From IMG/VR virus record IMGVR_UViG_3300007276_000039, positions 21,682-85,681 of that record: a DNA stretch of 64,000 bases, one strand, 5' to 3'. The notes under the pieces are model-generated. The model saw only the letters and a program-made list of their open reading frames with translations. It was not told where the DNA came from and did no database searches. Position numbers and translations under genes: made by a program. This DNA is from a virus. Positions 1 to 64,000 of this stretch are shown here, in pieces (the stretch's first letter is position 1; every line of letters begins with the position of its first letter).

Positions 1-225
1 GCTGGTCATGACCCACTGGACACGATTCTCGCTATGCGCCACGAAATCCTACAGGGTAGGGTGTCGGTTGGCCCGGATGTCACCGAAGGTGGTGTGCGGG
101 ACTTGCTGGCTGATGGTGTGATTGAACCTGTAGCATTGGTGCGTCAAGCCGTGCTGAGTGCTGGTGAGGTCACTAACGCTATTCTACGCATTGATGACAT
201 CGTGGCTCGTCGCCCTACGCAGTGA
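1..225 (+). CDS. thermosome (group II chaperonin) subunit, C-terminal fragment
   Basis: The frame is open from the window edge, so only the last ~74 residues are present. They match the C-terminal equatorial domain of archaeal thermosome/CCT subunits: a GHDPLDTILAMR segment (family G-x-DP-x-D), then a G-V-x-x-LLADGVIEP segment (family D-x-x-x-x-GVIEP), and a final AILRIDDIVA, the near-invariant ILRIDDxI signature. Group II chaperonins are ATP-driven folding chambers of archaea and eukaryotes. The protein ends soon after the signature with RRPTQ and has no Gly/Met-rich tail. Five bases separate its stop from the next gene. It could be viral or host-derived, but it abuts viral genes directly. 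ATP-binding motifs would lie upstream of the window. Confidence 0.85.
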   Translation, partial: AGHDPLDTILAMRHEILQGRVSVGPDVTEGGVRDLLADGVIEPVALVRQAVLSAGEVTNAILRIDDIVARRPTQ

Positions 226-229
226 TACC

Positions 230-454
230 ATGGGAAAACTGATGGACAAGTTGAGGCAGAAGTGCCCTGTGTGCAAAGCGTATGAGATACCTCGCCGCCT
301 TCGTGGTCGCTTCATTGACTACGGTAGTGAGCGTGTGTATCTCTTGCACTGTCGCAAGTGTGGCTTCTTTTGGCTTGACCCATCAGTGAAGAAACTCAAG
401 CCGTATCGTTTGAAGGGTATTTATTTGCACCCGTCAATGGACGAAGAGGAGTAA
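230..454 (+). CDS. small zinc-ribbon protein
   Basis: This gene encodes 74 residues. The start is placed at the ATG five bases after the thermosome stop; the in-frame upstream extension would overlap that gene and looks non-coding. Two cysteine knuckles (CPVC near residue 12 and CRKC near residue 41) form a classic zinc ribbon, with basic residues between them and an acidic tail (DEEE). It probably binds nucleic acid or protein, but no specific role can be read. It is co-oriented with the chaperonin fragment and its stop abuts, without a gap, the stop of the convergent structural operon at 455. Confidence 0.7.
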   Translation: MGKLMDKLRQKCPVCKAYEIPRRLRGRFIDYGSERVYLLHCRKCGFFWLDPSVKKLKPYRLKGIYLHPSMDEEE

Positions 455-1645
455 TCACTGCAACCGCACAAAAGTCGGGTCGGTGGCGTGGCTCACCGTA
501 CATACAAAGCGTGCATACCCACCGTCAGCGTCAGCGGTATCACCAATGGCTGATGTGGTAGAGTTGGTCAGTGCGAAGGTGCCGGTATTTGAACCATGAG
601 TGTTTTTTATCTCAATGATGTAACCAGCAGGGAATGGGCCACTTGTAGTAACTGCAAACGACCCACCGGGTGTTAGCACGAGGATGTTTGCATCAGCCGA
701 GGTGATGTCAATGCTCGTGGCTGTGCTGGTCAACACACGGTCAAACACGGAACGGGTAAAGCGGGCGGCGTGGGTGCCGCTGTAGTACAGTACATCTTTC
801 GCACTATCGCCAGCAGTTGTGCTTCCAATTTGAGAGCCGAATGATTGCCACAACGCACCAAAGCGGCTTGCGGTGAAATTACCTGTATCTTGGTTGTAAG
901 CATCAAGTTCAGTGTGTATGTCCACAGGGGTTGTAGCACCTACGGCCCCACTGGTCACTGGTGAAAGGTACATTGGGGTAGGGCGCACAAACACTCGCTT
1001 GTCATTGCTTTCACTGATGGACAACTTAAGGTCGCCACCCGATGCAGAATAAACAACACGAAGAACTGCAAGCACAACACTTTGCTTTACATCAAGACTT
1101 GCTAAAGGAGTGCTAAGAAATGCCGAAGGTGTAGTGGGATAGGTGTTAGATGATGTAGCCACAGGTGTGCCCAATTCCCATGTGATGCACTCTTCCGCAG
1201 TGTTGGTGCTTACATACACGACAATCAAGGCTTCCTGTCCACTGGTCAGTGCACTGTAATTTGAAGTGCTGGTATGGCTCCCTTGACGAGCATGATGGCT
1301 ACTTGTTTGCAACTCCACATCTTGGGAAGAACCCGGCCCACCTGCAAACTTGTACAACACTCCATCAAGCACTGCGTGACCACCCGCTACCCGCACAGTG
1401 TATGTGTTCGTGACTTGTTCACAAACACCCGGTAGGTCTTCGGGATTATCACGAATGCTTGCCGTACCTGCTGTGTCTTCTTCAAGGATGATACCGTTCC
1501 CATGCACACCCTCAAGCATGTTTGTGAGGGAGGGGCTGGTGATATGTTCACCGTCTTCTAAACTGTCTGTAAAGACCCCGCTACCAGTCATTGCTGATGC
1601 GTGGTTTGCCGCTGTATGTCCCGATAATGGATTGCCTGTCATCAT
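455..1645 (-). CDS. virion protein, probable distal tail or fibre component
   Basis: A 396-residue protein very rich in Thr, Ser, Gly and Ala with few charges, a composition typical of beta-rich phage tail or fibre proteins. No enzyme motif is visible. It is the last gene of the long minus-strand structural operon, after the hub-like protein and the 114-residue protein. Its ATG overlaps the preceding stop (ATGA), and tandem ATG codons at 1645 and 1642 leave the exact start uncertain by one codon; GAGGTGG lies just upstream. The last-gene position is often that of receptor-binding or fibre proteins, but this is inference. I do not recognise a named family. Confidence 0.6.
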   Translation of the reverse strand: MMTGNPLSGHTAANHASAMTGSGVFTDSLEDGEHITSPSLTNMLEGVHGNGIILEEDTAGTASIRDNPEDLPGVCEQVTNTYTVRVAGGHAVLDGVLYKFAGGPGSSQDVELQTSSHHARQGSHTSTSNYSALTSGQEALIVVYVSTNTAEECITWELGTPVATSSNTYPTTPSAFLSTPLASLDVKQSVVLAVLRVVYSASGGDLKLSISESNDKRVFVRPTPMYLSPVTSGAVGATTPVDIHTELDAYNQDTGNFTASRFGALWQSFGSQIGSTTAGDSAKDVLYYSGTHAARFTRSVFDRVLTSTATSIDITSADANILVLTPGGSFAVTTSGPFPAGYIIEIKNTHGSNTGTFALTNSTTSAIGDTADADGGYARFVCTVSHATDPTFVRLQ

Positions 1646-1986
1646 GCCACCTCAATTGCGATTTGGATTTTTAATTCATTTGCTGATGATTTAGTTATAG
1701 GGGAAATTGTGTACCGAGCCACGGGCGTGAAATCGCTTGTATCACGGAACTGGATGTACACCTCCTTTATTTGGTCAGCAAATGTAGTGTCATAGGGTAG
1801 TTTGGCCTCAACGAGTAGAGAGGTGTCGTCCACGATGGTGATGGTGGGGGTAAGGGTGATAGCAGGGCGACCCGCCGAGCCATCGTCAGTGGTGGCTGGT
1901 GTGCCGTCAAAGCCCAAAATCACCTCGTTGATGTTGCTGGCGAGTGTGTCAAGCAACAACCTTCGCATGTAATCGCTAATCGGCAT
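1642..1986 (-). CDS. small tail-associated protein of unknown function
   Basis: A 114-residue protein that starts with a helical segment (DYMRRLLLDTLASNINEVI), followed by a Gly/Thr/Asp-rich loop and beta-type sequence ending in IQIAIEVA. An N-terminal helix followed by a short beta domain is common in small baseplate or fibre-attachment proteins, but I cannot assign a family. It overlaps the upstream hub-like gene by 11 bases and the downstream gene by 4, so it is translated as part of the tail block. Confidence 0.6.
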   Translation of the reverse strand: MPISDYMRRLLLDTLASNINEVILGFDGTPATTDDGSAGRPAITLTPTITIVDDTSLLVEAKLPYDTTFADQIKEVYIQFRDTSDFTPVARYTISPITKSSANELKIQIAIEVA

Positions 1987-3391
1987 AGATGTTCCTCCTT
2001 TCCACTGTCTTGTTTACTCCAATAGGCAAGCCATTTCCGCCTATCAGTCCACGATTATGTGTTCCCTTCACACCACCGATAAGGTATGCTGTGTTAAATA
2101 CTCCTCTTTCCTTAACGACCGATACGATACGCAACTCCACCTTGCCAAACAAGGCCAAGTTCTGTTCCACCACCTGCACATAGGTGGCGGGGTTGCTGTC
2201 GTTTGCGCCCACGCTACTGCCCTCGGCCACGCCCTGTAGGATGCCCTCAATACCCGTATCTAAGTTCATCATTGTGAGGTCGCTCATGTTCTTCATTGGC
2301 ATGTGTTTAACCTCAGTAACTACTTTGTTACCACCGTCATACTTGACAGTCATACCGGGACGCAGATTGAGTAGGTTGAGGTGGCCAGCACTGGATATAG
2401 AGCCACGGATGAGCGAGCGTGATTTGAGTACCTGCCGTGCTACACGACGGGCGGCGTTGGTGGTGCGGGCGGTGTTGTCCACGATAGGTGCGCTGTCCTC
2501 TCGCACTTCCTCTACCTGTCCTTCTACATCGTCCACCGTGACAATCACCAAGTCATTGAGAGCCAACGGCTGGCCTTGCACAGTGACACGGTTAGCGATG
2601 TTCTCAATCGGGTTATCGGTCTTGGCACCGAATCGCAGGTTCTTGTCCACGAACACGCTTGCCTCGCTGAATGTGATGGGAATGTACAACAGGTTGCCGA
2701 AGCGGTCAAGCAGGAGCATACGGCTGTCGTGACGGCCAAGGAAGCGCAGAGCGGTCATGAGGTTCATGTTGTTGAAGTCTTGACCCACGAAGCGTGTGCT
2801 ATGCTTGCGTGCTGATGATGCGGTGACATTCTGTGGGCGTGAGATGTTCACGCTGGTTGCACCGCTGTTGATGGACTCACCAAGGCGCACAGCCAAGTCT
2901 GTGGTACGCAGGCCCACATCCACAGGCTGGCCGAGTTTGACAGTGCGACCAGTGAACCCGATACCATCCAGCGTCTTACCCTTCATGTTGCGTAGGTTTA
3001 CCAACACACCAAACGATGATGATTCAACCGTGTGCGGCAACAGGCGTTGCGCTGATGCGTCAGCGTTGTAGATGAGCATGGGGCTGTTGGTGCTGGAAAT
3101 TAAATCATCAGCAAAGAAAGGGGCAGTATTGAGTGAATGACCGGGGGTATTGTTATGCGACAACTGGATGTACGATTCACCCTCAAGGATGCGGTAATTG
3201 CGTTGCGGCATCACTTGTAAATTACGAGTGTTTTTCTTTTCTACCGTGACCTTAGCCTTGTTTGCCTTCTGCACGCTGATGCGACCGTGATGAATGGCGT
3301 TGTCCACGAACACGGGCTTACGCACATGCGTCATGACCTCATCTGCATCAGTGCTGTACCGACCAGTCCTTGTGTTCTTGAGGACGGTCAT
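1976..3391 (-). CDS. putative baseplate hub / tail protein
   Basis: A 471-residue protein. The central and C-terminal parts resemble the hub proteins of contractile and long-tailed phages (gpD/gp27-like). There is a segment MLLLDRFGNLLYIPI, then NRVTVQGQ, a run of AARRVARQVL helical sequence, and LNLRPGMTVKYDGG followed by a beta strand; 'R-V-x-V-x-G' followed by 'LRPG' is typical of hub beta-barrels. The ATG at 3391 is preceded by GAGGTTA, a good ribosome site. It lies after the giant tail protein and the Lys-rich small protein and before the distal tail genes, which fits a hub. The assignment rests on pattern and position only. Confidence 0.5.
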   Translation of the reverse strand: MTVLKNTRTGRYSTDADEVMTHVRKPVFVDNAIHHGRISVQKANKAKVTVEKKNTRNLQVMPQRNYRILEGESYIQLSHNNTPGHSLNTAPFFADDLISSTNSPMLIYNADASAQRLLPHTVESSSFGVLVNLRNMKGKTLDGIGFTGRTVKLGQPVDVGLRTTDLAVRLGESINSGATSVNISRPQNVTASSARKHSTRFVGQDFNNMNLMTALRFLGRHDSRMLLLDRFGNLLYIPITFSEASVFVDKNLRFGAKTDNPIENIANRVTVQGQPLALNDLVIVTVDDVEGQVEEVREDSAPIVDNTARTTNAARRVARQVLKSRSLIRGSISSAGHLNLLNLRPGMTVKYDGGNKVVTEVKHMPMKNMSDLTMMNLDTGIEGILQGVAEGSSVGANDSNPATYVQVVEQNLALFGKVELRIVSVVKERGVFNTAYLIGGVKGTHNRGLIGGNGLPIGVNKTVERRNIYAD

Positions 3392-3400
3392 GGCTTAACC

Positions 3401-3733
3401 TCAGCAGTTCCATCGCTTCAAGGATGCTCCCTTTGGTGTGAGTTTACCACCTTTACTGGTCGGGCCTTTGACACCCGACATGCGAGCGCAAAACGATTTA
3501 CGACGCTTTGCCTTCTTTGAGCCGGGTTTGAGTTTGCTTGGTTTGGTTGTCACGGGAGGTTTGAGGTTTGCACCACTCTTACGCTTGGCGGCGGCACGAC
3601 CTTTAGCGTTCAGTCCACCTTTCTTACTGTGCTTATTTGGGTTATAACCATGAAATGGCTTACTTTTTTTGGCCTTCATTACAGCAAAGGCTAATTCAGC
3701 AGGCGAACAACAATCACAAAAATCGTAATCCAT
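3401..3733 (-). CDS. basic, Cys-containing phage small protein (DUF6321-like)
   Basis: A 110-residue protein, extremely rich in Lys, Arg and Gly. It has a CDCC cluster near the N-terminus, then GGLNAKGRAAAKR, NLKPPVT, KRRKSFCARMSG and a terminal SLKRWNC. This pattern recurs in many marine phages and is, from memory, the family catalogued as DUF6321; its function is unknown. The basic character suggests nucleic-acid contact inside the virion or host cell. The ATG at 3733 shares its first base with the stop of the giant gene (TGATG), better than a GTG one codon earlier. Why it sits inside the tail block is unclear. Confidence 0.65.
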   Translation of the reverse strand: MDYDFCDCCSPAELAFAVMKAKKSKPFHGYNPNKHSKKGGLNAKGRAAAKRKSGANLKPPVTTKPSKLKPGSKKAKRRKSFCARMSGVKGPTSKGGKLTPKGASLKRWNC

Positions 3734-6700
3734 CACGAAGCATCACCACTATGGTCATTTGAATTGTAGGAGACATCTCCTTTATGTCCTTTGGGATGCA
3801 GGGATTGGGAGAAACGAGGCTGGACGGTGTAATCCATGCGCTCTTCCTTGCTCTCGCCCTCTTGATGGGTGCGGCGGCGAGCGGCATCTGCACGGTAGTG
3901 TTGCAGGGTGTTTTCACTCATCACGACACGAGTAATCTCGTTGTCCAATAACGATGAATCAAAGCCCGTGGCGGCGGTGCCGATGATTTTCGGGCCTTGA
4001 CTCATTGGCACAGTGTCACTTGTACTGATGTCCATGTAGTATGCGGGCGCATAAGGTGGGTTGGTGTCGGGGTTGGTGCTACGAATGTAGGAGCCTGCCG
4101 ATGCTTGACCGTTGGTTGTCTCGTACACATATAGCCCGTACTTACCACCAGCGGTGGCACCGAAGTAGTTGCTACCATACTGTGGGCTTGATGAGTGCAA
4201 GTTGAGGTTGGAGCGGAACATCTCGGCATGTTGTTTGTCCAGTAAACGAACTGGGCGCAACATGTAGGAAATGCGCTTGTCGGTGAGGTTGGTACGCTGG
4301 TGCCCGTTGGTGTCGGTTTGATATGGGTTGCTGGACTTCCATTGTGAAACATTGTTTGTGAATCCGTATTTTTCCGCAAGGTAGCCTTCTACTTGTTGTC
4401 TTTCTGTTGTACTCATAGCCCGATTATACTGAATGATTTCTGCAATTTTACCTTTTAATTCAAACGAACCTACATGGCCGATACCATATGGGTCTTCATC
4501 AGCCACATACCAAGCACCAGTGCTACTTCCTACACTAACACCTTGTAAAAATAGTTCAAAGTTAGCGTTGCTACCTGCGCCATCTCCACCTGCTATGGTT
4601 CCAGTAACCAATTCTGCTTGATTAACGACTACAGCATTACTTGGGGAGTTTACAACAGTGTAAGTAGTGTCAGCACCACCTCTCCACTGCCACTTGTCGC
4701 TTGAATCCCACCGAATAAACAACGAATGACCAGCACGGGTTACTGGGCTGTTTGCGAATGTTTCCAAAACCCCTTGAGCATTTCCATCGTCGTCATCCGA
4801 CCAAGCAACGACAAAGAGTGTTACATCGGTAGTGTTTAAGCGAGCATCAAATGGTGTACTCATAATGTCTGTTCCATCACAATCTACAACTGGCATGTTG
4901 TTCACATTGGATGATGACGCAATATAGACTGGTTGTTTGGATGCAGTAGATTGTGTGAACTCAAAGCCATGCGGCCCGCTGTCTTTCCATGATGTTACAG
5001 CCGCCCCGTCTGCCAAATCAAGGCTATCGGCTTTGAGCCACAACGCCATGCCGGATGTGGGAATGCCGCCCCATTCAGTATCGTCAATAGGTGATACGAA
5101 GTTGCGGGCTTCTGCAATGTAGGTACCGCCGAGTGGGTTGAAGTTGGAGGTATGGGAGAGTCGCATAGCACCACCCTGCGGCTGGCCGCTGAAGTCAAGG
5201 GCGGTGAGGTCGTAATGGCCAATCGTCTGCGAGCCTGCTTGCATACCACCATGCACGATAACACGCTGGCCTACACCACGGTCGGAGTGTAGGCTGTGAG
5301 CCTCGGTGTTGATGGCAATGAGGTTATCATCCACACCCTCTACATTCTCAGTGTCAAGTCCAATGCGGGGTGCACTGCGGCTTACAGCGTCTTTGTGTGG
5401 AGAGTCACCGCTCACGGTTTCTACACGGTCGCTTACCACGGCTTCCGGCTTGAGCAAGCCGTCTTCTGCGATGTCAAGGCGTGCGCTGATACCACGAGGC
5501 ACCTCGTCAGCCTGCAACACATCGTTGCGAGCACGGATGTAGCCGTCGTTCATGTTCGGCTCAGCGGTGTGATGAGACAACACAACACCCGATGCGTGAT
5601 ACGGCTCGTCAAGGGCTGTCAACACATCCTCGTTAAAGGCAGTAGGGTATCGCAAACCACGCCCGTGCCCGTCGTCGCCAACACGGTGAGCGTTGGTGGG
5701 GAAGTACACATCCACAAGTTCAGTAGCGTCGTTAGAGTTTACATTGTTAAGCCGTCCAGCAAAGCGTGGTATAGTAAAGCCCGTCGTGACACTGATGTTG
5801 CCCGAAGCATCTATCAACGCTTTCGTATTCATGATTGGGAAGCCACCGTTGTAGATTCTGTCAAACGGTGTTTTGTTGCCGGTGCGGTCATATTCGTACA
5901 CATCACCAGCATCCCACGCAGGGCGAATACCGAAACCACGAACAGGGTGACGGCGTACTTCTTCACCACGGGTGTTACCCCACCAGTCCACCAAATAGTA
6001 CGCTACAGCCTCATCCAACTTGTAGATGCCCTTTCCTTCTCCATCTCCCCACCAATCTCGTAGCACGCCGCTTGCGTTGCGTAGTGTGCGTACAGGACAA
6101 CCGAAAGCACGAGCCATACGCATTCCATCACTGTAGCGCACCTGCCATTCGGGTTTATCCACACCGAGCATACCGGAGAAGTTGGTCTGCCGTTCCATAA
6201 TACCGAGTTGAGTGTTGGGGTATGTGCCATTGGAAAGACCGCTACCACCTGCGTATGTCCATGTTTCAGTCTCGCCTTGCACAAGTGGGCCGTGTGGATA
6301 ACCCACGCTGGTGTTTGTCCCAGTTACAGCGGCTTCTCGGAATGCACGCATACCATACAACGACCATTGTGGTTTGTTGTAGGGTTGGCGTAGGCCAATA
6401 CGATAACCGAATGGTCGGGTGCGTGTTTGTACAGGAGTGAATGTGAGCGTGCCATTCGTCACAGACCCACCCGTGGTGGACGCACTCAACTCAAAGGTCG
6501 TAGCGTTGGTGATGGATGAAACCGTGGCACTTCCCGGTATGCCTGTGCCACTTACTCCCATACCGACTACAAGTTTTGCCGTAGAATCCATGGTGATGGT
6601 CGGGTCATTGTTGTAGTCGCATGTTGCATCGGTAAACGCATCGTATGTGGATTTGACCACACCGTTGGTGACAACATACGAACCGTCATCGTCTTGGTCA

Positions 6701-9700
6701 GCCCACACCGGGCCGTCAAAGGTGTATTCTCGTGGGAAGTCCCATGAGGTAGAAACATACCCATACCCGTCAAGTCGGCTGATGAGTGGGCCACCACGAC
6801 TACCACACGGCCAGTAGTGGTTGAGATTGGTTTTGGTTGCGGCATCGGAAGCATCGGCCTGCCCACCCTGTGGGTCAAAGTTACCAGCAATTATCGGACT
6901 ACCAAAGGTGGTGTCAAGTACATCGGCTGTTAGCATACTTCCGATAGCGTGTGCCATTATGGTAGAACCAATTGGTATGGTAGCGACTATTGGTTCAATA
7001 ACAGGCATAACACCAAGTACATGATTGTCAAATACACTACCACCGTCGTCTTGTACCGTGTAAGCGATACCATCAATCATTATTTTTGTTCCACCGACAA
7101 GTTTTGCAGTTCTGCGAGTTGTGGTGATGAGTTTATTGGGAATATCTACCGATACTACAGTAGATGGCACATTAGTTCCAACTGAGGCGTGAGCAATGAT
7201 TTCGTATGGAGGGGCCGGCGTTTTGCGGTCAAACGCAAACGGGCCGAGGCTGGCGTAGTATGCCGCATCATGGTAGTGTACAGTCTCAAAGTGTTCGGGC
7301 ATACTGTTCAATGGTTTTTGGGCAACAGCACGGTCAGTCAACGGGTTGAGCCATGTACGGCTGGAATCCGAGTAGAAGGTGTGTGGTCGGCCAAGGTTGG
7401 GGTGCCATAGACACAGGAAGGCATCGGCCACATGTAGGCTGTTGGTATCTCGGCTACCCTGTAGCATCTGCGGTAAAATGCGTGTCACCATGCTGGTCTT
7501 GGAGTCTGTAAAGATGGCACCAGCAGGGCGGAAGTCGTAGGCACGGGTAAGGCGCAATTTTGTGCCAGCGGTCAGATTGCTGGTGAAAGAAGACTTGGCT
7601 GTGATGGTAAACTGCTTTGGTTTGTTCATGTTGCTTGAATCGTACCCGCTACGCTCAGTGTAAGTGTGTGTGCGTCGTACACCGTTTACATCCGTGTATT
7701 CCAACTTGTTGCCGTAATACGGTTTCTGTGGGAAGCCACGAGCATCATCAACAGTGATTTGAGTTGTAGAATCAACGCTTACTACAGTACACACAGGATT
7801 GAGGCTGATGTTTTCAAGCACCTCGTGGTAGATGTCGGGGTAAATGCTTGGATAACCTGCGAGTGTGATTTGACACGCTATGCTTCCTGTGCTTGCACGA
7901 AGGAACTCGTAGTAGTTGTCAAGTCGGTGATGGTTGAGATGGCGGAACCCTGTAGCGTCAGCGTGGTCGGGGCCGTCTTTATGGACAATACTCCACCATG
8001 GTATGTTGGTCGTCATACCCGGTGTAGCGTTATCAAACATTTGTGGTTGATATGGAAGTGAACGCTTGACAAAGGCGGGGCTTTCGGTTGCCTGTACACC
8101 CAATGCGTTGTACAGCATCAACGGTGGGATGTTGGTGAATTGGCTACCGTGGTCGGGGTCATGGTCAAGAATCAACTCATTGACAAACACCTCACAGCCT
8201 CGTACATCGGCCATCGTAGCCTCAGCCAACACAAGACCAACAGCACCCGTGGCACTGTCGGGTTCTCGTAGGCCAATAACCAGTGCAACCTGCTGGCTGG
8301 TCAATTCATTAACCGAACCATCGGGTAGTGCTGTTGCTCCACCATTGGCGTGATAACCCATGAGTTGTGATTTGTGGATGTTAGGTTGAATGACGATTTG
8401 GTATGCTCCCACTTCACTTGGGTCGGGGAAGTGATGACGCAGGGTGTAGGTAGCGGCGGCTTCCAACACGATGGTGTGTCCACCAGCGGCATTGATGACA
8501 CCAGCCTGTCCTTCGGATGCCAGCACACCGTATCCGTCGCTACGAATCTTGGACTCAAACATCAGCGTGAAAGCCCCACCGTGTATGTCGCTTGGCCCAC
8601 TGGGTGTGGCCGTGAGCGCACCGAAAGTATGCAGGGTATCGTAACCGTGTAAATTGTTTGTGAGTGTTGTTGAGATGTCAGTCTTCAAATTGCTCATGGT
8701 TTGCTCTTCCATCAACAAGGTTTCGTGCGGTTTAACCGTAGCAGAACGGATTGCTCGGTGTTTGTTGTACAACCCTTGGTATGCAGGATGAGCGAAATGG
8801 CCGGGGAGCATGGCCATTGTAGGGTTGACAAAGTGATGCCCCATTCTTGGTAATGCCATTGGTGTCATTTTCGGCCTTGAATAAACCGTATGACACAACA
8901 AAGCGTTGAGGGTTAATCCTGTGATATAGGTGCTGTGTACAATGTCGGGACTGTTGCCACTCACTTCCGCATGGTCACGCAAGCGGCGTGATGCAAAGAA
9001 GCGAGTGCTACCAGCAGGGATGTAATACGAAGGTACGACCTTGAGCGTTGTGATAGATGACTTGACCAATTCGGCAAAGTCGGCATCACCTACACAACCT
9101 GTGAAAGTAGAACTGCTGATACCCGTGAACGATGCAACTCCACCTTTATCGGTTGTGGGGTCATACAACCGTAGGAATTTGCGGCCATCACGAATAGATT
9201 CGTTAAACAGCGAAGCGTTAGGAGCAGTGTTGACAGTGAGAGTGGTGCCGCTAAACGATACAGCCGTCAATTCAGCGTTGACTACACCACCCGCATGTGT
9301 GTAGAAAGTTGGGTGGCGGTGGCTGTGCGTGTTGCCGTTCTTCGTGATGTGGAAGAACAGTGTGCGGTCGTGCAATTCGTAGGATGTTTCAAGTGGTGCG
9401 TTGCCCGTGGCTGTTTCCCATCCTGCGTATGTCGGGTCGGGGAACGAACCTTGGCTGATGTGTTCCCAGTTGTGGTCGCTGAATGTACCACCAAGGCGTG
9501 GCCCCTTTGTATCATCAGTAAACAAATGCTTGATGCTACTGCTTGACATTGGGCGCATCATACCGCCAGTGCCCATGCTTTCGTTTTGGTAGGCTTGCAG
9601 GCGGTCAAATCCAGCACGAATGAGAAGGTTGCCGGGGATGCTATCGGGATGGGGCAGACGCACTTTGAGGTTAGGCTCTACACCACTACCTGCGGTTGCA

Positions 9701-12700
9701 GGCGCAAACCCTTCTGCGCTACGGTCGGACACGGCGTTGAAGGTGCGAATAATCGTACCGAATGGCGAGCCGCCCTCAATGATGTGGATTTGGCCCGTGT
9801 CGTCTTCAACTTGCATCTCTTCAAACTGCAATTCCTCATTGGGGATGGCCAATACATTTCGCAACTCATCGGGATGTGCGGCGGCGATTTGTGGGTGTGC
9901 CAACTCTTGCGCCTGTATGATGGGGAACATGGCACTGTTGGTTGTTTCAAACGAGAATCGGTTGATACCGTACAATTTCTCTCCCATCGTATGCGGTGTG
10001 TTACTCAAGACACGAGTGACAAATGGAACAGCACCAAGACCACGAGCATTGACGGCTGGTAACGATAGATTACCTCCATCCATACGCTTCCACACAACAT
10101 GCTCAACGGAGAAGTTCTTGGCGGGTGAGCGTTGATTCATCTTGAAAGCGTTGGTGTCGCCAAGCCAGTAGTTGGCATCGTCGCCATATCGGTCAAGTTC
10201 AGCACTGGTACTCGTTTTGAGGTCTGTAATGAGGTTGCGCTCTACACTGGTAGCGTCTTCCAAAAAGAAACTACCGGGGCTTTCATCAAGGTCAAAGAAT
10301 AAATCACCAGTCTTTGCATAGCATGGTTCAGCGTTAAACAGTTCAATATCAGCGGCAAGAGGCGCATTGAACAAAAATGGGTCTGCTGGTATATCATCAG
10401 CAGGTAGAGACAAATTGGTCACAAGAGCCTCAATGTTTGGCCCACCGTGAGCAGGTGCAACGAACCTGTCAACACTGTGGATTCGCTCGTCCCACTGTGC
10501 AGTACCAGCAAAGGTGATGGCTGTAGCGGCGGCTACACCACCAGCAGTTTTGTTGACAACAGCCAACCAATCACCCATAGCAGTCACACCGTCACGGTCA
10601 CGCTTTGCTACAAGACCCAATTCACCCTCATACGATATGACAAGGAAGGCACGACCAAAGACACCTTGTGGGTGATGAAGAGCACGAGGCACTGCATCTG
10701 CATCACCGATGTGTACGGGATTAGCGAAGTAGTCCGAGTGTTCCGCATCTGTTTTATCAGTATTATATGCAGGATTTGTATTTGTAGAAGCGTAAGTCCA
10801 TGAGTAGGGTGTAGTGAGCATGGTTTCATCGTTATCTGTTCCACTTATTGGCCCACTGGCTTCGGGTGAGTTTCGCATTGGTGCGTAGTGTGGTAAATGG
10901 CTGTATGTACTCATTACACTTGATGCTGGCCCGTAAGGTGAGAAGCCCAATTTAGCGTGCCATGCACCCAAGCCCGCACCGTACAGGTTCGTGGTGAAGG
11001 TAAGCGTACCGTTTGTCACAGCCCCACCAGTTGTGCTTGCTGATAATTCAAAGGTCGTAGCATTGGTGATTGAAACCACAAACGCACCCGCTGGTATGCC
11101 TGTTCCGCTCACCAGCATGTTTTTCTTGAGTAAAGCAGTTGAGTCCATTGTAATGGTCGTAGCGTTGTTGTAATCACAAGTCGCATCGGTAAATGATGAA
11201 GTTGTAACTTTCAACGAATTAAGGTATGAGTATCGCTCACCCGACCAGCCCATTGCACCTACGGGTCGTGTGCGGTCTATGGCATCCACAAGGCCACTAA
11301 AGTGAGAACGAGTCATGTGGTCACGAGGTGTGTCGTAAGCGTTGTTGTGGTAATGTACGCCCGACTTGCTCCACACATACAATTTAGTTGGAAGGTTTGG
11401 TGGCACAGCCGTGAGGTCAAAGTCGGGCACAGTTATACCCGCACTTTCACACCTATTGTGCCAAGTTGTCATGTCCTCAAACTGTGCTTTACCAGTAATT
11501 TTGTTTGGTGCCAACCAAAATCGCACAGTCAGCACACCAGCCTTTTCATAAATTTCACGAGAATGATATGGAGCAAATGCAGGACAGGAATTATTTGGCG
11601 CAGTGGACGGGTGGCTTCTTCCACCCGTATCGGTACGAATCCAACCACATGCTGGTATTTGCTCTAAAACATCTCTTGTTGAACCCGCAATTGAACCTTC
11701 AATGTATGATTGTGAACTGCCACCAGTGGTAGCATTTTGATAAGAATTTGATGGGTCACCATAGTCCATTTCAATCCAACCGTAGCGGTCTTGGCGTTGA
11801 GCGTTGCTCATGCTTGGCATAAAGGTACCACCCATGGCTTTGAGTGCGCCCTTGCCGGGATTTTCGTTAATGGCTTGGCCGATGATAGTCGCTAACTCTT
11901 CACCGTTTTGACAGCGTGTGCCATCTACGACAATTATTTCACGGTCAAAGTCTGTCGCTGTTTCACCCAATGAACCAGCAAGCACGCTTTTGGCAATCAC
12001 ACCCGACACACGGTAAGCCGTAGGTTGTACAGCGTTTGCAAACAGTTTACTGATTTGCAAGTCGTCCTTTTCCATGGGTGGGTTGAATGCCATTTGGTTG
12101 TCCATCCATGAACCACCGGGGTGGTAGCCACCGTCCATGTGGAAAGTCATGTCAGCACTCATAGCAATGCCGTAGTATGCCATGGCGCAATGTTGGTAGG
12201 GATGTGCTTTCTTGTAATCAGCCTCGTTGTTTGCTACCACTCTACCACTTACGGGATTCATGAAATGCTCACCGTAATGGTAGCCGTGTTCGGGTCGTTG
12301 TTTCAACCCATAACCACTCGCTCCTGTGTCGCCAATGTTTGGTGTCCCTTGTGCTGGCGACCAATTCAATGTTGTTTGCCAGTGGAAACGATTCCGTCTT
12401 GATTGGTAATTAGCATCGGGTGGGCCGTAATCGTTGTCGTTGTTGGTAATCTCGTTGGGTAGGTTCTTGCTGTGAGGTACCTTACTCCATGAGTTTCCTG
12501 TTGTGACAACATATCCGGGGTGAGGCTCTACAACACCGAGGTTGCTTGCTGTTTCATTGAATGGGAAGGCTTGACCGGGGCCGTAGATGAGGTAAGTCGT
12601 GAAATACGGCGTGGCGGTCTTGTGGTCGGTATAGCGTGCCGTTTGATGAGGCATACGCATGATGAGTGGGATTGGACGCTGGCGTACAATTCCCGCAGTG

Positions 12701-15700
12701 TAGCGTGCTGTGACATGCGAAGGTTGACCCGATGCCAAATTGGGTAGAGTTCCACTGTCAATATCGGCAGATAGCACATTGTTTTGATTGTAGGCTGGTG
12801 GGTTGATGCTACCACGATGTTGATTGAGATATGGGGTACCGGGGAAGAAAGCAAGCAGGGCGTTGCAATCCATCAACGCATACGCTGTGCTGATTTCGTT
12901 AGCGTTCTGTATGCCTGCTGTACCAGTCGGGCCGTTGGAGTATGGATGTGTGTAGAATGACGAGTAATCGTTTTGCGAACCGTCGTTGACATCCAACACC
13001 ACACCGCTAAATCCACCACCAAAGTAGAGTGGAACGCTGTGGTCGTTGCTGTCACGCCCGTTCTTGAAGTAAGTAACTGGTTCACTCTCAATGCTTCCAT
13101 ACAAACGATAACCGCTGAAATCCTTGTCAGCATGAAGCATCAACAAAACATCGGCCCTATCAGCACTTGCTCCGTACAATGTATTCCATTCTTCGTTGTA
13201 ATTTATTGCAACAACTTTCAGTTTGGTTGCAGAATTAGCACCTTGAACAGAAGTCACAGTAGCGAACCTGTTGCTTCCCGACCAAATGACCTTTGCATCA
13301 CCGAAAGAAACCAACTTGGTAAGGCTGTCAAATGTAGCCGCTTCTTCCCCTGCCGGAACAAGTATATGTGTCGTTGTTTCACCGGAATTTGTAGTAAAAA
13401 CATCATCACTGTGGGTAAAGTCTGTAGTCACCAAGGCGTTGTCAAGAGCGGGTAAAATGTGGTCGCCGCTACGAGAAGTGTAAGTCAATCCTTTGAGGTT
13501 ATTCGCCCAAGTCTTGGTAGGCACAGGGTCGTTATAGGAGTCAACAAGAATGGGTGTGGGTGTGTTGGTGTGATAACCACGGGCTTTTGTGCGAATCTGT
13601 AAGACAGTGTGGGGTAAGTAGCCGCAATCTACTTTGCGGTGATTGTCTTCAATATCAGCATCCGATACAGGTTTGTTGAAAGCCGCCGGTGCCGTGACCG
13701 TCCATTGACTGTTTGATGACTGGTCAAGTTTTTCGTACTCACCAAATTCAAGATGTGGTGCCTCAATACCCAAGTCTCGGTGCAGTGATGCCTCAAACAT
13801 TGTGGACAGTGGGCGTGCGCCACGCTGTGGGTTGTGGGCACGGATTCGGATGGCATCAGCGGCCACACCCCACTCTCCAAAGGTACGCCCGTCAACCGCA
13901 TACATGTGTCGGCAATCAAACGGAATGCCTTCGGGTGTGTTTGGGTCGGCCATGTTGATAGCCTCGGCAGTGACAGCCGCCATCAACTCATCAGTCATCA
14001 GCGTTGTCCAATTGATTCGTGGTGAAATAAGTGCTTTGATGATGCGGTCTGTAGATGCGTTAAACATTGACACCGCAGTATTGGTGAGAGAAGTTGCCGT
14101 AAGACCGGTCAATGAGTGAGATGCTGTAAACTCACTTCCTCTCACACCGTAGAATGTGTGAACTCCCGAATCACCAGCACTGTTCAGTTGTGTACGGCTT
14201 TCGTAAGAGATGACATTCCCCACAGTTCCCTTATCCGTTGTACCAGTCATCGGGTCAGTGATTTGAATGACACCGTTTTGACGAGGGAAACCGAGATAAC
14301 CAAGAATGTCGGGGTGGTTGCCAAGTTCTTGCCCGCTATCAAACGGCGCACCAAGTTGTACCGTAAGCGTGGTTGCACTTGCATCCCAAGAAATAGCACA
14401 ATCAATTCCAGCCGAAGGAGCATACACCCCTCGCCATTGATTCCCTCGCCAACTGTTCATCGTGACAGTAGTGACATCCAATCGCCCTGTAGCATCACCA
14501 AAGCCAAGCATGTGCTGTCCAATGGTAAAACCACCCTTAGCCACATCCCCATCGTTAAAGTAAACGCAAATCTCATCATCAAGTGTAGAGGGTATGGTTG
14601 TCAAATCGTTGGCAAACGCTTCATCCATTTTGCGATAAATGAAACGCACACCGTAACCTTGTCCTCGGTGGTCGTTAAAGCGGAAACCGTACAATGGTGT
14701 GTCTCCTACCGCATCGTCTGTTATTTCAGCAGTGTTTACATGTCCACTGTATGAAGTGATGGCTGTAGGGGATGTGCCCGCTTTGGGTAAGCCTTCGTTG
14801 TACAACTTGTCAAACTCGTCATCACCCTTGCGCCCAAGCCCATGCTTACCAGCGATAGGTGAAAATCCCGGTACCCCCGACGCTACAAGCCCACCGAAGT
14901 TGATACGACCAGTTGCTTGTTTGCCCATTCGCAATCCCTTAACCAACGCAGTGGACGGGCTTTGTGTTTCAAACGATTCGTCGTTTACGCTGTTATGTGC
15001 GATACCACCAAGATGAGCGGAAATGTTTCGTCCCTTGGGGTTAGCCGTTTCATTACGGCGTGGGGTAATATCGTGATTACTGGTGAAAGCCTCATCCGGT
15101 TCTTCTTGTGCTACGAACTCACGCAAAGTAGAGACTGGTGCAAATGGCCTTCCATCCTTGTTAAGCGGCATAGGGGCAGGGTGCATGTTTTCACTCAGTA
15201 TTTCATCGGGTTGTGCCCAAAAATTGCGGAAACGACCACCATGACCGATGAGGAATTGCGGTTGATAGGAAGATTGCCCTTTGCTGTTGTCAAGCCACAC
15301 ACAGAAGTTGCGACCCGATGCACCGGGAATAGTAGAGTGAATAACAATGCTATAGCCCTCGTTGCCGTTGATGTCTTCAACAACCCGACCCATGTGCGCC
15401 CGAACATAACCCATGTGTGAACCACGGTCATGTGAGTCAAAGGCGATGTCTCCATACCAAAAGGGAGCAGGGTCATAGGTAGAGCCTGTAGCCGCAAAAT
15501 CAGCGTTGATGTGAGCGGAGGTTGGGTCTTTGTTCGGGTCTGCTGTGTCTTGTCGCACACCAATACGAGTGAGGTCAAGCCGCTCACTTTCACCGGGGTA
15601 TTGTTGTGATGGACGACGAGCATGTGTGCGACCGTTAAGCGCACCCCCTTGATTGATGAGGCGCACCATTTCTCGTGCCGCCGCCTCAATATCCGTGACA

Positions 15701-18700
15701 CCTTCCTTCACACCAACTTCACCCAAATCAAGTGTCATGCGGCGTACAAAGTCCATCTGTGTCCAATGTTTGAGGTGTTGCAAGCGAGACTCTTCATGGC
15801 TGGCAAGTTCAAGTGTAGTGTTTCTTTTCCCCTTCAAACAAAGGAATGCTGAGATAACACGAGTACCATCGGGTGTGTCAAAGAGCGTGCTTGCATCTTT
15901 CAAAGAGTGCGTAGCGGGGTTTTGAGTTGCACGGTGTAATTTTAGTTCACGCAACAACAAATCTCCTTCTTTTGCTTTGCGAATCAACTTGTGAATTTCA
16001 TTTGCGTAATACACTGATGCCACAGCAGGTTGTACACGAGGAAGCACGCTATCACCCACAGTATGTGTGTTCCCTGTTTCTTCGTGATATAATCCAGTAT
16101 GTACAAAGTGTCCGTGTCCCTTACCTCGCAACAACGGATTGTTCCCAAGGCTACTTGGGTCTTGTAGGGTGTATTTGGTATCGGAGCCGGGTGTGCCGTC
16201 CACGAGGTCTTGTGATGCTGTATTGGGCACATTGTGTGCGTAGGCACTCTCAATGAATTTTGATTGTTGCGTAGAGCGCACATACTTGTTCTCCGATGGG
16301 AACCCATTGGCTACATCTATCTGCGTAGTGAAGTAATGGGGAGCACCGCCGTTGACACTGATAAGATGCTTGTCAAGTTTGATGGTGCCACCTTCGTATG
16401 CGATGTTGCGAGTAAAACCAATTGTTGGTGTATCGGCACTGGATTGCACTTGCATGTGAAGGTCGTGAAAGGCAATGAACTCACGGTCATGTCCCACATC
16501 AAACAAAAGGACACGAGCATTACCGTCAGTAGAAAGGTATGGGTCAATGTAGGCCACGGTGGGAGCCTGCGTTGCGTCCAGCCCCATAGCCTCGTAATTC
16601 ATCTCCACTGTCTTGTTTACATGCTGAGCAAAGTTTTGCGCTGTTTCAAGACACGAGTTGCCAATCAAGAAGTTTTCAAGCGGAATAGAATCTCTTGGAC
16701 GATTTGCCAGTGCCCCTTCGCCACCGTTAAATCCACTCCAAACAAAAGCCTCATTCATTACACCTCTACTTTTGGCGAACAACCCTTCCACAGCATGTGG
16801 ATTATTGATGGTCATGTTCATCCAAACGGTATCTCCATCTCGTAGTCCACCTTGAGCGAATGGATAGACCCAACTTCGGTTGAGAATGGCATCAGCGTCA
16901 TTCTGCACAACGGTGCCTACACCTATACGCACATCGTCGCCATTTGCTACAGCAACAGCATTTGCGGCCACAAGCGTGACAACTGTGTGTGCCCCGCTTG
17001 TCAAATTGGACTTTACATCTGCAACTTCACCCACATATTTTATGACATTGCTTGAATCTTCAAGGAATAACAAATCACCAGTACGAATGTTCGTACCGAT
17101 GGTGTTAGCATGAGCAAAGCGATTATTTCCGTTTGTGATGTTTAGCGTTGTGGATGCACCTGCTGATGTGGCACCTACAAATGTCCACTGCTCGGCTGAT
17201 GTAGATGGATGGAAAGTAGCCGTTTGCAACTCTTGGTTTTGCATGTTTGCGGGATTCACTATGGATTGGAAGGCGTTTCCTGCTTTTACAAGTTTAAACT
17301 CAGCCCCAACGAAGTCTCCAACAGTCAGCGAAACATTTTTTGGTGTTGTTACCAATACAGAATTTGCACCTGCTATTGAATCCAACTTGCCTAAATAGTA
17401 CACTTCAAGCGGAGTGTCTGTGCCAATTTCAGCAATGTAGGTTAAATCGCCTTGTTCAGCGATGCTGTTATTATTGCTGTCCCTTGAGTATGGAACATCG
17501 GGAAAAAGTGAAGCATCATCAAGAATGATGTTGAATTGAAAGCCATCGGTTGCATTACCACTTATTTCTTGTACTTGCATGATGGTTGATTTTGCTCGTT
17601 TTGATATGGTGCGAGGTGCGTGTGGGTTGGCCAATGGGCCAGCCTTGAACTCCACGGCTGAAACATACTGGCGCAGGCCGTAATCAAGGTTCCCACCTTG
17701 CGTTTTCATGTTTGCCGCATCGTAATAAAATGGTGAGCGGCCTTCCAAATCCGACGATGGTAACTCAGCATCGGAGTCAATCGGCATGAGCGTTTCATTT
17801 CGGAAGCCGCCACCTGTATGGATTTTTGCCCCAACAATGGCGTTTTGGAAGAATGTCTCGGAATACCCATCAAAATAACCTCCTGTAGCATTGATTGGAA
17901 TTGACAAAAACCCATCCAACGCTGGATTATTGTCATACACAGCCCATTCTCCGCTGGTGAGAAATACCCTGCGTAGGCGGTTAATTCCCTTGAGATTACC
18001 CACTTCATCAGCCGCTACAATTGTAGGCGTAGCATCGGAAGAGTTTGTGGCATCGGGGAACATGTTTGGATGAGATACAAAAATGTGGAAGTGGTTGGTG
18101 TAAGTCGTGCCTCCTGTGCCTGTGCCTGTGCTTGTGTGTTTGTGGCTTGCAGTAGCATCTTCAATACGAAGAATGGTAGCCGACTCAATGTAATTTTGAT
18201 TATTGATAGTGTACGAATACGCTGATTTTGCGCTCTTATCCGCTGTGGCAACATCGTTTGCTCTTCTACCCACTGGTGTTGGGTTCCATGTGTGAGCGGT
18301 GTAGGTAGCATCTACATGCACTTTCATGCTGTTATCGGGGCCGGGGAAAATACCAAGGTCGGTGTGGTCAAAGAATTGCTGAGGAAATATCGGTATCTCA
18401 ACCATGGCACGGGTACTGGCATATTGAGTGCCCAACTGATAGTCGTGCGTTACATCGTCAAGCGATTGGAACAAGCGGTCATTGACGGTGCTACCGTCCT
18501 GTGTCAATGAGTCGTTGTCAAAGTCTCCATCGTTGAAGATGTAAACCGAGGTCAAATAAGTGCCTGCTGAGCCTTGACTGATGATACCTGTGGCGTTACA
18601 CCACTCGTGGAAAGTCGCATACGCCGTACCTGCACCATCCAAAAATGTTCTACTGGCCACTGCATTGCTTTCACTGAAATAGAATCCTGCGCCCGTTTTT

Positions 18701-21700
18701 TCTGTGTATGCCGCACTTGCACCGTCTTCAAGGAATATGCGCCCTACCTGTGGGAAACAAATAGTTCCCCATGATTTAAGGTCGGGGGAGTCGTTGTTGA
18801 GCGGTGTGACGCTCATGCTAAAGGCACCAGTGGTGGTGACTATTCGTGCCTGTGTAGCGCAACTGCGACGAGTAGAACCCGGAAGTCGCATCAGCGGGCT
18901 TGGGTCAAAGGTAGGCTTGGTGTTCACACCGCCCTGCCCCGGCCCACCAAGCGTGACCGTGACCACGGGTGCGTTGGGTTCAATCTCCTTTACCACATGC
19001 GAGTCGGGCGAGCCACTACCAACAGCAGAGACATTCTCATTCACGAAGGAGTCAGCGATGCCCGAAGCAGTGATAACCACCGTGGTCATGTTGGTTTCGG
19101 GGCTTTCTTGCTTGGATACTCCACGCACACGACAGCGGCTCATGAGGAACATGATGCTGGCGATGTTGGGTGAATCACCTGCGCCAAGGGAACGCACCAG
19201 CGACAATTGATTTACTCGTGATTTAACAGACGGCTGAACGAAAATCTTCGCCATGATGCCCGCTTCATCAGTAATCAAAACATTGTCAATGATGTTAAAC
19301 ATCTCAAAGACACGACTTGAATGTGTGGTGGGGCCGAGGTCAAACACACCTGTGCCCGACTTGTCGGTGGTGGGCTGGCGTGTGCGTTTGCCTGCGCCTT
19401 CGTCGGTGATGGTGTCGCTTTGACTGGACGACATCGCTTCAATGGCAAGACGGTGGTACACGGATTCGTGCGTGCCTCCGTTGTGGGAACGAGCGACGGC
19501 CTTTGGTGGGCCTGCTGGTTCAGCATTGACATCGTTTGGTGGTGTGTACAATGCAGGTGTACGGCTAAGGTCAAGTTCAGTGTCGCTGTCCTGCCCGCCC
19601 GTGTTGTCACCAATCAGCGTGTGTGACTCCTGCATGAGTGAACCGTAGCCACTGATGGCGTTTGACAGGTAAATCACACCACCGGGCGAATAGAGTGTGG
19701 TGTTGGCAAGGTCGGAGGTGATGACATCCAACACCCGTGTTGTGCCAGTGAGAATGTGAGAACCTGCTGGTACGGTCTTGGTGACCATGAGCATGGGGGT
19801 GGATTGTCCCATGCTTGCTCCTGTGAGGTCTATGGCGTTGTAATGCACCTCAACATACGGGGCAAGGTCATGCGAAGTCCTCAAGGCAGGGACATGCAGA
19901 AGGGCCACACGGCTTTCGCTTTCGGGTGTAAGGTGGAAGAGGCGGTTGTTCTCGTCAATGTCGCCTGCTTCGGGCACCGGGCCTTTGAGCATAAACGGAG
20001 CATACTTGAAGCCGCTACCGCCAATGGCGATGAGTTCCTTCTTGCTGGCAGGCATACCGTTGTTGACGATGGTAGCAACGCTGGACGAGTTCTCAATGCG
20101 AGCGATGGGTGCTTCCAGTGTTTCGCTGTAGAAGTCAAGAAGTGAGTTCATTGGGAACATCTCGTCAATGTCACGAGTGTTGGAGTCATACGCCATCTGC
20201 ACGATGTCAGCGGAGCCGTCAGCCTGCTGGTCAATGATGAGTTCACTGGGCTTGGGATAGCGGCGCATGTACTCGTGGCCGATGATGTGCGAGAAAGTGT
20301 GCCGCCCACTGTGTCCTACTTGGAACAGGGTGTCAAGAGTGGCTGGCCATGTCACGGCGTAAGGGTTGTTGGTGGTGTCAGTGGCCATCTGCGAAGAGTA
20401 CACCAGCCCGTGATTACTGGCATTACCTTCGTCAAGCACCATCTGTCCCGTCTTGTCAAAGATTTGAGTGCCGTAGTGCGGAGGTTGGTATGGCTTACCC
20501 GTGCCGTTGTCAATGAGCAGGTCGGCCCCGATGACCACGAAATAATTGTCCACATTGGCTGTACGGCTGTGCAAAGCACCTCGCAGACCACTTGTACCGT
20601 TGATGAAATCTACATGAATGCTGTTGAATGTCACAACACCCGTGTTTCCATTGATGCTTTCCAGTCGTACCCTTTCGGGTGGGGATTGGTTGGGCTTCTG
20701 CGTGTTGCGATTGATGGCACCGGGGTTGATGAGTAGGTTGTAAGGTGTGTGCGCTACGCTTAGGGTAGCGGCTGTGCCACTGTTAGTGTAGTAGTCCACG
20801 ACCTTGTAGTTGCCCATGCTATACGGTGTGCTTGTGAATGTGGTTGTTGGTGAAGTAGCGTCGTATGCCTTGCCGGTCAAGCGAGCGATAAGCGTCTGTG
20901 CATCAGCCGCCGTCATGGTTAGCGTTTTTGTTGTTCCATCGCTGGCCGCTGTAAATGCAGAAAACTCGTAAGTTCCCTCTACGATGTCTATTGGCTCTTC
21001 AAATCGGAAGAGTGCCGAAGTTGTATTACCCTTGATGGCCATAGATGGTTGAAGCATATTCTCATCAAATTCGTTTGAGAAGTGAATGGCTTCAATTGCA
21101 CCACGGAACTCACCACCTTTACCACCGAGGTACACATGCTCAGTAGAGCGTGCAAGGCGTGTTTCGGGCGGAATGTCTTGTTGAGACACAATTTCACCGT
21201 TGACAGCCAAGAACACACGGTTCTTTTGAATACCAGCCACGACATGATATAGCGGTCGGTTGTTGAAGTTGAGGTTGGTGGCATCACCGTAGTTGCTCTT
21301 GTCGTAGCGATTGTACGAGTCGTGGATGCCGCCGTGTTCTTGCTGTGGGTACACGATACCGTCCCATCGTGTACTGGCATCGTAGGCAGTAGCCAAGCGG
21401 AAATACGATGGGCCAGCGATAGATTCAACATTAACGCTGAACACAGCGGGGCCGGGAGTATCCACGGTACCCATTTCAAGTGTAAACTGCCCCTCTCGGT
21501 GAGCAATCACACCGCCACAGTCGGGTACAACCCATGCCTCAATTACGAAGTCTCCCGCCGCCTTATCGTTGATTGTGGCAGAATCTCCAACTCCTTGCAG
21601 TGTCTTGGTCATGACCTTAGTACCACTACTGTCCTTTACACCCGTCTTGGTGAAGCGTCCTTGAGGGATAATCACTGAATCGCTCACGCCATCAAAGAAG

Positions 21701-21732
21701 AAGGCGTGACTACTGCGACCGATTGCAACCAT
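3733..21732 (-). CDS. giant 5999-residue virion protein, probable tail fibre / host-recognition structure
   Basis: A single uninterrupted frame of 18 kb, over a quarter of the window. Residues ~5-235 look like a LamG/concanavalin-type lectin fold (FFFDGVSDSVIIPQG, FVIEAWVVPD, HVVAGIQKNRVFLAVNGE). A second such domain lies near residues 5555-5790 (ALWLKADSLDLADGAAVTSW, VVDCDG, LFVVAW, GKIAEIIQYNRAMS). Two copies of a ~65-residue beta module (ending FELSASTTGG) occur near residues 3511-3580 and 5031-5100. The rest is rich in Gly, Asn, Thr, His, Tyr and Pro, with no enzyme motif seen. Lectin-like ends suggest glycan binding. It lies downstream of tape measure and a tail protein, where side or tip fibres and distal tail proteins are found. 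Function is inferred; the reading frame is certain. Confidence 0.85.
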   Translation of the reverse strand: MVAIGRSSHAFFFDGVSDSVIIPQGRFTKTGVKDSSGTKVMTKTLQGVGDSATINDKAAGDFVIEAWVVPDCGGVIAHREGQFTLEMGTVDTPGPAVFSVNVESIAGPSYFRLATAYDASTRWDGIVYPQQEHGGIHDSYNRYDKSNYGDATNLNFNNRPLYHVVAGIQKNRVFLAVNGEIVSQQDIPPETRLARSTEHVYLGGKGGEFRGAIEAIHFSNEFDENMLQPSMAIKGNTTSALFRFEEPIDIVEGTYEFSAFTAASDGTTKTLTMTAADAQTLIARLTGKAYDATSPTTTFTSTPYSMGNYKVVDYYTNSGTAATLSVAHTPYNLLINPGAINRNTQKPNQSPPERVRLESINGNTGVVTFNSIHVDFINGTSGLRGALHSRTANVDNYFVVIGADLLIDNGTGKPYQPPHYGTQIFDKTGQMVLDEGNASNHGLVYSSQMATDTTNNPYAVTWPATLDTLFQVGHSGRHTFSHIIGHEYMRRYPKPSELIIDQQADGSADIVQMAYDSNTRDIDEMFPMNSLLDFYSETLEAPIARIENSSSVATIVNNGMPASKKELIAIGGSGFKYAPFMLKGPVPEAGDIDENNRLFHLTPESESRVALLHVPALRTSHDLAPYVEVHYNAIDLTGASMGQSTPMLMVTKTVPAGSHILTGTTRVLDVITSDLANTTLYSPGGVIYLSNAISGYGSLMQESHTLIGDNTGGQDSDTELDLSRTPALYTPPNDVNAEPAGPPKAVARSHNGGTHESVYHRLAIEAMSSSQSDTITDEGAGKRTRQPTTDKSGTGVFDLGPTTHSSRVFEMFNIIDNVLITDEAGIMAKIFVQPSVKSRVNQLSLVRSLGAGDSPNIASIMFLMSRCRVRGVSKQESPETNMTTVVITASGIADSFVNENVSAVGSGSPDSHVVKEIEPNAPVVTVTLGGPGQGGVNTKPTFDPSPLMRLPGSTRRSCATQARIVTTTGAFSMSVTPLNNDSPDLKSWGTICFPQVGRIFLEDGASAAYTEKTGAGFYFSESNAVASRTFLDGAGTAYATFHEWCNATGIISQGSAGTYLTSVYIFNDGDFDNDSLTQDGSTVNDRLFQSLDDVTHDYQLGTQYASTRAMVEIPIFPQQFFDHTDLGIFPGPDNSMKVHVDATYTAHTWNPTPVGRRANDVATADKSAKSAYSYTINNQNYIESATILRIEDATASHKHTSTGTGTGGTTYTNHFHIFVSHPNMFPDATNSSDATPTIVAADEVGNLKGINRLRRVFLTSGEWAVYDNNPALDGFLSIPINATGGYFDGYSETFFQNAIVGAKIHTGGGFRNETLMPIDSDAELPSSDLEGRSPFYYDAANMKTQGGNLDYGLRQYVSAVEFKAGPLANPHAPRTISKRAKSTIMQVQEISGNATDGFQFNIILDDASLFPDVPYSRDSNNNSIAEQGDLTYIAEIGTDTPLEVYYLGKLDSIAGANSVLVTTPKNVSLTVGDFVGAEFKLVKAGNAFQSIVNPANMQNQELQTATFHPSTSAEQWTFVGATSAGASTTLNITNGNNRFAHANTIGTNIRTGDLLFLEDSSNVIKYVGEVADVKSNLTSGAHTVVTLVAANAVAVANGDDVRIGVGTVVQNDADAILNRSWVYPFAQGGLRDGDTVWMNMTINNPHAVEGLFAKSRGVMNEAFVWSGFNGGEGALANRPRDSIPLENFLIGNSCLETAQNFAQHVNKTVEMNYEAMGLDATQAPTVAYIDPYLSTDGNARVLLFDVGHDREFIAFHDLHMQVQSSADTPTIGFTRNIAYEGGTIKLDKHLISVNGGAPHYFTTQIDVANGFPSENKYVRSTQQSKFIESAYAHNVPNTASQDLVDGTPGSDTKYTLQDPSSLGNNPLLRGKGHGHFVHTGLYHEETGNTHTVGDSVLPRVQPAVASVYYANEIHKLIRKAKEGDLLLRELKLHRATQNPATHSLKDASTLFDTPDGTRVISAFLCLKGKRNTTLELASHEESRLQHLKHWTQMDFVRRMTLDLGEVGVKEGVTDIEAAAREMVRLINQGGALNGRTHARRPSQQYPGESERLDLTRIGVRQDTADPNKDPTSAHINADFAATGSTYDPAPFWYGDIAFDSHDRGSHMGYVRAHMGRVVEDINGNEGYSIVIHSTIPGASGRNFCVWLDNSKGQSSYQPQFLIGHGGRFRNFWAQPDEILSENMHPAPMPLNKDGRPFAPVSTLREFVAQEEPDEAFTSNHDITPRRNETANPKGRNISAHLGGIAHNSVNDESFETQSPSTALVKGLRMGKQATGRINFGGLVASGVPGFSPIAGKHGLGRKGDDEFDKLYNEGLPKAGTSPTAITSYSGHVNTAEITDDAVGDTPLYGFRFNDHRGQGYGVRFIYRKMDEAFANDLTTIPSTLDDEICVYFNDGDVAKGGFTIGQHMLGFGDATGRLDVTTVTMNSWRGNQWRGVYAPSAGIDCAISWDASATTLTVQLGAPFDSGQELGNHPDILGYLGFPRQNGVIQITDPMTGTTDKGTVGNVISYESRTQLNSAGDSGVHTFYGVRGSEFTASHSLTGLTATSLTNTAVSMFNASTDRIIKALISPRINWTTLMTDELMAAVTAEAINMADPNTPEGIPFDCRHMYAVDGRTFGEWGVAADAIRIRAHNPQRGARPLSTMFEASLHRDLGIEAPHLEFGEYEKLDQSSNSQWTVTAPAAFNKPVSDADIEDNHRKVDCGYLPHTVLQIRTKARGYHTNTPTPILVDSYNDPVPTKTWANNLKGLTYTSRSGDHILPALDNALVTTDFTHSDDVFTTNSGETTTHILVPAGEEAATFDSLTKLVSFGDAKVIWSGSNRFATVTSVQGANSATKLKVVAINYNEEWNTLYGASADRADVLLMLHADKDFSGYRLYGSIESEPVTYFKNGRDSNDHSVPLYFGGGFSGVVLDVNDGSQNDYSSFYTHPYSNGPTGTAGIQNANEISTAYALMDCNALLAFFPGTPYLNQHRGSINPPAYNQNNVLSADIDSGTLPNLASGQPSHVTARYTAGIVRQRPIPLIMRMPHQTARYTDHKTATPYFTTYLIYGPGQAFPFNETASNLGVVEPHPGYVVTTGNSWSKVPHSKNLPNEITNNDNDYGPPDANYQSRRNRFHWQTTLNWSPAQGTPNIGDTGASGYGLKQRPEHGYHYGEHFMNPVSGRVVANNEADYKKAHPYQHCAMAYYGIAMSADMTFHMDGGYHPGGSWMDNQMAFNPPMEKDDLQISKLFANAVQPTAYRVSGVIAKSVLAGSLGETATDFDREIIVVDGTRCQNGEELATIIGQAINENPGKGALKAMGGTFMPSMSNAQRQDRYGWIEMDYGDPSNSYQNATTGGSSQSYIEGSIAGSTRDVLEQIPACGWIRTDTGGRSHPSTAPNNSCPAFAPYHSREIYEKAGVLTVRFWLAPNKITGKAQFEDMTTWHNRCESAGITVPDFDLTAVPPNLPTKLYVWSKSGVHYHNNAYDTPRDHMTRSHFSGLVDAIDRTRPVGAMGWSGERYSYLNSLKVTTSSFTDATCDYNNATTITMDSTALLKKNMLVSGTGIPAGAFVVSITNATTFELSASTTGGAVTNGTLTFTTNLYGAGLGAWHAKLGFSPYGPASSVMSTYSHLPHYAPMRNSPEASGPISGTDNDETMLTTPYSWTYASTNTNPAYNTDKTDAEHSDYFANPVHIGDADAVPRALHHPQGVFGRAFLVISYEGELGLVAKRDRDGVTAMGDWLAVVNKTAGGVAAATAITFAGTAQWDERIHSVDRFVAPAHGGPNIEALVTNLSLPADDIPADPFLFNAPLAADIELFNAEPCYAKTGDLFFDLDESPGSFFLEDATSVERNLITDLKTSTSAELDRYGDDANYWLGDTNAFKMNQRSPAKNFSVEHVVWKRMDGGNLSLPAVNARGLGAVPFVTRVLSNTPHTMGEKLYGINRFSFETTNSAMFPIIQAQELAHPQIAAAHPDELRNVLAIPNEELQFEEMQVEDDTGQIHIIEGGSPFGTIIRTFNAVSDRSAEGFAPATAGSGVEPNLKVRLPHPDSIPGNLLIRAGFDRLQAYQNESMGTGGMMRPMSSSSIKHLFTDDTKGPRLGGTFSDHNWEHISQGSFPDPTYAGWETATGNAPLETSYELHDRTLFFHITKNGNTHSHRHPTFYTHAGGVVNAELTAVSFSGTTLTVNTAPNASLFNESIRDGRKFLRLYDPTTDKGGVASFTGISSSTFTGCVGDADFAELVKSSITTLKVVPSYYIPAGSTRFFASRRLRDHAEVSGNSPDIVHSTYITGLTLNALLCHTVYSRPKMTPMALPRMGHHFVNPTMAMLPGHFAHPAYQGLYNKHRAIRSATVKPHETLLMEEQTMSNLKTDISTTLTNNLHGYDTLHTFGALTATPSGPSDIHGGAFTLMFESKIRSDGYGVLASEGQAGVINAAGGHTIVLEAAATYTLRHHFPDPSEVGAYQIVIQPNIHKSQLMGYHANGGATALPDGSVNELTSQQVALVIGLREPDSATGAVGLVLAEATMADVRGCEVFVNELILDHDPDHGSQFTNIPPLMLYNALGVQATESPAFVKRSLPYQPQMFDNATPGMTTNIPWWSIVHKDGPDHADATGFRHLNHHRLDNYYEFLRASTGSIACQITLAGYPSIYPDIYHEVLENISLNPVCTVVSVDSTTQITVDDARGFPQKPYYGNKLEYTDVNGVRRTHTYTERSGYDSSNMNKPKQFTITAKSSFTSNLTAGTKLRLTRAYDFRPAGAIFTDSKTSMVTRILPQMLQGSRDTNSLHVADAFLCLWHPNLGRPHTFYSDSSRTWLNPLTDRAVAQKPLNSMPEHFETVHYHDAAYYASLGPFAFDRKTPAPPYEIIAHASVGTNVPSTVVSVDIPNKLITTTRRTAKLVGGTKIMIDGIAYTVQDDGGSVFDNHVLGVMPVIEPIVATIPIGSTIMAHAIGSMLTADVLDTTFGSPIIAGNFDPQGGQADASDAATKTNLNHYWPCGSRGGPLISRLDGYGYVSTSWDFPREYTFDGPVWADQDDDGSYVVTNGVVKSTYDAFTDATCDYNNDPTITMDSTAKLVVGMGVSGTGIPGSATVSSITNATTFELSASTTGGSVTNGTLTFTPVQTRTRPFGYRIGLRQPYNKPQWSLYGMRAFREAAVTGTNTSVGYPHGPLVQGETETWTYAGGSGLSNGTYPNTQLGIMERQTNFSGMLGVDKPEWQVRYSDGMRMARAFGCPVRTLRNASGVLRDWWGDGEGKGIYKLDEAVAYYLVDWWGNTRGEEVRRHPVRGFGIRPAWDAGDVYEYDRTGNKTPFDRIYNGGFPIMNTKALIDASGNISVTTGFTIPRFAGRLNNVNSNDATELVDVYFPTNAHRVGDDGHGRGLRYPTAFNEDVLTALDEPYHASGVVLSHHTAEPNMNDGYIRARNDVLQADEVPRGISARLDIAEDGLLKPEAVVSDRVETVSGDSPHKDAVSRSAPRIGLDTENVEGVDDNLIAINTEAHSLHSDRGVGQRVIVHGGMQAGSQTIGHYDLTALDFSGQPQGGAMRLSHTSNFNPLGGTYIAEARNFVSPIDDTEWGGIPTSGMALWLKADSLDLADGAAVTSWKDSGPHGFEFTQSTASKQPVYIASSSNVNNMPVVDCDGTDIMSTPFDARLNTTDVTLFVVAWSDDDDGNAQGVLETFANSPVTRAGHSLFIRWDSSDKWQWRGGADTTYTVVNSPSNAVVVNQAELVTGTIAGGDGAGSNANFELFLQGVSVGSSTGAWYVADEDPYGIGHVGSFELKGKIAEIIQYNRAMSTTERQQVEGYLAEKYGFTNNVSQWKSSNPYQTDTNGHQRTNLTDKRISYMLRPVRLLDKQHAEMFRSNLNLHSSSPQYGSNYFGATAGGKYGLYVYETTNGQASAGSYIRSTNPDTNPPYAPAYYMDISTSDTVPMSQGPKIIGTAATGFDSSLLDNEITRVVMSENTLQHYRADAARRRTHQEGESKEERMDYTVQPRFSQSLHPKGHKGDVSYNSNDHSGDAS
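6430..6640 (-). repeat. beta-module copy B (giant protein, residues ~5031-5100)
   Basis: Encodes FTDATCDYNNDPTITMDSTA ... VSGTGIPGSATVSSITNATT ... FELSASTTGGSVTNGTLTFT. It is the second copy of the module in the giant protein; the related copies are at 10988-11200 and 26985-27190. High identity in protein and DNA suggests recent duplication or exchange. Confidence 0.85.
10988..11200 (-). repeat. beta-module copy A (giant protein, residues ~3511-3581)
   Basis: Encodes FTDATCDYNNATTITMDSTA ... VSGTGIPAGAFVVSITNATT ... FELSASTTGGAVTNGTLTFT. It is nearly identical to copy B and similar to the tail tube copy. The repeated module resembles a small bacterial-Ig-like or fibronectin-like surface domain. 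Confidence 0.85.
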
Positions 21733-21741
21733 CCATTCACC

Positions 21742-22917
21742 TCAAAATATCCAATCAATCGGTGCAAAGTTGATGGTGTAAGAATAAATCGGCTCACCAC
21801 CAAGTTGAACGAATGTAGCGTTGGCTACAGTACCTTTGATTGCTGTGTATTCATCCCCTGTACCAGTGTATTCCGAACCTGCAACTACAGCGTTATCTGC
21901 TGTTTTATCATCTGTTTTCATAAAACCACCAGTTGGCATATAAAACAAAGATTCGTTGCTATTAACATTTGAAGAAAATGGGATTTGAATTGCGATGATA
22001 TAATCACCGTATTTACTGTTTTGTAAAGCCAAAGCCGCCGCTAATCCAGCACCGCCACCTTGCACTGCTAACGCTCCACCGCTTGCGGCACCTGCTAACA
22101 ATGCACCGCCGCCCACTAAAGCCGCTCCTCCTACAAAGGCTCCTCCTCCACCGTTGTTGCTGTTGTTAAGCACAGCATACAATTCAGCCACTTTGTCGCC
22201 AGCACTTTTGTTGGTGGTAGATGATGAATCACGACCTCCCGAATACTGAGTGTGATATGGTTTGAAAACATCCACCCCTGCATCATAATTTGGAAATGAA
22301 ATGGTTTCATTATTTCCTGCTTTTCCTTTGTTTACATTTGTCAAAGTCACCGCAGTGTTAGTAGCACCGCTAATTGGTGAGTTAATTCGGGTTGCTGTTA
22401 ATTCAAATGTACTACTGTATGTAGTCACGAGGGCAACAAGGCTGGCCGCAATATCCGATGCGCTTCTTGCAGAAGTATTGTTGTGAACGGCAATGTAATA
22501 CCTCCCCGAAGAAAGTCCTTCGGTGGTACCGGAAGAAGTTTTTACCAAATAAACCTCATAAGAATTGTTGATTTTGATGGCATAATCGGCATCTGCTATA
22601 GCACCATTTCCATGACCACTTACCAAAGCGTCTATTTTTGTAGGCCAGTCCACTGTTGTTGAATTAAAAGCCTGTGAAAAATCAATTGTAGCACTTGCTT
22701 CTTGTTGGGAACTCGTATTTACCAATTGGTCATCAGTCATCACTCCCTCAATGGTGATGAGGGATTTGGGGAGGTTGAGGTCAAAGGCAAAGCGAGAGCC
22801 ACCAGCAAAGGGCATAGGAAGGGGTGTAACGCCCCTGTCCACATTCATGGTCATCGTGGTAGCCATCAACTCAATGATGCCGCCATCGTTGCGTACAAGA
22901 CGAATTGGCGTGCCCAT
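21742..22917 (-). CDS. tail-associated virion protein with Gly/Ala-rich stretch
   Basis: A 391-residue protein. The N-terminus (IRLVRNDGGIIELMATTMTM, then an LNLPKSLITIEGVMTDDQ segment) resembles tail proteins that follow the tape measure, such as distal tail proteins. Around residues 250-295 there is a run of Gly and Ala (NNGGGGAFVGGAALVGGG type) looking like a flexible linker or collagen-free glycine bundle. The C-terminus ends SYTINFAPIDWIF, a beta-strand with an aromatic end. Its ATG shares a base with the tape-measure stop (TGATG). I call it a distal-tail-like structural protein from position and style only. Confidence 0.5.
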   Translation of the reverse strand: MGTPIRLVRNDGGIIELMATTMTMNVDRGVTPLPMPFAGGSRFAFDLNLPKSLITIEGVMTDDQLVNTSSQQEASATIDFSQAFNSTTVDWPTKIDALVSGHGNGAIADADYAIKINNSYEVYLVKTSSGTTEGLSSGRYYIAVHNNTSARSASDIAASLVALVTTYSSTFELTATRINSPISGATNTAVTLTNVNKGKAGNNETISFPNYDAGVDVFKPYHTQYSGGRDSSSTTNKSAGDKVAELYAVLNNSNNGGGGAFVGGAALVGGGALLAGAASGGALAVQGGGAGLAAALALQNSKYGDYIIAIQIPFSSNVNSNESLFYMPTGGFMKTDDKTADNAVVAGSEYTGTGDEYTAIKGTVANATFVQLGGEPIYSYTINFAPIDWIF

Positions 22918-24170
22918 CAGTACCGCCCCCTCATGGTGGTGCCGCCGATGTTGCGGGCCATCTCTTGTTGAATCATGTTACCAATTTCACGAGCAAGTGT
23001 GCGTTTGTCCGTGCGGTCGGTAATGCCGCTGGCGTTGACGGTGACATTGACCGTTCCACCACCCATGCCTACACCACCGGGGTTGTTACGCTGTGAAAGC
23101 GGGACAACGGCTTCCGGGCCGTCTTCACCAATCATAGCGAGTGTGGGCTTGTTCACGATACCACCCTTAGCAAGTTCGGGTATTTTCCAATCGGAAAGGT
23201 CAAAACTGTATTTTTCACCACCGATTAAAGGCACCCAATCGGGAATATCAATACTGAAATTAACAGCACTAAACGCCGCATTGATACCGGAAATCAACAA
23301 GTTGAAAGGTGCTTTAACGATGTCTCCAAGAGTCAAACCTTCAAACAATTCAGTGATTCCCTTCCCTACATCTGCAAAGGTGCCGAGTGGGTCATCAACC
23401 AATTTCTTGATAAAGTCCCACGCATCACCAACAAGGTCAATACCGAAGTCAATGTAGTCTCCAATGGAGATACCAAATACCCCTTGGAACAGGTCAGCGA
23501 TGAACTTGAATGGCTGAGGCAACGCCCCAATAGCCAAATCCAATCGGTCGCCAATGCTGAATCCAGCAAACGGCCCATCTCCCGTCAAGAAGTCAATGGT
23601 GGTGAGAAGCCAGTCGGGGAGGTTAAAGGCGAAGTCAAGCCTGTCGGACAGGGAGAAGCCTGCAAACGCACCGTTTCCAAGAATGAAATCAACGGAGGTT
23701 TGCAACCAGTCGGGAAGTTCAAAAGAGAACATAGCACCCCAATCGGGGCTTTCAAAAGTGAACAAATCAATCCAGTATTGTGCCGTTAAAAAGTCGGGCA
23801 ATTCGGGTAACATGTCCCATATCGCACCAGCCCATCCATTGACAGTTTCACCTATACTCTCAAACAACCCTGTCCAAAATTCAAGTGTAAACACTGCTGG
23901 TAATTCTTGTAGCAAGTCCCACAGTGTGCCAAGAACACCAAGCGCAGTTTCTCCTATACTTGTAAAAACCGCACCAACCATCTCTTTGAGTGCATCCCAT
24001 TTTTCTCCTACACTATCAACTGCATCACGAATGGGTTGAATGACGGTATCGTTGAACCAAGACGCTAAGCCTTTGAGAGCATCCATCGCCATCGTTCCAG
24101 CCGCTTTAAAGCCGGGGCCAATTTGTGACACCATGCTGGACATGGACGAAATCATGGAAATTAGCGACAT
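22917..24170 (-). CDS. tail tape measure protein (short)
   Basis: A 417-residue protein with the hallmark C-terminal segment of phage tape measures: LAKGGIVNKPTLAMIGEDGP followed by EAVVPLS, then a Gly-rich VNVTVNASG tail. The N-terminus is Ser/Met-rich and amphipathic. The middle is built of hydrophobic repeats of about 40 residues (LPDWLxTxxDFxxGxGxFAGF then SxxDRLDxA; clear copies at ~residues 155-225). Tape measures span the tail lumen and set tail length; by the usual ~1.5 angstrom per residue this one would specify a tail of roughly 60 nm, well below most siphoviruses. It follows two chaperone-like genes, the usual order. GAGTGA precedes the ATG. Confidence 0.85.
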   Translation of the reverse strand: MSLISMISSMSSMVSQIGPGFKAAGTMAMDALKGLASWFNDTVIQPIRDAVDSVGEKWDALKEMVGAVFTSIGETALGVLGTLWDLLQELPAVFTLEFWTGLFESIGETVNGWAGAIWDMLPELPDFLTAQYWIDLFTFESPDWGAMFSFELPDWLQTSVDFILGNGAFAGFSLSDRLDFAFNLPDWLLTTIDFLTGDGPFAGFSIGDRLDLAIGALPQPFKFIADLFQGVFGISIGDYIDFGIDLVGDAWDFIKKLVDDPLGTFADVGKGITELFEGLTLGDIVKAPFNLLISGINAAFSAVNFSIDIPDWVPLIGGEKYSFDLSDWKIPELAKGGIVNKPTLAMIGEDGPEAVVPLSQRNNPGGVGMGGGTVNVTVNASGITDRTDKRTLAREIGNMIQQEMARNIGGTTMRGRY

Positions 24171-24174
24171 TCTT

Positions 24175-24450
24175 TCACTCCCAGTCTAAAAACGAATAAT
24201 CCAATGGTACGACTTCCCTATCTCCGGCTTTGGCCTGTTGCTTCTTACGCTCAATCTCCTTATTGTTCTCTTCGGTTGATACCATAGCCCAAACAAGCGA
24301 TTGCTTGAACAAGTGAGGGGGCATTGAGTAAACTTCCATCAGTGAAATACCAAAGTGTTTTGCGATGATGTAAGCCCACAGTTCAATCTGTGTGCTTATG
24401 TCCTCCACCGAATTGTACTTGTCTTTCTTGAGGAAACTCTCTACCCTCAC
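24175..24450 (-). CDS. putative tail assembly chaperone, second gene
   Basis: A 91-residue helical protein (IELWAYIIAKHFGISLMEVY, then an FKQSLVWAMVSTEENN segment). It lies immediately before the tape-measure gene, where tail assembly chaperones (lambda gpG/GT equivalents) are found. The size and 'W-x-x-x-x-F-G-x-S-x-x-E' helical pattern fit that role. It starts with GTG overlapping the previous stop (GTGA), so it is separately translated rather than needing a frameshift. The family match is weak. Confidence 0.55.
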   Translation of the reverse strand: MRVESFLKKDKYNSVEDISTQIELWAYIIAKHFGISLMEVYSMPPHLFKQSLVWAMVSTEENNKEIERKKQQAKAGDREVVPLDYSFLDWE

Positions 24451-24818
24451 TCGGTCGGCTTGGTAAACCCCCCTTGCAGTGCCTCCGCCAACTCCTGTGG
24501 CTGTGGGAGCACCTTGCAGACCTGTTCTCCGACATGTCCTTTGAGGGAAAGTAATTCATCAGTGGTTAAACTGGGGTTGGTCTTGGTAATCCAATTGGAG
24601 AAGGCAAATGTCCAGTAGCCTGCCAAGTCAAGTGTCACATCGCCCTTTTCAACACGAAGCATGTGTTGTGCGGCGGCTTGTATGTCAAGGAAGGATATGT
24701 CTCGTATCCATACCTCAATGACCTGTGATTCATCGTCGGGGTCAATCCCAATCACATGCTTGGTCGTATCGTCATTCTTCAATAACAGGCTCTTGTTTGT
24801 CACTACTGTCTTTTTCAT
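24447..24818 (-). CDS. putative tail assembly chaperone, first gene
   Basis: About 123 residues. The ATG at 24818 is chosen because AGAGGAAAC lies 3-8 bases upstream; an ATG at 24833 has no such site. The sequence starts with a beta-rich stretch (HVIGIDPDDESQVIEVWIRD) then a helix (LDIQAAAQHML) and a W-x-F-x-F-S-N-W-I segment. This resembles the first tail assembly chaperone of long-tailed phages, which is followed by a second chaperone and the tape measure, exactly the order here. Its start overlaps the end of the SAP-domain gene by about 47 bases. Confidence 0.55.
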   Translation of the reverse strand: MKKTVVTNKSLLLKNDDTTKHVIGIDPDDESQVIEVWIRDISFLDIQAAAQHMLRVEKGDVTLDLAGYWTFAFSNWITKTNPSLTTDELLSLKGHVGEQVCKVLPQPQELAEALQGGFTKPTE

Positions 24819-25260
24819 TTGTTTCCTCTCCATTGGATGCGGCTACCTCATCGGTAGGGGCTTCCGAATCGCCTTCAAGGGCCGCTTCTTCAGCAGGGCT
24901 TTCGGGGTCTTCTTCGGGAATAACGCCTCCGTCATTCTGCTTAAGGCGCAGGATGATTTCGGCCTTCGTACCGTACACAGGTAGGCCACGCTCTTTGCAA
25001 AGCGCACGCAGTTCTGCGACGGTCAATGAATCGTATTCTTGGATGTCAGTAGGGAAAGGGTTCACGACATCCTCTTCCACCAGCGGTGCTGGCTCGTTAG
25101 CAGGAGCAGGGGAAGATTTCTCAATCACCCATCGTTCAATGGAATGCCTATCCATGAGGTCAATCATTTCTTCGCTAAACTCCACTCCATTGTTTTCACA
25201 CAACCAGCGGGCATAACCGAGCGCACCCATTCGTCGGTATTGTTGAAATGATGTTTTCAT
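24772..25260 (-). CDS. SAP-domain protein in the tail block
   Basis: A 162-residue protein. Residues ~76-110 form a SAP domain (YDSLTVAELRALCKERGLPV followed by YGTKAEIILRL), a helix-linker-helix that usually binds AT-rich DNA or, in phages, protein partners. The N-terminus (residues 1-50) is a helical segment with SFQQYRRMGALGYARWLCENNG; the C-terminus is a long acidic tail (EEDPESPAEEAALEGDSEAP) that is probably disordered. The strong acidic tail is like DNA mimicry or scaffold tails. It lies between tail tube and chaperones. GAGGGATTAAC precedes the ATG. Its role is unknown. Confidence 0.7.
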   Translation of the reverse strand: MKTSFQQYRRMGALGYARWLCENNGVEFSEEMIDLMDRHSIERWVIEKSSPAPANEPAPLVEEDVVNPFPTDIQEYDSLTVAELRALCKERGLPVYGTKAEIILRLKQNDGGVIPEEDPESPAEEAALEGDSEAPTDEVAASNGEETNEKDSSDKQEPVIEE

Positions 25261-25269
25261 GTTAATCCC

Positions 25270-27372
25270 TCAGTATTTAACGATGGTATCTCGTGAAATT
25301 ACCTTGATGGTCTTTGGCATGATTTTAAGTTGCGATTTGACCATACCTTTGTCTTCGGGGATTTGCAGTGGTGCCTCAATGATGTAGTAGTCATCAATGA
25401 TAAGCATCATACGCTCAGTGGTTCCCGAAGTGGTTGTCTTTTCAAAATTGATGCGTATTTGGTTGGTAGTAGTTCCGTCTTCACTTGAACTGAACTCAGT
25501 AGTGGAACGCATTTTGTGGTAAAAGAGCGGGTCATCCACACCAATTTCCATGGTCATCTCGTAGGAAGTCTGCCCTTCAACCATAAGAGAGGTGTTGCGA
25601 GAGCCACCAAATGGAACTTGACTTGTAGCACTGGTTTGACTGTTTTCACCGTTGATAACATGGAATGCCTGCATACCTGTTTGGCCAGTGAGGGAGAAAT
25701 TAAGCACCTGTGCGACTTGCACACCAGCCATGTTGATTGTACCGTTGTAAAACATGAATGGTTTTTGGGTCTTTGGCCCAATACCGCTTTGAAACCTTTT
25801 GATGTCCGTGTTAGCGGTATCATTGAACATACGATGGGAAGCATACCTTGAGGTGCTACCTTCCAAACGGGCAGTGTCCGTATAGCACAAAGCGGCGTTG
25901 AAGTTCACAGCCAAGCGAAGAGCGGCATCGTTGTCGGTCGTGAGGGTAAAGTCGGTGACCTTACATCCACGGAACACACGAGTCAACTCTTTGGAGTCTG
26001 TTGCAGTACCATCTACTGCTCCATCGTCTGTATCAACATCACGACGGCGTTGCGACACCTCAAGAGCAAAGGAGGGTTGGTGAGTATGTGTGAAAAGTAA
26101 GTGTGTTTGTGCATCTGCAATAACACCAGTGGATGAGACTGTGGGCGGGTTTGTATTGGGAGCATCATTAAAGTCAATGAATTGTACAGCCATGTTATCC
26201 CCGTGAGGGAAAAGAAGGGGTTCATCCAAGTAAACTTTGGTGCCATCCATACCGATGACACGACGGACTTCACTACGCAATGCGGTGTCAAAACGAGTGT
26301 CCGTAAATGACCCATCCCATTGTAAAGCGGCATCCGATATATCTGCCTCGTGTGTTGTGGTCACAGGGACATAAGTTGTGTCCACAATGAGTACATAATG
26401 GTTAGCGGCCAAATTACCATGGTCGTCAGTGAGAGTGATAAACGACTGTCCTGCTTTTGTTGCACCGTCAAGCGTCGTGAAGTGATTTGCTTCGGGGTTT
26501 GCCACTGGGTGAGCCAATTCACCACCAAGGCAGTATTTGAGCCAACGAGCAGAGTGCATTGCTACTTCAAAAGAGCCACCTTCCGTAATCAGTTTACCGG
26601 GCACTTGCACGCTGGTGTCTCGTCCAAGACCAACAACATGGAACCGCTTCAAATCTACCTTGGTTTCGGGAACGGTAAGAGCGTTAGCGATACCAAGAAA
26701 CTGGTCAGTCAATACTGATTCTTCCGCTACTCCACCCGTTTTAGACTCATTCATAGTTGTGTCAAATGGTGGAGTTTTGTAAGGTAGAATGTGAAGGTCA
26801 ATAGCGGCGGCACTAAGAGTTGCACCTCCTGTTTTCATTGCTGGTGAAATTTTGAGAGTTCGCCCATCGTTCTCCACGATAGTAAAAACACCAGCAGTGT
26901 CGTTTGCATCAATAGTTGAGCCAGTATCAGTCCACTTGACTTGAGAACCCACAAGCATGTTTTTTGGGTAACGAAGTGCATTACTTAAGAAAGTCAATGT
27001 AGCACCCGAAACAGCACCACCTGTTGTGGAAGCGGATAATTCAAATTCTGTAGCCGAGGTTATGCTGGCTACCGTAGAAGAGGCTGGAATACCAGCACCA
27101 CTTGATGTGACTGTCATCCCTACTCGGATTTGGGTACTGGCATCGGAAGCGTGTGTGATAGTTGGGTCATCGTTGTAAGCACCGCTTCCAAGAGTAAAAG
27201 AAGGTTTGAAGAGTACGGCGTTAGATTGTGCGGAAAATGTGATGGTGGTAAAATCGTTGCCTGCAACTGTGGCAATGGTCATGTTTGCATCGGTATTTGC
27301 GTTAATTGAAACACCTACTTCGGGAGCGAAAGAAACCTCCGCCAAATCGCCCTTGTACACTGTTGATGGCAT
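25270..27372 (-). CDS. major tail tube protein (probable), with inserted beta module
   Basis: A 700-residue beta-rich protein. The overall style and position (between the head-tail closure genes and the tail chaperones/tape measure) fit a tail tube protein. The C-terminal half carries elements seen in large tube proteins (LRLAVNFNAALCYTDT, GTINMAGVQVAQVLNFSLTG, then a YEMTMEIGVDDPLFY-type segment). Residues ~55-130 hold the same beta module found twice in the giant protein (PTITxxSD then VTSSGAGIPASSTVASIT and FELSASTTGGAVS), which would be an extra domain displayed on the tube surface. GGTGAACAAG precedes the ATG. A sheath protein is less likely because no second, tube-like gene is adjacent. 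Confidence 0.55.
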   Translation of the reverse strand: MPSTVYKGDLAEVSFAPEVGVSINANTDANMTIATVAGNDFTTITFSAQSNAVLFKPSFTLGSGAYNDDPTITHASDASTQIRVGMTVTSSGAGIPASSTVASITSATEFELSASTTGGAVSGATLTFLSNALRYPKNMLVGSQVKWTDTGSTIDANDTAGVFTIVENDGRTLKISPAMKTGGATLSAAAIDLHILPYKTPPFDTTMNESKTGGVAEESVLTDQFLGIANALTVPETKVDLKRFHVVGLGRDTSVQVPGKLITEGGSFEVAMHSARWLKYCLGGELAHPVANPEANHFTTLDGATKAGQSFITLTDDHGNLAANHYVLIVDTTYVPVTTTHEADISDAALQWDGSFTDTRFDTALRSEVRRVIGMDGTKVYLDEPLLFPHGDNMAVQFIDFNDAPNTNPPTVSSTGVIADAQTHLLFTHTHQPSFALEVSQRRRDVDTDDGAVDGTATDSKELTRVFRGCKVTDFTLTTDNDAALRLAVNFNAALCYTDTARLEGSTSRYASHRMFNDTANTDIKRFQSGIGPKTQKPFMFYNGTINMAGVQVAQVLNFSLTGQTGMQAFHVINGENSQTSATSQVPFGGSRNTSLMVEGQTSYEMTMEIGVDDPLFYHKMRSTTEFSSSEDGTTTNQIRINFEKTTTSGTTERMMLIIDDYYIIEAPLQIPEDKGMVKSQLKIMPKTIKVISRDTIVKY
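26985..27190 (-). repeat. beta-module copy C (tail tube protein, residues ~61-129)
   Basis: Encodes GAYNDDPTITHASDASTQIR ... VTSSGAGIPASSTVASITSA ... FELSASTTGGAVSGATLTF. It is the divergent third member of the repeat family, in a different protein from copies A and B, and probably a module inserted into the tube protein N-terminus. Confidence 0.8.
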
Positions 27373-27382
27373 TCTTGTTCAC

Positions 27383-27835
27383 CTATGGTATCAGTTCCGC
27401 TAAAATTACGACTTCAATTTGGAATGTCATACGGAAAAGGAATTTGCTTCGGTCGCTTAAATCGGTGCGGGTTTTGAACACGAGTCGGTCAAAGTTTGTA
27501 CCGTCGCCTTTCCTCTTGGTATGTATCACCCTCCGAATTTCATTCTCAAGAGCCTGTAAATGCTTACGCCCCTTAACTGTACGGACATCAACCGTGATAT
27601 TTATGCGTGTCGTTACAAAGTCGTAAAACAGTTCGGGTGCTTCTTCGTTGTGGGCTGTTTCATACAGCAGGACATAATCGTGTTTGTCCAAGTCAAGACG
27701 CTTTCCTTTCTCGGCTGATGTATCAGCGATGTCAAGCACGACAGGGCGGTAGTTGCTGGTGTTTCCACGGTTCCAATCGGACTGAAAGAGGTTGATGAGA
27801 GCGTCCAGCCCTTCTGTCCATGTGGCTACCATCAC
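27383..27835 (-). CDS. putative tail completion / terminator protein
   Basis: A 150-residue protein with alternating beta and helical segments (NYRPVVLDIADTS, DYVLLYETA, TTRINITVDVRTV, HLQALENEIRRVIHTK, FRMTFQIEVVILAEL). The order of a strand pair, a long helix and final strands is typical of tail terminator proteins such as lambda gpU, which cap the tube and join it to the head. Its place just before the tube gene supports this. ATGATG at its start overlaps the upstream stop. Confidence 0.45.
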   Translation of the reverse strand: MMVATWTEGLDALINLFQSDWNRGNTSNYRPVVLDIADTSAEKGKRLDLDKHDYVLLYETAHNEEAPELFYDFVTTRINITVDVRTVKGRKHLQALENEIRRVIHTKRKGDGTNFDRLVFKTRTDLSDRSKFLFRMTFQIEVVILAELIP

Positions 27836-28200
27836 AGCCCCTCCTTCTCAATGATTTTCTTAAAGTCAATAGGGATGATAAAACCGTTGTCATGACGCAT
27901 GTTGTACCGCTCAAGGTCGGGGTTTTGGCGTAGCATGGCCTTGTCCGTAGCGTCTTGAATGAGTTTGTGTTCTATCTCACTGGCTGGCTCTCCGGTCTTG
28001 TTGTTGATAGCCACACCGTCTTGCATGGCGAAGCCCTTAGCACCAGCCTCAATGCGCTCCATTTGCTCACGAAAAGCGGCAGGTTGAGTTGTGAATTGCT
28101 CACGAAACTGCGCCTGCATTTGCTTGTCTTTCTTGAATATCTCTTCAATCATACGCTGATGAATTGTTTCACCCTGCTTGTTGAAGTCACGCTGATTCAC
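27832..28200 (-). CDS. unknown small head-tail junction protein
   Basis: A 122-residue, Gln/Met/Glu-rich, largely helical protein (MNQRDFNKQGETIHQRMIEE...QFREQFTTQPAAFREQMER) ending in a basic FKKIIEKEGL. It starts with GTG overlapping the previous stop (GTGA) and its own stop overlaps the next gene. In other phages this place between the connector and tail terminator is held by HK97 gp10-like proteins, but no sequence signature supports that here. Confidence 0.5.
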   Translation of the reverse strand: MNQRDFNKQGETIHQRMIEEIFKKDKQMQAQFREQFTTQPAAFREQMERIEAGAKGFAMQDGVAINNKTGEPASEIEHKLIQDATDKAMLRQNPDLERYNMRHDNGFIIPIDFKKIIEKEGL

Positions 28201-29798
28201 TCAAACACCACCATCTCAATGTACTTTGGTAGTGTTCGCTCAATCTCGGCTTGGTACAGTTGTACCTTGCTGGCGAGGTCAATGTTCTGTGTGCCTTCGG
28301 GAATCAGCACGCTACGGTCGTCAGCCATCAGCAATTCAATGGCCACCATCTTCGTACAGATGTCCTCAATGGCTTTCTCCACATACCGCTCACCGTAGAT
28401 GTAGGCTACCTTGATGGCGTTCCACTCAAAGAACGGATAGGAGTTGTTGAAGTAAACGATACCCATTTCATGGTCAATCCACCAGTCTCGCAAACGACCT
28501 ACATCGCCGCTACCACTGCCACCTTGCAAATCCACAAGGAAGGATTTCTGTGTAATCGTACCAGTGATTGCACCCAAACTACCAGTGACAGCCACGCATC
28601 CTGTAAAAGAGGTAGCCGTTTTTCCTGTGTACCGGAATACATCACCACTTGCATCTATGGCTACACCAGCGTTCACAAAACCTGTGGTGGAGACTACATT
28701 GATGGTGGTACTATCAAGGCTTGAGAATGTCGTGCTGTTGTTTTGTACTTGGTCAAGTTCAATGTCGCTTGATGTGGTGACAATGCTACACACCTCACCA
28801 GCCTTGACAGGACGCATGGAAGTGACTTTCACCACTCCCGTACCATAGTCGCTGTTGGCTGATGCCAAGAACTCGTTGTGAACCGCTACGGCGTTTGTGC
28901 TACCCTCCAAGGTAAATGTGGTGGTTGCATCAGTTGGAGTAAAGAGAAAGTTCACAGCCGTCTTGTCCACCCTGTCCTCTTTGTTGATGAGGTCAGCGAG
29001 GTTTTGGGCTACGGTGGTAGCGTCAAAATCGTCACGCCACTGGCCCGTGCCTGTGCCTTGAGCGAGTGTTGCTACACTGCCGTTGCCGGGTGATAGGTAG
29101 ATGGCGGCTGATGAAAGGCTTGACACATCGTTGAACTTGATGCGTGCCTCAGCCCCGCAAATCTCACGGTAGTCATCACCTTGCCACAATTCTATGCGTA
29201 GCATTTGCTGGACATTGCGGAATAGAAGGGGACTGGTACCGACATAATCCGTATAATAACGGCGGCGATATGGCTTGTAAGTGTCAAAGTTGATGTATTC
29301 AGCCGACACCAAATACGGTCGCCATGCGTTGCGTGTCATGTTGTCAATACGGTCTTGCATTTTAAGAATAACATGCTCCACTTTTGCCTTGGTCACGCCA
29401 CGAACACGCCCGTTGGTGAACGAGGCTTTGTTCTGCACATACCCGTTGTCAGCCACTTGATAGTCCGATGCTGTCAGCGTTGCTCCACTAAAGGTGATTT
29501 TGACATGTCCAGCCTTGCTACTCGTGCCTTTACCGATGGCAGTGATGGTCAACTCCTCTTCACCCAGTGGGTCAGCATCACTGTACACACGGATTTTGTC
29601 GCCTACGCTAAAGCCTACTTGACGGTACTCGTTGCCTGTGACATATACTGCGTCCGTGTCAGCGTCAGCACTCATGAGGATAGCGTCTTGTGGGCCGATG
29701 TCCAGTAGGTCAGCGACTTGTTGAGCGGTGCAGTACACAACAGCAGTGGGGTCAAGAGGCCGGGTTTCCGGCTCACCGGGACTGAACACTACTGGCAC
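28197..29798 (-). CDS. putative head-tail connector with beta-rich insertion
   Basis: A 533-residue protein. The N-terminus (TAQQVADLLDIG near residues 24-35) and the C-terminal helices (ERYVEKAIEDICTKMVAIEL then LLMADDR) resemble small head-tail adaptors of the gp6/gp15 kind, split by ~400 residues of beta-rich sequence with Thr/Ser/Gly content. A basic aromatic patch (YKPYRRRYYTDYVG) and W-x-x-x-H-E-M-G-I-V-Y-F segment are visible. An adaptor with a surface domain would explain both parts. The start is GTG at 29798 after GGGAGGAATA; a nearby ATG is out of frame. Confidence 0.45.
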   Translation of the reverse strand: MPVVFSPGEPETRPLDPTAVVYCTAQQVADLLDIGPQDAILMSADADTDAVYVTGNEYRQVGFSVGDKIRVYSDADPLGEEELTITAIGKGTSSKAGHVKITFSGATLTASDYQVADNGYVQNKASFTNGRVRGVTKAKVEHVILKMQDRIDNMTRNAWRPYLVSAEYINFDTYKPYRRRYYTDYVGTSPLLFRNVQQMLRIELWQGDDYREICGAEARIKFNDVSSLSSAAIYLSPGNGSVATLAQGTGTGQWRDDFDATTVAQNLADLINKEDRVDKTAVNFLFTPTDATTTFTLEGSTNAVAVHNEFLASANSDYGTGVVKVTSMRPVKAGEVCSIVTTSSDIELDQVQNNSTTFSSLDSTTINVVSTTGFVNAGVAIDASGDVFRYTGKTATSFTGCVAVTGSLGAITGTITQKSFLVDLQGGSGSGDVGRLRDWWIDHEMGIVYFNNSYPFFEWNAIKVAYIYGERYVEKAIEDICTKMVAIELLMADDRSVLIPEGTQNIDLASKVQLYQAEIERTLPKYIEMVVFE

Positions 29799-29811
29799 TC
29801 ATATTCCTCCC

Positions 29812-30486
29812 TCAAGACTTCATAGCACAATCGGTACACATACCCATTTCATGAATGAATAACAAATCGTCTTCATCTTCCCGATAAATACCTTTGCGGC
29901 ATCTTGGACAATGTGTATAGTATTCTTGCCCCTGCCAATCATACGGGTCATTTTTCAACACACTCCAAGCATCACGAATAGCGACATCACGAGAAGTCAT
30001 GATACGACGGAGGTGTTCAGCCTCAGCATCGGGGTTGAACTCTTCTTCGGGCGATTTACCTGCTTGCCATCGTTGCACTTTTGGGTCGCCATCATCCACT
30101 TTAGGGTCATCCGGTATATCATCACGGAGTTTACCTTGCTCATCAAAAATGTCGGGTATTTCGGGCTTTTCCGGGGCAAACTCTTGGTCAACAGCGGCTT
30201 GCTCGCCCTCAACATCGGGTTCACTCAACGACTCTTCCAAGGTTTGACCCTCAAAGGGCACACGCTCGCCCATGAACTTGAGTCCATGCTCGTCGGGATT
30301 GGCTACAGCCTCACGCATGAGAGCGTCACGAGCCTGTGTGAATTGTTCACCACCGGCCTCTCCGCCAGCACCACGAAGAGCGGCTGATGCTGTTTTGTTT
30401 GCCCACTGTTGCAGGCGCATCTCTTGTCCGTCTTCAGTCAACACCTTTTGTCGGTGCGGTCGCATTGCTTTGATAAGTACCTTCAT
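29812..30486 (-). CDS. acidic zinc-ribbon protein carrying the recurrent W-x-x-L-K motif
   Basis: A ~224-residue protein. The start is taken at the ATG at 30486 (GAGG eight bases upstream); a GTG two codons earlier overlaps the previous stop. The basic N-terminus (KVLIKAMRPHRQKVL) is followed by an acidic middle (EEFNPDAEAEHLRR). Near residues 165-175 the sequence AIRDAWSVLKNDPYDW carries the short motif shared by several proteins here, then a zinc ribbon closes the protein (CPRC ... CTDC). A homologous layout, motif followed by a zinc knuckle, is seen in the small genes at 45842 and 62173. Function is unknown. Confidence 0.65.
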   Translation of the reverse strand: MKVLIKAMRPHRQKVLTEDGQEMRLQQWANKTASAALRGAGGEAGGEQFTQARDALMREAVANPDEHGLKFMGERVPFEGQTLEESLSEPDVEGEQAAVDQEFAPEKPEIPDIFDEQGKLRDDIPDDPKVDDGDPKVQRWQAGKSPEEEFNPDAEAEHLRRIMTSRDVAIRDAWSVLKNDPYDWQGQEYYTHCPRCRKGIYREDEDDLLFIHEMGMCTDCAMKS

Positions 30487-30488
30487 GT

Positions 30489-30788
30489 TCACAGCCTCTT
30501 CTTTTCATCACGGTGCGCTAAGTTGTATTCCATTGGTTTACCGCAAGTAGCACATGTGGCTCTCCATAAGAAATGAAGAAATCCACAATGTACACAGCGT
30601 GTACCCGAACCAATGTTAAGGATGTCTCCTATTTCTTGATTACGGTTGCGCTGAGATTGAGTCACACCTGCAAGTGGGTGGTCTGTGTTGGATACGACCT
30701 CACTACCGTATTGATAGTCGGCTTTGCGACCTTGCTTACCAGCACGGTTAATGTCGCTCAAGTCTATGTTTCGGACATCAAACCCCAT
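30489..30788 (-). CDS. small zinc-ribbon protein
   Basis: A 99-residue protein with a C-terminal zinc ribbon (CVHC near residue 65 and CATC near residue 79, with FLHFLWR between) and a polar N-terminus (DLSDINRAGKQGRKADYQYG). GAGGGG precedes the ATG at 30788. Its stop overlaps the GTG codon just before the next gene. It lies between possible decoration proteins and connector genes. No family is recognised. Confidence 0.65.
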   Translation of the reverse strand: MGFDVRNIDLSDINRAGKQGRKADYQYGSEVVSNTDHPLAGVTQSQRNRNQEIGDILNIGSGTRCVHCGFLHFLWRATCATCGKPMEYNLAHRDEKKRL

Positions 30789-30803
30789 GCTAACCCCTCA
30801 ACA

Positions 30804-31007
30804 TCATGCGAGTTGATAGGTCACCATGACGAAAAAATTGCCTAAAACAGGGAAGACCTCAGTATCAATCACCGAACTGGTGCTATTCGCATCAGCAATC
30901 GCTTGGATGTCTGCTTGAATAGCCGCTTGAAGGGTACCTGTGGCACTGAACTCCTTTGGGGAGAACGGGCCAAAGACCTTCACGCCAATCTTAGTCAGTG
31001 CCGCCAC
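30804..31007 (-). CDS. small protein of unknown function in the head block
   Basis: A 67-residue protein with strand-helix-strand character (TKIGVKVFGPFSPKEF, LQAAIQADIQAIADA, FPVLGNFFVMVTYQL). It starts with GTG, with GAGGTGA seven bases upstream, the same ribosome site used by its neighbours. It is tightly packed between neighbouring head genes, supporting that it is real, but no role can be inferred beyond virion assembly. Confidence 0.55.
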   Translation of the reverse strand: MAALTKIGVKVFGPFSPKEFSATGTLQAAIQADIQAIADANSTSSVIDTEVFPVLGNFFVMVTYQLA

Positions 31008-31018
31008 GAGGAATCACC

Positions 31019-31558
31019 TCATCTCTTTCCAAGAATCCACCAGCGTCCATCGGATGTTGATGTAGTAGCGGTTGCGCTCACTTTACCAACTTCAAACAAC
31101 ACCAAGTTGTTGGTTTCATCAACAGAAACATCAACACCAACCGATTTAAGAGTGATTGATGGCTTGTGGCCACCAAGAACTGCTATTTCAGTGTCATCCA
31201 AAAGCGGTTGCTCAGTGCCCCCACCAACGGTAATGCTCGTATCGCTACCGATTGCGGTTAGAACACCAATTTTAAAACCTGTATCAGCAGCGTAAAGCGT
31301 CTGTCCGACTGTAAGTGCCGCTCGTGCGGCAACAGTATCTACAGTCATTGCGCCTGTTTCTCCGGGGTTGTACCCCGGCCCGTTGTTAATGAGAACACCA
31401 GTTCCAGTCACACTGGTCAAATGTCCACCTGCCGCAAAGACTTCGGTGAGTTGGTCAGTAAAATCGTACTGCGTACCACCATCAGTAAATGTGCCTGTAA
31501 TCAACACCATGTCGCCAAGAACATGGAGCCTTGAGTCGTCTGTATTTCCGTATGCCAT
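31019..31558 (-). CDS. possible capsid decoration or tail-base protein, beta-rich
   Basis: A 179-residue protein, Gly/Thr/Val-rich and beta-type, with few charged residues (LGDMVLITGTFTDGG, GHLTSVTGTGVLINN, TSITVGGGTEQPLLDDTEI). A clear GAGGTGA site precedes the ATG. It lies two genes downstream of the 154-residue beta-rich protein that follows the major capsid gene, the region where decoration and head-closure proteins occur. The family is not recognised. Confidence 0.5.
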   Translation of the reverse strand: MAYGNTDDSRLHVLGDMVLITGTFTDGGTQYDFTDQLTEVFAAGGHLTSVTGTGVLINNGPGYNPGETGAMTVDTVAARAALTVGQTLYAADTGFKIGVLTAIGSDTSITVGGGTEQPLLDDTEIAVLGGHKPSITLKSVGVDVSVDETNNLVLFEVGKVSATATTSTSDGRWWILGKR

Positions 31559-31569
31559 ATTTTTTCACC

Positions 31570-31893
31570 TCATTCTGTGGGATTCAAATGCCCTTCTACA
31601 AGAGCGAGAGCGGCGGTTTTCGTAAGATACCCGCTACCCTTGCTAACTCCGTTGTCGGTCAACCACTTAAGGATGTCCTTTCGTGACCAACCTTCATCGG
31701 GGATGCCGTCATCGCCACCATCAACGGTGACTCCTTCATCTCCTTCAATGGAGAAATGTTTAGCGGGTAGCGTATGTCGCCATTCGTTTAACCACTCTTG
31801 CGTGACCTCTACTGTATCACCACGAATCCAAGAGGTAGGCGTATCACGCCTACGCCTCTCAAAGAAGGGGCCAGTGTAAGTCACATTGGGCAT
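31570..31893 (-). CDS. small head-block protein with C-terminal HeH/LEM-like helix pair
   Basis: A 107-residue protein. The first half has FFERRRRDTPTSWIRGDTVEV and VTQEWLNEWRHTL, resembling short head-completion proteins. The last ~35 residues (GWSRKDILKWLTDNGVSKGS then LTKTAALALVEGHL) form a helix-extended-helix pattern like SAP/LEM/HeH domains, as in phage Rho-N-type tails. Thus two genes in this structural operon (this and the one at 24772) carry SAP-like helix pairs. Function is unknown. Confidence 0.5.
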   Translation of the reverse strand: MPNVTYTGPFFERRRRDTPTSWIRGDTVEVTQEWLNEWRHTLPAKHFSIEGDEGVTVDGGDDGIPDEGWSRKDILKWLTDNGVSKGSGYLTKTAALALVEGHLNPTE

Positions 31894-31903
31894 TCAATCA
31901 CAC

Positions 31904-32368
31904 TCAGTTAAGCATCATTACGGTTACCGTTCCAGCACCGCCAGCCTTGCCGTGAAGGACGATTGCTGGAAGGAGCGCACCAGTCTTTGCGGCAGGTGCG
32001 GCACCAGTGTTGGTGAAAGTTGCAGATAGAGTCTTGTCGGCCACTGCGAAAGTAGTACCGAGCACACCGATAATCTTTGATGCACCTGCGGTAATAACCA
32101 GCACTTGCTCATTGGCATCCGCCAAGGTAAAACCAATGGTCACCATTCGCATACTGCCCACTGCGTTCCCGTCAGTGTTTTGAGCGGTGAAACCAGTAAG
32201 GGTGCCGGGGTATGAACCACCAGCGTTACCGTCCAACCAACCCGTTTCATCAACAGGGGTACCAGTTCGCATATCCAAGTCCAAAAGAACTGATACAGTT
32301 CCAGTGGAGAAATCACCATCGTCAAATGAAATCGTCAAGCCTTTTTGTGTCTTCGTTTCTGTCGTCAT
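31904..32368 (-). CDS. putative capsid decoration protein
   Basis: A 154-residue beta-rich protein directly downstream of the major capsid gene (34 bases). It contains LTISFDDGDFSTGTVSVLLD, a GTLTGFTAQNTDG segment, and an Ala/Gly-rich C-terminus ending GTVTVMMLN. Small beta-rich proteins in this place commonly trimerise on capsid surfaces (lambda gpD-type). The assignment is from location and composition. Confidence 0.5.
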   Translation of the reverse strand: MTTETKTQKGLTISFDDGDFSTGTVSVLLDLDMRTGTPVDETGWLDGNAGGSYPGTLTGFTAQNTDGNAVGSMRMVTIGFTLADANEQVLVITAGASKIIGVLGTTFAVADKTLSATFTNTGAAPAAKTGALLPAIVLHGKAGGAGTVTVMMLN

Positions 32369-32402
32369 AATTTACACATCCATGTTTTTTTGTTTTCAAC
32401 CC

Positions 32403-33503
32403 TCACTTGAGGTCACGGATTGAGCCGTGTCCACCGAAGAAAGTCGTCCATAGTTCTCCCATGGTGCGGTACATTCCTTCTTGTCCGAGGCGGTTGATAG
32501 CGAATGGGTCGCCAGTTTCAATACCGCTCTCAAAGTATTGGGTTGGAATTGCAGTGCTGAAGTACAAGTAATCCGTGTCAAGGAAGTACATACGGCTCAA
32601 AGTGTCCGTTTGAATGTCCTTGGATGGGATGATTGGGACACCGTTGTAGGTGGCCACAATGAAACCTGCTTCAATACCGGGAACACCTTTCACACCGTTG
32701 TAGGTAGGGGTGACACGCTTCTCTTCCATAAACCGCTGTTGGCTTTGGAGGAGTTGTTGTAGGCGCATCAAGGTGTCGTATCCAGTAAGAATAACCTTGG
32801 GGTTTCCACCACGAGTCCAAATCTTTTGGAACAGGTCATCCAACTGGTCAAGGGACAAGTTGCGGTCAGTACCACTGTTTTCATTGTGCTCAGCGAGCGA
32901 CCACGAGTTTGCACTGCGGTCAATGGAGTACATGTCTTCAGTTGAACCTGCGGAAGCACCAACGGTCACACGGTCAAGGGATTCAAAGTCGTTCCCTGCA
33001 ACGGTGGCTTTGTCGGTCGTAAGCATCTTGTTCACATGCTCAGCGTGGTGCTTACCCATTTCTTCCTTGAGAATTGCACGAATGTCGCCCAATCCATCGT
33101 CCTTGTCGGACAGGAACATTGCGGTTTCGCTCATGTCAAAGGTGTGAACCACAGTCTTTGGCTTGGCGGCAATGTGCTGGAAGGTTGGTTTGGTGGTGTC
33201 GGGGAGCGTAGCGTTTTCTGCAACACCGCCGCCAACCGTGAAGGAAGGACGCTCGGTGATGACTCGCCAACCACTGCGTTCCCAAGGTCGCTTGGGAAGG
33301 ATGGAGAAGGCGTTGAACTCTTGGTTCAACTGGCTCCAAACCTTGCGTCCATAGATGGCTTGGTAAGTACCAGCCGTGGTGGACAGCATTGGAGCGTCAG
33401 CCTTGAGCAACTCGCTACCGGAGTAGGAGTATCCCATTGCGTTGCCTGCGCCGTAGTAGTATCGTTCCATGTCAGTAATGTTTCGGATGTAGTCTCTTGC
33501 CAT
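32403..33503 (-). CDS. major capsid protein, HK97 fold
   Basis: A 366-residue protein in the position downstream of the prohead protease. The layout fits an HK97 capsid subunit: an N-terminal helical region, an E-loop-like stretch with VGGGVAENATLPDTTKPTF, a long P-domain helix (DIRAILKEEMGKHHAEHVNKM), and a C-terminal A-domain with PKVILTGYDTLMRLQQLL, GIEAGFIVATYNGVPIIPSK and RMYFLDTDYLYF. It forms the icosahedral shell. GAGGTGA lies five to eleven bases before the ATG, consistent with high expression. Confidence 0.85.
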   Translation of the reverse strand: MARDYIRNITDMERYYYGAGNAMGYSYSGSELLKADAPMLSTTAGTYQAIYGRKVWSQLNQEFNAFSILPKRPWERSGWRVITERPSFTVGGGVAENATLPDTTKPTFQHIAAKPKTVVHTFDMSETAMFLSDKDDGLGDIRAILKEEMGKHHAEHVNKMLTTDKATVAGNDFESLDRVTVGASAGSTEDMYSIDRSANSWSLAEHNENSGTDRNLSLDQLDDLFQKIWTRGGNPKVILTGYDTLMRLQQLLQSQQRFMEEKRVTPTYNGVKGVPGIEAGFIVATYNGVPIIPSKDIQTDTLSRMYFLDTDYLYFSTAIPTQYFESGIETGDPFAINRLGQEGMYRTMGELWTTFFGGHGSIRDLK

Positions 33504-33530
33504 ATCATTTCACCTCATTTATTTGTGTGT

Positions 33531-34910
33531 TCATTCCCCTCGCAGGGTGCGATGTGCAAGGGCGTGAACTTCGTCCCACCCCATGTTCGCCATGTCTTGC
33601 GTTGAGGGAATGTCAATGGATGCAACCGACTTTTGAATGGTCGTGCCTGCTCCTGCACCGATGTTGTCAATGCGCTCGGAAAGAGCCTCAATGGACTTCA
33701 CGATTTCCGTAAGTGGTGCTCGTGCGTCAAAGGCGGCTTTATCAGCCTCGGATTTAGCAACTTCCATCTCGTTGTTGAAGCGAGCGGCAAAGTTGCCTTC
33801 AAGGTTGTTTCGGAAGTCTTGTTCCAAAGCGGCGGCTTTGTAAACTTCGTAAGCGGCTTCAAGGTCTGCATCACTCACATTTTCGGAGTTGAGGTAGCCC
33901 TTGGACAATGAGGCTGGCCCCATTGCTCCGGCAGGAGTTTTACCACCGGAAGCGGTGATAGCGTTGATTGCACCAGTGGAGGGAGAACCGTTCTCCTGTC
34001 CTCGGCCACGGACTTGACCACCGAAGTAGTCAGCACCGTCAACAGCGTCGGGGTTGTCAAAGCCACCAAGTTGGGCTTTCTCAAGTTGGTCAAAGTGGAG
34101 GCGAGCACCATCAGTGTCAACGCCAGCCGACTTGAGGGTGTTTTCCATCCAAGAAAGGTATTCGGAGGAAATAACATCGGAGTATTCTCCTTTGTCCATG
34201 TACATCTTGTCATCGTCTTTCTTTTCGTCTTTCATTTCGTCACCTTCTTCTTTTTCGGGCTTTTTTTCTTCATCACTACCCTTACCCTTCATGTGTTCAC
34301 GGAGTTGAGGAGGTAGTTCTCCCTTTTCCATGGCATCCAGTCGGCTTTCAAGTCGTGACATAATTTCTGTCAAATCACTGTTTTCGTTTGTCATAGTGTT
34401 GTCCTCCTTCAAAATGCGGAACTGTGCTTCGGGGTTGATACCCTTTTCACAAATCGTCACCTCATGCAACTCCATTTTTGAAATCTCTTGGTAGTCGCCT
34501 TTTTCCATGTCGGACTTTCGCACTCGCTTGAATGCTTGCCCTCCAATAGAAAATCCACGAAGGTTGCCCTTGCGGATTTCAGCGGCTACTTCACGAGCCT
34601 TCTCTATATCGTTGCGGAGTTTAACAACAACGAACAGCCCTGTGTCATCCGTTTCGGATTTCCACATGCGTCCGTTGGAATCAATGTACGAGTCAATGAC
34701 TTCGCCAACTTGAATGTTGGAGTGAGCCAACTGTACATTGCGGTACTTTTCACCCTTCATGAAGCCATCAAAGGCATCCTTTAGGGCGGAGCGAGTAATG
34801 AGGTCGCCTTGCTTATCTACAAGTTCAACTGATGCGTAGCCAGCAACAACCAAATCGTTACCACTCTTGAGGAGAGTGATACCGTCAGTAGGTCGTTGAA
34901 TGCTCAGCAT
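33531..34910 (-). CDS. prohead maturation protease fused to scaffold-like region
   Basis: A 459-residue protein. The N-terminal ~165 residues match the S78-type prohead serine protease: VVAGYASVELVDKQGDLITR, NVQLAHSNIQVGEV with putative catalytic His63, GNLRGFSIGGQAF with Ser121, and MELHEVTICEKGINPEAQF. The rest is coiled-coil/charged (long Glu/Lys-rich stretch near 200-235) and looks like the internal scaffold (delta-domain equivalent), which the protease would cut on capsid maturation. It lies immediately upstream of the capsid gene. GGGAG precedes the ATG. Confidence 0.85.
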   Translation of the reverse strand: MLSIQRPTDGITLLKSGNDLVVAGYASVELVDKQGDLITRSALKDAFDGFMKGEKYRNVQLAHSNIQVGEVIDSYIDSNGRMWKSETDDTGLFVVVKLRNDIEKAREVAAEIRKGNLRGFSIGGQAFKRVRKSDMEKGDYQEISKMELHEVTICEKGINPEAQFRILKEDNTMTNENSDLTEIMSRLESRLDAMEKGELPPQLREHMKGKGSDEEKKPEKEEGDEMKDEKKDDDKMYMDKGEYSDVISSEYLSWMENTLKSAGVDTDGARLHFDQLEKAQLGGFDNPDAVDGADYFGGQVRGRGQENGSPSTGAINAITASGGKTPAGAMGPASLSKGYLNSENVSDADLEAAYEVYKAAALEQDFRNNLEGNFAARFNNEMEVAKSEADKAAFDARAPLTEIVKSIEALSERIDNIGAGAGTTIQKSVASIDIPSTQDMANMGWDEVHALAHRTLRGE

Positions 34911-34949
34911 TGAACTTCCGACTCCCTGTTATGGTATAAGAATGGTTCG

Positions 34950-37900
34950 TCAAGTCCGAGACACCAACGGCTGGTCATTGTCGTAGTCTATAGAGAGTCT
35001 TTCACCCTCGTCAGTTTCTACTTGAATGTGATTCAGTCGCTCGGTTTTCTTCTCTTTCTTTTCATCAGTAATTTTTTTCTCACCGTCAAAATCCGGTAAG
35101 GTTGACTCGTGACGAAGTTGGGTTGGGCCACGGGGCGATTCCTGCGGTGTACCAACATCAATACCCAGTCCCTTTGGCCCAGTCCATGTCATGCGCTCTT
35201 TGCTGATTTTATCCAAGGCTCGTACAATAACTTCCAATGCTTTCTTTGTTTGATTGGGTTTGAGAAGGCGATTTTCATCATCTTCTTCAAGAATACCCAC
35301 GCTTTGCTCTTCAGTTCGTTTATCGCTCGGCTTCTTCGGCATTACATCACTTTCAGTTTGTTTACTGAGTAATCCTTTTACCATTAGTGGAGCAACCGAC
35401 GACCAAAACGGCATAAGACTTTCAGCCAGCACCACAGGGTAATCGGTCTTGGTCAAATCACCCATCGTGCTTTTTGGTGAATGCACACACCACACATCGC
35501 CTATTTCTTCCATGTTGTACACTACTGTGTCAACTCCCTTCAACACGATTTGAATCTGTGAGTCCGAGATTTCAATATCGTGAGGAATAAGAATTGGTGC
35601 GAATGCTTTGGTCATGAGGTCAAGAGATTCTGTGCTGGCCGCACCCTCTCCTTCACCCTCCCCTTCCAACTCCTTGACTTGTACATTGTACACAGGGCGG
35701 TTTTTGCGGTTTTTCTTGGAAATACCCGTGATGGATGCACGAACAATGTCGCCAACCTTGAACACCATACGCTGGTTATGAGCCGTACCCACATCCATGT
35801 AATGTTCACCATCATGCTCCACAGCCCTGTTTCCAAGCCCCTCAATCTCAAGGATAGGGCCAGCACCCAACTGATAGGTGTACGGGCCTTTGCCACGACG
35901 GTCAAGGATGATGAAGTTGAAGTCTCGGCTGTCACGGTAAACAATCCACTTTGGATGTCGTCGCTCTCCACGCATGTAGGTGGATTTGTTGTCTCGCAAC
36001 AAAATGTTGTCGTGGTCGTCTTTGAGGTTCTTTACAGCGTCGGCCAGTCCCTCATCGTCTGTCATACGAGTATCGTGTGGGCCGGGTACAATCACAGGCT
36101 CTTGACTGTCAAACTGTGAGCGTAGAATTTTCAACCGCTCAAACAACTGCATTTCACCCACATTGGTATCGTCGTAATTGATAATGTCAATGATGTTCAA
36201 CTCTTCTTCACCAAGAATAGCGTCCAGCGTATAGTTCTTGTCGTTCATTTTTTCAAGAGCCTCTTTCGTGGCTTTGCGTAGCCCCTTCTTACGACCGTTT
36301 TCATCATACGCCGTAATCTCGTCATCACTGCGTACAATGATAATTCGCTTCCCATCATACCACTTACTTACAACCCACGAGCCGCTGAAACCACGAAGGT
36401 GTTCAAGGTCGGCCAAATCAAAAATGCGGTGCATAGGGCGAACAGCAGGACTCCATTTCGCATCGTCGCTCTTGCTCAACAACACATCCGGGTCAAGTAG
36501 AGAGGTGATGAGTTCGGTCATCTCACTTGCCGCTACCGTAGTTGGAATCTCGCTTGCTGTTTCTGCTGTCTCCATGTTCATGCTTTGGTGAGGATTGTCG
36601 GGGTACTGAGGTGGTGGTGCATTTGCATAGACTTGTTGCGCTACTTCTTTTCCGTGAATCATAGCGGTCAAATCCTCCGGCACAGAATGATACAACCCTG
36701 TGCCTACATTTGAACCGATGTGAATTGTACCGTCGTCGCCAAACTCAGCACCAAGTGTAGGTGTTGCTTCATACCCATGGTGCCACGCACCGCTGTCAAA
36801 GTTATCCGTCAACCCTGCGTGTGCGGGCGAAGGAATACCCAGTGGATACTGAGACATGCCTGCTGTTTCAGGAATTTCCAAGTCGGGTGTGAAGACACCT
36901 TCCTCTTCTTCAAGTACACGAGGGTCAAAGTGAATAATCGTGTCAAGGTGATTCTTGGTGTCGTTTGTTTTACGGGATTTTGATTGACTACCAAAGCCCT
37001 TTGCACCGTGAATATCACCTTTGACGGCACCAATACCAGCGGCTTTCATTGAGTCTTTGAATTGCTGTGGGTTAAGTTTCATACCCATGGCTCGTGGAAT
37101 ACCGTGAGAAAGATGTCCACCCCATGCTTTTATGTCAGTTTGTTGTGCAAAGTGGTTAATGGCTTGATGATACCCGTTTTCTCGTGCGTGGCGATAGAAC
37201 GCCTCATGGTCGTCCAACTCCTCTTCGGGCTTGTTCATCATCTCTTCGTCGGTGAAATGATTGAGGTCAAGCCCGTCAATGTTCGGGATTTTACCACTGA
37301 GAAGAATGTTCTTAATTGTAGAAACTTGTAACGGCGCACCTCTTTCACCCACCATATCAATGAGTTCTTGGGCTTTCACTTTTGCAACAGGAGTTCGTTG
37401 GATTCCAAGTTTGTCCAACAGTTTGTCAGCATTTTCATCACCCTCAACCATTATACCGTCTGTGGACAAATGATTAGCGATAGTAGCGTGGAATGGATTT
37501 TGTGCCGCAGGGTCGGTGTCTCGTACAGAAGCCTGTAATCCATAATTGGTTGAAGAAACACCGTGTACACTGTGAGGAACAGACACAATGTAGCGTTGAG
37601 CGTCACGCATCAGTTGATGGGTGTTTGCGATAAACTTCTCCGGCTCGTCGGGATTGAAAGCATCGGGGTCATGCTCAAGGTATTTTGGTAGAAGAACATC
37701 TCGTGCAACCTCAGCAATGGTTTGTCGGTGGCCACCAAACAATTGCTCCATACGAGTGGCATCAAGTTTCCACATTGTGTTTTTACTCTTCTTTTGTGTG
37801 CTTTGCTGTACCTTTTCCAATTGTTGAGTCGTATCGTTGATTTCAGCCATCAACGGTTGCAATTCTTCAATGGGTGCGCCAGTGGTTTGCTTTTCAGTCA

Positions 37901-40736
37901 ACTCTTGATTTAATTCTTCAAGCATTGTTGTGAGTTCGGATTCTTGTTGCGAAGCGGGTAACATACCGCCGAATTGAAGCAAACGAGAAACGGCATCCTT
38001 TTCGTCAGCCGCCATTGTGGTTTTTGTTTTCTGTGTCTTTTTCTTCGCTTGCAGTTCCTCAGTCATGGTTTCCGTCATGCTTTGAAGAGAAGAAAGCAAC
38101 TTCTGTTCATCAAACTCACCAAGACCTCGGCCCAACAAAGCAGTGTTTAATTCGGGATGCTTATCTGTAACGACACCGGGTGCCATCGGGAGAGTGTTTC
38201 TACCGTGCATAAGGTACTCAAGAATCTCCTTTGGGTCTTGTGTACCCAGTATTTTTGACGCTTGAGTAATGGCCGTCATAGCGTGATTCATATCGGGATT
38301 GGTCAACACTTGATTCTTCAACGCATTGAACGAAAAGCCACTACCACCGCCCCATCGCATAAAATCAATGAAGTGTTCTTTGCTCTCCCCACCACTGAAT
38401 GCCTCATCTCCACGAAGGAAGTCTTGAACTTTCATCAGTGATTTTTGTGCTGGTTGATGAGGGTGATTCATACGCCCGCCAAGCGTTTCAAGGAAGTGAG
38501 CCAGTTGTGCGTTCTTGTGCATATTGCTGTCCGAAGGAGATGCGCCGTAGGATGTGAAGGCACCCACATGATAGGTGGGAATAATTGTGTGTGGATATGT
38601 CAACGGTTTGAGATGGGTGCCAAACCTGTCCTTACGCTCTTTGTCCGTCATGTGGCGAATCGTGTATTCGTAATCGGGGTTGAGTGTCGTTTTGTGTTCT
38701 GTGTAGTTGTTCTTGCCGGTTGAACCGTCCCGGTACGCTCGTTTTTTGGAATGCCCTACGGGAGAAAGCAAGTTTTGTAGCAACTCTTTTTGGTTGAAGT
38801 ATGAAAAGCCCTTACCAGTAGAAACAAATTGCTGTGTGCTTGTGTTTACCTTTTTCATTTTTTCGCCAAACTCACCAATCAACTTTGTTTTTAATGGCAT
38901 GAAGTGATGAGCGAGCGTTGTGTTATCGGGATTGGCATTGATGTAATTTGCACCAGCATCGCTTAGTTCTGTGAATGGCGAAAGACCGTCCTCATCAGCA
39001 TGTGTGGCGTGAAGGATGTCATGGTAAGTTGCAAGCGTTATACCTGCTCCGCCCGTTTTTGCAAAGGCTGAGTCCCAAAAGCGACCGGGGCCGTAAGTGA
39101 AACCGTCACTGTGGTTTCGCCAGTAATTCGGTTTTTCCTCTGTTGGATGAGGGCCGTGTGGGGAAGTAAAAAAGGCCCGATGATTGCGAGCATCCTTGAT
39201 ACCAGCATGAAGTGAAGAGTTCGCCTTAGCCATGGATTCAATGTCGTCAATCAAGTCAGCGTTGACAATTGGTTCTTCCAATTTACCGTGAATTGGATGG
39301 TCGGTCATCAACTCCCGTGTCTTAGGGTCGTAGCCAGCCAAATAAAGCAAATCAGCCTTGCTCATTCGCACATCGTCAAGACTTCGCTTTCTTCCCTTTA
39401 CTTTGAAGTGGCTTGCCATTGCATCTTTCATTTCGTCTTGGTCAAGTTCTCTCATTGGGTTCTTGTCCACATAAAGGCGTGGTAGAAACTTGTGATGCCC
39501 CGATATACCGTAGTTGTCTCGGATGCGTTCAAGAATAATTTCTGAGAGTGAATGACCATCAAATTCATCCATAGGCTCGTGAGCAAATCTACCCATAGCC
39601 TGTTGCAAAAACATGTTGCTTTCACCAGCAATGTAGTCGTTGTCATTGTTTTCTTGATGGTAGTGTGCATTTCGCCCCATATGTGTCATTGGACGCATAG
39701 CCCAATTCATTTCGGGAGTCATACGCATGAGGGCGTTGTATTTGAGGCGAGCAGAAGGAAACTTTTGTCCGTTAGGTAGCGAAATCAAATCATGGTCGTC
39801 AAGACCCTTTTCACCGATATGCTCCATGATGGCTGTGCGTTCTTCGGGGTCAAACCATTCAAGGCCAAGCATGTAGCCAAGGTGCCCAAGCCGTGTTGGG
39901 TGTTCTTCATACTTGTCGCTGAGCATCATGTTGCTATCGTCATCAGCCTCCCACATGGCCGCTCGGTCAGCAAAGTGTTCTTTGCGAAGTTGCTCTTTCA
40001 TCTCAGCGTTGTCCATACCTTCAGCCAGTAATTCCTCTTGACGATTCTTGTTCCGCTTTAACCAACGGAAATAATCTCGCTCGTAGAGGTCATGCTGGTG
40101 ATGAAGAAGTGTGCCGTTTGGACGGGTATCACCAAGAATGTTTACCTTCTTTCCTCCTTTTTGCTGAAACCCACCGACAAGAGGATGGTCTTTACCGAGA
40201 GTATCAAAGAATTGCTTTTCCATTTCCTTCTCGGCTTCACCATGCCCACCCAGTGCCCAACTTCGTAGCATCTCTACATAGGCAGGCATCCCCGACACTG
40301 CGTTGGTACGAAGAAGCGGGTGGTTGACTTCGTGAAACGGGAAGTGGTGCCGCTGGTATGGATGTGTGCCGTCCTTTGGTTGGTAGTACGGCCACATTGC
40401 ATGGCCGTGCTTTTTGTTTACAGGTGATTGAAGCCCGTCTTTCCATACATGGTTGGTCGGCTCGCCATGTGAGTGTTGAAGAGCGAACAAGTAGCCCATA
40501 CCTTCGGGATATTTGTAATCGGTTTCACCGACTTTTACTGCATCTTTTTCTGCTTGTTCTTTATTCTTGTAAATCATCTCAGCCGTGGCTTTGAGAGATT
40601 TGAACAACGGTTCGCTTGGAGTCGTGTCAAGTGCTTCGTAGGCAAGAATGTATTCAGCCGCCGAATAAACAAGGTCAAGACCATCATCCAGTGATTTAAG
40701 CAGTTGGTTGCTACACACAAAGAAATGGTCGTTCAC
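34950..40736 (-). CDS. 1928-residue head-module protein with degenerate DNA-ligase-like C-terminal domains
   Basis: The first ~1400 residues are unrecognised, mostly helical and polar with Gln/Glu coiled stretches around 860-1010. From ~1430 to ~1670 the order of ATP-dependent DNA ligase elements is visible: a WSPAVRPMHRIFDL lead-in, motif I-like KWYDGKR (1458-1464), LDAIL (D1505) followed by IIDIINYD (motif III place), DNILLR (1576-1581, motif IV place), Y-x-x-G-x-R then KWIVYR (motif V place), and an OB-fold-like GDIVRASITGISKK then PVYNVQVKEL. The nucleophilic Lys position (K-x-D-G) is Trp1459, EGxxxK reads DNxxxR and the K-x-K of motif V reads V-x-R, so ligation activity is unlikely. The start is GTG. 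It lies between portal and prohead protease, suggesting an internal virion protein. Confidence 0.75.
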   Translation of the reverse strand: MNDHFFVCSNQLLKSLDDGLDLVYSAAEYILAYEALDTTPSEPLFKSLKATAEMIYKNKEQAEKDAVKVGETDYKYPEGMGYLFALQHSHGEPTNHVWKDGLQSPVNKKHGHAMWPYYQPKDGTHPYQRHHFPFHEVNHPLLRTNAVSGMPAYVEMLRSWALGGHGEAEKEMEKQFFDTLGKDHPLVGGFQQKGGKKVNILGDTRPNGTLLHHQHDLYERDYFRWLKRNKNRQEELLAEGMDNAEMKEQLRKEHFADRAAMWEADDDSNMMLSDKYEEHPTRLGHLGYMLGLEWFDPEERTAIMEHIGEKGLDDHDLISLPNGQKFPSARLKYNALMRMTPEMNWAMRPMTHMGRNAHYHQENNDNDYIAGESNMFLQQAMGRFAHEPMDEFDGHSLSEIILERIRDNYGISGHHKFLPRLYVDKNPMRELDQDEMKDAMASHFKVKGRKRSLDDVRMSKADLLYLAGYDPKTRELMTDHPIHGKLEEPIVNADLIDDIESMAKANSSLHAGIKDARNHRAFFTSPHGPHPTEEKPNYWRNHSDGFTYGPGRFWDSAFAKTGGAGITLATYHDILHATHADEDGLSPFTELSDAGANYINANPDNTTLAHHFMPLKTKLIGEFGEKMKKVNTSTQQFVSTGKGFSYFNQKELLQNLLSPVGHSKKRAYRDGSTGKNNYTEHKTTLNPDYEYTIRHMTDKERKDRFGTHLKPLTYPHTIIPTYHVGAFTSYGASPSDSNMHKNAQLAHFLETLGGRMNHPHQPAQKSLMKVQDFLRGDEAFSGGESKEHFIDFMRWGGGSGFSFNALKNQVLTNPDMNHAMTAITQASKILGTQDPKEILEYLMHGRNTLPMAPGVVTDKHPELNTALLGRGLGEFDEQKLLSSLQSMTETMTEELQAKKKTQKTKTTMAADEKDAVSRLLQFGGMLPASQQESELTTMLEELNQELTEKQTTGAPIEELQPLMAEINDTTQQLEKVQQSTQKKSKNTMWKLDATRMEQLFGGHRQTIAEVARDVLLPKYLEHDPDAFNPDEPEKFIANTHQLMRDAQRYIVSVPHSVHGVSSTNYGLQASVRDTDPAAQNPFHATIANHLSTDGIMVEGDENADKLLDKLGIQRTPVAKVKAQELIDMVGERGAPLQVSTIKNILLSGKIPNIDGLDLNHFTDEEMMNKPEEELDDHEAFYRHARENGYHQAINHFAQQTDIKAWGGHLSHGIPRAMGMKLNPQQFKDSMKAAGIGAVKGDIHGAKGFGSQSKSRKTNDTKNHLDTIIHFDPRVLEEEEGVFTPDLEIPETAGMSQYPLGIPSPAHAGLTDNFDSGAWHHGYEATPTLGAEFGDDGTIHIGSNVGTGLYHSVPEDLTAMIHGKEVAQQVYANAPPPQYPDNPHQSMNMETAETASEIPTTVAASEMTELITSLLDPDVLLSKSDDAKWSPAVRPMHRIFDLADLEHLRGFSGSWVVSKWYDGKRIIIVRSDDEITAYDENGRKKGLRKATKEALEKMNDKNYTLDAILGEEELNIIDIINYDDTNVGEMQLFERLKILRSQFDSQEPVIVPGPHDTRMTDDEGLADAVKNLKDDHDNILLRDNKSTYMRGERRHPKWIVYRDSRDFNFIILDRRGKGPYTYQLGAGPILEIEGLGNRAVEHDGEHYMDVGTAHNQRMVFKVGDIVRASITGISKKNRKNRPVYNVQVKELEGEGEGEGAASTESLDLMTKAFAPILIPHDIEISDSQIQIVLKGVDTVVYNMEEIGDVWCVHSPKSTMGDLTKTDYPVVLAESLMPFWSSVAPLMVKGLLSKQTESDVMPKKPSDKRTEEQSVGILEEDDENRLLKPNQTKKALEVIVRALDKISKERMTWTGPKGLGIDVGTPQESPRGPTQLRHESTLPDFDGEKKITDEKKEKKTERLNHIQVETDEGERLSIDYDNDQPLVSRT

Positions 40737-40748
40737 GCTATCACCGCC

Positions 40749-40895
40749 CTATTGGAGCGGTACAAATTGTGGACAAGCGTGCAAATCCATTCCGCCATGT
40801 TGCGGCAATTGACATCCTGTGCGTTCAACGCCTCCACACAGACCACAAATAACTGGTGCACCGCTTTCACGCATTGCCGCTTTTGGGTTAGGCAT
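40749..40895 (-). CDS. 48-residue zinc-knuckle protein
   Basis: A very short gene filling the gap between two larger ones. The ATG at 40895 shares a base with the stop of the upstream gene (TGATG), and a TAG stop lies 12 bases before the next GTG start. The sequence starts MPNPKAAMRESG and carries CGLCGG, a further Cys and HACP, four Cys plus His in zinc-knuckle spacing. The coupled start and the cysteine pattern, so common in this genome, support it as real. Function is unknown. Confidence 0.65.
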   Translation of the reverse strand: MPNPKAAMRESGAPVICGLCGGVERTGCQLPQHGGMDLHACPQFVPLQ

Positions 40896-41410
40896 CAACG
40901 CCCACCCGCCGTGTCTTCTCGCTCAGCCCCTCGTCCCTCATGAGGATTCATACGAGAGCCGAGGCGTTGAGTGTCAATGGCTTCTTTGGGCTTCTTTTTC
41001 TTGGGAGCATCCTCAGTCTCAATGGTGCGTCCGTTAGTGGTAAAGTAACCACTTTTGGTTTGTCCACCCGATTCAGCGTGGAAAGAAGGATTGACATCGG
41101 TGATTTTCTCAGCCTTGAAGCCCGGTTCGGCTTTGGCCATTTTACCATGAGACTTGTTGCATTGTGCCTTTTGCTTTTCCGAGCATTCCGAATACTTCTT
41201 ACCGAAGTTCTTCATACAGTATTTATCTTTGGTAGCCATGTCAGCCTTAGCCATTTTGCCACCGCAACCCATTTTCATACATTGGCCCATTTTGTTGAGT
41301 TTACCACCTTTACACTTTGGACAATCTTCACCTTTTAGCAATTCGTCAATTCGTTGTTCAAGTTCAATGGCCTTTGTCAAATATCCGTTTTCTACTGGTC
41401 GTGGTTTCAT
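40895..41410 (-). CDS. Lys/Cys-rich zinc-binding protein
   Basis: About 171 residues. The start is set at the ATG at 41410, which overlaps the previous stop (ATGA); the longer frame would run into the upstream gene. It begins with a helix (LTKAIELEQRIDELLKG) followed by several Cys pairs (CPKCKGGK, CMKMGCGGK, a Cys-rich YCMKNFGKKYSECSEKQKAQC stretch), then a charged tail with KKKKPKEAIDT. The KAxCNKSHGKMAKA element resembles short Lys/Cys-rich repeats in other phage internal proteins. It probably binds zinc and perhaps DNA; no family is recognised. Confidence 0.65.
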   Translation of the reverse strand: MKPRPVENGYLTKAIELEQRIDELLKGEDCPKCKGGKLNKMGQCMKMGCGGKMAKADMATKDKYCMKNFGKKYSECSEKQKAQCNKSHGKMAKAEPGFKAEKITDVNPSFHAESGGQTKSGYFTTNGRTIETEDAPKKKKPKEAIDTQRLGSRMNPHEGRGAEREDTAGGR

Positions 41411-41748
41411 TGTACACCCTCCTTTGCACCTAAAGCCAATTCGTGAATGTCTTCCCACGACATGGCATGAATGTCCTCATTACTCATTGTGCCTATTTCG
41501 GGTGAACTCTTGAGAAGAGCACCACCTTCAAGAGCCATATCTCCCCGGAAAGGGTCAACTTGTAAGTCATTTGTGAAAGGAGTAGAGACATTGACAAGTC
41601 CCATTTTACGAAGAAGTTGTTGTGGGTTGTTGATGAGTCTTTTGAGAGCATCATTTTCAGCCTTAAGAATTGAAAGATTGGAATCCATAGACTCCATCTT
41701 ATTGATGAGAACACCAATCAATTGTTCAGCATCGGATGATTCACTCAT
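41407..41748 (-). CDS. coiled-coil small protein
   Basis: A 113-residue protein. Residues ~5-50 form a strongly predicted coiled coil (LIGVLINKMESMDSNLSILK then AENDALKRLI), and the C-terminus has MSNEDIHAMSWEDIHELALG, which is echoed by the C-terminal MGWDEVHALAHRTLRG of the prohead protease gene product (33531-34910). The two C-termini look related: M-x-W-[ED]-[DE]-[IV]-H-[AE]-L-A. Shared tails would fit proteins brought together in the procapsid. Its stop overlaps the next ATG. Confidence 0.6.
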   Translation of the reverse strand: MSESSDAEQLIGVLINKMESMDSNLSILKAENDALKRLINNPQQLLRKMGLVNVSTPFTNDLQVDPFRGDMALEGGALLKSSPEIGTMSNEDIHAMSWEDIHELALGAKEGVQ

Positions 41749-41757
41749 TTAATCACC

Positions 41758-42108
41758 TCAAAGACGACGACCGTAGGAACCTGCGCTTCGTTTGTACTGT
41801 GGGCTGTGGCGGGAGGAAGACATAAAGCCGAGTCGCTGTCCTTCAATGGCGGGCTTAGATGCTTCTTGTGGTTGCATTTTCAACACAGGGACACCGCCAG
41901 CAAAAATATCCCGTGGGCCTTGTGGGGTCACCACATCGGATTTAGCAATCTCTTGGTGCAAATCATCAGCCAAAAAATCGCTGAGTTTTTGTACTTCACT
42001 AAGGTGTTGCTTGGCCATTTGACCATCTCCACTTTCAAGAGCAGAAATAAATGATTTCTGTGCTTGTTCCATTTTTCGGGCCATCGGGTGCATTTTCAAT
42101 AAGTCCAT
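41758..42108 (-). CDS. small helical protein downstream of portal
   Basis: 116 residues from the ATG at 42108, with AGGGATTAAC just upstream; an extended frame to 42192 would overlap the portal gene and has unlikely sequence. The N-terminal half is an amphipathic helix-rich region (LLKMHPMARKMEQAQKSFIS, then LSEVQKLSDFLADDLHQEI). The C-terminus ends RSAGSYGRRL. There are 46 bases between it and the portal stop. Function is unknown; possibly a portal-associated chaperone. Confidence 0.6.
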   Translation of the reverse strand: MDLLKMHPMARKMEQAQKSFISALESGDGQMAKQHLSEVQKLSDFLADDLHQEIAKSDVVTPQGPRDIFAGGVPVLKMQPQEASKPAIEGQRLGFMSSSRHSPQYKRSAGSYGRRL

Positions 42109-42154
42109 GTTAATCCCTGCTATGTTCGCCTCATGCCTTTCGTCTTTAAGAGCA

Positions 42155-43933
42155 TTACTGTCCACGGGGGCGACGAGCATCCAAAAGTGCATTACTCAAG
42201 TTTTGTTGCATAGATGGTGCTGGCCCTCTTTGTTGTACATTCGTAAATGGTGCACCGCTACCCATACTTCCTCGTCGTTGAGGAGTCGCTGGCCCACGGT
42301 TTCGTAATCCCACGCCTTGACCTCCGGGTTGTGGAGGTGGCATCACCTGTTGAGCGAGTTGTGGAGGCATTTGTGGGCCTCTTCCTTGCATCATAGGCAT
42401 ACCCGGAGGCATACCCGGAGGCATACCGGGAGGCATACCGGGAGGCATACCGGGAGGCATACCTCCTCCCATTGGTGGAGCACCACCCGGCGGAGCACCT
42501 TGTTGTGGTGGTTGAGGTTCGGGACGCTTGTAAGTGAAACGGATGTCTCGGTTGGCTGTGTCTTCAATGAGTTCGGGCATAAAGCCAAGTTGCGCCATGC
42601 GTTGTGCGACATTGAGTTCTTCCGAATCACGGCGTAGGCGTGTAATCTCATCTTCTTCTTCGTTGGGATAGAGCGTAAGTTTCCAATCATTGATGTCCAT
42701 TTGTTTGAGAAGACGAGGGAACAGAACTTCTGTGTACACTTTTTGTCCAAACTCAACGGCTCGGTTTGTCACGAGAATCTGCATACCTTCATTGTTAAGA
42801 CCGCCTTTTTTACCAGCATCCATCATGAAAACCGACGAAACACCGTAGAAAGCGGCAATGCGATTACGAATTTCATCACGCACTGCAATGTATTGCATTT
42901 CTTCCAGTGTGTCCATGAACTTAACCCAATTAACGCCACCACGACCTGTAGATGATTCAATGCCAACCTTGGGCACATAGTGAGGGTCACGCTCCATTTT
43001 TTCGTCCACAGCCTTCCAAAATGACTTCATGGACTCCAAGTTATCTGTGGTGACTGATACGATACCCTTTGGCATCCGTCGCTTTTGATATGCTGTGTAA
43101 ATGTAATTGTCCATAGCCGTGAGTGTCATGGCTTGTCGCCACATGGTGTTGACAGGAGAGCGACCATACAGTTTAGACGCTTTGTACTTACTCACATGAA
43201 GAATTTCGCCTTCAACGAAGTATTGGGTTTTTCCGCTACCTGCCATGTTTACATAATGCACATCGTGGAGGTCAGCACCGCACACTTCACATGTATCATC
43301 CTCAGCGTGTGTTTTGATTTGGTCACGATGAATTAAACATGTTTTGTAGCGTCCACCACGCACACCTCGCTTATCAGCAACGATACGCATGAAAATAGGG
43401 TCGCCACGCATGATTTCTTTAACACGGTAAAAAGCCACTTCTTTGCTCTTAGGGTCAATAAAATACTCCTTGACTAAAATCAAGAAAGCATCATCTACGA
43501 TGTTGAGGTCAGCCTCTATTTCATTGAGTACAGTAATGAACGATTGCTCCATGCTGTTCTCTTGTTTAAGGAGCCACTTGGCGTAAGTCAATTCATCTAT
43601 ATCGGGTTTTCTTACAGCCCCGCCGCACTCAGCACATGTTTCCACTTCACTTTGATACTCCTCATCACACACCGTACATTTGCGTGCAAATTTCTTCTCC
43701 CAGTAGTAGCCACGACGAAACATCTCTTGGCGCAACTTGGCAAGCACTGTACGAAGAATCAGCGACTCGTTGCTTACAGCATACAACGCAGGGATGGTGA
43801 TACCCTGCGCCATCACAGGCTCTTGAATACCACTTGTCCACAGCGGCATGGTTGGAGTGGGAGATTCTTTGCGACGGAAAGGCGTACCCAACGCTGAAAG
43901 AAATCGTGAAATTCTACCTTGTTCTTCAGCCAT
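42155..43933 (-). CDS. portal protein with zinc-ribbon insertions and Met-Pro-Gly repeat tail
   Basis: About 592 residues. The core has portal-type elements: a helical IPALYAVSNESLILRTVLAK, EILHVSKYKASKLYGRSPVN, NRIAAFYGVSSVFMMDAG and MQILVTNRAVEFGQKVY then LFPRLLKQMDIND. Portals form the dodecameric DNA gate at one capsid vertex. Two Cys sets (CTVC ... CAEC near residues 85-105, and CEVC with nearby Cys/His near 220) are not usual in portals and suggest structural zinc. After residue ~470 the tail is Pro/Gln/Gly-rich with five MPPG-type repeats. The ATG at 43933 overlaps the upstream stop (TGATG), preceded by GAGGGATTG. Confidence 0.8.
   Translation of the reverse strand: MAEEQGRISRFLSALGTPFRRKESPTPTMPLWTSGIQEPVMAQGITIPALYAVSNESLILRTVLAKLRQEMFRRGYYWEKKFARKCTVCDEEYQSEVETCAECGGAVRKPDIDELTYAKWLLKQENSMEQSFITVLNEIEADLNIVDDAFLILVKEYFIDPKSKEVAFYRVKEIMRGDPIFMRIVADKRGVRGGRYKTCLIHRDQIKTHAEDDTCEVCGADLHDVHYVNMAGSGKTQYFVEGEILHVSKYKASKLYGRSPVNTMWRQAMTLTAMDNYIYTAYQKRRMPKGIVSVTTDNLESMKSFWKAVDEKMERDPHYVPKVGIESSTGRGGVNWVKFMDTLEEMQYIAVRDEIRNRIAAFYGVSSVFMMDAGKKGGLNNEGMQILVTNRAVEFGQKVYTEVLFPRLLKQMDINDWKLTLYPNEEEDEITRLRRDSEELNVAQRMAQLGFMPELIEDTANRDIRFTYKRPEPQPPQQGAPPGGAPPMGGGMPPGMPPGMPPGMPPGMPPGMPMMQGRGPQMPPQLAQQVMPPPQPGGQGVGLRNRGPATPQRRGSMGSGAPFTNVQQRGPAPSMQQNLSNALLDARRPRGQ
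42397..42462. repeat. 12-bp tandem repeat inside the portal gene
   Basis: Five and a half copies of a 12-base unit (GCATACC[CG]GGAG on the plus strand) encode the repeated Met-Pro-Pro-Gly of the portal tail. Units 1-2 and 3-5 differ at one base, so the array looks recently expanded. Copy number would be expected to vary between relatives. Confidence 0.9.
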
Positions 43934-45249
43934 CACAATCCCTCAGCGTATGTACCTATCGTGTCAGCATTTAAGCCCCACTTATCAAGAAGAGAAGCGG
44001 CTTTGTTTTTATGTTCTTTCCAATTGTTGTAGGTAACCAATTGATACAACTCAGTCTTTCGCATGGTGTCCTTCTCTTCAATGTAATTCAACACCGCTTT
44101 GGCTTGTAGTGATTTGAGTTTAAGGTGTGGAAGCACCCCTTTGAGTATTTCACGAATGTCATTCTTTGATGAGAAAATAAGGCGATGAACGGGCTTAATG
44201 GTATTTTTTGCCAACTTTTGGTCGGACACAAGGCGACCACAACCAATCATTTTTTGCAATTCTTCACAATGGCTGAAACCATTGTCGCCACTGGCTACAA
44301 TCGTCACACGAGGGTCGCCACGCTCGGAGATGAAAATGCTTCCATCGGCATCAACAAAACCAGCGGTGTATGCCCACATGTCTTTGATGATGAAACCATC
44401 AGTGCCTTGTTTGACAAAAGTTTGTCGTGCGCTACCTTTGTACACATCAACCTCTTCACCATACATTTTGAGTAAAGAACTCATTTTACCGGCTGTCATG
44501 GATTTGTTAAGGGTTCCATAGCCTCTACGCACAATTTCACGACTTCCGAGAGCACCTTCCTTTTGTAAAAGGTCGGATGCGAAATGCAATGCGGCTACAT
44601 CTGTCTTTTTTAACCCATCAATTTGATGCAGTGTGTTCTTCCACATCTTTTGGGCTTCTTTCTTCATGTCGTTTGCATCAACCCAGTTTTGCTGGTCGTC
44701 AGTGTTCCAATCCAACTTGTCGTTAAGGTGTTGAAGCACTGTAATTGCTTTGAGGTATTGTTGACATGATTTTTGTAAACTGATACCACGGGATTCACCA
44801 AATTTACGCAATGCTTTGAGTGAGCGGTCATCAAGTCCGATATTGCGTATGACATCCTCCATACCATCAGCCCATGAAAGAGATTTGATGGTCAAATCAA
44901 CCTCCATGGCTTTTACACGGCGTATGTCTTTGATGATGCCGTCATATTCATCCCGAAACGATTTGTCGTGTCGGCGCATTTTGCGACACATGCGAATAAT
45001 AGTGTTGGCATCGGTACCGTATTTACTTTCAAACCAGCCATCTCCGTTTTTTGCAAACCGTGATACTGCGTTGTCTTCTTTGATGACTGTATTTAAAGTC
45101 TTAAGGGGTACACTTTGTGGCTGAAAATGGGGATGTTGAGCAATACTTTTCAAAACAGTATTGGAAAAATCATCTGCGACACGCAACGGTACATCGTACT
45201 CGTCACCGATAAACAGACTCCCCCACATATTGACCACTGGATTGACCAT
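43933..45249 (-). CDS. protein with C-terminal LAGLIDADG-endonuclease-like domain
   Basis: A 438-residue protein. The first ~270 residues are helical, with no recognised family. Around residues 290-305 is WAYTAGFVDADGSIFI, a near-perfect LAGLIDADG helix with its acidic residue, followed by the alpha-beta layout of that domain (RVTIVASGDN, ELQKMIGCGRLV, HRLIFSSKNDIREILKGVLP then LKLKSLQAKAVLNYIE). LAGLIDADG domains cleave or bind DNA in homing endonucleases. Only one motif is seen, so it would act as a dimer, or the domain has been co-opted for binding. It sits between portal and a small basic protein in unbroken overlap, not as an intron or intein. Confidence 0.7.
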   Translation of the reverse strand: MVNPVVNMWGSLFIGDEYDVPLRVADDFSNTVLKSIAQHPHFQPQSVPLKTLNTVIKEDNAVSRFAKNGDGWFESKYGTDANTIIRMCRKMRRHDKSFRDEYDGIIKDIRRVKAMEVDLTIKSLSWADGMEDVIRNIGLDDRSLKALRKFGESRGISLQKSCQQYLKAITVLQHLNDKLDWNTDDQQNWVDANDMKKEAQKMWKNTLHQIDGLKKTDVAALHFASDLLQKEGALGSREIVRRGYGTLNKSMTAGKMSSLLKMYGEEVDVYKGSARQTFVKQGTDGFIIKDMWAYTAGFVDADGSIFISERGDPRVTIVASGDNGFSHCEELQKMIGCGRLVSDQKLAKNTIKPVHRLIFSSKNDIREILKGVLPHLKLKSLQAKAVLNYIEEKDTMRKTELYQLVTYNNWKEHKNKAASLLDKWGLNADTIGTYAEGL

Positions 45250-45253
45250 TCAT

Positions 45254-45637
45254 TTAATCCTTCTTCTTTTTGACACCGACTTTTTTCGGTTTGGCTGTGA
45301 CCGCAATCACCATTACCATACCCTTCTTGCCTTTCATGTCTTTCTTTTTGTCTTTCATTGCTTTCACCACCGTTGGTTTGCCGCCAACGCCTTGCTTTTT
45401 TGCACGCTTGCGTTTGGTAGCGGCTTGTTTTTGACCTTCACTCATAGAGCCACTGGTCTTAGGAGTTTTACTTGATACTTTGACGGAGGGACGGCACTTT
45501 GGGTAGCCTTTGCTTCCCTTCTTCGCTTTAGAACGGCCACATGGAGGGTGTTTTCCGTCTTTGTTCTTACGGGACACATCCACCCATTTCTCCTTGAACC
45601 AACGGTTCAAGTTTTTCACGATGAGAACATCATTCAC
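45254..45637 (-). CDS. small Lys-rich phage protein, Cys-containing
   Basis: About 127 residues from the GTG at 45637 (it overlaps the upstream stop as GTGA and has GAGGAAA upstream); a GTG at 45652 is possible. It has a W-F-K-E-KWVDVSRK start, KHPPCGRSKAKKGSKGYPKC with paired Cys, then SMSEGQKQAATKRKRAKKQG and a poly-Lys C-terminus. The WVDVSR ... PCGR ... YPKC ... pattern recurs in many phages of aquatic bacteria and in viral metagenomes; its function is not known to me. It could coat DNA in the capsid. Confidence 0.65.
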   Translation of the reverse strand: MNDVLIVKNLNRWFKEKWVDVSRKNKDGKHPPCGRSKAKKGSKGYPKCRPSVKVSSKTPKTSGSMSEGQKQAATKRKRAKKQGVGGKPTVVKAMKDKKKDMKGKKGMVMVIAVTAKPKKVGVKKKKD

Positions 45638-45852
45638 TCTTTCCTCACCCACGCATCACAAATATGGTCAGCCATACAGTTGAAATCGTACCACTTACAA
45701 AAACCAGTCTTAGGGTCGTTTGTAGCAGAACTGTCCCATGCCTTACATGTGCCACAGTTTTTCTTTGCCTTCATCTCCTTTTCCGTTGCCTCACGGTAGT
45801 TGGGAGCATCACGCTTTGCTTTGAGAAAAGCCATAACATAATCAAAGTCCAT
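45634..45852 (-). CDS. small Cys-rich protein
   Basis: A 72-residue protein. The first half is a helix (FDYVMAFLKAKRDA ... REATEKEMKAKK); the second half has CGTC, GFCKWYDFNC and ICDAW, five or six Cys in a pattern (C-x-x-C ... C-x-W/Y ... C ... CDAW) seen in short phage and archaeal proteins that bind zinc or an iron-sulfur cluster. It overlaps the downstream gene by one codon and the upstream by 11 bases. Function is unknown. Confidence 0.65.
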   Translation of the reverse strand: MDFDYVMAFLKAKRDAPNYREATEKEMKAKKNCGTCKAWDSSATNDPKTGFCKWYDFNCMADHICDAWVRKE

Positions 45853-46069
45853 CGTTTTTCACCGCCTCAAATGGATTTACAGGTTCAACCGGAGATTGTT
45901 CGGGCACCATGGTGTAGCATCCTGCACACATCATATCACCGCCACTTCTCTTACGGTACAACCCTCTCCCGCAATTGGGACAAGGTTGTTCGGGCTTTAC
46001 ACGAATCCAAGGGTCAGGATTTTCCGAATAAAACTTCAAAATATCCCAACTTTCTTCAAAGGGTTTCAC
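45842..46069 (-). CDS. small zinc-ribbon protein starting with the recurrent motif
   Basis: A 75-residue protein, GTG start overlapping the previous stop (GTGA). The N-terminus is MKPFEESWDILKFYSENPDP, one of the best examples of the short motif found in several proteins here. It is followed by a zinc ribbon (CPNC ... CAGC). The protein at 62173 has the same plan: MKPF, motif, zinc ribbon. This suggests either a duplicated family or a common use of the motif as N-terminal tag. Confidence 0.7.
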   Translation of the reverse strand: MKPFEESWDILKFYSENPDPWIRVKPEQPCPNCGRGLYRKRSGGDMMCAGCYTMVPEQSPVEPVNPFEAVKNDGL

Positions 46070-46257
46070 TTCTTCTTACCTCCCTTTTTCTTGCGGAATT
46101 TACCTCGGCAGTATTGAACAGCCCAACCGTTAGCATAAGCAGACGGGTACACCTTGAACTTCCGCTTAGCGGCGGCTTTACCTTCGGGACACAGTTTCTT
46201 TTCAAGAGCGTCCCAAGCAATCCCCATTCCAAAGCAATGTCCACATTCACAAGTCAT
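46066..46257 (-). CDS. small basic protein (phage 'KVYPSAYAN' family)
   Basis: A 63-residue protein with Cys pair CECGHC at the N-terminus, CPEGKAAAKRKFKVYPSAYA followed by NGWAVQYCRGK, and a Lys/Gly-rich end (KKKGGKKK). The KxKVYPSAYANGxAVxxC-x-GK core recurs in many tailed phages as a small protein near the terminase; the function is unknown. It lies 29 bases downstream of the large terminase gene, as in those phages. Confidence 0.7.
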   Translation of the reverse strand: MTCECGHCFGMGIAWDALEKKLCPEGKAAAKRKFKVYPSAYANGWAVQYCRGKFRKKKGGKKK

Positions 46258-46286
46258 TCAAAACCCCCAGTCATCAAAAGGAAACA

Positions 46287-47777
46287 TCATGGAATCATCC
46301 ACCCATCAGCAGGATTGTGTTCTTTTGAGCGGTGTGGTTTACCACGAATCCACTCATCAAAGCCGGGTAACACATCGTCAAGCAGGACAACCGAGCCTTT
46401 GAACTCCTTGGTAGCCCAGTTTGCCAGTGCAAGTGACATAGCCAAGTCATCGTGAGTACCCACGCTTTCCAATTTACCATTTTTCTGCATACCGAAACGG
46501 TTGAGTTCAGTTTCCAATTTGTGAGTAAACTCACGGCTTCGTTTGTCACCGTATGGAGTTTGAATGCGGCCTTGCTCAAAAGCCATCAAAAGGGACATGA
46601 ACAGGCTTTCCTTGCGTGTGCGTGTTGTCATGAAAGTCTTGATTGGAATGTCTTGGCGCATTTCAAGGAGTTCGGCTTGGAACATACGCTGGAAGTTGTT
46701 GCCTTCCAACTCAATGAGGTCGGGTTGGAAACGGTTGTTAAGCATCATGATTTGATTTTTCTGCGCCAGTCCCGACATACCACGCTCGTGAACGATGCCA
46801 ACGATTTGTTTGACATCCTCACCCGGAAGCATACGCATGACGGTCATAGCGGTGAAGTCAGCGTTTTTATCCGATGCAATGGCTGTGTCCCACCCAATGA
46901 AATGTTGACCGAAAACTCCCATTGGTTCTCCTTCAGCATCGTACTCGGTATCAGCACGGTCAAGCAACACGAGGTCTTTGTTGCGTGCCTTTTCCAAGAT
47001 GTCGTTAGGAAACATACTGGCAACATCGTGGATAGGCTCACACAGGTACTCACGAGAAAACTGAATGGCTGGCATGGTGAGTCGCCGCTCGTTAAGTGAG
47101 TCTAAATCCCATCGCTCCGGCCACAGGGCTTCGCCTTCTTTGTTGATAGCGGGGTATGTTTCCACTTGGAATGTTTCAGTTTGTTCCAACTGAGAGTACA
47201 AGTCGTTGTACGAAAACGGCGTACCCACCATCATAAGGCGACCCGTGTGGTGGAGAACAGGGAGCAGGACACCGTAGAACCAGTCTGCGGCACGCTGTAG
47301 TTCGGTACCCGTCGTACCCCACAGAATATCGTCGCACAACACAACATCCGGGTGGAAACCACGAGTACCACCGCCGACCGACTTGGCCATGATACGGCTA
47401 CCATTGCTGAACTCAAAGTAGGTCTTGCGCCATGGTCGGCCTTCGGGGATGAGGTAGCGAATGGAGGGCGTGTTCTCAATGTTTTGACGGATGAAACGCA
47501 TGTGTTCAAGCGTCTGTTCCAACGAGTGCGAGAAAATCATGATGTGCTTACCCGGCTGGAAAGCGGCAATCCACAGGGCGTAGGACATGAAGAACACGGA
47601 CTTGCCGTGGTCACGAGATGCTTTCACGCAGTAGTATCGGTTGTCAGCCAGTCCTTTGTCCCACGACTTGTGATGGCCCGAATAATCAAAGCCCAAAATC
47701 TCCTTGAAGAAGTATTCAAACGACTTTGCAGACATCTTTCTGTCCATGTCGTGAATAAACCCCTCCATGTCGCTCAT
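46287..47777 (-). CDS. terminase large subunit
   Basis: A 496-residue packaging motor. The ATPase domain has a Walker A-like loop KASRDHGKS (52-60; the deviant R/H-bearing form common in phage terminases), Walker B VVLCDD (145-150) and coupling element GTPFSYNDLY. The RNase H-type nuclease has GWDTA with Asp297, LIELEGN with Glu358 and THDDLAMS with Asp443/Asp444, so all three metal-binding acids are present. It cuts concatemeric DNA and pumps it through the portal. The full domain set and typical length indicate an intact enzyme. GGTGAT precedes the ATG. Confidence 0.92.
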   Translation of the reverse strand: MSDMEGFIHDMDRKMSAKSFEYFFKEILGFDYSGHHKSWDKGLADNRYYCVKASRDHGKSVFFMSYALWIAAFQPGKHIMIFSHSLEQTLEHMRFIRQNIENTPSIRYLIPEGRPWRKTYFEFSNGSRIMAKSVGGGTRGFHPDVVLCDDILWGTTGTELQRAADWFYGVLLPVLHHTGRLMMVGTPFSYNDLYSQLEQTETFQVETYPAINKEGEALWPERWDLDSLNERRLTMPAIQFSREYLCEPIHDVASMFPNDILEKARNKDLVLLDRADTEYDAEGEPMGVFGQHFIGWDTAIASDKNADFTAMTVMRMLPGEDVKQIVGIVHERGMSGLAQKNQIMMLNNRFQPDLIELEGNNFQRMFQAELLEMRQDIPIKTFMTTRTRKESLFMSLLMAFEQGRIQTPYGDKRSREFTHKLETELNRFGMQKNGKLESVGTHDDLAMSLALANWATKEFKGSVVLLDDVLPGFDEWIRGKPHRSKEHNPADGWMIP

Positions 47778-47781
47778 GGTA

Positions 47782-48705
47782 TCACCGCATCACTTTGTCC
47801 ATGTACACTCGGAAGGCGAGTAAACCAGCCACATGTGGGTCAGCCTTGTGGAGCATGTCGCCAAACTCGTTAAGCACTTGTTCTACAAAAGAGCGGAGAA
47901 CAGGGTATGGTTGTCCAGTTGCCGGGTTAATTGTCCCTTGATAGTGAGTAAGACTGGCTGGTTGTAATGGATTAGCCGTTGAAGTAGGCTCTTCTTGATT
48001 ATACATGGGTTGTACTGAACCATGTGTTGCTTGAATTATTTCGGGACTTACTGGTTGCTCCGATGCCACTGGCTGTATTGGTGGCGTTTGTTGCATATGG
48101 TCTGCTGGCGGCGTTGGTAAGTTTGCTGGTGGTGTTTGTGCAGGGACAGGAGGTGTTGGTAAGTTTGCTGGTGGTTGTGTTGCCGGTGTCGCAGAAGAGG
48201 AACCATAGGTGGGGGGTGCTACACCAACAGTAAGGTTGCCTTGTCTCGGTGGCGTGGCCTGTTGCATCATAGCGTTTTGAGCCATCGTTTGTTGTTGTTG
48301 GTTGAATGCCTCCGTAGCCATGTCTTGGGTCTGCTGTGCTTCAGTAGGTCTGTTCGCCGTCAAACCTTGCACATTCTGTGCATAAGTGTCTCCAACACTA
48401 CCAAGCGCACCAACATTGCCTCCTTGTAGGCCGTATGCTGTTTGAAGACCCGTCAAAGCGGCGGCGAGTCCACGACCTGCGAGGTTAGCACCTGCACCCA
48501 ATCTTTGCATCCTTGTAGGTGCGGCACCGGGAAGTTGTGCGCCGGGAATAAATGATTGACCACCTTGTGGATTAAGGCCCATTGCTCCACCACGAACAGC
48601 GGCCAAGTCTTGCATCAAGCCACCTTGACCTCGCCCGCCTACCTCACGAGTGTACATAATGCCGCCGCCACCGGCTTGCTTTCTCACTAAAATCGGTTTT
48701 TTCAT
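47782..48705 (-). CDS. Pro/Gln-rich virion-like protein of unknown function
   Basis: A 307-residue protein. The N-terminus is basic then Gly-rich (VRKQAGGGGIMYTREVGGRG), the middle (residues ~125-250) is low complexity with Gln, Pro, Thr and Ala (TQPPANLPTPPVPAQTPPAN), and the C-terminus is a short folded helix (LRSFVEQVLNEFGDMLHKA then GLLAFRVYMDKVM). The last part could be an anchor to another protein and the rest disordered. It lies between terminase and a 658-residue protein, overlapping by ATGA. No family is recognised. Confidence 0.6.
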   Translation of the reverse strand: MKKPILVRKQAGGGGIMYTREVGGRGQGGLMQDLAAVRGGAMGLNPQGGQSFIPGAQLPGAAPTRMQRLGAGANLAGRGLAAALTGLQTAYGLQGGNVGALGSVGDTYAQNVQGLTANRPTEAQQTQDMATEAFNQQQQTMAQNAMMQQATPPRQGNLTVGVAPPTYGSSSATPATQPPANLPTPPVPAQTPPANLPTPPADHMQQTPPIQPVASEQPVSPEIIQATHGSVQPMYNQEEPTSTANPLQPASLTHYQGTINPATGQPYPVLRSFVEQVLNEFGDMLHKADPHVAGLLAFRVYMDKVMR

Positions 48706-50678
48706 CGTCGTCCACCTTTTACAATTTGCATGACATCATCCATGGCTTTGTCCATGGACTTGTAATACTCGCTGAGAAGAGATTGCTGTGGGTCAGCCAT
48801 GAGTCGCTGTGCCGCCGCTTCCATAGGAGAAAGCGGTGCATCGCTCATCGGCATGGGTCTGCGACGGCCCGATTGTTCAAGCAGTTGTCGGAACTGCATG
48901 GGGTCAAGTTGCCCAATTTGCGGTCGCAATTGTTGATATTGCTGTCTCGCAGTATGCGGGAAAGAAGAAGGTGCCGCCCGAACCGGAGTAGGAACCGGAG
49001 AAGTAGTACCCGTTACAGGAGAAACGGGCTGAACAGGTGAAGAAATGACCTGCGGTTCGGGCGACTGTGTAAGGGAGGGGTCAAACGCCTCCGTTGGTGC
49101 AAAATCATGGATTTCGTGAAAGTACGCATCCATGTGAGGGTCAAGAGGAGGCATGGAGTATTCTCCTGTCTCGGTATTGAGTTCGGGGTAGCCGCCAATG
49201 GACATACCGGGACGAGCGGTGGTAGGGATGTCACCAATACCTCGCTTAACCTCGTGGCCTTGTGCGCTGGCTTGATGGTCAGCCAATGCTTCCAAAACAT
49301 TTCGGAAACGGTCAACTTGACCCATAAGACCCTCACTGTGATACATACCCATGGCTTGAAGTTCATCAGCCGAGATACCGTGTTCACCAAATCGGCTACG
49401 ACCTTCTTCACTACCCTCACCCGATGCACGGGCAAGAGCGAACATACGCTTAGCGGATTCGTGCATTCCCTTGCCGCCTTTTGCACCCGCTGAGAGGTAC
49501 TTGGCCTGCTCACCTGCTGAGAGCATGTCTTCGGATGCACCATACTTTTCCATCATGTGGTCGTACAACTTTTTGAAATTACCTTGCCCACTACGACCAA
49601 ACAGAAACATCATAGCAGGTACATGAGCCATGTCTTCTATCAGTTTATTTCGCAATTCGGGAGTTTGAAGGATTTCGTGAAGTGGTCGGCTTATCATGTT
49701 AGGGGCACCAAACGAACCAGTATTGACCGTGACATCTACATTGGGAATGTGTTCTATACCTTGTTGTAAAGCACTTTGAATCATTTTTGATGCCGCTTGA
49801 TATAACCCATCTTTGTGTTCCCAAGAATGCTTTTTTCCTGTTTTTTGCATTTTTTCGTTAAGAGCAGGGTAAAAGAAAGCGTCGGGAAGGTGGTGCAAAA
49901 CTTCCCATGTATGTACACCTTCTGTTTCACCAAAAAATCCTTCGGGGCCACGCCCCATCATGCTCTCATCAATGTCAGCACCGTGTTGCTTTTGATTTGA
50001 AACGAGGAAGTTTTTAGGTGTAAGAAAGTGAGGTTGCATCCAAGGATAGTCAAGAAACTTAAGTCCTTGTCGTATTTCTTGTGTTGGAATACCCATATCC
50101 TCTAATTGGTGAGTTATGTTACGGTGAAATGGAATGTAGCCACCCTCAACGAATTTACCAACAGGGGTGGACATGTGATTCTTATTGGTGAGCATCGTGA
50201 TTTTTGTACCACCCTTTGTTCGTGCAGGCATGGTATTTTTTTCTCTTGTTGCATCCCCTCCGGGCATATCCGAAGCCCTAATTTTACGCCATTCGGGAGA
50301 GTCAAAACCCGCTAAAGCGTGTGCATCACCGTGAGAATGTGTGTCATTGAACTCGTTGATAGCGTTATTGATGACTTCGGAGACTGGAATGTTGAATCCT
50401 CTTGCACGAAGGAAATCACCAAGTCGGTGTGCTACAGCGTCAATAGGATGATGAAAATCACCGTAATCTGTTTGATATGTTTTTTGACCGTGTTCTCCGA
50501 TAGCCCACTGGCCGGGAAGAAGGTTGCCCACACCATCGTGAGCATGTGCAGGAAGGTCATCCTCTCCTTCGGGGCGGAAAGCCTGTGGTGGTGGGTTGCG
50601 AAAAATTTGCGCTCCCGCTGGCCCGTGCCCCACAAGGCTCCATGCCTTCTTGAGAGGACGACCCACACGAATCATCAT
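48702..50678 (-). CDS. unknown 658-residue protein of the packaging block
   Basis: The ATG at 50678 overlaps the previous stop (TGATG). The N-terminus MMIRVGRPLKKAWSLVGHGP contains a divergent form of the recurrent P-x-x-x-AW-x-L motif. The sequence is Asp/His/Gly-rich (GEDDLPAHAHDGVGN, GDYHMAAN-like and HDHQH-like runs), and the C-terminus (residues ~540-630) is Pro/Gln/Ser-rich. The His/Asp content in 'AHDGVGNLLPGQW' might bind metal but there is no enzyme signature I trust. It could be an internal or minor virion protein. Confidence 0.6.
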   Translation of the reverse strand: MMIRVGRPLKKAWSLVGHGPAGAQIFRNPPPQAFRPEGEDDLPAHAHDGVGNLLPGQWAIGEHGQKTYQTDYGDFHHPIDAVAHRLGDFLRARGFNIPVSEVINNAINEFNDTHSHGDAHALAGFDSPEWRKIRASDMPGGDATREKNTMPARTKGGTKITMLTNKNHMSTPVGKFVEGGYIPFHRNITHQLEDMGIPTQEIRQGLKFLDYPWMQPHFLTPKNFLVSNQKQHGADIDESMMGRGPEGFFGETEGVHTWEVLHHLPDAFFYPALNEKMQKTGKKHSWEHKDGLYQAASKMIQSALQQGIEHIPNVDVTVNTGSFGAPNMISRPLHEILQTPELRNKLIEDMAHVPAMMFLFGRSGQGNFKKLYDHMMEKYGASEDMLSAGEQAKYLSAGAKGGKGMHESAKRMFALARASGEGSEEGRSRFGEHGISADELQAMGMYHSEGLMGQVDRFRNVLEALADHQASAQGHEVKRGIGDIPTTARPGMSIGGYPELNTETGEYSMPPLDPHMDAYFHEIHDFAPTEAFDPSLTQSPEPQVISSPVQPVSPVTGTTSPVPTPVRAAPSSFPHTARQQYQQLRPQIGQLDPMQFRQLLEQSGRRRPMPMSDAPLSPMEAAAQRLMADPQQSLLSEYYKSMDKAMDDVMQIVKGGRR

Positions 50679-52459
50679 CACATGTGCCCCCTTCGGCTGT
50701 TGATGATACCAACAGGGTCAAGCCCGAAGGTCTTAGCATCTGTCTCAAGGTTCTCAGTTGGGCCTTGTGGGTCTTCGTCATCAGTCGGTTTGACACCAGC
50801 AGGATGACCGGGTAAATCTGCGGCATCTGTCGCTGTCAAGTTTTTCTTTATTTTCGCTTCACGCTCTTTGGCTTGAATAAGCCGTCGCATGAGATTAAGC
50901 AACTCAATACGATGAAGACTGTTGCGAGCCTTAAGTATTTCACTTCGGTATCGCTCTTCACTCATCATAATGCTGGAAGAAGGAGAAGGCATAGCAGGCA
51001 CGCTGGATTGTGCCTGTGGCATCATAGGAGGAGAAGGAGGCATAGGAGCACGCATACGAGGCATACGAGGCATACGAGGACGACGCATACGACGAAGTGC
51101 CGGACGAGCCATTTGTCCACTTTGTCCAGCCATCAATCCACCGAGTCGTCCAGCACCCGTAGGGCCAGCGTAGTTGGAGCGGGCACCATACCTTGCGTGC
51201 GGTGAGAACGGTGTGCGAACATTGCCCAAGATTTTACGGGCCTCGGATTGTCCTTTGTACTGCGTGTACTTCTGCGGGTCTTTGGATAGCGGTTGCTTGG
51301 TTTGAATACCACGGTGGCTCATCTCAACCGATAGGTGTGGCTTCATCAGCCCCGTCTTTTTGCCGCTTTTGATACCACGCATCTGTGCTTTGAAGCGGCG
51401 CATCGTTGCACCAGCCCCACCGCTCATACCACCCGGTGGTGTCTTGAATTGTCCAGTAGATGGACGAAACTGTTGGCGTGCCTCACGCCGTCGTCGCCCT
51501 GCAATTGAGCGTGGAGTTTCACGCTTAAGCAGGCTACTCCAAGCATCCTCCATCGGCTCGCTGGCATTCTTTGTTCTAAAATCATCATCGGGTTCACCCA
51601 TTTGGGGGCCAATGAGTTGTCCGAGATAATTCAAATTAGTGTACAAACCTGCTATATTTGCGGCTACTTGAGCATGTGAAGGTGCATCACTGAGCATCCT
51701 CGTCATATCCGCATTTTGATGTTGGTCAAGGAATTGTTGTGGTACAGTATCCCCCTTACCTTGCATCATTGCATCCAAAACCAACAAAGAATTACGATGC
51801 TCCATTACCATGTCCATTGATGCCTGTGGATGAAGGTTTTCTTCGTGCATACCGCTTAGCGTTTCTGCATCTCCATGATGGTGGTTTTTGTAACCCATTG
51901 CATCCATCATTCCGCTGTTGACCAAGTTCTGTATCATTGGCGTTTCCATACCCATAATTTGGTCATACCACTCGTGATTGGGTGATTTGAATACCTCGTT
52001 TAAATTGAATGAAAACGGCTCTTCATCCTGCTTTAACAAACTACTCCAAGCATCTTCCATCGGCTCGCTCATGGCGATTGGGAGGCCGGGACTCATGGCT
52101 GAGCCTGTTCCACTCTTTGCCCCAGTAGCAAGGTCAAGAAGTGTACCCCGACTTCCAGCAGGGCCACCAGCCAAACCAATTTCACGCTCAGCATCACGCT
52201 TGTTGCCATCATCCAACGGGGATGGAGACTCTTCTCCGCTTAATCCTTGCGTGGCACGGATTTTGATGTGCTTAATTTTTGCACGCTTGGCTTTCTTCTC
52301 CTCAGCCTTGCGCTTCTTTTCCTCACGCTTTTGCTCGTTGTACTCCGGGTCGGACGGGCTGTACTTGGTTTCATCCTCGTTGGCCGAGGAGTACATTTTG
52401 TCCGACTCGCTACGAGGCGAGTACATGCGAGTATCGGAGCCACGACCCATCATTGGCAT
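50678..52459 (-). CDS. 593-residue protein with two copies of the recurrent SEPMEDAWSSLLK motif
   Basis: The N-terminus is highly charged (Lys/Glu-rich KKRKAEEKKAKRAKIKHIKI, coiled-coil or disordered). Two almost identical segments occur near residues 130 and 297 (SEPMEDAWSSLLK), encoded by DNA that is also nearly identical (52040-52072 and 51540-51572), so a recent duplication of the segment is likely. A basic Met/Arg/Pro-rich repeat (RMPRMPRMRAPMPP) lies around 460-485. The C-terminal part has helices (SEILKARNSLHRIELLNLMR) and acidic tail. Function is unknown; a virion internal protein is possible. Confidence 0.65.
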   Translation of the reverse strand: MPMMGRGSDTRMYSPRSESDKMYSSANEDETKYSPSDPEYNEQKREEKKRKAEEKKAKRAKIKHIKIRATQGLSGEESPSPLDDGNKRDAEREIGLAGGPAGSRGTLLDLATGAKSGTGSAMSPGLPIAMSEPMEDAWSSLLKQDEEPFSFNLNEVFKSPNHEWYDQIMGMETPMIQNLVNSGMMDAMGYKNHHHGDAETLSGMHEENLHPQASMDMVMEHRNSLLVLDAMMQGKGDTVPQQFLDQHQNADMTRMLSDAPSHAQVAANIAGLYTNLNYLGQLIGPQMGEPDDDFRTKNASEPMEDAWSSLLKRETPRSIAGRRRREARQQFRPSTGQFKTPPGGMSGGAGATMRRFKAQMRGIKSGKKTGLMKPHLSVEMSHRGIQTKQPLSKDPQKYTQYKGQSEARKILGNVRTPFSPHARYGARSNYAGPTGAGRLGGLMAGQSGQMARPALRRMRRPRMPRMPRMRAPMPPSPPMMPQAQSSVPAMPSPSSSIMMSEERYRSEILKARNSLHRIELLNLMRRLIQAKEREAKIKKNLTATDAADLPGHPAGVKPTDDEDPQGPTENLETDAKTFGLDPVGIINSRRGHM

Positions 52460-53136
52460 TATTCAACCCCCATGTTTTCTTGCAACTGCTTCTTAATTCG
52501 CATCCATGTGTCGGGGCTTTCCTTACCCAACTCCACTTGCAAAATGTTGAATGTTTGATTGACCTGCTGGCCGTCGCTCTTGGCACCCCATTGGTCTTGA
52601 AATCGCAGGAGGTCTTTGACAGTCTCACGCACTTCTTTATGTAGAGCCACAGCATCTCGCACGAATCCGTCTTCATGAACTGTACCTTCATCCAACAACT
52701 CACTGAGTTTATGATTTAATTTCTCAGCATTTGAACGAAGAAGTGTAATTTCACTTCCAGCCGTGAGAGCGACTTCAATGGCGGCAGACTTCTGCACGAG
52801 TGGTTGGAAGTGATGTCGCATATGGTGGTACACATTGTCCTCGGAAATACCCATCTCTTGAGCAATGTGTTCACTTACGCTTCCATCCTCAAAGTAAGCA
52901 CGCTCATACTCGCTTCGCATGGGAGTGACACACAGCGCACAGTCGGTGTTTGCGGCCATGTGGTAGTCGCCCATGTGGTTGCGGAAATGACGGTCTGCGG
53001 TATTGCTTCTCCACCCCATATCTTTGTCCAGTTGACGGGCAGAAATGAAGCCTTGAAGCATTTGCTCTTCAAGTGAATCACGGTCTTCATGCGTGCAAAA
53101 CGCACATGAGCGCTTCGTGACTCGCTCCCCCGCCAT
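52459..53136 (-). CDS. possible terminase small subunit / DNA-binding protein with zinc knuckles
   Basis: A 225-residue protein, first gene of the packaging block. It holds two similar modules: residues ~10-55 with CAFC ... H-x-x-N-H-M (SARQLDKDMGWRSNTADRHF) and ~65-115 with CALC ... H (VSEHIAQEMGISEDNVYHHM). Each pairs a Cys knuckle with a helix-turn-helix and distal His residues. The rest is coiled-coil-like (RSNAEKLNHKLSELLDEG) with QVNQTFNILQVEL at the end. Small terminases have an N-terminal helix-turn-helix plus oligomerising helices and sit near the large subunit, which fits, but no direct family match can be claimed. It may instead regulate the divergent gene. Confidence 0.55.
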   Translation of the reverse strand: MAGERVTKRSCAFCTHEDRDSLEEQMLQGFISARQLDKDMGWRSNTADRHFRNHMGDYHMAANTDCALCVTPMRSEYERAYFEDGSVSEHIAQEMGISEDNVYHHMRHHFQPLVQKSAAIEVALTAGSEITLLRSNAEKLNHKLSELLDEGTVHEDGFVRDAVALHKEVRETVKDLLRFQDQWGAKSDGQQVNQTFNILQVELGKESPDTWMRIKKQLQENMGVE

Positions 53137-53157
53137 GGCGGTGTTAGGAAGTAGGGA

Positions 53158-53164
53158 TTAAAAA
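53158..53164. promoter_or_regulatory. bidirectional archaeal-type TATA element
   Basis: TTAAAAA (TTTTTAA on the other strand) is centred at 53161, 26 bases before the plus-strand ATG at 53187 and 25 bases before the minus-strand ATG at 53136. Archaeal TATA boxes are centred about 26 bases from the transcription start, so both transcripts would be leaderless or nearly so. A purine-rich BRE-like GTAGGGA flanks it for the plus direction. Confidence 0.55.
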
Positions 53165-53186
53165 CAATTGCGAATGAAACAAATTT

Positions 53187-53447
53187 ATGCGGAGGATGCC
53201 GAGGGTTGCAAAAGTGCCTCTCAACTACGATACAATTCGTAGTCTCACCAACGCTGTGAAGGACATAGCAACGGGACAACATGCACCCGAAATACTTCGT
53301 GACGAGCGTGCTCGTATTTGTGGTACATGTCCCTTTGGTGGTGGAAAAAAACGATGTACACAGTGTGGTTGTTTTATCAAAACCAAAACAGCACTCCTTT
53401 CGTCGGAATGTCCGATTGGTAAATGGCCGTCATCTCGTAATGCGTGA
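53187..53447 (+). CDS. small zinc-binding protein, divergent from the packaging operon
   Basis: An 86-residue protein. The N-terminus is amphipathic and basic (RVAKVPLNYDTIRSLTNAVK). The C-terminal half has CGTCP, then CTQCGCFIKTKTALLSSECP followed by IGKW, a six-Cys pattern that recurs in short phage proteins (C-x-x-C ... C-x-x-C-G-C ... K ... CP-x-GKW), probably zinc-binding. The first ATG is used because it suits the TATA position; an in-frame ATG three codons on is preceded by GGAGG at zero spacing. Its 3' end overlaps the convergent minus-strand TM gene by 18 bases. Confidence 0.65.
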   Translation: MRRMPRVAKVPLNYDTIRSLTNAVKDIATGQHAPEILRDERARICGTCPFGGGKKRCTQCGCFIKTKTALLSSECPIGKWPSSRNA

Positions 53448-53675
53448 ATAAACAGCCGTCAAAAAGACAAGCGTTCCAGCCAGCCCCACCAATAGGTAGG
53501 AGGCATTGGTAGAACCAATTTCATTTCCTTTTAAGAAAAGCAACATAGTCAAAGTGATAATGGCAGAAAGAATCTGTACCATTATCATGTCCACAATAAC
53601 ACTGCGATTTGGGTTCATCACATTGAGTGATGTAGCCGCAAAAGATTGCCCAAGCATCATACTTCTATCCATCAT
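53430..53675 (-). CDS. small membrane protein, two TM segments
   Basis: An 81-residue protein, with two hydrophobic stretches (residues ~28-47, VDMIMVQILSAIITLTMLLF, and ~60-77, YLLVGLAGTLVFLTAVYS) separated by a short charged loop. It could be a holin-like or membrane-anchoring protein. It is the last gene of the operon that begins at 56949 with two other membrane proteins and the GTPase. It overlaps its upstream gene as ATGATG and the convergent zinc gene by 18 bases. Confidence 0.6.
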   Translation of the reverse strand: MMDRSMMLGQSFAATSLNVMNPNRSVIVDMIMVQILSAIITLTMLLFLKGNEIGSTNASYLLVGLAGTLVFLTAVYSRITR

Positions 53676-54301
53676 CTCATCCCCATTAGTCCTCGTGCGA
53701 CACTACCAACACCGCCACCGACTTTTTCCATCATACCTTCATCAGCCAATGCCGCTGAAAGCGCACCACTCATCATGTTCTGTTGTGAGTATGCGGCAAT
53801 TTGCGACTGTCCCTGCTCGGCCAGTGTGATGTTTTGTTGTGCACCACTTTGCAAGGTATTGAACTCAGCCTTGATGTTTTCAGCACTCATAGTTTGAAGG
53901 TGCTGAGGCAACTTCGTAATGTCCATTTTGAGATTGCCATCGCCGTCTTCAGTGAACACCGCATTCTTCATGACTTCAAGCACGCTGAAACTCACGAGGT
54001 TGTTGAGCATCTGTACCAGCGTAGCCATTTGTTGACTTGCAATGAATCTGTCCATAGGAACAATACCACGGAGCAACATAATTTGCATTTCAATCTCCGA
54101 TGGTGGTGCAACTGGTTGTTGCCCCCATTGTGCTGATGCTCCCCCAGTCATTCCTTGCATGAATGGACTTGCGGCGGCTTGACCGAAGGGACTTTGTTGT
54201 GCGGGCCATGGCTGTTGGTTGCCTGATACACCTAAATTCAAAGCACCATTATTCATTGGTGATTGATTGTTATTTCCGCCAAGCCCTAACATGTCACTCA
54301 T
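53672..54301 (-). CDS. Gln/Met/Gly-rich protein of unknown function
   Basis: About 209 residues from the ATG at 54301, preceded by GGGGGGA, overlapping the upstream stop by eight bases. The N-terminus is Asn/Gly/Gln-rich and probably disordered. The middle (residues ~70-125) has helices IMLLRGIVPMDRFIASQQMA and MLNNLVSFSVLEVM; the C-terminus is Ala/Met-rich (MMSGALSAALADEGMME). No family is recognised. The operon context suggests a link with the GTPase/membrane module, or a minor virion protein. Confidence 0.55.
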   Translation of the reverse strand: MSDMLGLGGNNNQSPMNNGALNLGVSGNQQPWPAQQSPFGQAAASPFMQGMTGGASAQWGQQPVAPPSEIEMQIMLLRGIVPMDRFIASQQMATLVQMLNNLVSFSVLEVMKNAVFTEDGDGNLKMDITKLPQHLQTMSAENIKAEFNTLQSGAQQNITLAEQGQSQIAAYSQQNMMSGALSAALADEGMMEKVGGGVGSVARGLMGMR

Positions 54302-55226
54302 TCCCCCCAAGGGGTTCTTGTTCAAGAGCGTTTTGATTGCCCATCATATTTTGAAAAGCCTGTGTAGGTTGATTCATCATGGCGATTTCATGTTCAAAAA
54401 TACGCAAATCAAACACCACCATCGTAACATCATTTTGCTTATTCACAGGGTTTTGGTAGTGTATGATGTTGATACCTTTGGTTTTCTTTGCATCGTGCAT
54501 CAATTGTTGGAAGAAAGGCTCATATTTTTCAAGCATGGGTGGGGTAGGGTCTTTTCTTGTAATGCTGGCCACTGGAACAGTTACCACACTTACCCCACGC
54601 TTAACATGGTCACGAAGTCGGCGTGGATTGTTTTCACGCACTTTTTCTTCTTCCGCTTCCCACTTGCATAGCAAATGAAACAGGTGGAGATGTTCGGGAC
54701 AGTATGTGCCACGCATTTTGCGTCCACTGGTGACCTTGTCCTTAGCAATGAAAGCCTCAGCCTCACCAGTGACAGGATTTTGCCAGTACATCTCCCAAAG
54801 ACTACGCCCATTGTCCTCATCGGAAATCTTAGCGTACAAATTGTCATGTTGAATAAGAGTAGCACAATCGCAACCGTCCACGACGCACACATGTGTTTGC
54901 TTGTCGTATCGGTGTTTGCGACCAAATAACCAACGAACAGGATTGAGAATGTGTCGCTTTGACGGCATAAGTAGTTTGTATGCTTGCTTGATGTCTTTAC
55001 GACGAGCCTTGTGTGGGTCGGGATGGCGTGAAGGATAGAAGTTCACTTTCGGGACTTGGAGATTTTGCTCCCCTGCTACAGCCTGCATTTGTTGTTGCGC
55101 TGTGGCTTGCTCCATGAGTGCCGCATGAGATAATCCAGCATTTCCTTGTTGTGCAAGAGCATACAAGTGAGCGTTATTTGCATCACCGAGTGTTTGTTGT
55201 TGTTGTGGTCGTGTAAAGTTCATCAT
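54294..55226 (-). CDS. unknown protein with Cys/His metal site
   Basis: A 310-residue protein. The N-terminus is Gln-rich (HLYALAQQGNAG ... EQATAQQQMQAV). Around 105-190 there is HVCVVDGCDCATLIQHDN and later YCPEHLHLFHLLCKW, a Cys/His set that could bind zinc between two lobes. A basic stretch (RRKDIKQAYKLL and PSKRHILNPVRWLFGRKHRY) precedes it. The C-terminal region contains EHEIAMMNQPTQAFQNMM. GGTGAT lies before ATGATG; the start overlaps the AbrB-like gene's stop. I do not recognise it. Confidence 0.55.
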   Translation of the reverse strand: MMNFTRPQQQQTLGDANNAHLYALAQQGNAGLSHAALMEQATAQQQMQAVAGEQNLQVPKVNFYPSRHPDPHKARRKDIKQAYKLLMPSKRHILNPVRWLFGRKHRYDKQTHVCVVDGCDCATLIQHDNLYAKISDEDNGRSLWEMYWQNPVTGEAEAFIAKDKVTSGRKMRGTYCPEHLHLFHLLCKWEAEEEKVRENNPRRLRDHVKRGVSVVTVPVASITRKDPTPPMLEKYEPFFQQLMHDAKKTKGINIIHYQNPVNKQNDVTMVVFDLRIFEHEIAMMNQPTQAFQNMMGNQNALEQEPLGGNE

Positions 55227-55393
55227 TGTTCATCACCTACAAATTGTGCCGCATATCCTTCATCTGTGCGTATCAGTTCCCATTTTATTTTTGCACCCTT
55301 CTCAAGTCCCATCAATTCTGCAATCCACATAGGGATAACCGTGCGAACACTGTTGCTCGTTTGTCCCACTGATGCTACTGTTGTTTTTGTCAT
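55223..55393 (-). CDS. AbrB/SpoVT-type swapped-hairpin DNA-binding protein
   Basis: 56 residues from the ATG at 55393 (GGTGGG three bases upstream; the longer frame overlaps the GTPase gene). The sequence TKTTVASVGQTSNSVRTVIP followed by WIAELMGLEKGAKIKWELI matches the AbrB swapped-hairpin fold: N-terminal strand, the R-T/V-x-[IV]-P signature, a helix with G-[LV]-x-x-G and a final strand. Archaeal genomes and viruses carry many such short regulators. It dimerises and binds operator DNA. It lies directly behind the GTPase, so it may regulate this operon. Confidence 0.75.
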   Translation of the reverse strand: MTKTTVASVGQTSNSVRTVIPMWIAELMGLEKGAKIKWELIRTDEGYAAQFVGDEQ

Positions 55394-55401
55394 TTTCCCA
55401 C

Positions 55402-56118
55402 CTACGATGTTAAGAGATTTACCATGGTTGCATCCACATTCCACCCGATTCTTGTCGCCATAAACGAGCGACGAGTGGGTACACCTGCTTTTTGCAAGCG
55501 AATAAGGTCATCACGGAATGCGTCAAAGATTTTATGTTCACCGATGCGGTCTTGTTGCCAAAGCATAACCGCAGTTTCGTCAAAAAAACGGTCGGCTTTG
55601 TTGGCTACCAACATAATGAGTTTAGGAACATACTTCTTGCCTTTCCACCGGCTTTTGAAATTACGATAGCGATATTGGCGATTGATAACCGCATCCACGA
55701 AATACTTGAAGCCAGCAATTTGCTGTAGGGCTTCATCCCCTCCTTTGATGGCTCGGTCATCAAACATGTAAATGACACACTCCACTTGGCGTGCCACCAT
55801 GTCATCAATCCATAAATTCCAAAATCGTTCTTGACCTCCAACATCCGATGAAAAGACGACCCTCTTTTCACCCTTCCACGATACACGCTTGCGTGTTGGT
55901 TTAGGGAGCATATGCCGTCCGAGCATTTTGAAGTGTGTTGTGCGTTCTTCTTCGGGTATCTCTTCCATTTCACCCGGAGTTGTCATGTATCGGTCAAGAG
56001 TCGTTTTACCAGTTAATCCTGCGCCGTAAATACCGACCTTGCGTGGCCTCCACGCATTGAAGACCGCTTTACCCCACACCATCGCTCCAACGACCGCTGT
56101 ACTCGCTGGCTCAACCAT
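55402..56118 (-). CDS. Arf/Ras-like small GTPase
   Basis: A 238-residue protein with the complete small-GTPase motif set: P-loop G32-AGLTGK-T39, switch-I threonines T60/T61, G3 as DVGGQERF (92-99; the Arf/G-alpha type D-x-G-G-Q with the catalytic Gln), and G4 NKAD (173-176). The strand before G4 (PKLIMLVA) and the helix pattern fit. Eukaryotic and archaeal Arf/Ras proteins act as membrane-linked switches. Here a hydrophobic N-terminus (VEPASTAVVGAMVWGKAVF) could touch membrane. The two preceding genes encode TM proteins. G5 is not the classic SAK; a T-R-I-G segment at ~217 may take its place. The start overlaps the upstream stop by eight bases. Confidence 0.85.
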   Translation of the reverse strand: MVEPASTAVVGAMVWGKAVFNAWRPRKVGIYGAGLTGKTTLDRYMTTPGEMEEIPEEERTTHFKMLGRHMLPKPTRKRVSWKGEKRVVFSSDVGGQERFWNLWIDDMVARQVECVIYMFDDRAIKGGDEALQQIAGFKYFVDAVINRQYRYRNFKSRWKGKKYVPKLIMLVANKADRFFDETAVMLWQQDRIGEHKIFDAFRDDLIRLQKAGVPTRRSFMATRIGWNVDATMVNLLTS

Positions 56119-56386
56119 TGAAAAGCCCCCAAAGCCAATCTGCGAAGTCTTGTGCCTTGCCCCAAGCCCATTCTACTGTGTTTTCCCATGCTGATTCACC
56201 TGTTTGAAGTTCCCAATAACTGGTTAAGAGTATCGCCACGCTCACAAAAAGCACTGTTCGTATCCACCCTACACCTCTTTCGTAATAATTGTCCAGTGTG
56301 TTTTGGGTGTGCATCGCACGAAGTGTAGCCTCAGTAGAATCGTCTGTAGGCGTTTTGAAAATGCGTCCCAAAACATCACCACTCAT
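56111..56386 (-). CDS. single-TM protein upstream of the GTPase
   Basis: A 91-residue protein with one membrane segment (residues ~41-58, GWIRTVLFVSVAILLTSYW) followed by a Trp-rich amphipathic tail (SAWENTVEWAWGKAQDFADW). The first 35 residues are polar. Trp-rich amphipathic ends often lie on membranes. It overlaps the GTPase start by eight bases, so the two are probably translated together. This could be the membrane anchor or effector of the GTPase. Confidence 0.6.
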   Translation of the reverse strand: MSGDVLGRIFKTPTDDSTEATLRAMHTQNTLDNYYERGVGWIRTVLFVSVAILLTSYWELQTGESAWENTVEWAWGKAQDFADWLWGLFNG

Positions 56387-56949
56387 TCATTTTTGAATCG
56401 CTTATCGGGTGTGCCGTCTTGCTTGAGTGGAACTTCCTCATCTTGCTTGATACCAAGGTTGACTGGTGTTTTGATTTCAGCCGAATGCTTAGGTGGATTG
56501 CTAATGAGTTTGTTTTCTTGTTGTTGCACAAGTGAAGGTGAACCACCGGGTACACCCCACGAGGGTGGCATTTTGCCGGGGTTTTGCTCCATCCAACGCA
56601 ACTCCTGTTCAAGTTGTGCTTCTTGCATACGAAGTTCCATTTCCGACCTGCGGTTATCAAATTGATACTGCATTGAACGGTATCGGCCCTGCCGCTCCCT
56701 TTCCATGTTTTGAACTCGTACACGCTCTTGCATGTTTTGTTCAAAGAACATTTTGAAGAAGTAGTACGCTATTCCTTGCACGAAGAAAGCGGCCATGGCG
56801 TATGTAAAACCGTTTACCATCGGGTCGTTTGTGTTTAACCACATGTCTGCGTCAAACAGACCAATCGCTAATCCCACGAGTGCGGATTGAGCGAGAATTA
56901 GGCCCATAAGTCGGATTTCAGCGTCGGATGTGTTGCTACCTTGTTGCAT
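56383..56949 (-). CDS. membrane protein with coiled-coil tail, first gene of the GTPase operon
   Basis: About 188 residues from the ATG at 56949, with GGTGAGG four bases upstream; a GTG three codons earlier is less likely. Two hydrophobic segments (residues ~15-32, IRLMGLILAQSALVGLAIGL, and ~45-65, NGFTYAMAAFFVQGIAYYFF) flank a short DADMWLNTNDP loop. A long charged coiled coil follows (EQNMQERVRVQNMERERQGR, EMELRMQEAQLEQELRWMEQ), then a Pro-rich tail. The coiled coil would protrude into the cell and could bind the GTPase or other virion proteins. It is preceded by the promoter and palindrome region. Confidence 0.65.
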   Translation of the reverse strand: MQQGSNTSDAEIRLMGLILAQSALVGLAIGLFDADMWLNTNDPMVNGFTYAMAAFFVQGIAYYFFKMFFEQNMQERVRVQNMERERQGRYRSMQYQFDNRRSEMELRMQEAQLEQELRWMEQNPGKMPPSWGVPGGSPSLVQQQENKLISNPPKHSAEIKTPVNLGIKQDEEVPLKQDGTPDKRFKNE

Positions 56950-57170
56950 TGTCCTCACCTTTGGTCAATTGAATGGTCAATATAAGCGTTTCGCTTTCCT
57001 CACTTTAGTCAAAACTTCACTCACTTTTTTTGACCCCCCAAGTTTACCTCATTTATTCACTATCCCTATACTACTATTATATTGAGAGTAGGGGTACTGA
57101 GTAAAGTGAGTATTTCATTTACCTCATTTTAGGTGAAGTGAAGTTTGAGGAAAGTGAGGTAAGTGAATAC
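56950..57170. promoter_or_regulatory. intergenic control region with palindromic TCACTT/CCTCA repeats and a TATA box
   Basis: Minus-strand CTTATATTG at 56986-56978, about 30 bases before the ATG at 56949, fits an archaeal TATA box with a purine-rich CGAAACG BRE-like flank. Two imperfect inverted copies of a ~24-base element lie at 56998-57024 (plus strand CCTCACTTTAGTCAAAACTT) and 57135-57159 (its reverse complement), with direct repeats TTTACCTCATTT at 57043-57054 and 57118-57129, and further TCACT/AGTGA units. An AT-rich stretch (57068-57083) lies near the centre. It may bind a repressor, such as the AbrB-like protein of the operon, or serve as a replication origin. Confidence 0.55.
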
Positions 57171-58202
57171 TCACAATTCCCGAAGGGTTCCCTTGTCTTT
57201 GAAGTGCCGTGCCCTGTTTTCATGCTCGCCTTCAAGGGTCAATTTGCCGCCCTCGGTGTGGCTGATGTCCTTATGGTCGTGGCTACCGTAGATGCCACGG
57301 CGACGGCGTTCACGGTTCAACTCCTCCCGATACTTCACCCGCTCCGGCGTGGACTCGTACTTCTTGTCGTACTCCAACTTGTGCCGCTTGGCTTCGGGGC
57401 TTACACGCTCTTTGAGCAGTTGAAAGGCGATGTCCATGGGTTCGCTGGCGTACAACAGGTCTTCGGTTGGAATGTTGAGGCGTTGTTGGTTTTGACTCCA
57501 TTGGCGGGTATCATCACGAATTGAATCAAGAGCATGGGGGTCGGTAATGTCCGGTATCATCAAGTGCTCATCTGTCAAAACAGGCGGGAGGCCAATTCTC
57601 ATCATTTGACGAGCAATTGATTGTTGTTTTCCGCTCAGTTGGTCAGGAGTGAAACCACTGGATGGAAAAAGAGAGCGAGCCGCTACTCTCAAATCGGGAT
57701 AATGTACAGGTTTGTTGAACACTGGCATAATGTTGCTTTCGTCCACATCGCCGTAAATGATGCCTTCTGTTTGTAGATTATTTGAAAATCGTTGTGGTGT
57801 AGTGTCTCTACCCTCAAAGGCGTACATTTGGAGATTGCGAGGTCTATTGCCCCTGCCTATTTTGTAAGAGCGAGGTAAATCGGCTTCTGTTCCACTATTA
57901 AACATGTTAGGATTCATTGAAAACGCTTGAAACGGGTACACATGGCGACCCATGAGTGGTTCGGTATGTCCCAGTTCAGTGGTTGATAAGGGCAAATTTG
58001 TGTTCATTCCCATACTTGCTAAATCGTGTTTAAAATTGACATTCGTAGGAGTGGTCAACGCTCTCGCCTCAGCAGGTGTGTTGTAGTCTGTAGGTTGCAC
58101 ACGCATGGAATGAAAACCCGGATGAGGATTGTACATCACATCGTCAAGGTAGTCCAAGTATTCTTGACGCAAAGGGGATTTGATGACCAACACGGGCTTC
58201 AT
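57171..58202 (-). CDS. unknown protein with the recurrent SEPMDIAFQLLK motif
   Basis: A 343-residue protein. It begins MKPVLVIKSPLRQEYLDYLD. The centre is Pro/Asn/Asp-rich with few predicted structures (HVYPFQAFSMNPNMFNSGTE). Near residues 250-262 is ASEPMDIAFQLLKERVSPEA, a clear copy of the short motif. The C-terminus is highly charged and basic (ERVKYREELNRERRRRGIYG then HDHKDIS) and may bind DNA. Its start overlaps the next gene by ATGA. No family is recognised; a virion-internal protein is possible. Confidence 0.6.
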   Translation of the reverse strand: MKPVLVIKSPLRQEYLDYLDDVMYNPHPGFHSMRVQPTDYNTPAEARALTTPTNVNFKHDLASMGMNTNLPLSTTELGHTEPLMGRHVYPFQAFSMNPNMFNSGTEADLPRSYKIGRGNRPRNLQMYAFEGRDTTPQRFSNNLQTEGIIYGDVDESNIMPVFNKPVHYPDLRVAARSLFPSSGFTPDQLSGKQQSIARQMMRIGLPPVLTDEHLMIPDITDPHALDSIRDDTRQWSQNQQRLNIPTEDLLYASEPMDIAFQLLKERVSPEAKRHKLEYDKKYESTPERVKYREELNRERRRRGIYGSHDHKDISHTEGGKLTLEGEHENRARHFKDKGTLREL

Positions 58203-59542
58203 GCGAACCTCACCCCTGCCTGCTTTGGATAAAGTGTTCGCAATTTTTCCGGTGGAAGATTCGTTACATCTGCTTCATAATTGTACCCGGTAGGTCTGCG
58301 TTCTTGTCTATTTATATCAGCAATGTAAGCCTCTTTTTCGGCTTCGGTAAGCAACGGATTTTCAAGTCCAAAAACACCCTGTTGCCACGCTAAAGGAAGT
58401 GCACCACGAAATTCGTTTGCCAAAAGTTCATGTGCTGATACCGCTCTTGAAGGTACTGATGAATTACCACGCTGTTCACGCTGACCAGCATCGGTGCCCT
58501 CTAAATCATACAAATCGGGATAAATGTCTCCGAATATCGGACCATCTCTTAAATCGGGATTTTGAATCTGTTTCGCTCTCATGCGAATTAAAGTATTCAT
58601 AGCGTCCATTGGTGCAATTTTCCCTTCATCTACAAGTTGATACAATTTTTGGTCATATCCGAGTTTAGGTGAATAGAGATGTTTTAGCGCATTATTTTCT
58701 GCTTCTTCTGCGCTCATGCGTGTGTTTGGCATCACTCCAACAAGTCTTTCGGGTGGAATAGGTGCTGTAATCCCCCCTTCAATCCCTTCAGTTACAGCCC
58801 CACGAGCGAATGCTTTGTCTTGTGGGCGACCAAAGCCCCGAATACCTACAGCACCTTTACCTCGGCGGGGTGATACATTTCCCGCAGTGTTGGCTTCTAT
58901 GTCCTTTTGTGATAAGTTTCCTACGAAACCAATGTTTTCGGAAGGAAAACGCACAGTATTCGGCATATCTGCTTCCCAATTCATATTGATTTTTCCAAAT
59001 GGCACAGGTTTTAACCCATAGCCTTCTCTTGTACCCATGCTTGCAATGTCGTCTTCTCCCATAATTTTTATCGCATCAACGGGTGGTACTTGGCCGGGTA
59101 AAATGTTTCCTTGCTCATCATAATACGGCCCTTTAGTTTTGTACGACCAATCGTATTCAGGCAGGGTTGATTGACGGCTATGGTAATCACGCAAAAAAGG
59201 AAGATTTTTTGCATCAACATCTAAGGTAGAAGGAAAATCATGGGCAACCAATCCTTGTGCAAGTGCACCCTCTAAGCCCATTTGACGACCAAACCGTTCA
59301 CCTGTTTCTCCAAAACGCTCAACGAATCCTTTTTCCCTTCGGTCAATAAGAGGAACTTTGTTGGAAAATTGTTGAGGTGTGAGGGCAACATCACTTTCAC
59401 GCACAATACGCTCCATGTCTTCGGCTGTTGGTTGGTTTTGTCTGTACAAATTCCGCATATCAGCGTAGTGTTGCACCTCTTCGGATGGATGAGGTACACC
59501 AAAATCAGCGAGAGTAGCCTTGCTTATCAGCACCCTCGCCAT
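58199..59542 (-). CDS. unknown 447-residue protein, divergent partner of the 59595 gene
   Basis: The start is set at the ATG at 59542 (MARVLISKATLADF), as the in-frame extension to 59896 overlaps the plus-strand gene and is of unlikely composition. The protein is mostly polar with no recognised domain; it has a helical N-terminus (EVQHYADMRNLYRQNQPTAE), an Asp/Gly/Pro-rich middle and charged C-terminal segments (ALLTEAEKEAYIADINRQER). Codon usage and operon position match the virion genes. It is followed by the 57171 gene (ATGA overlap). Confidence 0.6.
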   Translation of the reverse strand: MARVLISKATLADFGVPHPSEEVQHYADMRNLYRQNQPTAEDMERIVRESDVALTPQQFSNKVPLIDRREKGFVERFGETGERFGRQMGLEGALAQGLVAHDFPSTLDVDAKNLPFLRDYHSRQSTLPEYDWSYKTKGPYYDEQGNILPGQVPPVDAIKIMGEDDIASMGTREGYGLKPVPFGKINMNWEADMPNTVRFPSENIGFVGNLSQKDIEANTAGNVSPRRGKGAVGIRGFGRPQDKAFARGAVTEGIEGGITAPIPPERLVGVMPNTRMSAEEAENNALKHLYSPKLGYDQKLYQLVDEGKIAPMDAMNTLIRMRAKQIQNPDLRDGPIFGDIYPDLYDLEGTDAGQREQRGNSSVPSRAVSAHELLANEFRGALPLAWQQGVFGLENPLLTEAEKEAYIADINRQERRPTGYNYEADVTNLPPEKLRTLYPKQAGVRFA

Positions 59543-59560
59543 GGTTATCTCATGGTCAAA

Positions 59561-59570
59561 TAATTTAAAG
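59561..59570. promoter_or_regulatory. bidirectional TATA-like element
   Basis: TAATTTAAAG contains the self-complementary TTTAAA (59564-59569), which is centred 25 bases before the minus-strand ATG at 59542 and 28 bases before the plus-strand ATG at 59595. This equals the usual archaeal TATA-to-start spacing in both directions, and the whole gap is only 52 bases, so both mRNAs are probably leaderless. Confidence 0.5.
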
Positions 59571-59594
59571 ACATACCGCCTCATAGCCGCACGC

Positions 59595-61355
59595 ATGAGC
59601 AGGCGTGTTGCTGTCCGTAATAGCGGCGACACGGTAGAGAAGTTTGCTTTTCTTGCCCCTCTTGCGAGTGCCGCTATGGGCACTGTGGGAAGAGCCGCCG
59701 CAACAAAGGTAGGCCAAACTGCACTTGGACAAGGTGCAAAATCAATGGCTGGTAAACTTGCTGAAAGCAAAGTAGGACAAATGGCTGGCAAAGTCGCCAG
59801 TAAAACGAAGGATGTTTTGGGTGAGGATGCTGGAAAGAAAATTGGTGAAGCAGGTGCGGCAATGGCACAAATGCAACAACAAAAACAACAAGCCATGCAA
59901 CAACAAAATCAACAAATGGCCGACAAAGCCAAGGCTGGCTCGCAAATCGCTACGGGTGAAGCCATGGACATGTCGTGGCAGATGCTTAAAGCGTGGTCGT
60001 TTCTTCCCGGCTTTGATGAATTTGACAAACACTCCATTATTCAACACGCTAAGAAAATGAAATTACAACATGTGAGTATTCATGACTTAGGGCATCATGA
60101 TAAGCGTTTTAACGAGCGGTACAAACCCGACCAAGAAATGCCAAAGGGTGCTGAAAAACTCACTCCACGAGACTTGTCTCTCGCTTACATGGATTTGATG
60201 CTTCGTCGCAACCCCGAACTGATTGAGCGGGGCAATCAAAAATCAAAGGTAGGAGGAAAAGATGAATTTGGTAATCCTCACCCCGATAATTTTCCCGGTA
60301 TTTCATTCCCTCTTCTTCAAACTGATGAGCCAATAAGGAGTCAAGTAAAAACAGACAAAGGTAGAATGATTGAACAGTATCATCCTGTCTTTGCCGCCGG
60401 TCATGCTCACCATGAGCCTTCCGAACATCCAAAGTTTGCCCTTGTCACTGCGAATGATGCGGCAACACAAGCAGGAAACAGGAATACAATTGGAGTAACA
60501 CATACTGTGAATCGCTATTCACACGAACATTTCCCGATTGTTGATGATGCCGCTTCCGATGCGTTTTACAATGTGATGTATGAGCAAGAGCAAAAGCAAA
60601 AGCGAAAGCAAGGGAAAGACGAATACGATTTTGAGGAAAAGGAAGAATCCCCACAGGCTCGCAATAAGAGAATTATCACTGATGAAATAAATCGTCGTCA
60701 TTTTGGTGATTTCTTGCAACCAATTGATTTTGAAAGAATGAAAGCAGGAGGTCTTTCTCCTTCAATCACTCAAAGAATTGCAGAACAACGAGTGCATGGT
60801 CAAAACCCAATGGCCGTTGAAGCCGATAATCCGTTGCTAATTTACCCGGATGGTAGTCCTCTTGCGAGGCAATATAGAAGTTTTCAAGCAAAAAATCCTC
60901 CTGCTGATGATGGAGATGATGGAGGCGATGGAGGCGGTGGAGGCGGTGGCGGTGGACTACCTAACTCAACTTTTCTCTCGCACCCGTCACCTCCCATACA
61001 CCTCGGAGGTGGAATGTACATGTGGCGAGGAAACTACTACGGTGGCCTTGGTCAACCACCACTCCCACCCGAAGCGGAGGCAATGATTCAAAATGGAGAA
61101 CCAATGGACATGGCATGGCGTATGCTCAAAGGTGAGTTGCAGTTGCCGCACCAAATCACTGAGGCACTGCGAGGCGACCTCACCACCCTTGACCGGGCAC
61201 ACAAAATGACCGACACCAATGAAGGGACGCTCATTGAGGGTATTCATCCCGACATGGAGAATGTGGTCAAGTTGCTGGCTGAGAAGCACATGGGAGACAT
61301 ATCCCCAACGATGCAACGGCCTGTCATGCCGCTATTTCACTCACCGTTTCACTGA
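59595..61355 (+). CDS. lone plus-strand gene: Gly-rich protein with two copies of the recurrent motif
   Basis: About 586 residues. The ATG at 59595 suits the TATA box; the longer frame to 59520 overlaps the divergent gene. Residues ~20-120 are Ala/Lys/Gln-rich amphipathic repeats (GAKSMAGKLAESKVGQMAGK then a run of Gln). GEAMDMSWQMLKAWSFLPGF lies near residue 122 and GEPMDMAWRMLKGELQLPHQ near 502, two copies of the motif shared by other proteins. Between them are a Lys/Glu stretch (EQEQKQKRKQGKDEYDFE) and a Gly/Asp linker (~438-455). HSIIQHAKKMKLQHVSIHDL, then GHH, is His-rich. Its 3' end overlaps the convergent HMG-CoA lyase-like gene by 32 bases. Function is unknown. Confidence 0.65.
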   Translation: MSRRVAVRNSGDTVEKFAFLAPLASAAMGTVGRAAATKVGQTALGQGAKSMAGKLAESKVGQMAGKVASKTKDVLGEDAGKKIGEAGAAMAQMQQQKQQAMQQQNQQMADKAKAGSQIATGEAMDMSWQMLKAWSFLPGFDEFDKHSIIQHAKKMKLQHVSIHDLGHHDKRFNERYKPDQEMPKGAEKLTPRDLSLAYMDLMLRRNPELIERGNQKSKVGGKDEFGNPHPDNFPGISFPLLQTDEPIRSQVKTDKGRMIEQYHPVFAAGHAHHEPSEHPKFALVTANDAATQAGNRNTIGVTHTVNRYSHEHFPIVDDAASDAFYNVMYEQEQKQKRKQGKDEYDFEEKEESPQARNKRIITDEINRRHFGDFLQPIDFERMKAGGLSPSITQRIAEQRVHGQNPMAVEADNPLLIYPDGSPLARQYRSFQAKNPPADDGDDGGDGGGGGGGGGLPNSTFLSHPSPPIHLGGGMYMWRGNYYGGLGQPPLPPEAEAMIQNGEPMDMAWRMLKGELQLPHQITEALRGDLTTLDRAHKMTDTNEGTLIEGIHPDMENVVKLLAEKHMGDISPTMQRPVMPLFHSPFH

Positions 61356-62166
61356 GTTTTATTTTCTCAGCAATTCTTGAGGCCGCTTTGAGGGCTTCTT
61401 CGTCCACACCTGTGGTAAAACCCCATGCGTGTAGGTGAGTTACCAGTGTTTCAGTGGACAAGTTGGCTCCGCTGTTGTCGGCAAACGGGCAACCACCCAG
61501 TCCACCAATGCTTGAATCAATTTCGTAAATGCCGTTGAGTAGTGCGGCACGCACTAATTCAAGCGCACGCCCTTCGTTGCCGTTGTGATGCAGGTGCAAT
61601 GCGGCACGCACACCTTCGTTTTTGGCGAGTTCAGCGACTTCGGCTATTTCTTTGCGTGTACCAGCCCCAACCGTGTCGGAGAACACCACAGTGTCGCCAA
61701 ACATTTTCGCATCACGAATACACGAAATGAGAGTGGGCATACGAGGTGTGCCGCTGTGAGGTGAGCCAAACGCCATGCTGATGTACACTCGCACATTCTT
61801 TTTGGGCACTTTGTCCATGAAGGTCTTGTACATCAACACAATTTCACTGCGAGTCTTGCCCATGTTCTGCATGTTGAAAGTCTCGCAGGGAGAAAACACG
61901 ATGTTGAACTTCTGCACACCAGCCGATACAGCCCGGTCGTAGCCACGCTTGTTCATCACCAGTGCACTGCCACGGTCAAACACTTCCTCAGCATCAGCCA
62001 TTTGCGGCACAAGGCGGGGGTGAGCAAAACTCACTTCTTCTATAGAACGCAACCCTGCGTCGTATAGGCTTGCAATCAGTTGTTTTTTGGTCGCTGTTTC
62101 AACAGGCCGTTTGAGTGCTTGAAGTCCATCACGAGGGCCAACCTCGTAGATGGAGATGTTCATCAT
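61324..62166 (-). CDS. HMG-CoA lyase-like enzyme (DRE-TIM metallolyase)
   Basis: A 280-residue TIM-barrel enzyme. The catalytic set of 3-hydroxy-3-methylglutaryl-CoA lyase is complete: GPRDGLQ with R12/D13, E43 (30 residues on, as in the human enzyme), S-D-T-V-G with D164, HLHHN with H191/H193 as metal ligands, the GLGGCPFA active-site loop with C226, and N235 nine residues later. HMG-CoA lyase cleaves HMG-CoA to acetoacetate and acetyl-CoA; HMG-CoA is also the entry to the mevalonate pathway that makes archaeal membrane lipids. An aldolase or citramalate-type relative is less likely because the loop fits HMG-CoA lyase. GGAGTG precedes ATGATG. It is a possible auxiliary metabolic gene. Confidence 0.8.
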   Translation of the reverse strand: MMNISIYEVGPRDGLQALKRPVETATKKQLIASLYDAGLRSIEEVSFAHPRLVPQMADAEEVFDRGSALVMNKRGYDRAVSAGVQKFNIVFSPCETFNMQNMGKTRSEIVLMYKTFMDKVPKKNVRVYISMAFGSPHSGTPRMPTLISCIRDAKMFGDTVVFSDTVGAGTRKEIAEVAELAKNEGVRAALHLHHNGNEGRALELVRAALLNGIYEIDSSIGGLGGCPFADNSGANLSTETLVTHLHAWGFTTGVDEEALKAASRIAEKIKLSETVSEIAA

Positions 62167-62172
62167 TTTTTA

Positions 62173-62442
62173 TCACTCCATTTGCTCTTGGAATTGTTGA
62201 GCAAAAGCATTTGGGTCATTCATTGAATAACCTTGCTGGTCTGCACCTTGCTCAATTTCCGCTTCGTTTCCTTCAAACCATTCTTCCATTTTTCGTTGAT
62301 GGCACAACTTACACCTCAATTCATTGGGATAAAAATGCCCTACATCAAGACTCCTAAGCCCGCTACCGCAAGGGCATTCCTTTGCCCCGTAATTTATGGG
62401 CAGTTGTTTTAACAAATTCCAAGTAATGTCAAAAGGTTTCAC
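62173..62442 (-). CDS. small zinc-ribbon protein starting with the recurrent motif
   Basis: An 89-residue protein with GTG start overlapping the previous stop (GTGA). It begins MKPFDITWNLLKQLPINYG, the same plan as the protein at 45842 (MKPFEESWDILK). Then a zinc ribbon (CPCGSGL ... CKLCHQR) and an acidic/Gln-rich tail (EQGADQQGYSMND). The repeated architecture suggests a family of short tagged zinc proteins. Function is unknown. Confidence 0.7.
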   Translation of the reverse strand: MKPFDITWNLLKQLPINYGAKECPCGSGLRSLDVGHFYPNELRCKLCHQRKMEEWFEGNEAEIEQGADQQGYSMNDPNAFAQQFQEQME

Positions 62443-62636
62443 TGTATGCCCCTCCGCATACCGTTAAAGCAGGCTTGGTGAAAAGCCTCCTCATCTTCAA
62501 TGTAAATCATGGTGTCTGTGGGGTCGGGCGTTGCCAGCCAAATCGTCACAAACCCTGCAATAAATGAGAGGATGAACAATGTCGGCAACAGCATGTGCAG
62601 AGCGAGTGCGGTGTGGAAATTAAACTTGTCGGTCAA
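62439..62636 (-). CDS. small single-TM protein
   Basis: A 65-residue protein, with a hydrophobic segment at residues ~9-34 (LALHMLLPTLFILSFIAGFV then TIWLA) followed by an acidic tail (DPTDTMIYIEDEEAFHQAC). The start codon appears to be TTG overlapping the upstream stop (TTGA); no better in-frame start exists. It may be a membrane anchor or holin-type protein. It lies between two apparent virion/zinc genes. Confidence 0.5.
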   Translation of the reverse strand: MTDKFNFHTALALHMLLPTLFILSFIAGFVTIWLATPDPTDTMIYIEDEEAFHQACFNGMRRGIQ

Positions 62637-64000
62637 CGAAACAATGAGGCGAGATTTTCAAAACCGTCGTCGTAGTCTTCACCACCCACAGCGGCTTCTT
62701 GCCTACGCATCAATTCTTGAATTGCGGCCATCATCGGGGCGTTAGCGGGGTCGGAAAGGTCGCCTGCGTTGGGCAACAAGGCTTCCAGTGAATCTCGGCG
62801 TTGTTGCTCTTCCATTTGTTGCTGTTGTTGACGGGCTTCCAATATCTCCATTTCTCTTCGGCGGAAATCATCGTCAACTCGTTGTGCAATTTGACCACCC
62901 GGCTGAGCGTAAAGTAAAGGGTCGCCGGTTTTTTCATCTGTGGGCATGAATGTGTGTGGCGTGTGCATTCCAATAGCATACTTCAATGCGCCACCCCTTT
63001 CACCAATTGGAAAATCTGCACCAGCAAAAACCTCTCTGTTCATTGGAGAAGACACATTACGATTGAGTGCTTTTGTACCCATTCTGCCCCCTTGAAACAA
63101 TAAATCCTCCATACTCATGGGTTTACTACGACCACGGTTCATGTTTGCTAACACTGCTTCAGCCAACAGCGTTTGTTCTGTTGTGGGGTCATTACCACGA
63201 ACACTTCTATCCCTGTCAAAAGTATTCGGGCGAAACGGGAGGGCACCAAAATCGTAGCGGGCCAAACTACCAAATCCACCCTCCGGGTTTCCTGTTTCAC
63301 TATTTTTTGTGGGCGTTTGTGTAATTGTTTGATAATCATTTCCTAAAACATTCGGTGGGTGATAATTTATTACATCGCTTGAGCCTATTTTTTTGTCGGG
63401 GTCAATATGGTCGGAAAAGGACTCTCCATCCACTTTTGAATTGTAAAGGCCACCCATTTTTCCGGCAAATTTACGATGAAAAGGATTTGACAACATGTTG
63501 CGATTTGTGCTTTGTATGCCAACACCCCTTGAAAGAATAGCACGCATCAACTTTTCGTAATTTCCCTGTCTTCGGAACTCAGCGGGTGTTTTACCACCAA
63601 GGCTGGTAAGTACAGGAGTATTCGGGTAATTACCGAAATATCCTGCTCTCGCTTCCGAACCTGTCAATTGGCTCATGACAACTGGTTTTCCACCACCAGC
63701 GGGATTACCCATGAGTTTGTAGCCACCGCTACCATCGGTAAAGTAAGGTGTCATAAATTCGCTTTCAATTTCAGGGGTACGGGGAGTTGGCTCCCCTCGT
63801 CCAACACGGATTGTTTGCGGGTTAAAATTAGTGCTTATTGATTGTACGGCAAGTGAAGGGTCAAACAAACCCAAGTTTGATTGCAACATGGCATCGCCTC
63901 GTGTACCTAAACCCGATTCTTCTCTTACTGGATTTGCATTTCTCGCAAATTCTCTTTCCATGGGAGACAATTGAATCTGCTTTAGCAAAGCCCAAGCATC
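62633..64000 (-). CDS. virion-like protein, N-terminus beyond the window
   Basis: The frame is open to the right edge, so the start is outside. The visible first residues are DAWALLKQIQLSPMEREFAR, a further copy of the recurrent motif, probably close to the true N-terminus. The rest (~455 residues) is polar with Gly/Asn/Pro loops (GGYKLMGNPAGGGKPVVMSQ) and a Gln/Glu/Arg-rich coiled coil (RRREMEILEARQQQQQMEEQ) near the C-terminus. The style resembles the genes at 57171 and 58199, suggesting related or functionally linked proteins. No family is recognised. Confidence 0.6.
   Translation of the reverse strand, partial: DAWALLKQIQLSPMEREFARNANPVREESGLGTRGDAMLQSNLGLFDPSLAVQSISTNFNPQTIRVGRGEPTPRTPEIESEFMTPYFTDGSGGYKLMGNPAGGGKPVVMSQLTGSEARAGYFGNYPNTPVLTSLGGKTPAEFRRQGNYEKLMRAILSRGVGIQSTNRNMLSNPFHRKFAGKMGGLYNSKVDGESFSDHIDPDKKIGSSDVINYHPPNVLGNDYQTITQTPTKNSETGNPEGGFGSLARYDFGALPFRPNTFDRDRSVRGNDPTTEQTLLAEAVLANMNRGRSKPMSMEDLLFQGGRMGTKALNRNVSSPMNREVFAGADFPIGERGGALKYAIGMHTPHTFMPTDEKTGDPLLYAQPGGQIAQRVDDDFRRREMEILEARQQQQQMEEQQRRDSLEALLPNAGDLSDPANAPMMAAIQELMRRQEAAVGGEDYDDGFENLASLFR

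Follow-up and report, generated by a model that had tools for sequence, protein, structure and literature searches.

A virus-specific small GTPase with conserved neighbours among the capsid genes of magroviruses

The GTPase gene and its neighbours

The gene block described here lies on the minus strand at positions 53430-56958 of a 64,000-nucleotide stretch (the window) of the IMG/VR virus record IMGVR_UViG_3300007276_000039. The complete record has 85.7 kb and a magrovirus-type gene content: it contains the Magrovirales markers PolB, clamp loader, ERCC4 nuclease and chaperonin, and its head-tail virion genes run in the opposite direction, as in Magrovirales (PMC10768690; PMC12999244). The predicted hosts of the virus are Poseidoniales archaea, which are abundant in the ocean. 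The block consists of a core GTPase gene and its neighbours and represents a late-gene module among the capsid genes of magroviruses. The next gene in the operon after the module is a putative TerS-like gene (52459..53136, minus strand), assigned by its place and an HTH-like match. The gene for the terminase large subunit (TerL; 46287..47777, minus strand) was used to fetch loci independently of the module and so to test them for the presence of the GTPase.

The central gene (P0001; 55402..56118, minus strand) encodes a small GTPase of 238 amino acids, assigned to a virus-specific family of the Ras superfamily on the basis of its motifs, model, fold matches, presence in 80 of 80 loci and dN/dS. 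A sequence-only reading of this DNA had claimed a full set of small GTPase motifs, and G1 to G5 are indeed present (G1 GAGLTGKT, switch-I RT, G3 DVGGQ, G4 NKAD, G5-like MAT). The viral GTPase carries the Ras-superfamily signature (G1 GxxxxGK[S/T], G3 DxxG, G4 NKxD, switch-I Thr), with G1 and NKAD kept in 108 of 108 distinct viral sequences and T60 of switch I invariant across 30 aligned rows. The G3 motif reads DxGG or DxAG. The same reading had stressed DVGGQ, but the glutamine of this motif varies (Q in 66, E in 30, D in 10 and H in 2 of the 108 sequences).

The predicted model of P0001 (pTM 0.69; pLDDT below 50 at residues 1-6, the P-loop and the switch stretches) has a small G-domain fold and not the non-GTPase P-loop fold that would have contradicted the earlier assignment. 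Foldseek matched it to small GTPases (E ~1e-6). The VIA Z scores were 14.8 for ARL1 and ARF6, 14.6 for Arf1, 14.3 for Gerdarchaeal ArfR1 and 12.6 for the best Rab row; VIA covers only the top-ranked Foldseek chains, and GTPase families unlisted there may match too. In the model, a helix at residues 5-23 precedes the G domain. A hydrophobic N-terminal stretch is present in the GTPases of both virus groups described below; in the window's group the helix is mildly hydrophobic (mean best KD 1.07) and modestly amphipathic (0.22), and none of the 30 aligned rows has Gly at residue 2. The dN/dS of P0001 against three relatives was 0.03; this ratio is rough, as nearly all dS values were high, those of the GTPase ranging from 0.79 to 2.3. 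The GTPase is under strongly purifying selection, and this value together with neighbours in order in 80 of 80 GTPase-fetched loci shows that the block is not a product of chance.

Two genes upstream of P0001 had been described as overlapping membrane-protein genes; the overlap holds, and both products are likely membrane proteins. P0003 (56383..56958, minus strand; start at GTG 56958 or ATG 56949) is a likely membrane protein: one hydrophobic stretch exceeds the cut-off (KD 2.14, residue 17), a second stays below it, and a long charged helix follows. The small protein P0002 (56111..56386, minus strand) combines a Trp-rich tail with one TM-like stretch above the cut-off (KD 1.72 at residue 38). 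The P0003 and P0002 genes overlap by 4 bases, the P0002 and GTPase genes by 8. Of the 80 loci, 78 contain both genes; the remaining two are contigs that start at the GTPase.

Behind the GTPase lies a gene for a small AbrB/MazE-like protein (P0004; 55223..55393, minus strand; ATG 55393 is a likelier start than GTG 55444), which was detected in 57 of 80 loci. In agreement with the AbrB-like gene proposed at this place, 8 of 8 aligned P0004 members matched PF04014 (MazE/AbrB) at E ≤ 1, the best of them with 1.2e-5; the copy in the window itself scored below the cut-off (14.0 versus 24.7 bits). P0005 (54294..55226, minus strand) is a Cys-His protein of 310 amino acids, in which C114, C176 and H179 are invariant in 61 aligned rows from both virus groups. 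From these three residues we infer that P0005 may bind zinc. Its model (pLDDT 77.8) gave no useful fold match (lowest E 1.5 in Foldseek, highest Z 2.8 in VIA), and relatives were absent from deposited phages at E ≤ 0.01. P0006 (53672..54301, minus strand; ATG 54301 is likelier than TTG 54325), found in 80 of 80 loci, has a Gly/Gln/Asn-rich N-terminus and a C-terminal part that looks mostly charged and helical. The block ends, as had been noticed, with a small protein containing two TM-like stretches (P0007; 53430..53675, minus strand; 79 of 80 loci), for which no counterpart was matched in the second virus group. No module protein matched a structural family.

Relationship of the viral GTPase to known GTPase families

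P0001 is a real small GTPase of a virus-specific family. Of the four cellular families compared, Arf was nearest to the viral GTPase (hhalign E 3.8e-11), followed by Ras (9.5e-10), Rag (2.2e-9) and the ArvA type (2.4e-6); for the window's virus group alone, Arf and Ras were almost tied (2.6e-10 versus 8.6e-10). The Arf, Ras and Rag sets comprised 29, 18 and 13 sequences labelled by the search that fetched each, and at least one row labelled Arf sits among the Ras rows in the tree. In this tree the 24 viral rows grouped together as a single clade (100/100), whose long separate stem measures about 4 changes per column; the Arf rows did not form one group, and long branches meet there. At E ≤ 0.001, PF00025 found no match in the record of the window but was positive in 12 of 14 control genomes; at E ≤ 1 it was matched by 5 of 30 viral GTPase members (best E 0.021). 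The earlier label "Arf-like" stands as far as Arf is nearest by profile and structure, but membership in Arf/Ras is not supported: PF00025 is below the cut-off and, for Arf, the G3 Gln is present in only 66 of 108 sequences. The viral GTPases share with Arf/Arl of eukaryotes and the Asgard ArfR the top structural matches, the nearest profile, a predicted N-terminal helix before the G domain and a DxGG G3 motif, whereas they lack an above-cut-off Pfam Arf match, a conserved Gln and Gly2 in the alignment.

A second point of comparison is the vesiculating GTPase system ArvA/ArvB/ArvC (OapABC) of Euryarchaeota. Deletion and overexpression of ArvA are reported to alter vesicle output, and ArvC is described as a Zn-ribbon partner (PMC10927574). 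The two systems share a small GTPase with an N-terminal membrane-type helix and operon neighbours, one of them of zinc type (PMC10927574). There is also local likeness between the ArvA-type and viral GTPases (G-Y/F-YG....GKTTL and IP.E.R). Membership in the ArvA family was nevertheless not accepted: the DxPG G3 motif of the ArvA type is replaced by DxGG or DxAG, and neither OapB nor OapC was listed for P0002-P0007 at E ≤ 5. The ArvA-type profile, built from 19 GTPases of presumed Asgard genomes that adjoin OapB (19 of the 20 loci fetched), also matched the viral GTPase more weakly than Arf did, and the viral block has added membrane proteins.

MglA and Rup, compared by description, are likewise single-domain prokaryotic GTPases. 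Group 1 Rup is reported to lack the G3 Gln, with a partner proposed to provide it, and its neighbours include coiled-coil and membrane proteins (PMC4316618). P0002-P0007 gave no match to roadblock/MglB, the partner of MglA. Small GTPases are also encoded by giant eukaryotic viruses, and the 38 BFVD matches to the viral GTPase at E ≤ 0.001 bear the names of such viruses. These proteins are annotated as Ras, Rab, Ran and similar, and none is known to lie within a virion operon. In deposited phages, the GTPase of neither virus group had a relative at E ≤ 0.01. The haloviruses HF2 and HGTV-1 gave no profile match, a negative that carries no weight for these two records. Three matches on genome contigs each showed the viral gene order, and a cellular origin was rejected for them; the genome-contig search, which lay outside Poseidoniales host genomes, met no cellular relative.

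Conservation of the module in two virus groups

In loci fetched by the GTPase itself, the gene was present in 80 of 80 with its neighbours in order, and one scan confirmed 213 relatives. The scans kept the best 80 loci of 120, 213, 210, 255, 193, 118 and 444 confirmed and overlap in contigs and near-copies, so that their counts are not independent. With TerL as anchor, the GTPase was found in 35 of 36 loci (44 of 80 dropped for short flanks), and the 36th contig carries it just outside the stretch; P0003 and P0002 were found in 33 and 34 of the 36, the missing ones being at the end of the stretch. Anchoring on the TerS-like gene gave 66 of 66 loci (14 of 80 dropped for short flanks), and anchoring on the major capsid protein in a second virus group gave 48 of 48 (32 of 80 dropped). 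Small GTPases had been called very rare in tailed viruses; among the viruses of the two groups sampled here, this one is near-universal in the sets fetched by other genes. Median conservation over 37 loci was 76.9% for the GTPase compared to 79.4% for TerL.

In the second group the common order is membrane protein, small membrane protein, GTPase, Cys-His protein and helical protein. The GTPases of the two groups share about 30% identity, and hhalign linked them with E 1.9e-33, P0005 with 1.1e-8 and P0006 with 1.2e-4; the two membrane proteins had no sequence match to their counterparts (E 0.8 and 0.062). The block precedes the terminase in the window's group and follows the capsid gene in the second, where it is flanked by the gene for the major capsid protein on one side and a likely head-tail connector gene on the other. 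The module order is thus kept in two virus groups despite different sites in the virion operon, contrary to a gene set unconserved in relatives. The head-operon position agrees equally with a pure assembly role.

A possible GTP switch at the host membrane

A conserved GTPase with likely membrane partners among capsid genes points to control of a late step at the host membrane. The sequence-only reading had suggested control of host membrane remodelling, lysis timing or assembly at the membrane, and the results favour none of these over the others. Our tentative reading, with a probability of slightly below one half (about 0.48), is that the module is a membrane-anchored, GTP-driven switch that serves either assembly at the archaeal membrane or exit through it. 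The viral GTPase may work like the euryarchaeal ArvA without belonging to it. The GTPase would be held at the cytoplasmic membrane of the host by its hydrophobic N-terminal helix together with the two membrane proteins, and GTP binding would turn it on. P0005 might regulate hydrolysis, as proposed for ArvC on ArvA, and the variability of the G3 glutamine would fit such a role. The site or the timing of particle assembly at the membrane, or of release through it, would then depend on the switch. It is doubtful that magroviruses go as far as owning an Arf/ArvA-like membrane-deforming machine, composed of GTPase switch, anchors and zinc-type regulator, by which a tailed, non-enveloped virus would bud or leave without bursting the cell.

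The second-group location between major capsid protein and likely connector would also suit a virion component: packaged in or near the head or neck, the GTPase and the neighbouring proteins would act in assembly or genome entry, with their membrane segments serving at the next infection. We consider this unlikely, since two or three module genes encode likely membrane proteins and none matches a structural family. Somewhat less probable still is a lysis cassette, in which small membrane proteins permeabilise the cell with the GTPase as timer. In lambda, lysis genes are located just before the position of the terminase small subunit; the block of the window's group likewise directly precedes the TerS-like gene, and a Pfam scan of 27 window proteins, which are part of the ORFs, detected no lysis enzyme. 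However, lysis cassettes are expected to be less conserved than the GTPase and P0005, and the second-group block lies inside the head genes. The GTPase motifs and Arf-nearest fold would allow an effector that imitates or inhibits one of the host's own GTPases for division, motility or vesicle traffic, but the fixed site among virion genes with the same neighbours in both groups, and the lack of a cellular relative in the search without host genomes, make this improbable. Equally improbable is a nucleotide-binding scaffold that hardly hydrolyses GTP: E, D or H replaces the G3 Gln in 42 of 108 sequences, but G1 and G4 are invariant, and Group 1 Rup is also reported to lack this Gln, with a partner proposed to supply it (PMC4316618).

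Turning back to the membrane-anchored switch, a GTPase nearly as conserved as the terminase in one group, with the same neighbours in a second, would mark a late step at the archaeal membrane that is important and so far undescribed. Reliance on Ras-type switches is not generally known from tailed viruses. Magroviruses and a GTPase were not found together in the literature searched, although the main magrovirus genome papers may contain an annotation of this gene. Our results suggest that magroviruses govern a late infection step at the host membrane by a mechanism with no described counterpart among tailed viruses. With five named genes, it becomes testable how such viruses assemble in, and exit from, cells without peptidoglycan.

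The GTPase and its viral genome

In the 85,681-base IMG/VR record, bases 21682-85681 of which form the window, the part left of the window encodes a family-B DNA polymerase, a clamp-loader-type AAA protein, an ERCC4 nuclease and a TCP1-type chaperonin. Within the window, the opposite strand carries the genes for the terminase large subunit (TerL, 46287-47777, minus strand), portal, prohead protease, an SU10-type major capsid protein and a tape-measure-like protein. The HMGL-like gene at 61324-62166 is on this strand too. This layout is that described for the Magrovirales, tailed viruses with Poseidoniales as predicted hosts (PMC10768690, PMC12999244). The tail region contains one open frame of 5,999 codons (3733-21732, minus strand). 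A frame of 1,928 codons preceding the protease gene (34950-40736, minus strand) has a weak match to ATP-dependent DNA ligase at 1471-1598 (21.2 bits, cut-off 26.2).

The gene at 55402-56118 (minus strand) encodes a protein of 238 amino acids. Searches against Pfam and NCBIfam gave nothing over the cut-off, the top Pfam match being Roc (17 bits, below the cut-off of 27), and PHROGs listed nothing. The motifs YG....GKTT and ANKAD and a G5-like MAT were present in all 108 distinct full-length sequences drawn from 160 loci, and the last G3 residue was Q in 66 of these, E in 30, D in 10 and H in 2. R59-T60 were invariant in 30 aligned rows. The structure model, built from 30 aligned rows (pLDDT 68.7, pTM 0.69), had the element order of small GTPases plus an additional N-terminal helix (residues 5-23); pLDDT was below 50 at residues 35-55, 57-61 and 93-97. 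Small GTPases held the top Foldseek ranks (Rab27B, Sec4, Rac3; E about 1e-6). After structural re-alignment of the 1000 chains ranked highest by Foldseek, Arf/Arl proteins led (ARL1 with Z 14.8, rmsd 2.9 and 161 aligned; ARF6, 14.8; Arf1, 14.6; Gerdarchaeal ArfR1, 14.3), ahead of RagD (12.7) and the best Rab row (12.6). As the sequence-only reading had proposed, the predicted structure is that of a small GTPase and not of another fold. The dN/dS ratio was 0.03 against each of three relatives, at a high dS.

Conservation of the module among magrovirus contigs

Among the best 80 of the 120 loci confirmed in the first scan, which used the GTPase as query, the genes for a likely membrane protein (P0003, 56383-56958, minus strand) and a small protein with one TM-like stretch (P0002, 56111-56386, minus strand) were each found in 78, those for the GTPase, the Cys-His protein P0005 (54294-55226, minus strand) and P0006 (53672-54301, minus strand) in all 80, and P0007 (53430-53675, minus strand) in 79; the two loci lacking P0003 and P0002 start at the GTPase. 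A TerS-like gene (52459-53136, minus strand) was present in 80 of the 80 and the AbrB/MazE-like P0004 (55223-55393, minus strand) in 57. The open reading frames overlap by 4 bases at P0003/P0002, P0004/P0005 and P0006/P0007 and by 8 bases at P0002/GTPase. Median identity to the window in 37 loci was 79.4% for TerL, 76.9% for the GTPase, 70.7% for the TerS-like protein, 70.3% for P0003, 69.1% for P0005, 64.4% for P0002, 48.3% for P0006 and 47.1% for P0007. P0003 ends with a C-terminal motif like KKDGTPDKRYK, which is repeated at the end of many relatives. The gene preceding the module (57171-58202, minus strand) occurs in 61 of the 80 loci; the final 70 residues of its product, which are conserved far better than the remainder, match phrog_6437 (E 7.9e-17), a family of unknown function. 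On the opposite strand within the late operon, a small Cys-rich open reading frame (53187-53447, plus strand) overlaps the end of P0007 and has a weak DUF6171 match (23.7 bits, cut-off 27).

Among viral contigs, 120 relatives were confirmed with the window's GTPase as query and 213 with a profile. So that the GTPase itself did not choose the loci, we also fetched them via the terminase (best 80 of 210), 36 of the 80 having at least 9.9 kb upstream; the GTPase was present in 35 of these 36, and on the contig of the 36th, which also carries locus L117, it lies just outside the stretch. In loci fetched by the TerS-like gene (best 80 of 255), P0001 (the GTPase) to P0007 were found in all 66 with enough flank. 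A search of deposited phages with the GTPase gave no match. Three matches among genome contigs are magrovirus contigs inside metagenome bins, since the viral gene order is present. Magrovirus-type contigs occur in metagenome bins that bear the titles Maricaulis, Asgard group archaeon and Cytophagaceae (loci L083, L084, L085, L407 and L408); for these contigs, mis-binning is likelier than a provirus.

The gene block in a second virus group

Whole-genome search of the bin of L083 yielded two distant GTPase relatives (E 6.7e-33 and 1.2e-31; identity 28 and 30%), which led to a second group of 118 confirmed viral contigs, the best 80 of which were examined. Here the block runs likely membrane protein, small TM protein, GTPase, Cys-His protein and helical protein, and is located after the major capsid protein gene and before a gene sharing phrog_17057 with the window's gene at 28197-29798. 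All five genes were found in 48 of 48 loci with enough flank that were fetched by the capsid gene (best 80 of 444). By hhalign, the two groups pair by position for the GTPase (E 1.9e-33), P0005 (1.1e-8) and P0006 (1.2e-4, probability 54.5%); the remaining pairs had E 0.0026 or worse, and P0003 (E 0.8) and P0002 (E 0.062) were without a match to their counterparts. The gene set noticed in the sequence is conserved in relatives. In the second group the block has been kept together at a different position, which argues for a joint function.

PolB matches occurred in all 12 long records of the second group, in 10 of them as two pieces in separate open frames; the pieces form a single frame in record G011, and record G014 has one match with internal stops. 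Cpn60 was found in 10 of the 12. Aoguangviridae have been described as having both a split PolB and a chaperonin of the GroEL type (PMC12999244), so the second group is probably near this family. In L430, L435, L445, L459 and L461, about 0.3-0.9 kb of extra sequence separates the GTPase from the small TM gene on one side or from the Cys-His gene on the other, so that the block tolerates insertions. IMGVR_UViG_3300021958_000021 (184,733 bases; L430 and L458) contains the GTPase module and the Cpn60 gene twice each, along with four PolB pieces; it is either a fusion of two related genomes or a chimera produced in assembly.

Family affinity and possible role

Cellular comparison profiles were made from proteins of presumed Asgard genomes, so labelled after the L084 title. 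The profile of both viral groups together matched Arf best (3.8e-11), followed by Ras (9.5e-10), Rag (2.2e-9) and ArvA-type proteins (2.4e-6). Arf and Ras were almost tied for the window's group alone (2.6e-10 and 8.6e-10), and Arf was clearly ahead for the second group alone (2.3e-10; next 8.8e-8). In an 84-row tree, the 24 viral rows formed a single clade with 100/100 support, and its stem measured about 4 changes per column. Arf rows were not united in one group, bootstrap was unsettled and long branches met, so that the viral GTPases may have arisen within Arf-like proteins. We call them a virus-specific, Arf-nearest family of the Ras superfamily. The GTPase fold is known, and virus-encoded small GTPases are already known from large eukaryotic viruses. 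The literature search, outside which two main genome papers lay, gave no paper linking magroviruses with a GTPase; within the reach of our searches, neither the family, nor its position in tailed archaeal viruses, nor the conserved module appears to have been described.

ArvA of Haloferax serves as a working model for the module. According to its description (PMC10927574), vesicle output falls on ArvA deletion and rises on overexpression, and the protein carries an amphipathic helix at its N-terminus. Its Zn-ribbon partner ArvC is a proposed GAP, and vesicle output also rises when ArvC is lost. Similarly, the viral GTPase has a hydrophobic N-terminal helix (mean best KD window 1.07 in the window's group, 1.60 in the second) and a Cys-His neighbour, P0005, with C114, C176 and H179 invariant in 61 rows; the virus module additionally contains likely membrane proteins. 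Membership of the ArvA system was rejected, as G3 of the viral GTPase differs and OapB and OapC were not found among the module proteins. The varying G3 glutamine would fit catalysis finished by a partner protein, as proposed for Rup GTPases (PMC4316618). The module may have a lysis function or a virion role. Gene place and conservation speak more for a part played in assembling particles at the membrane or in their exit through it.
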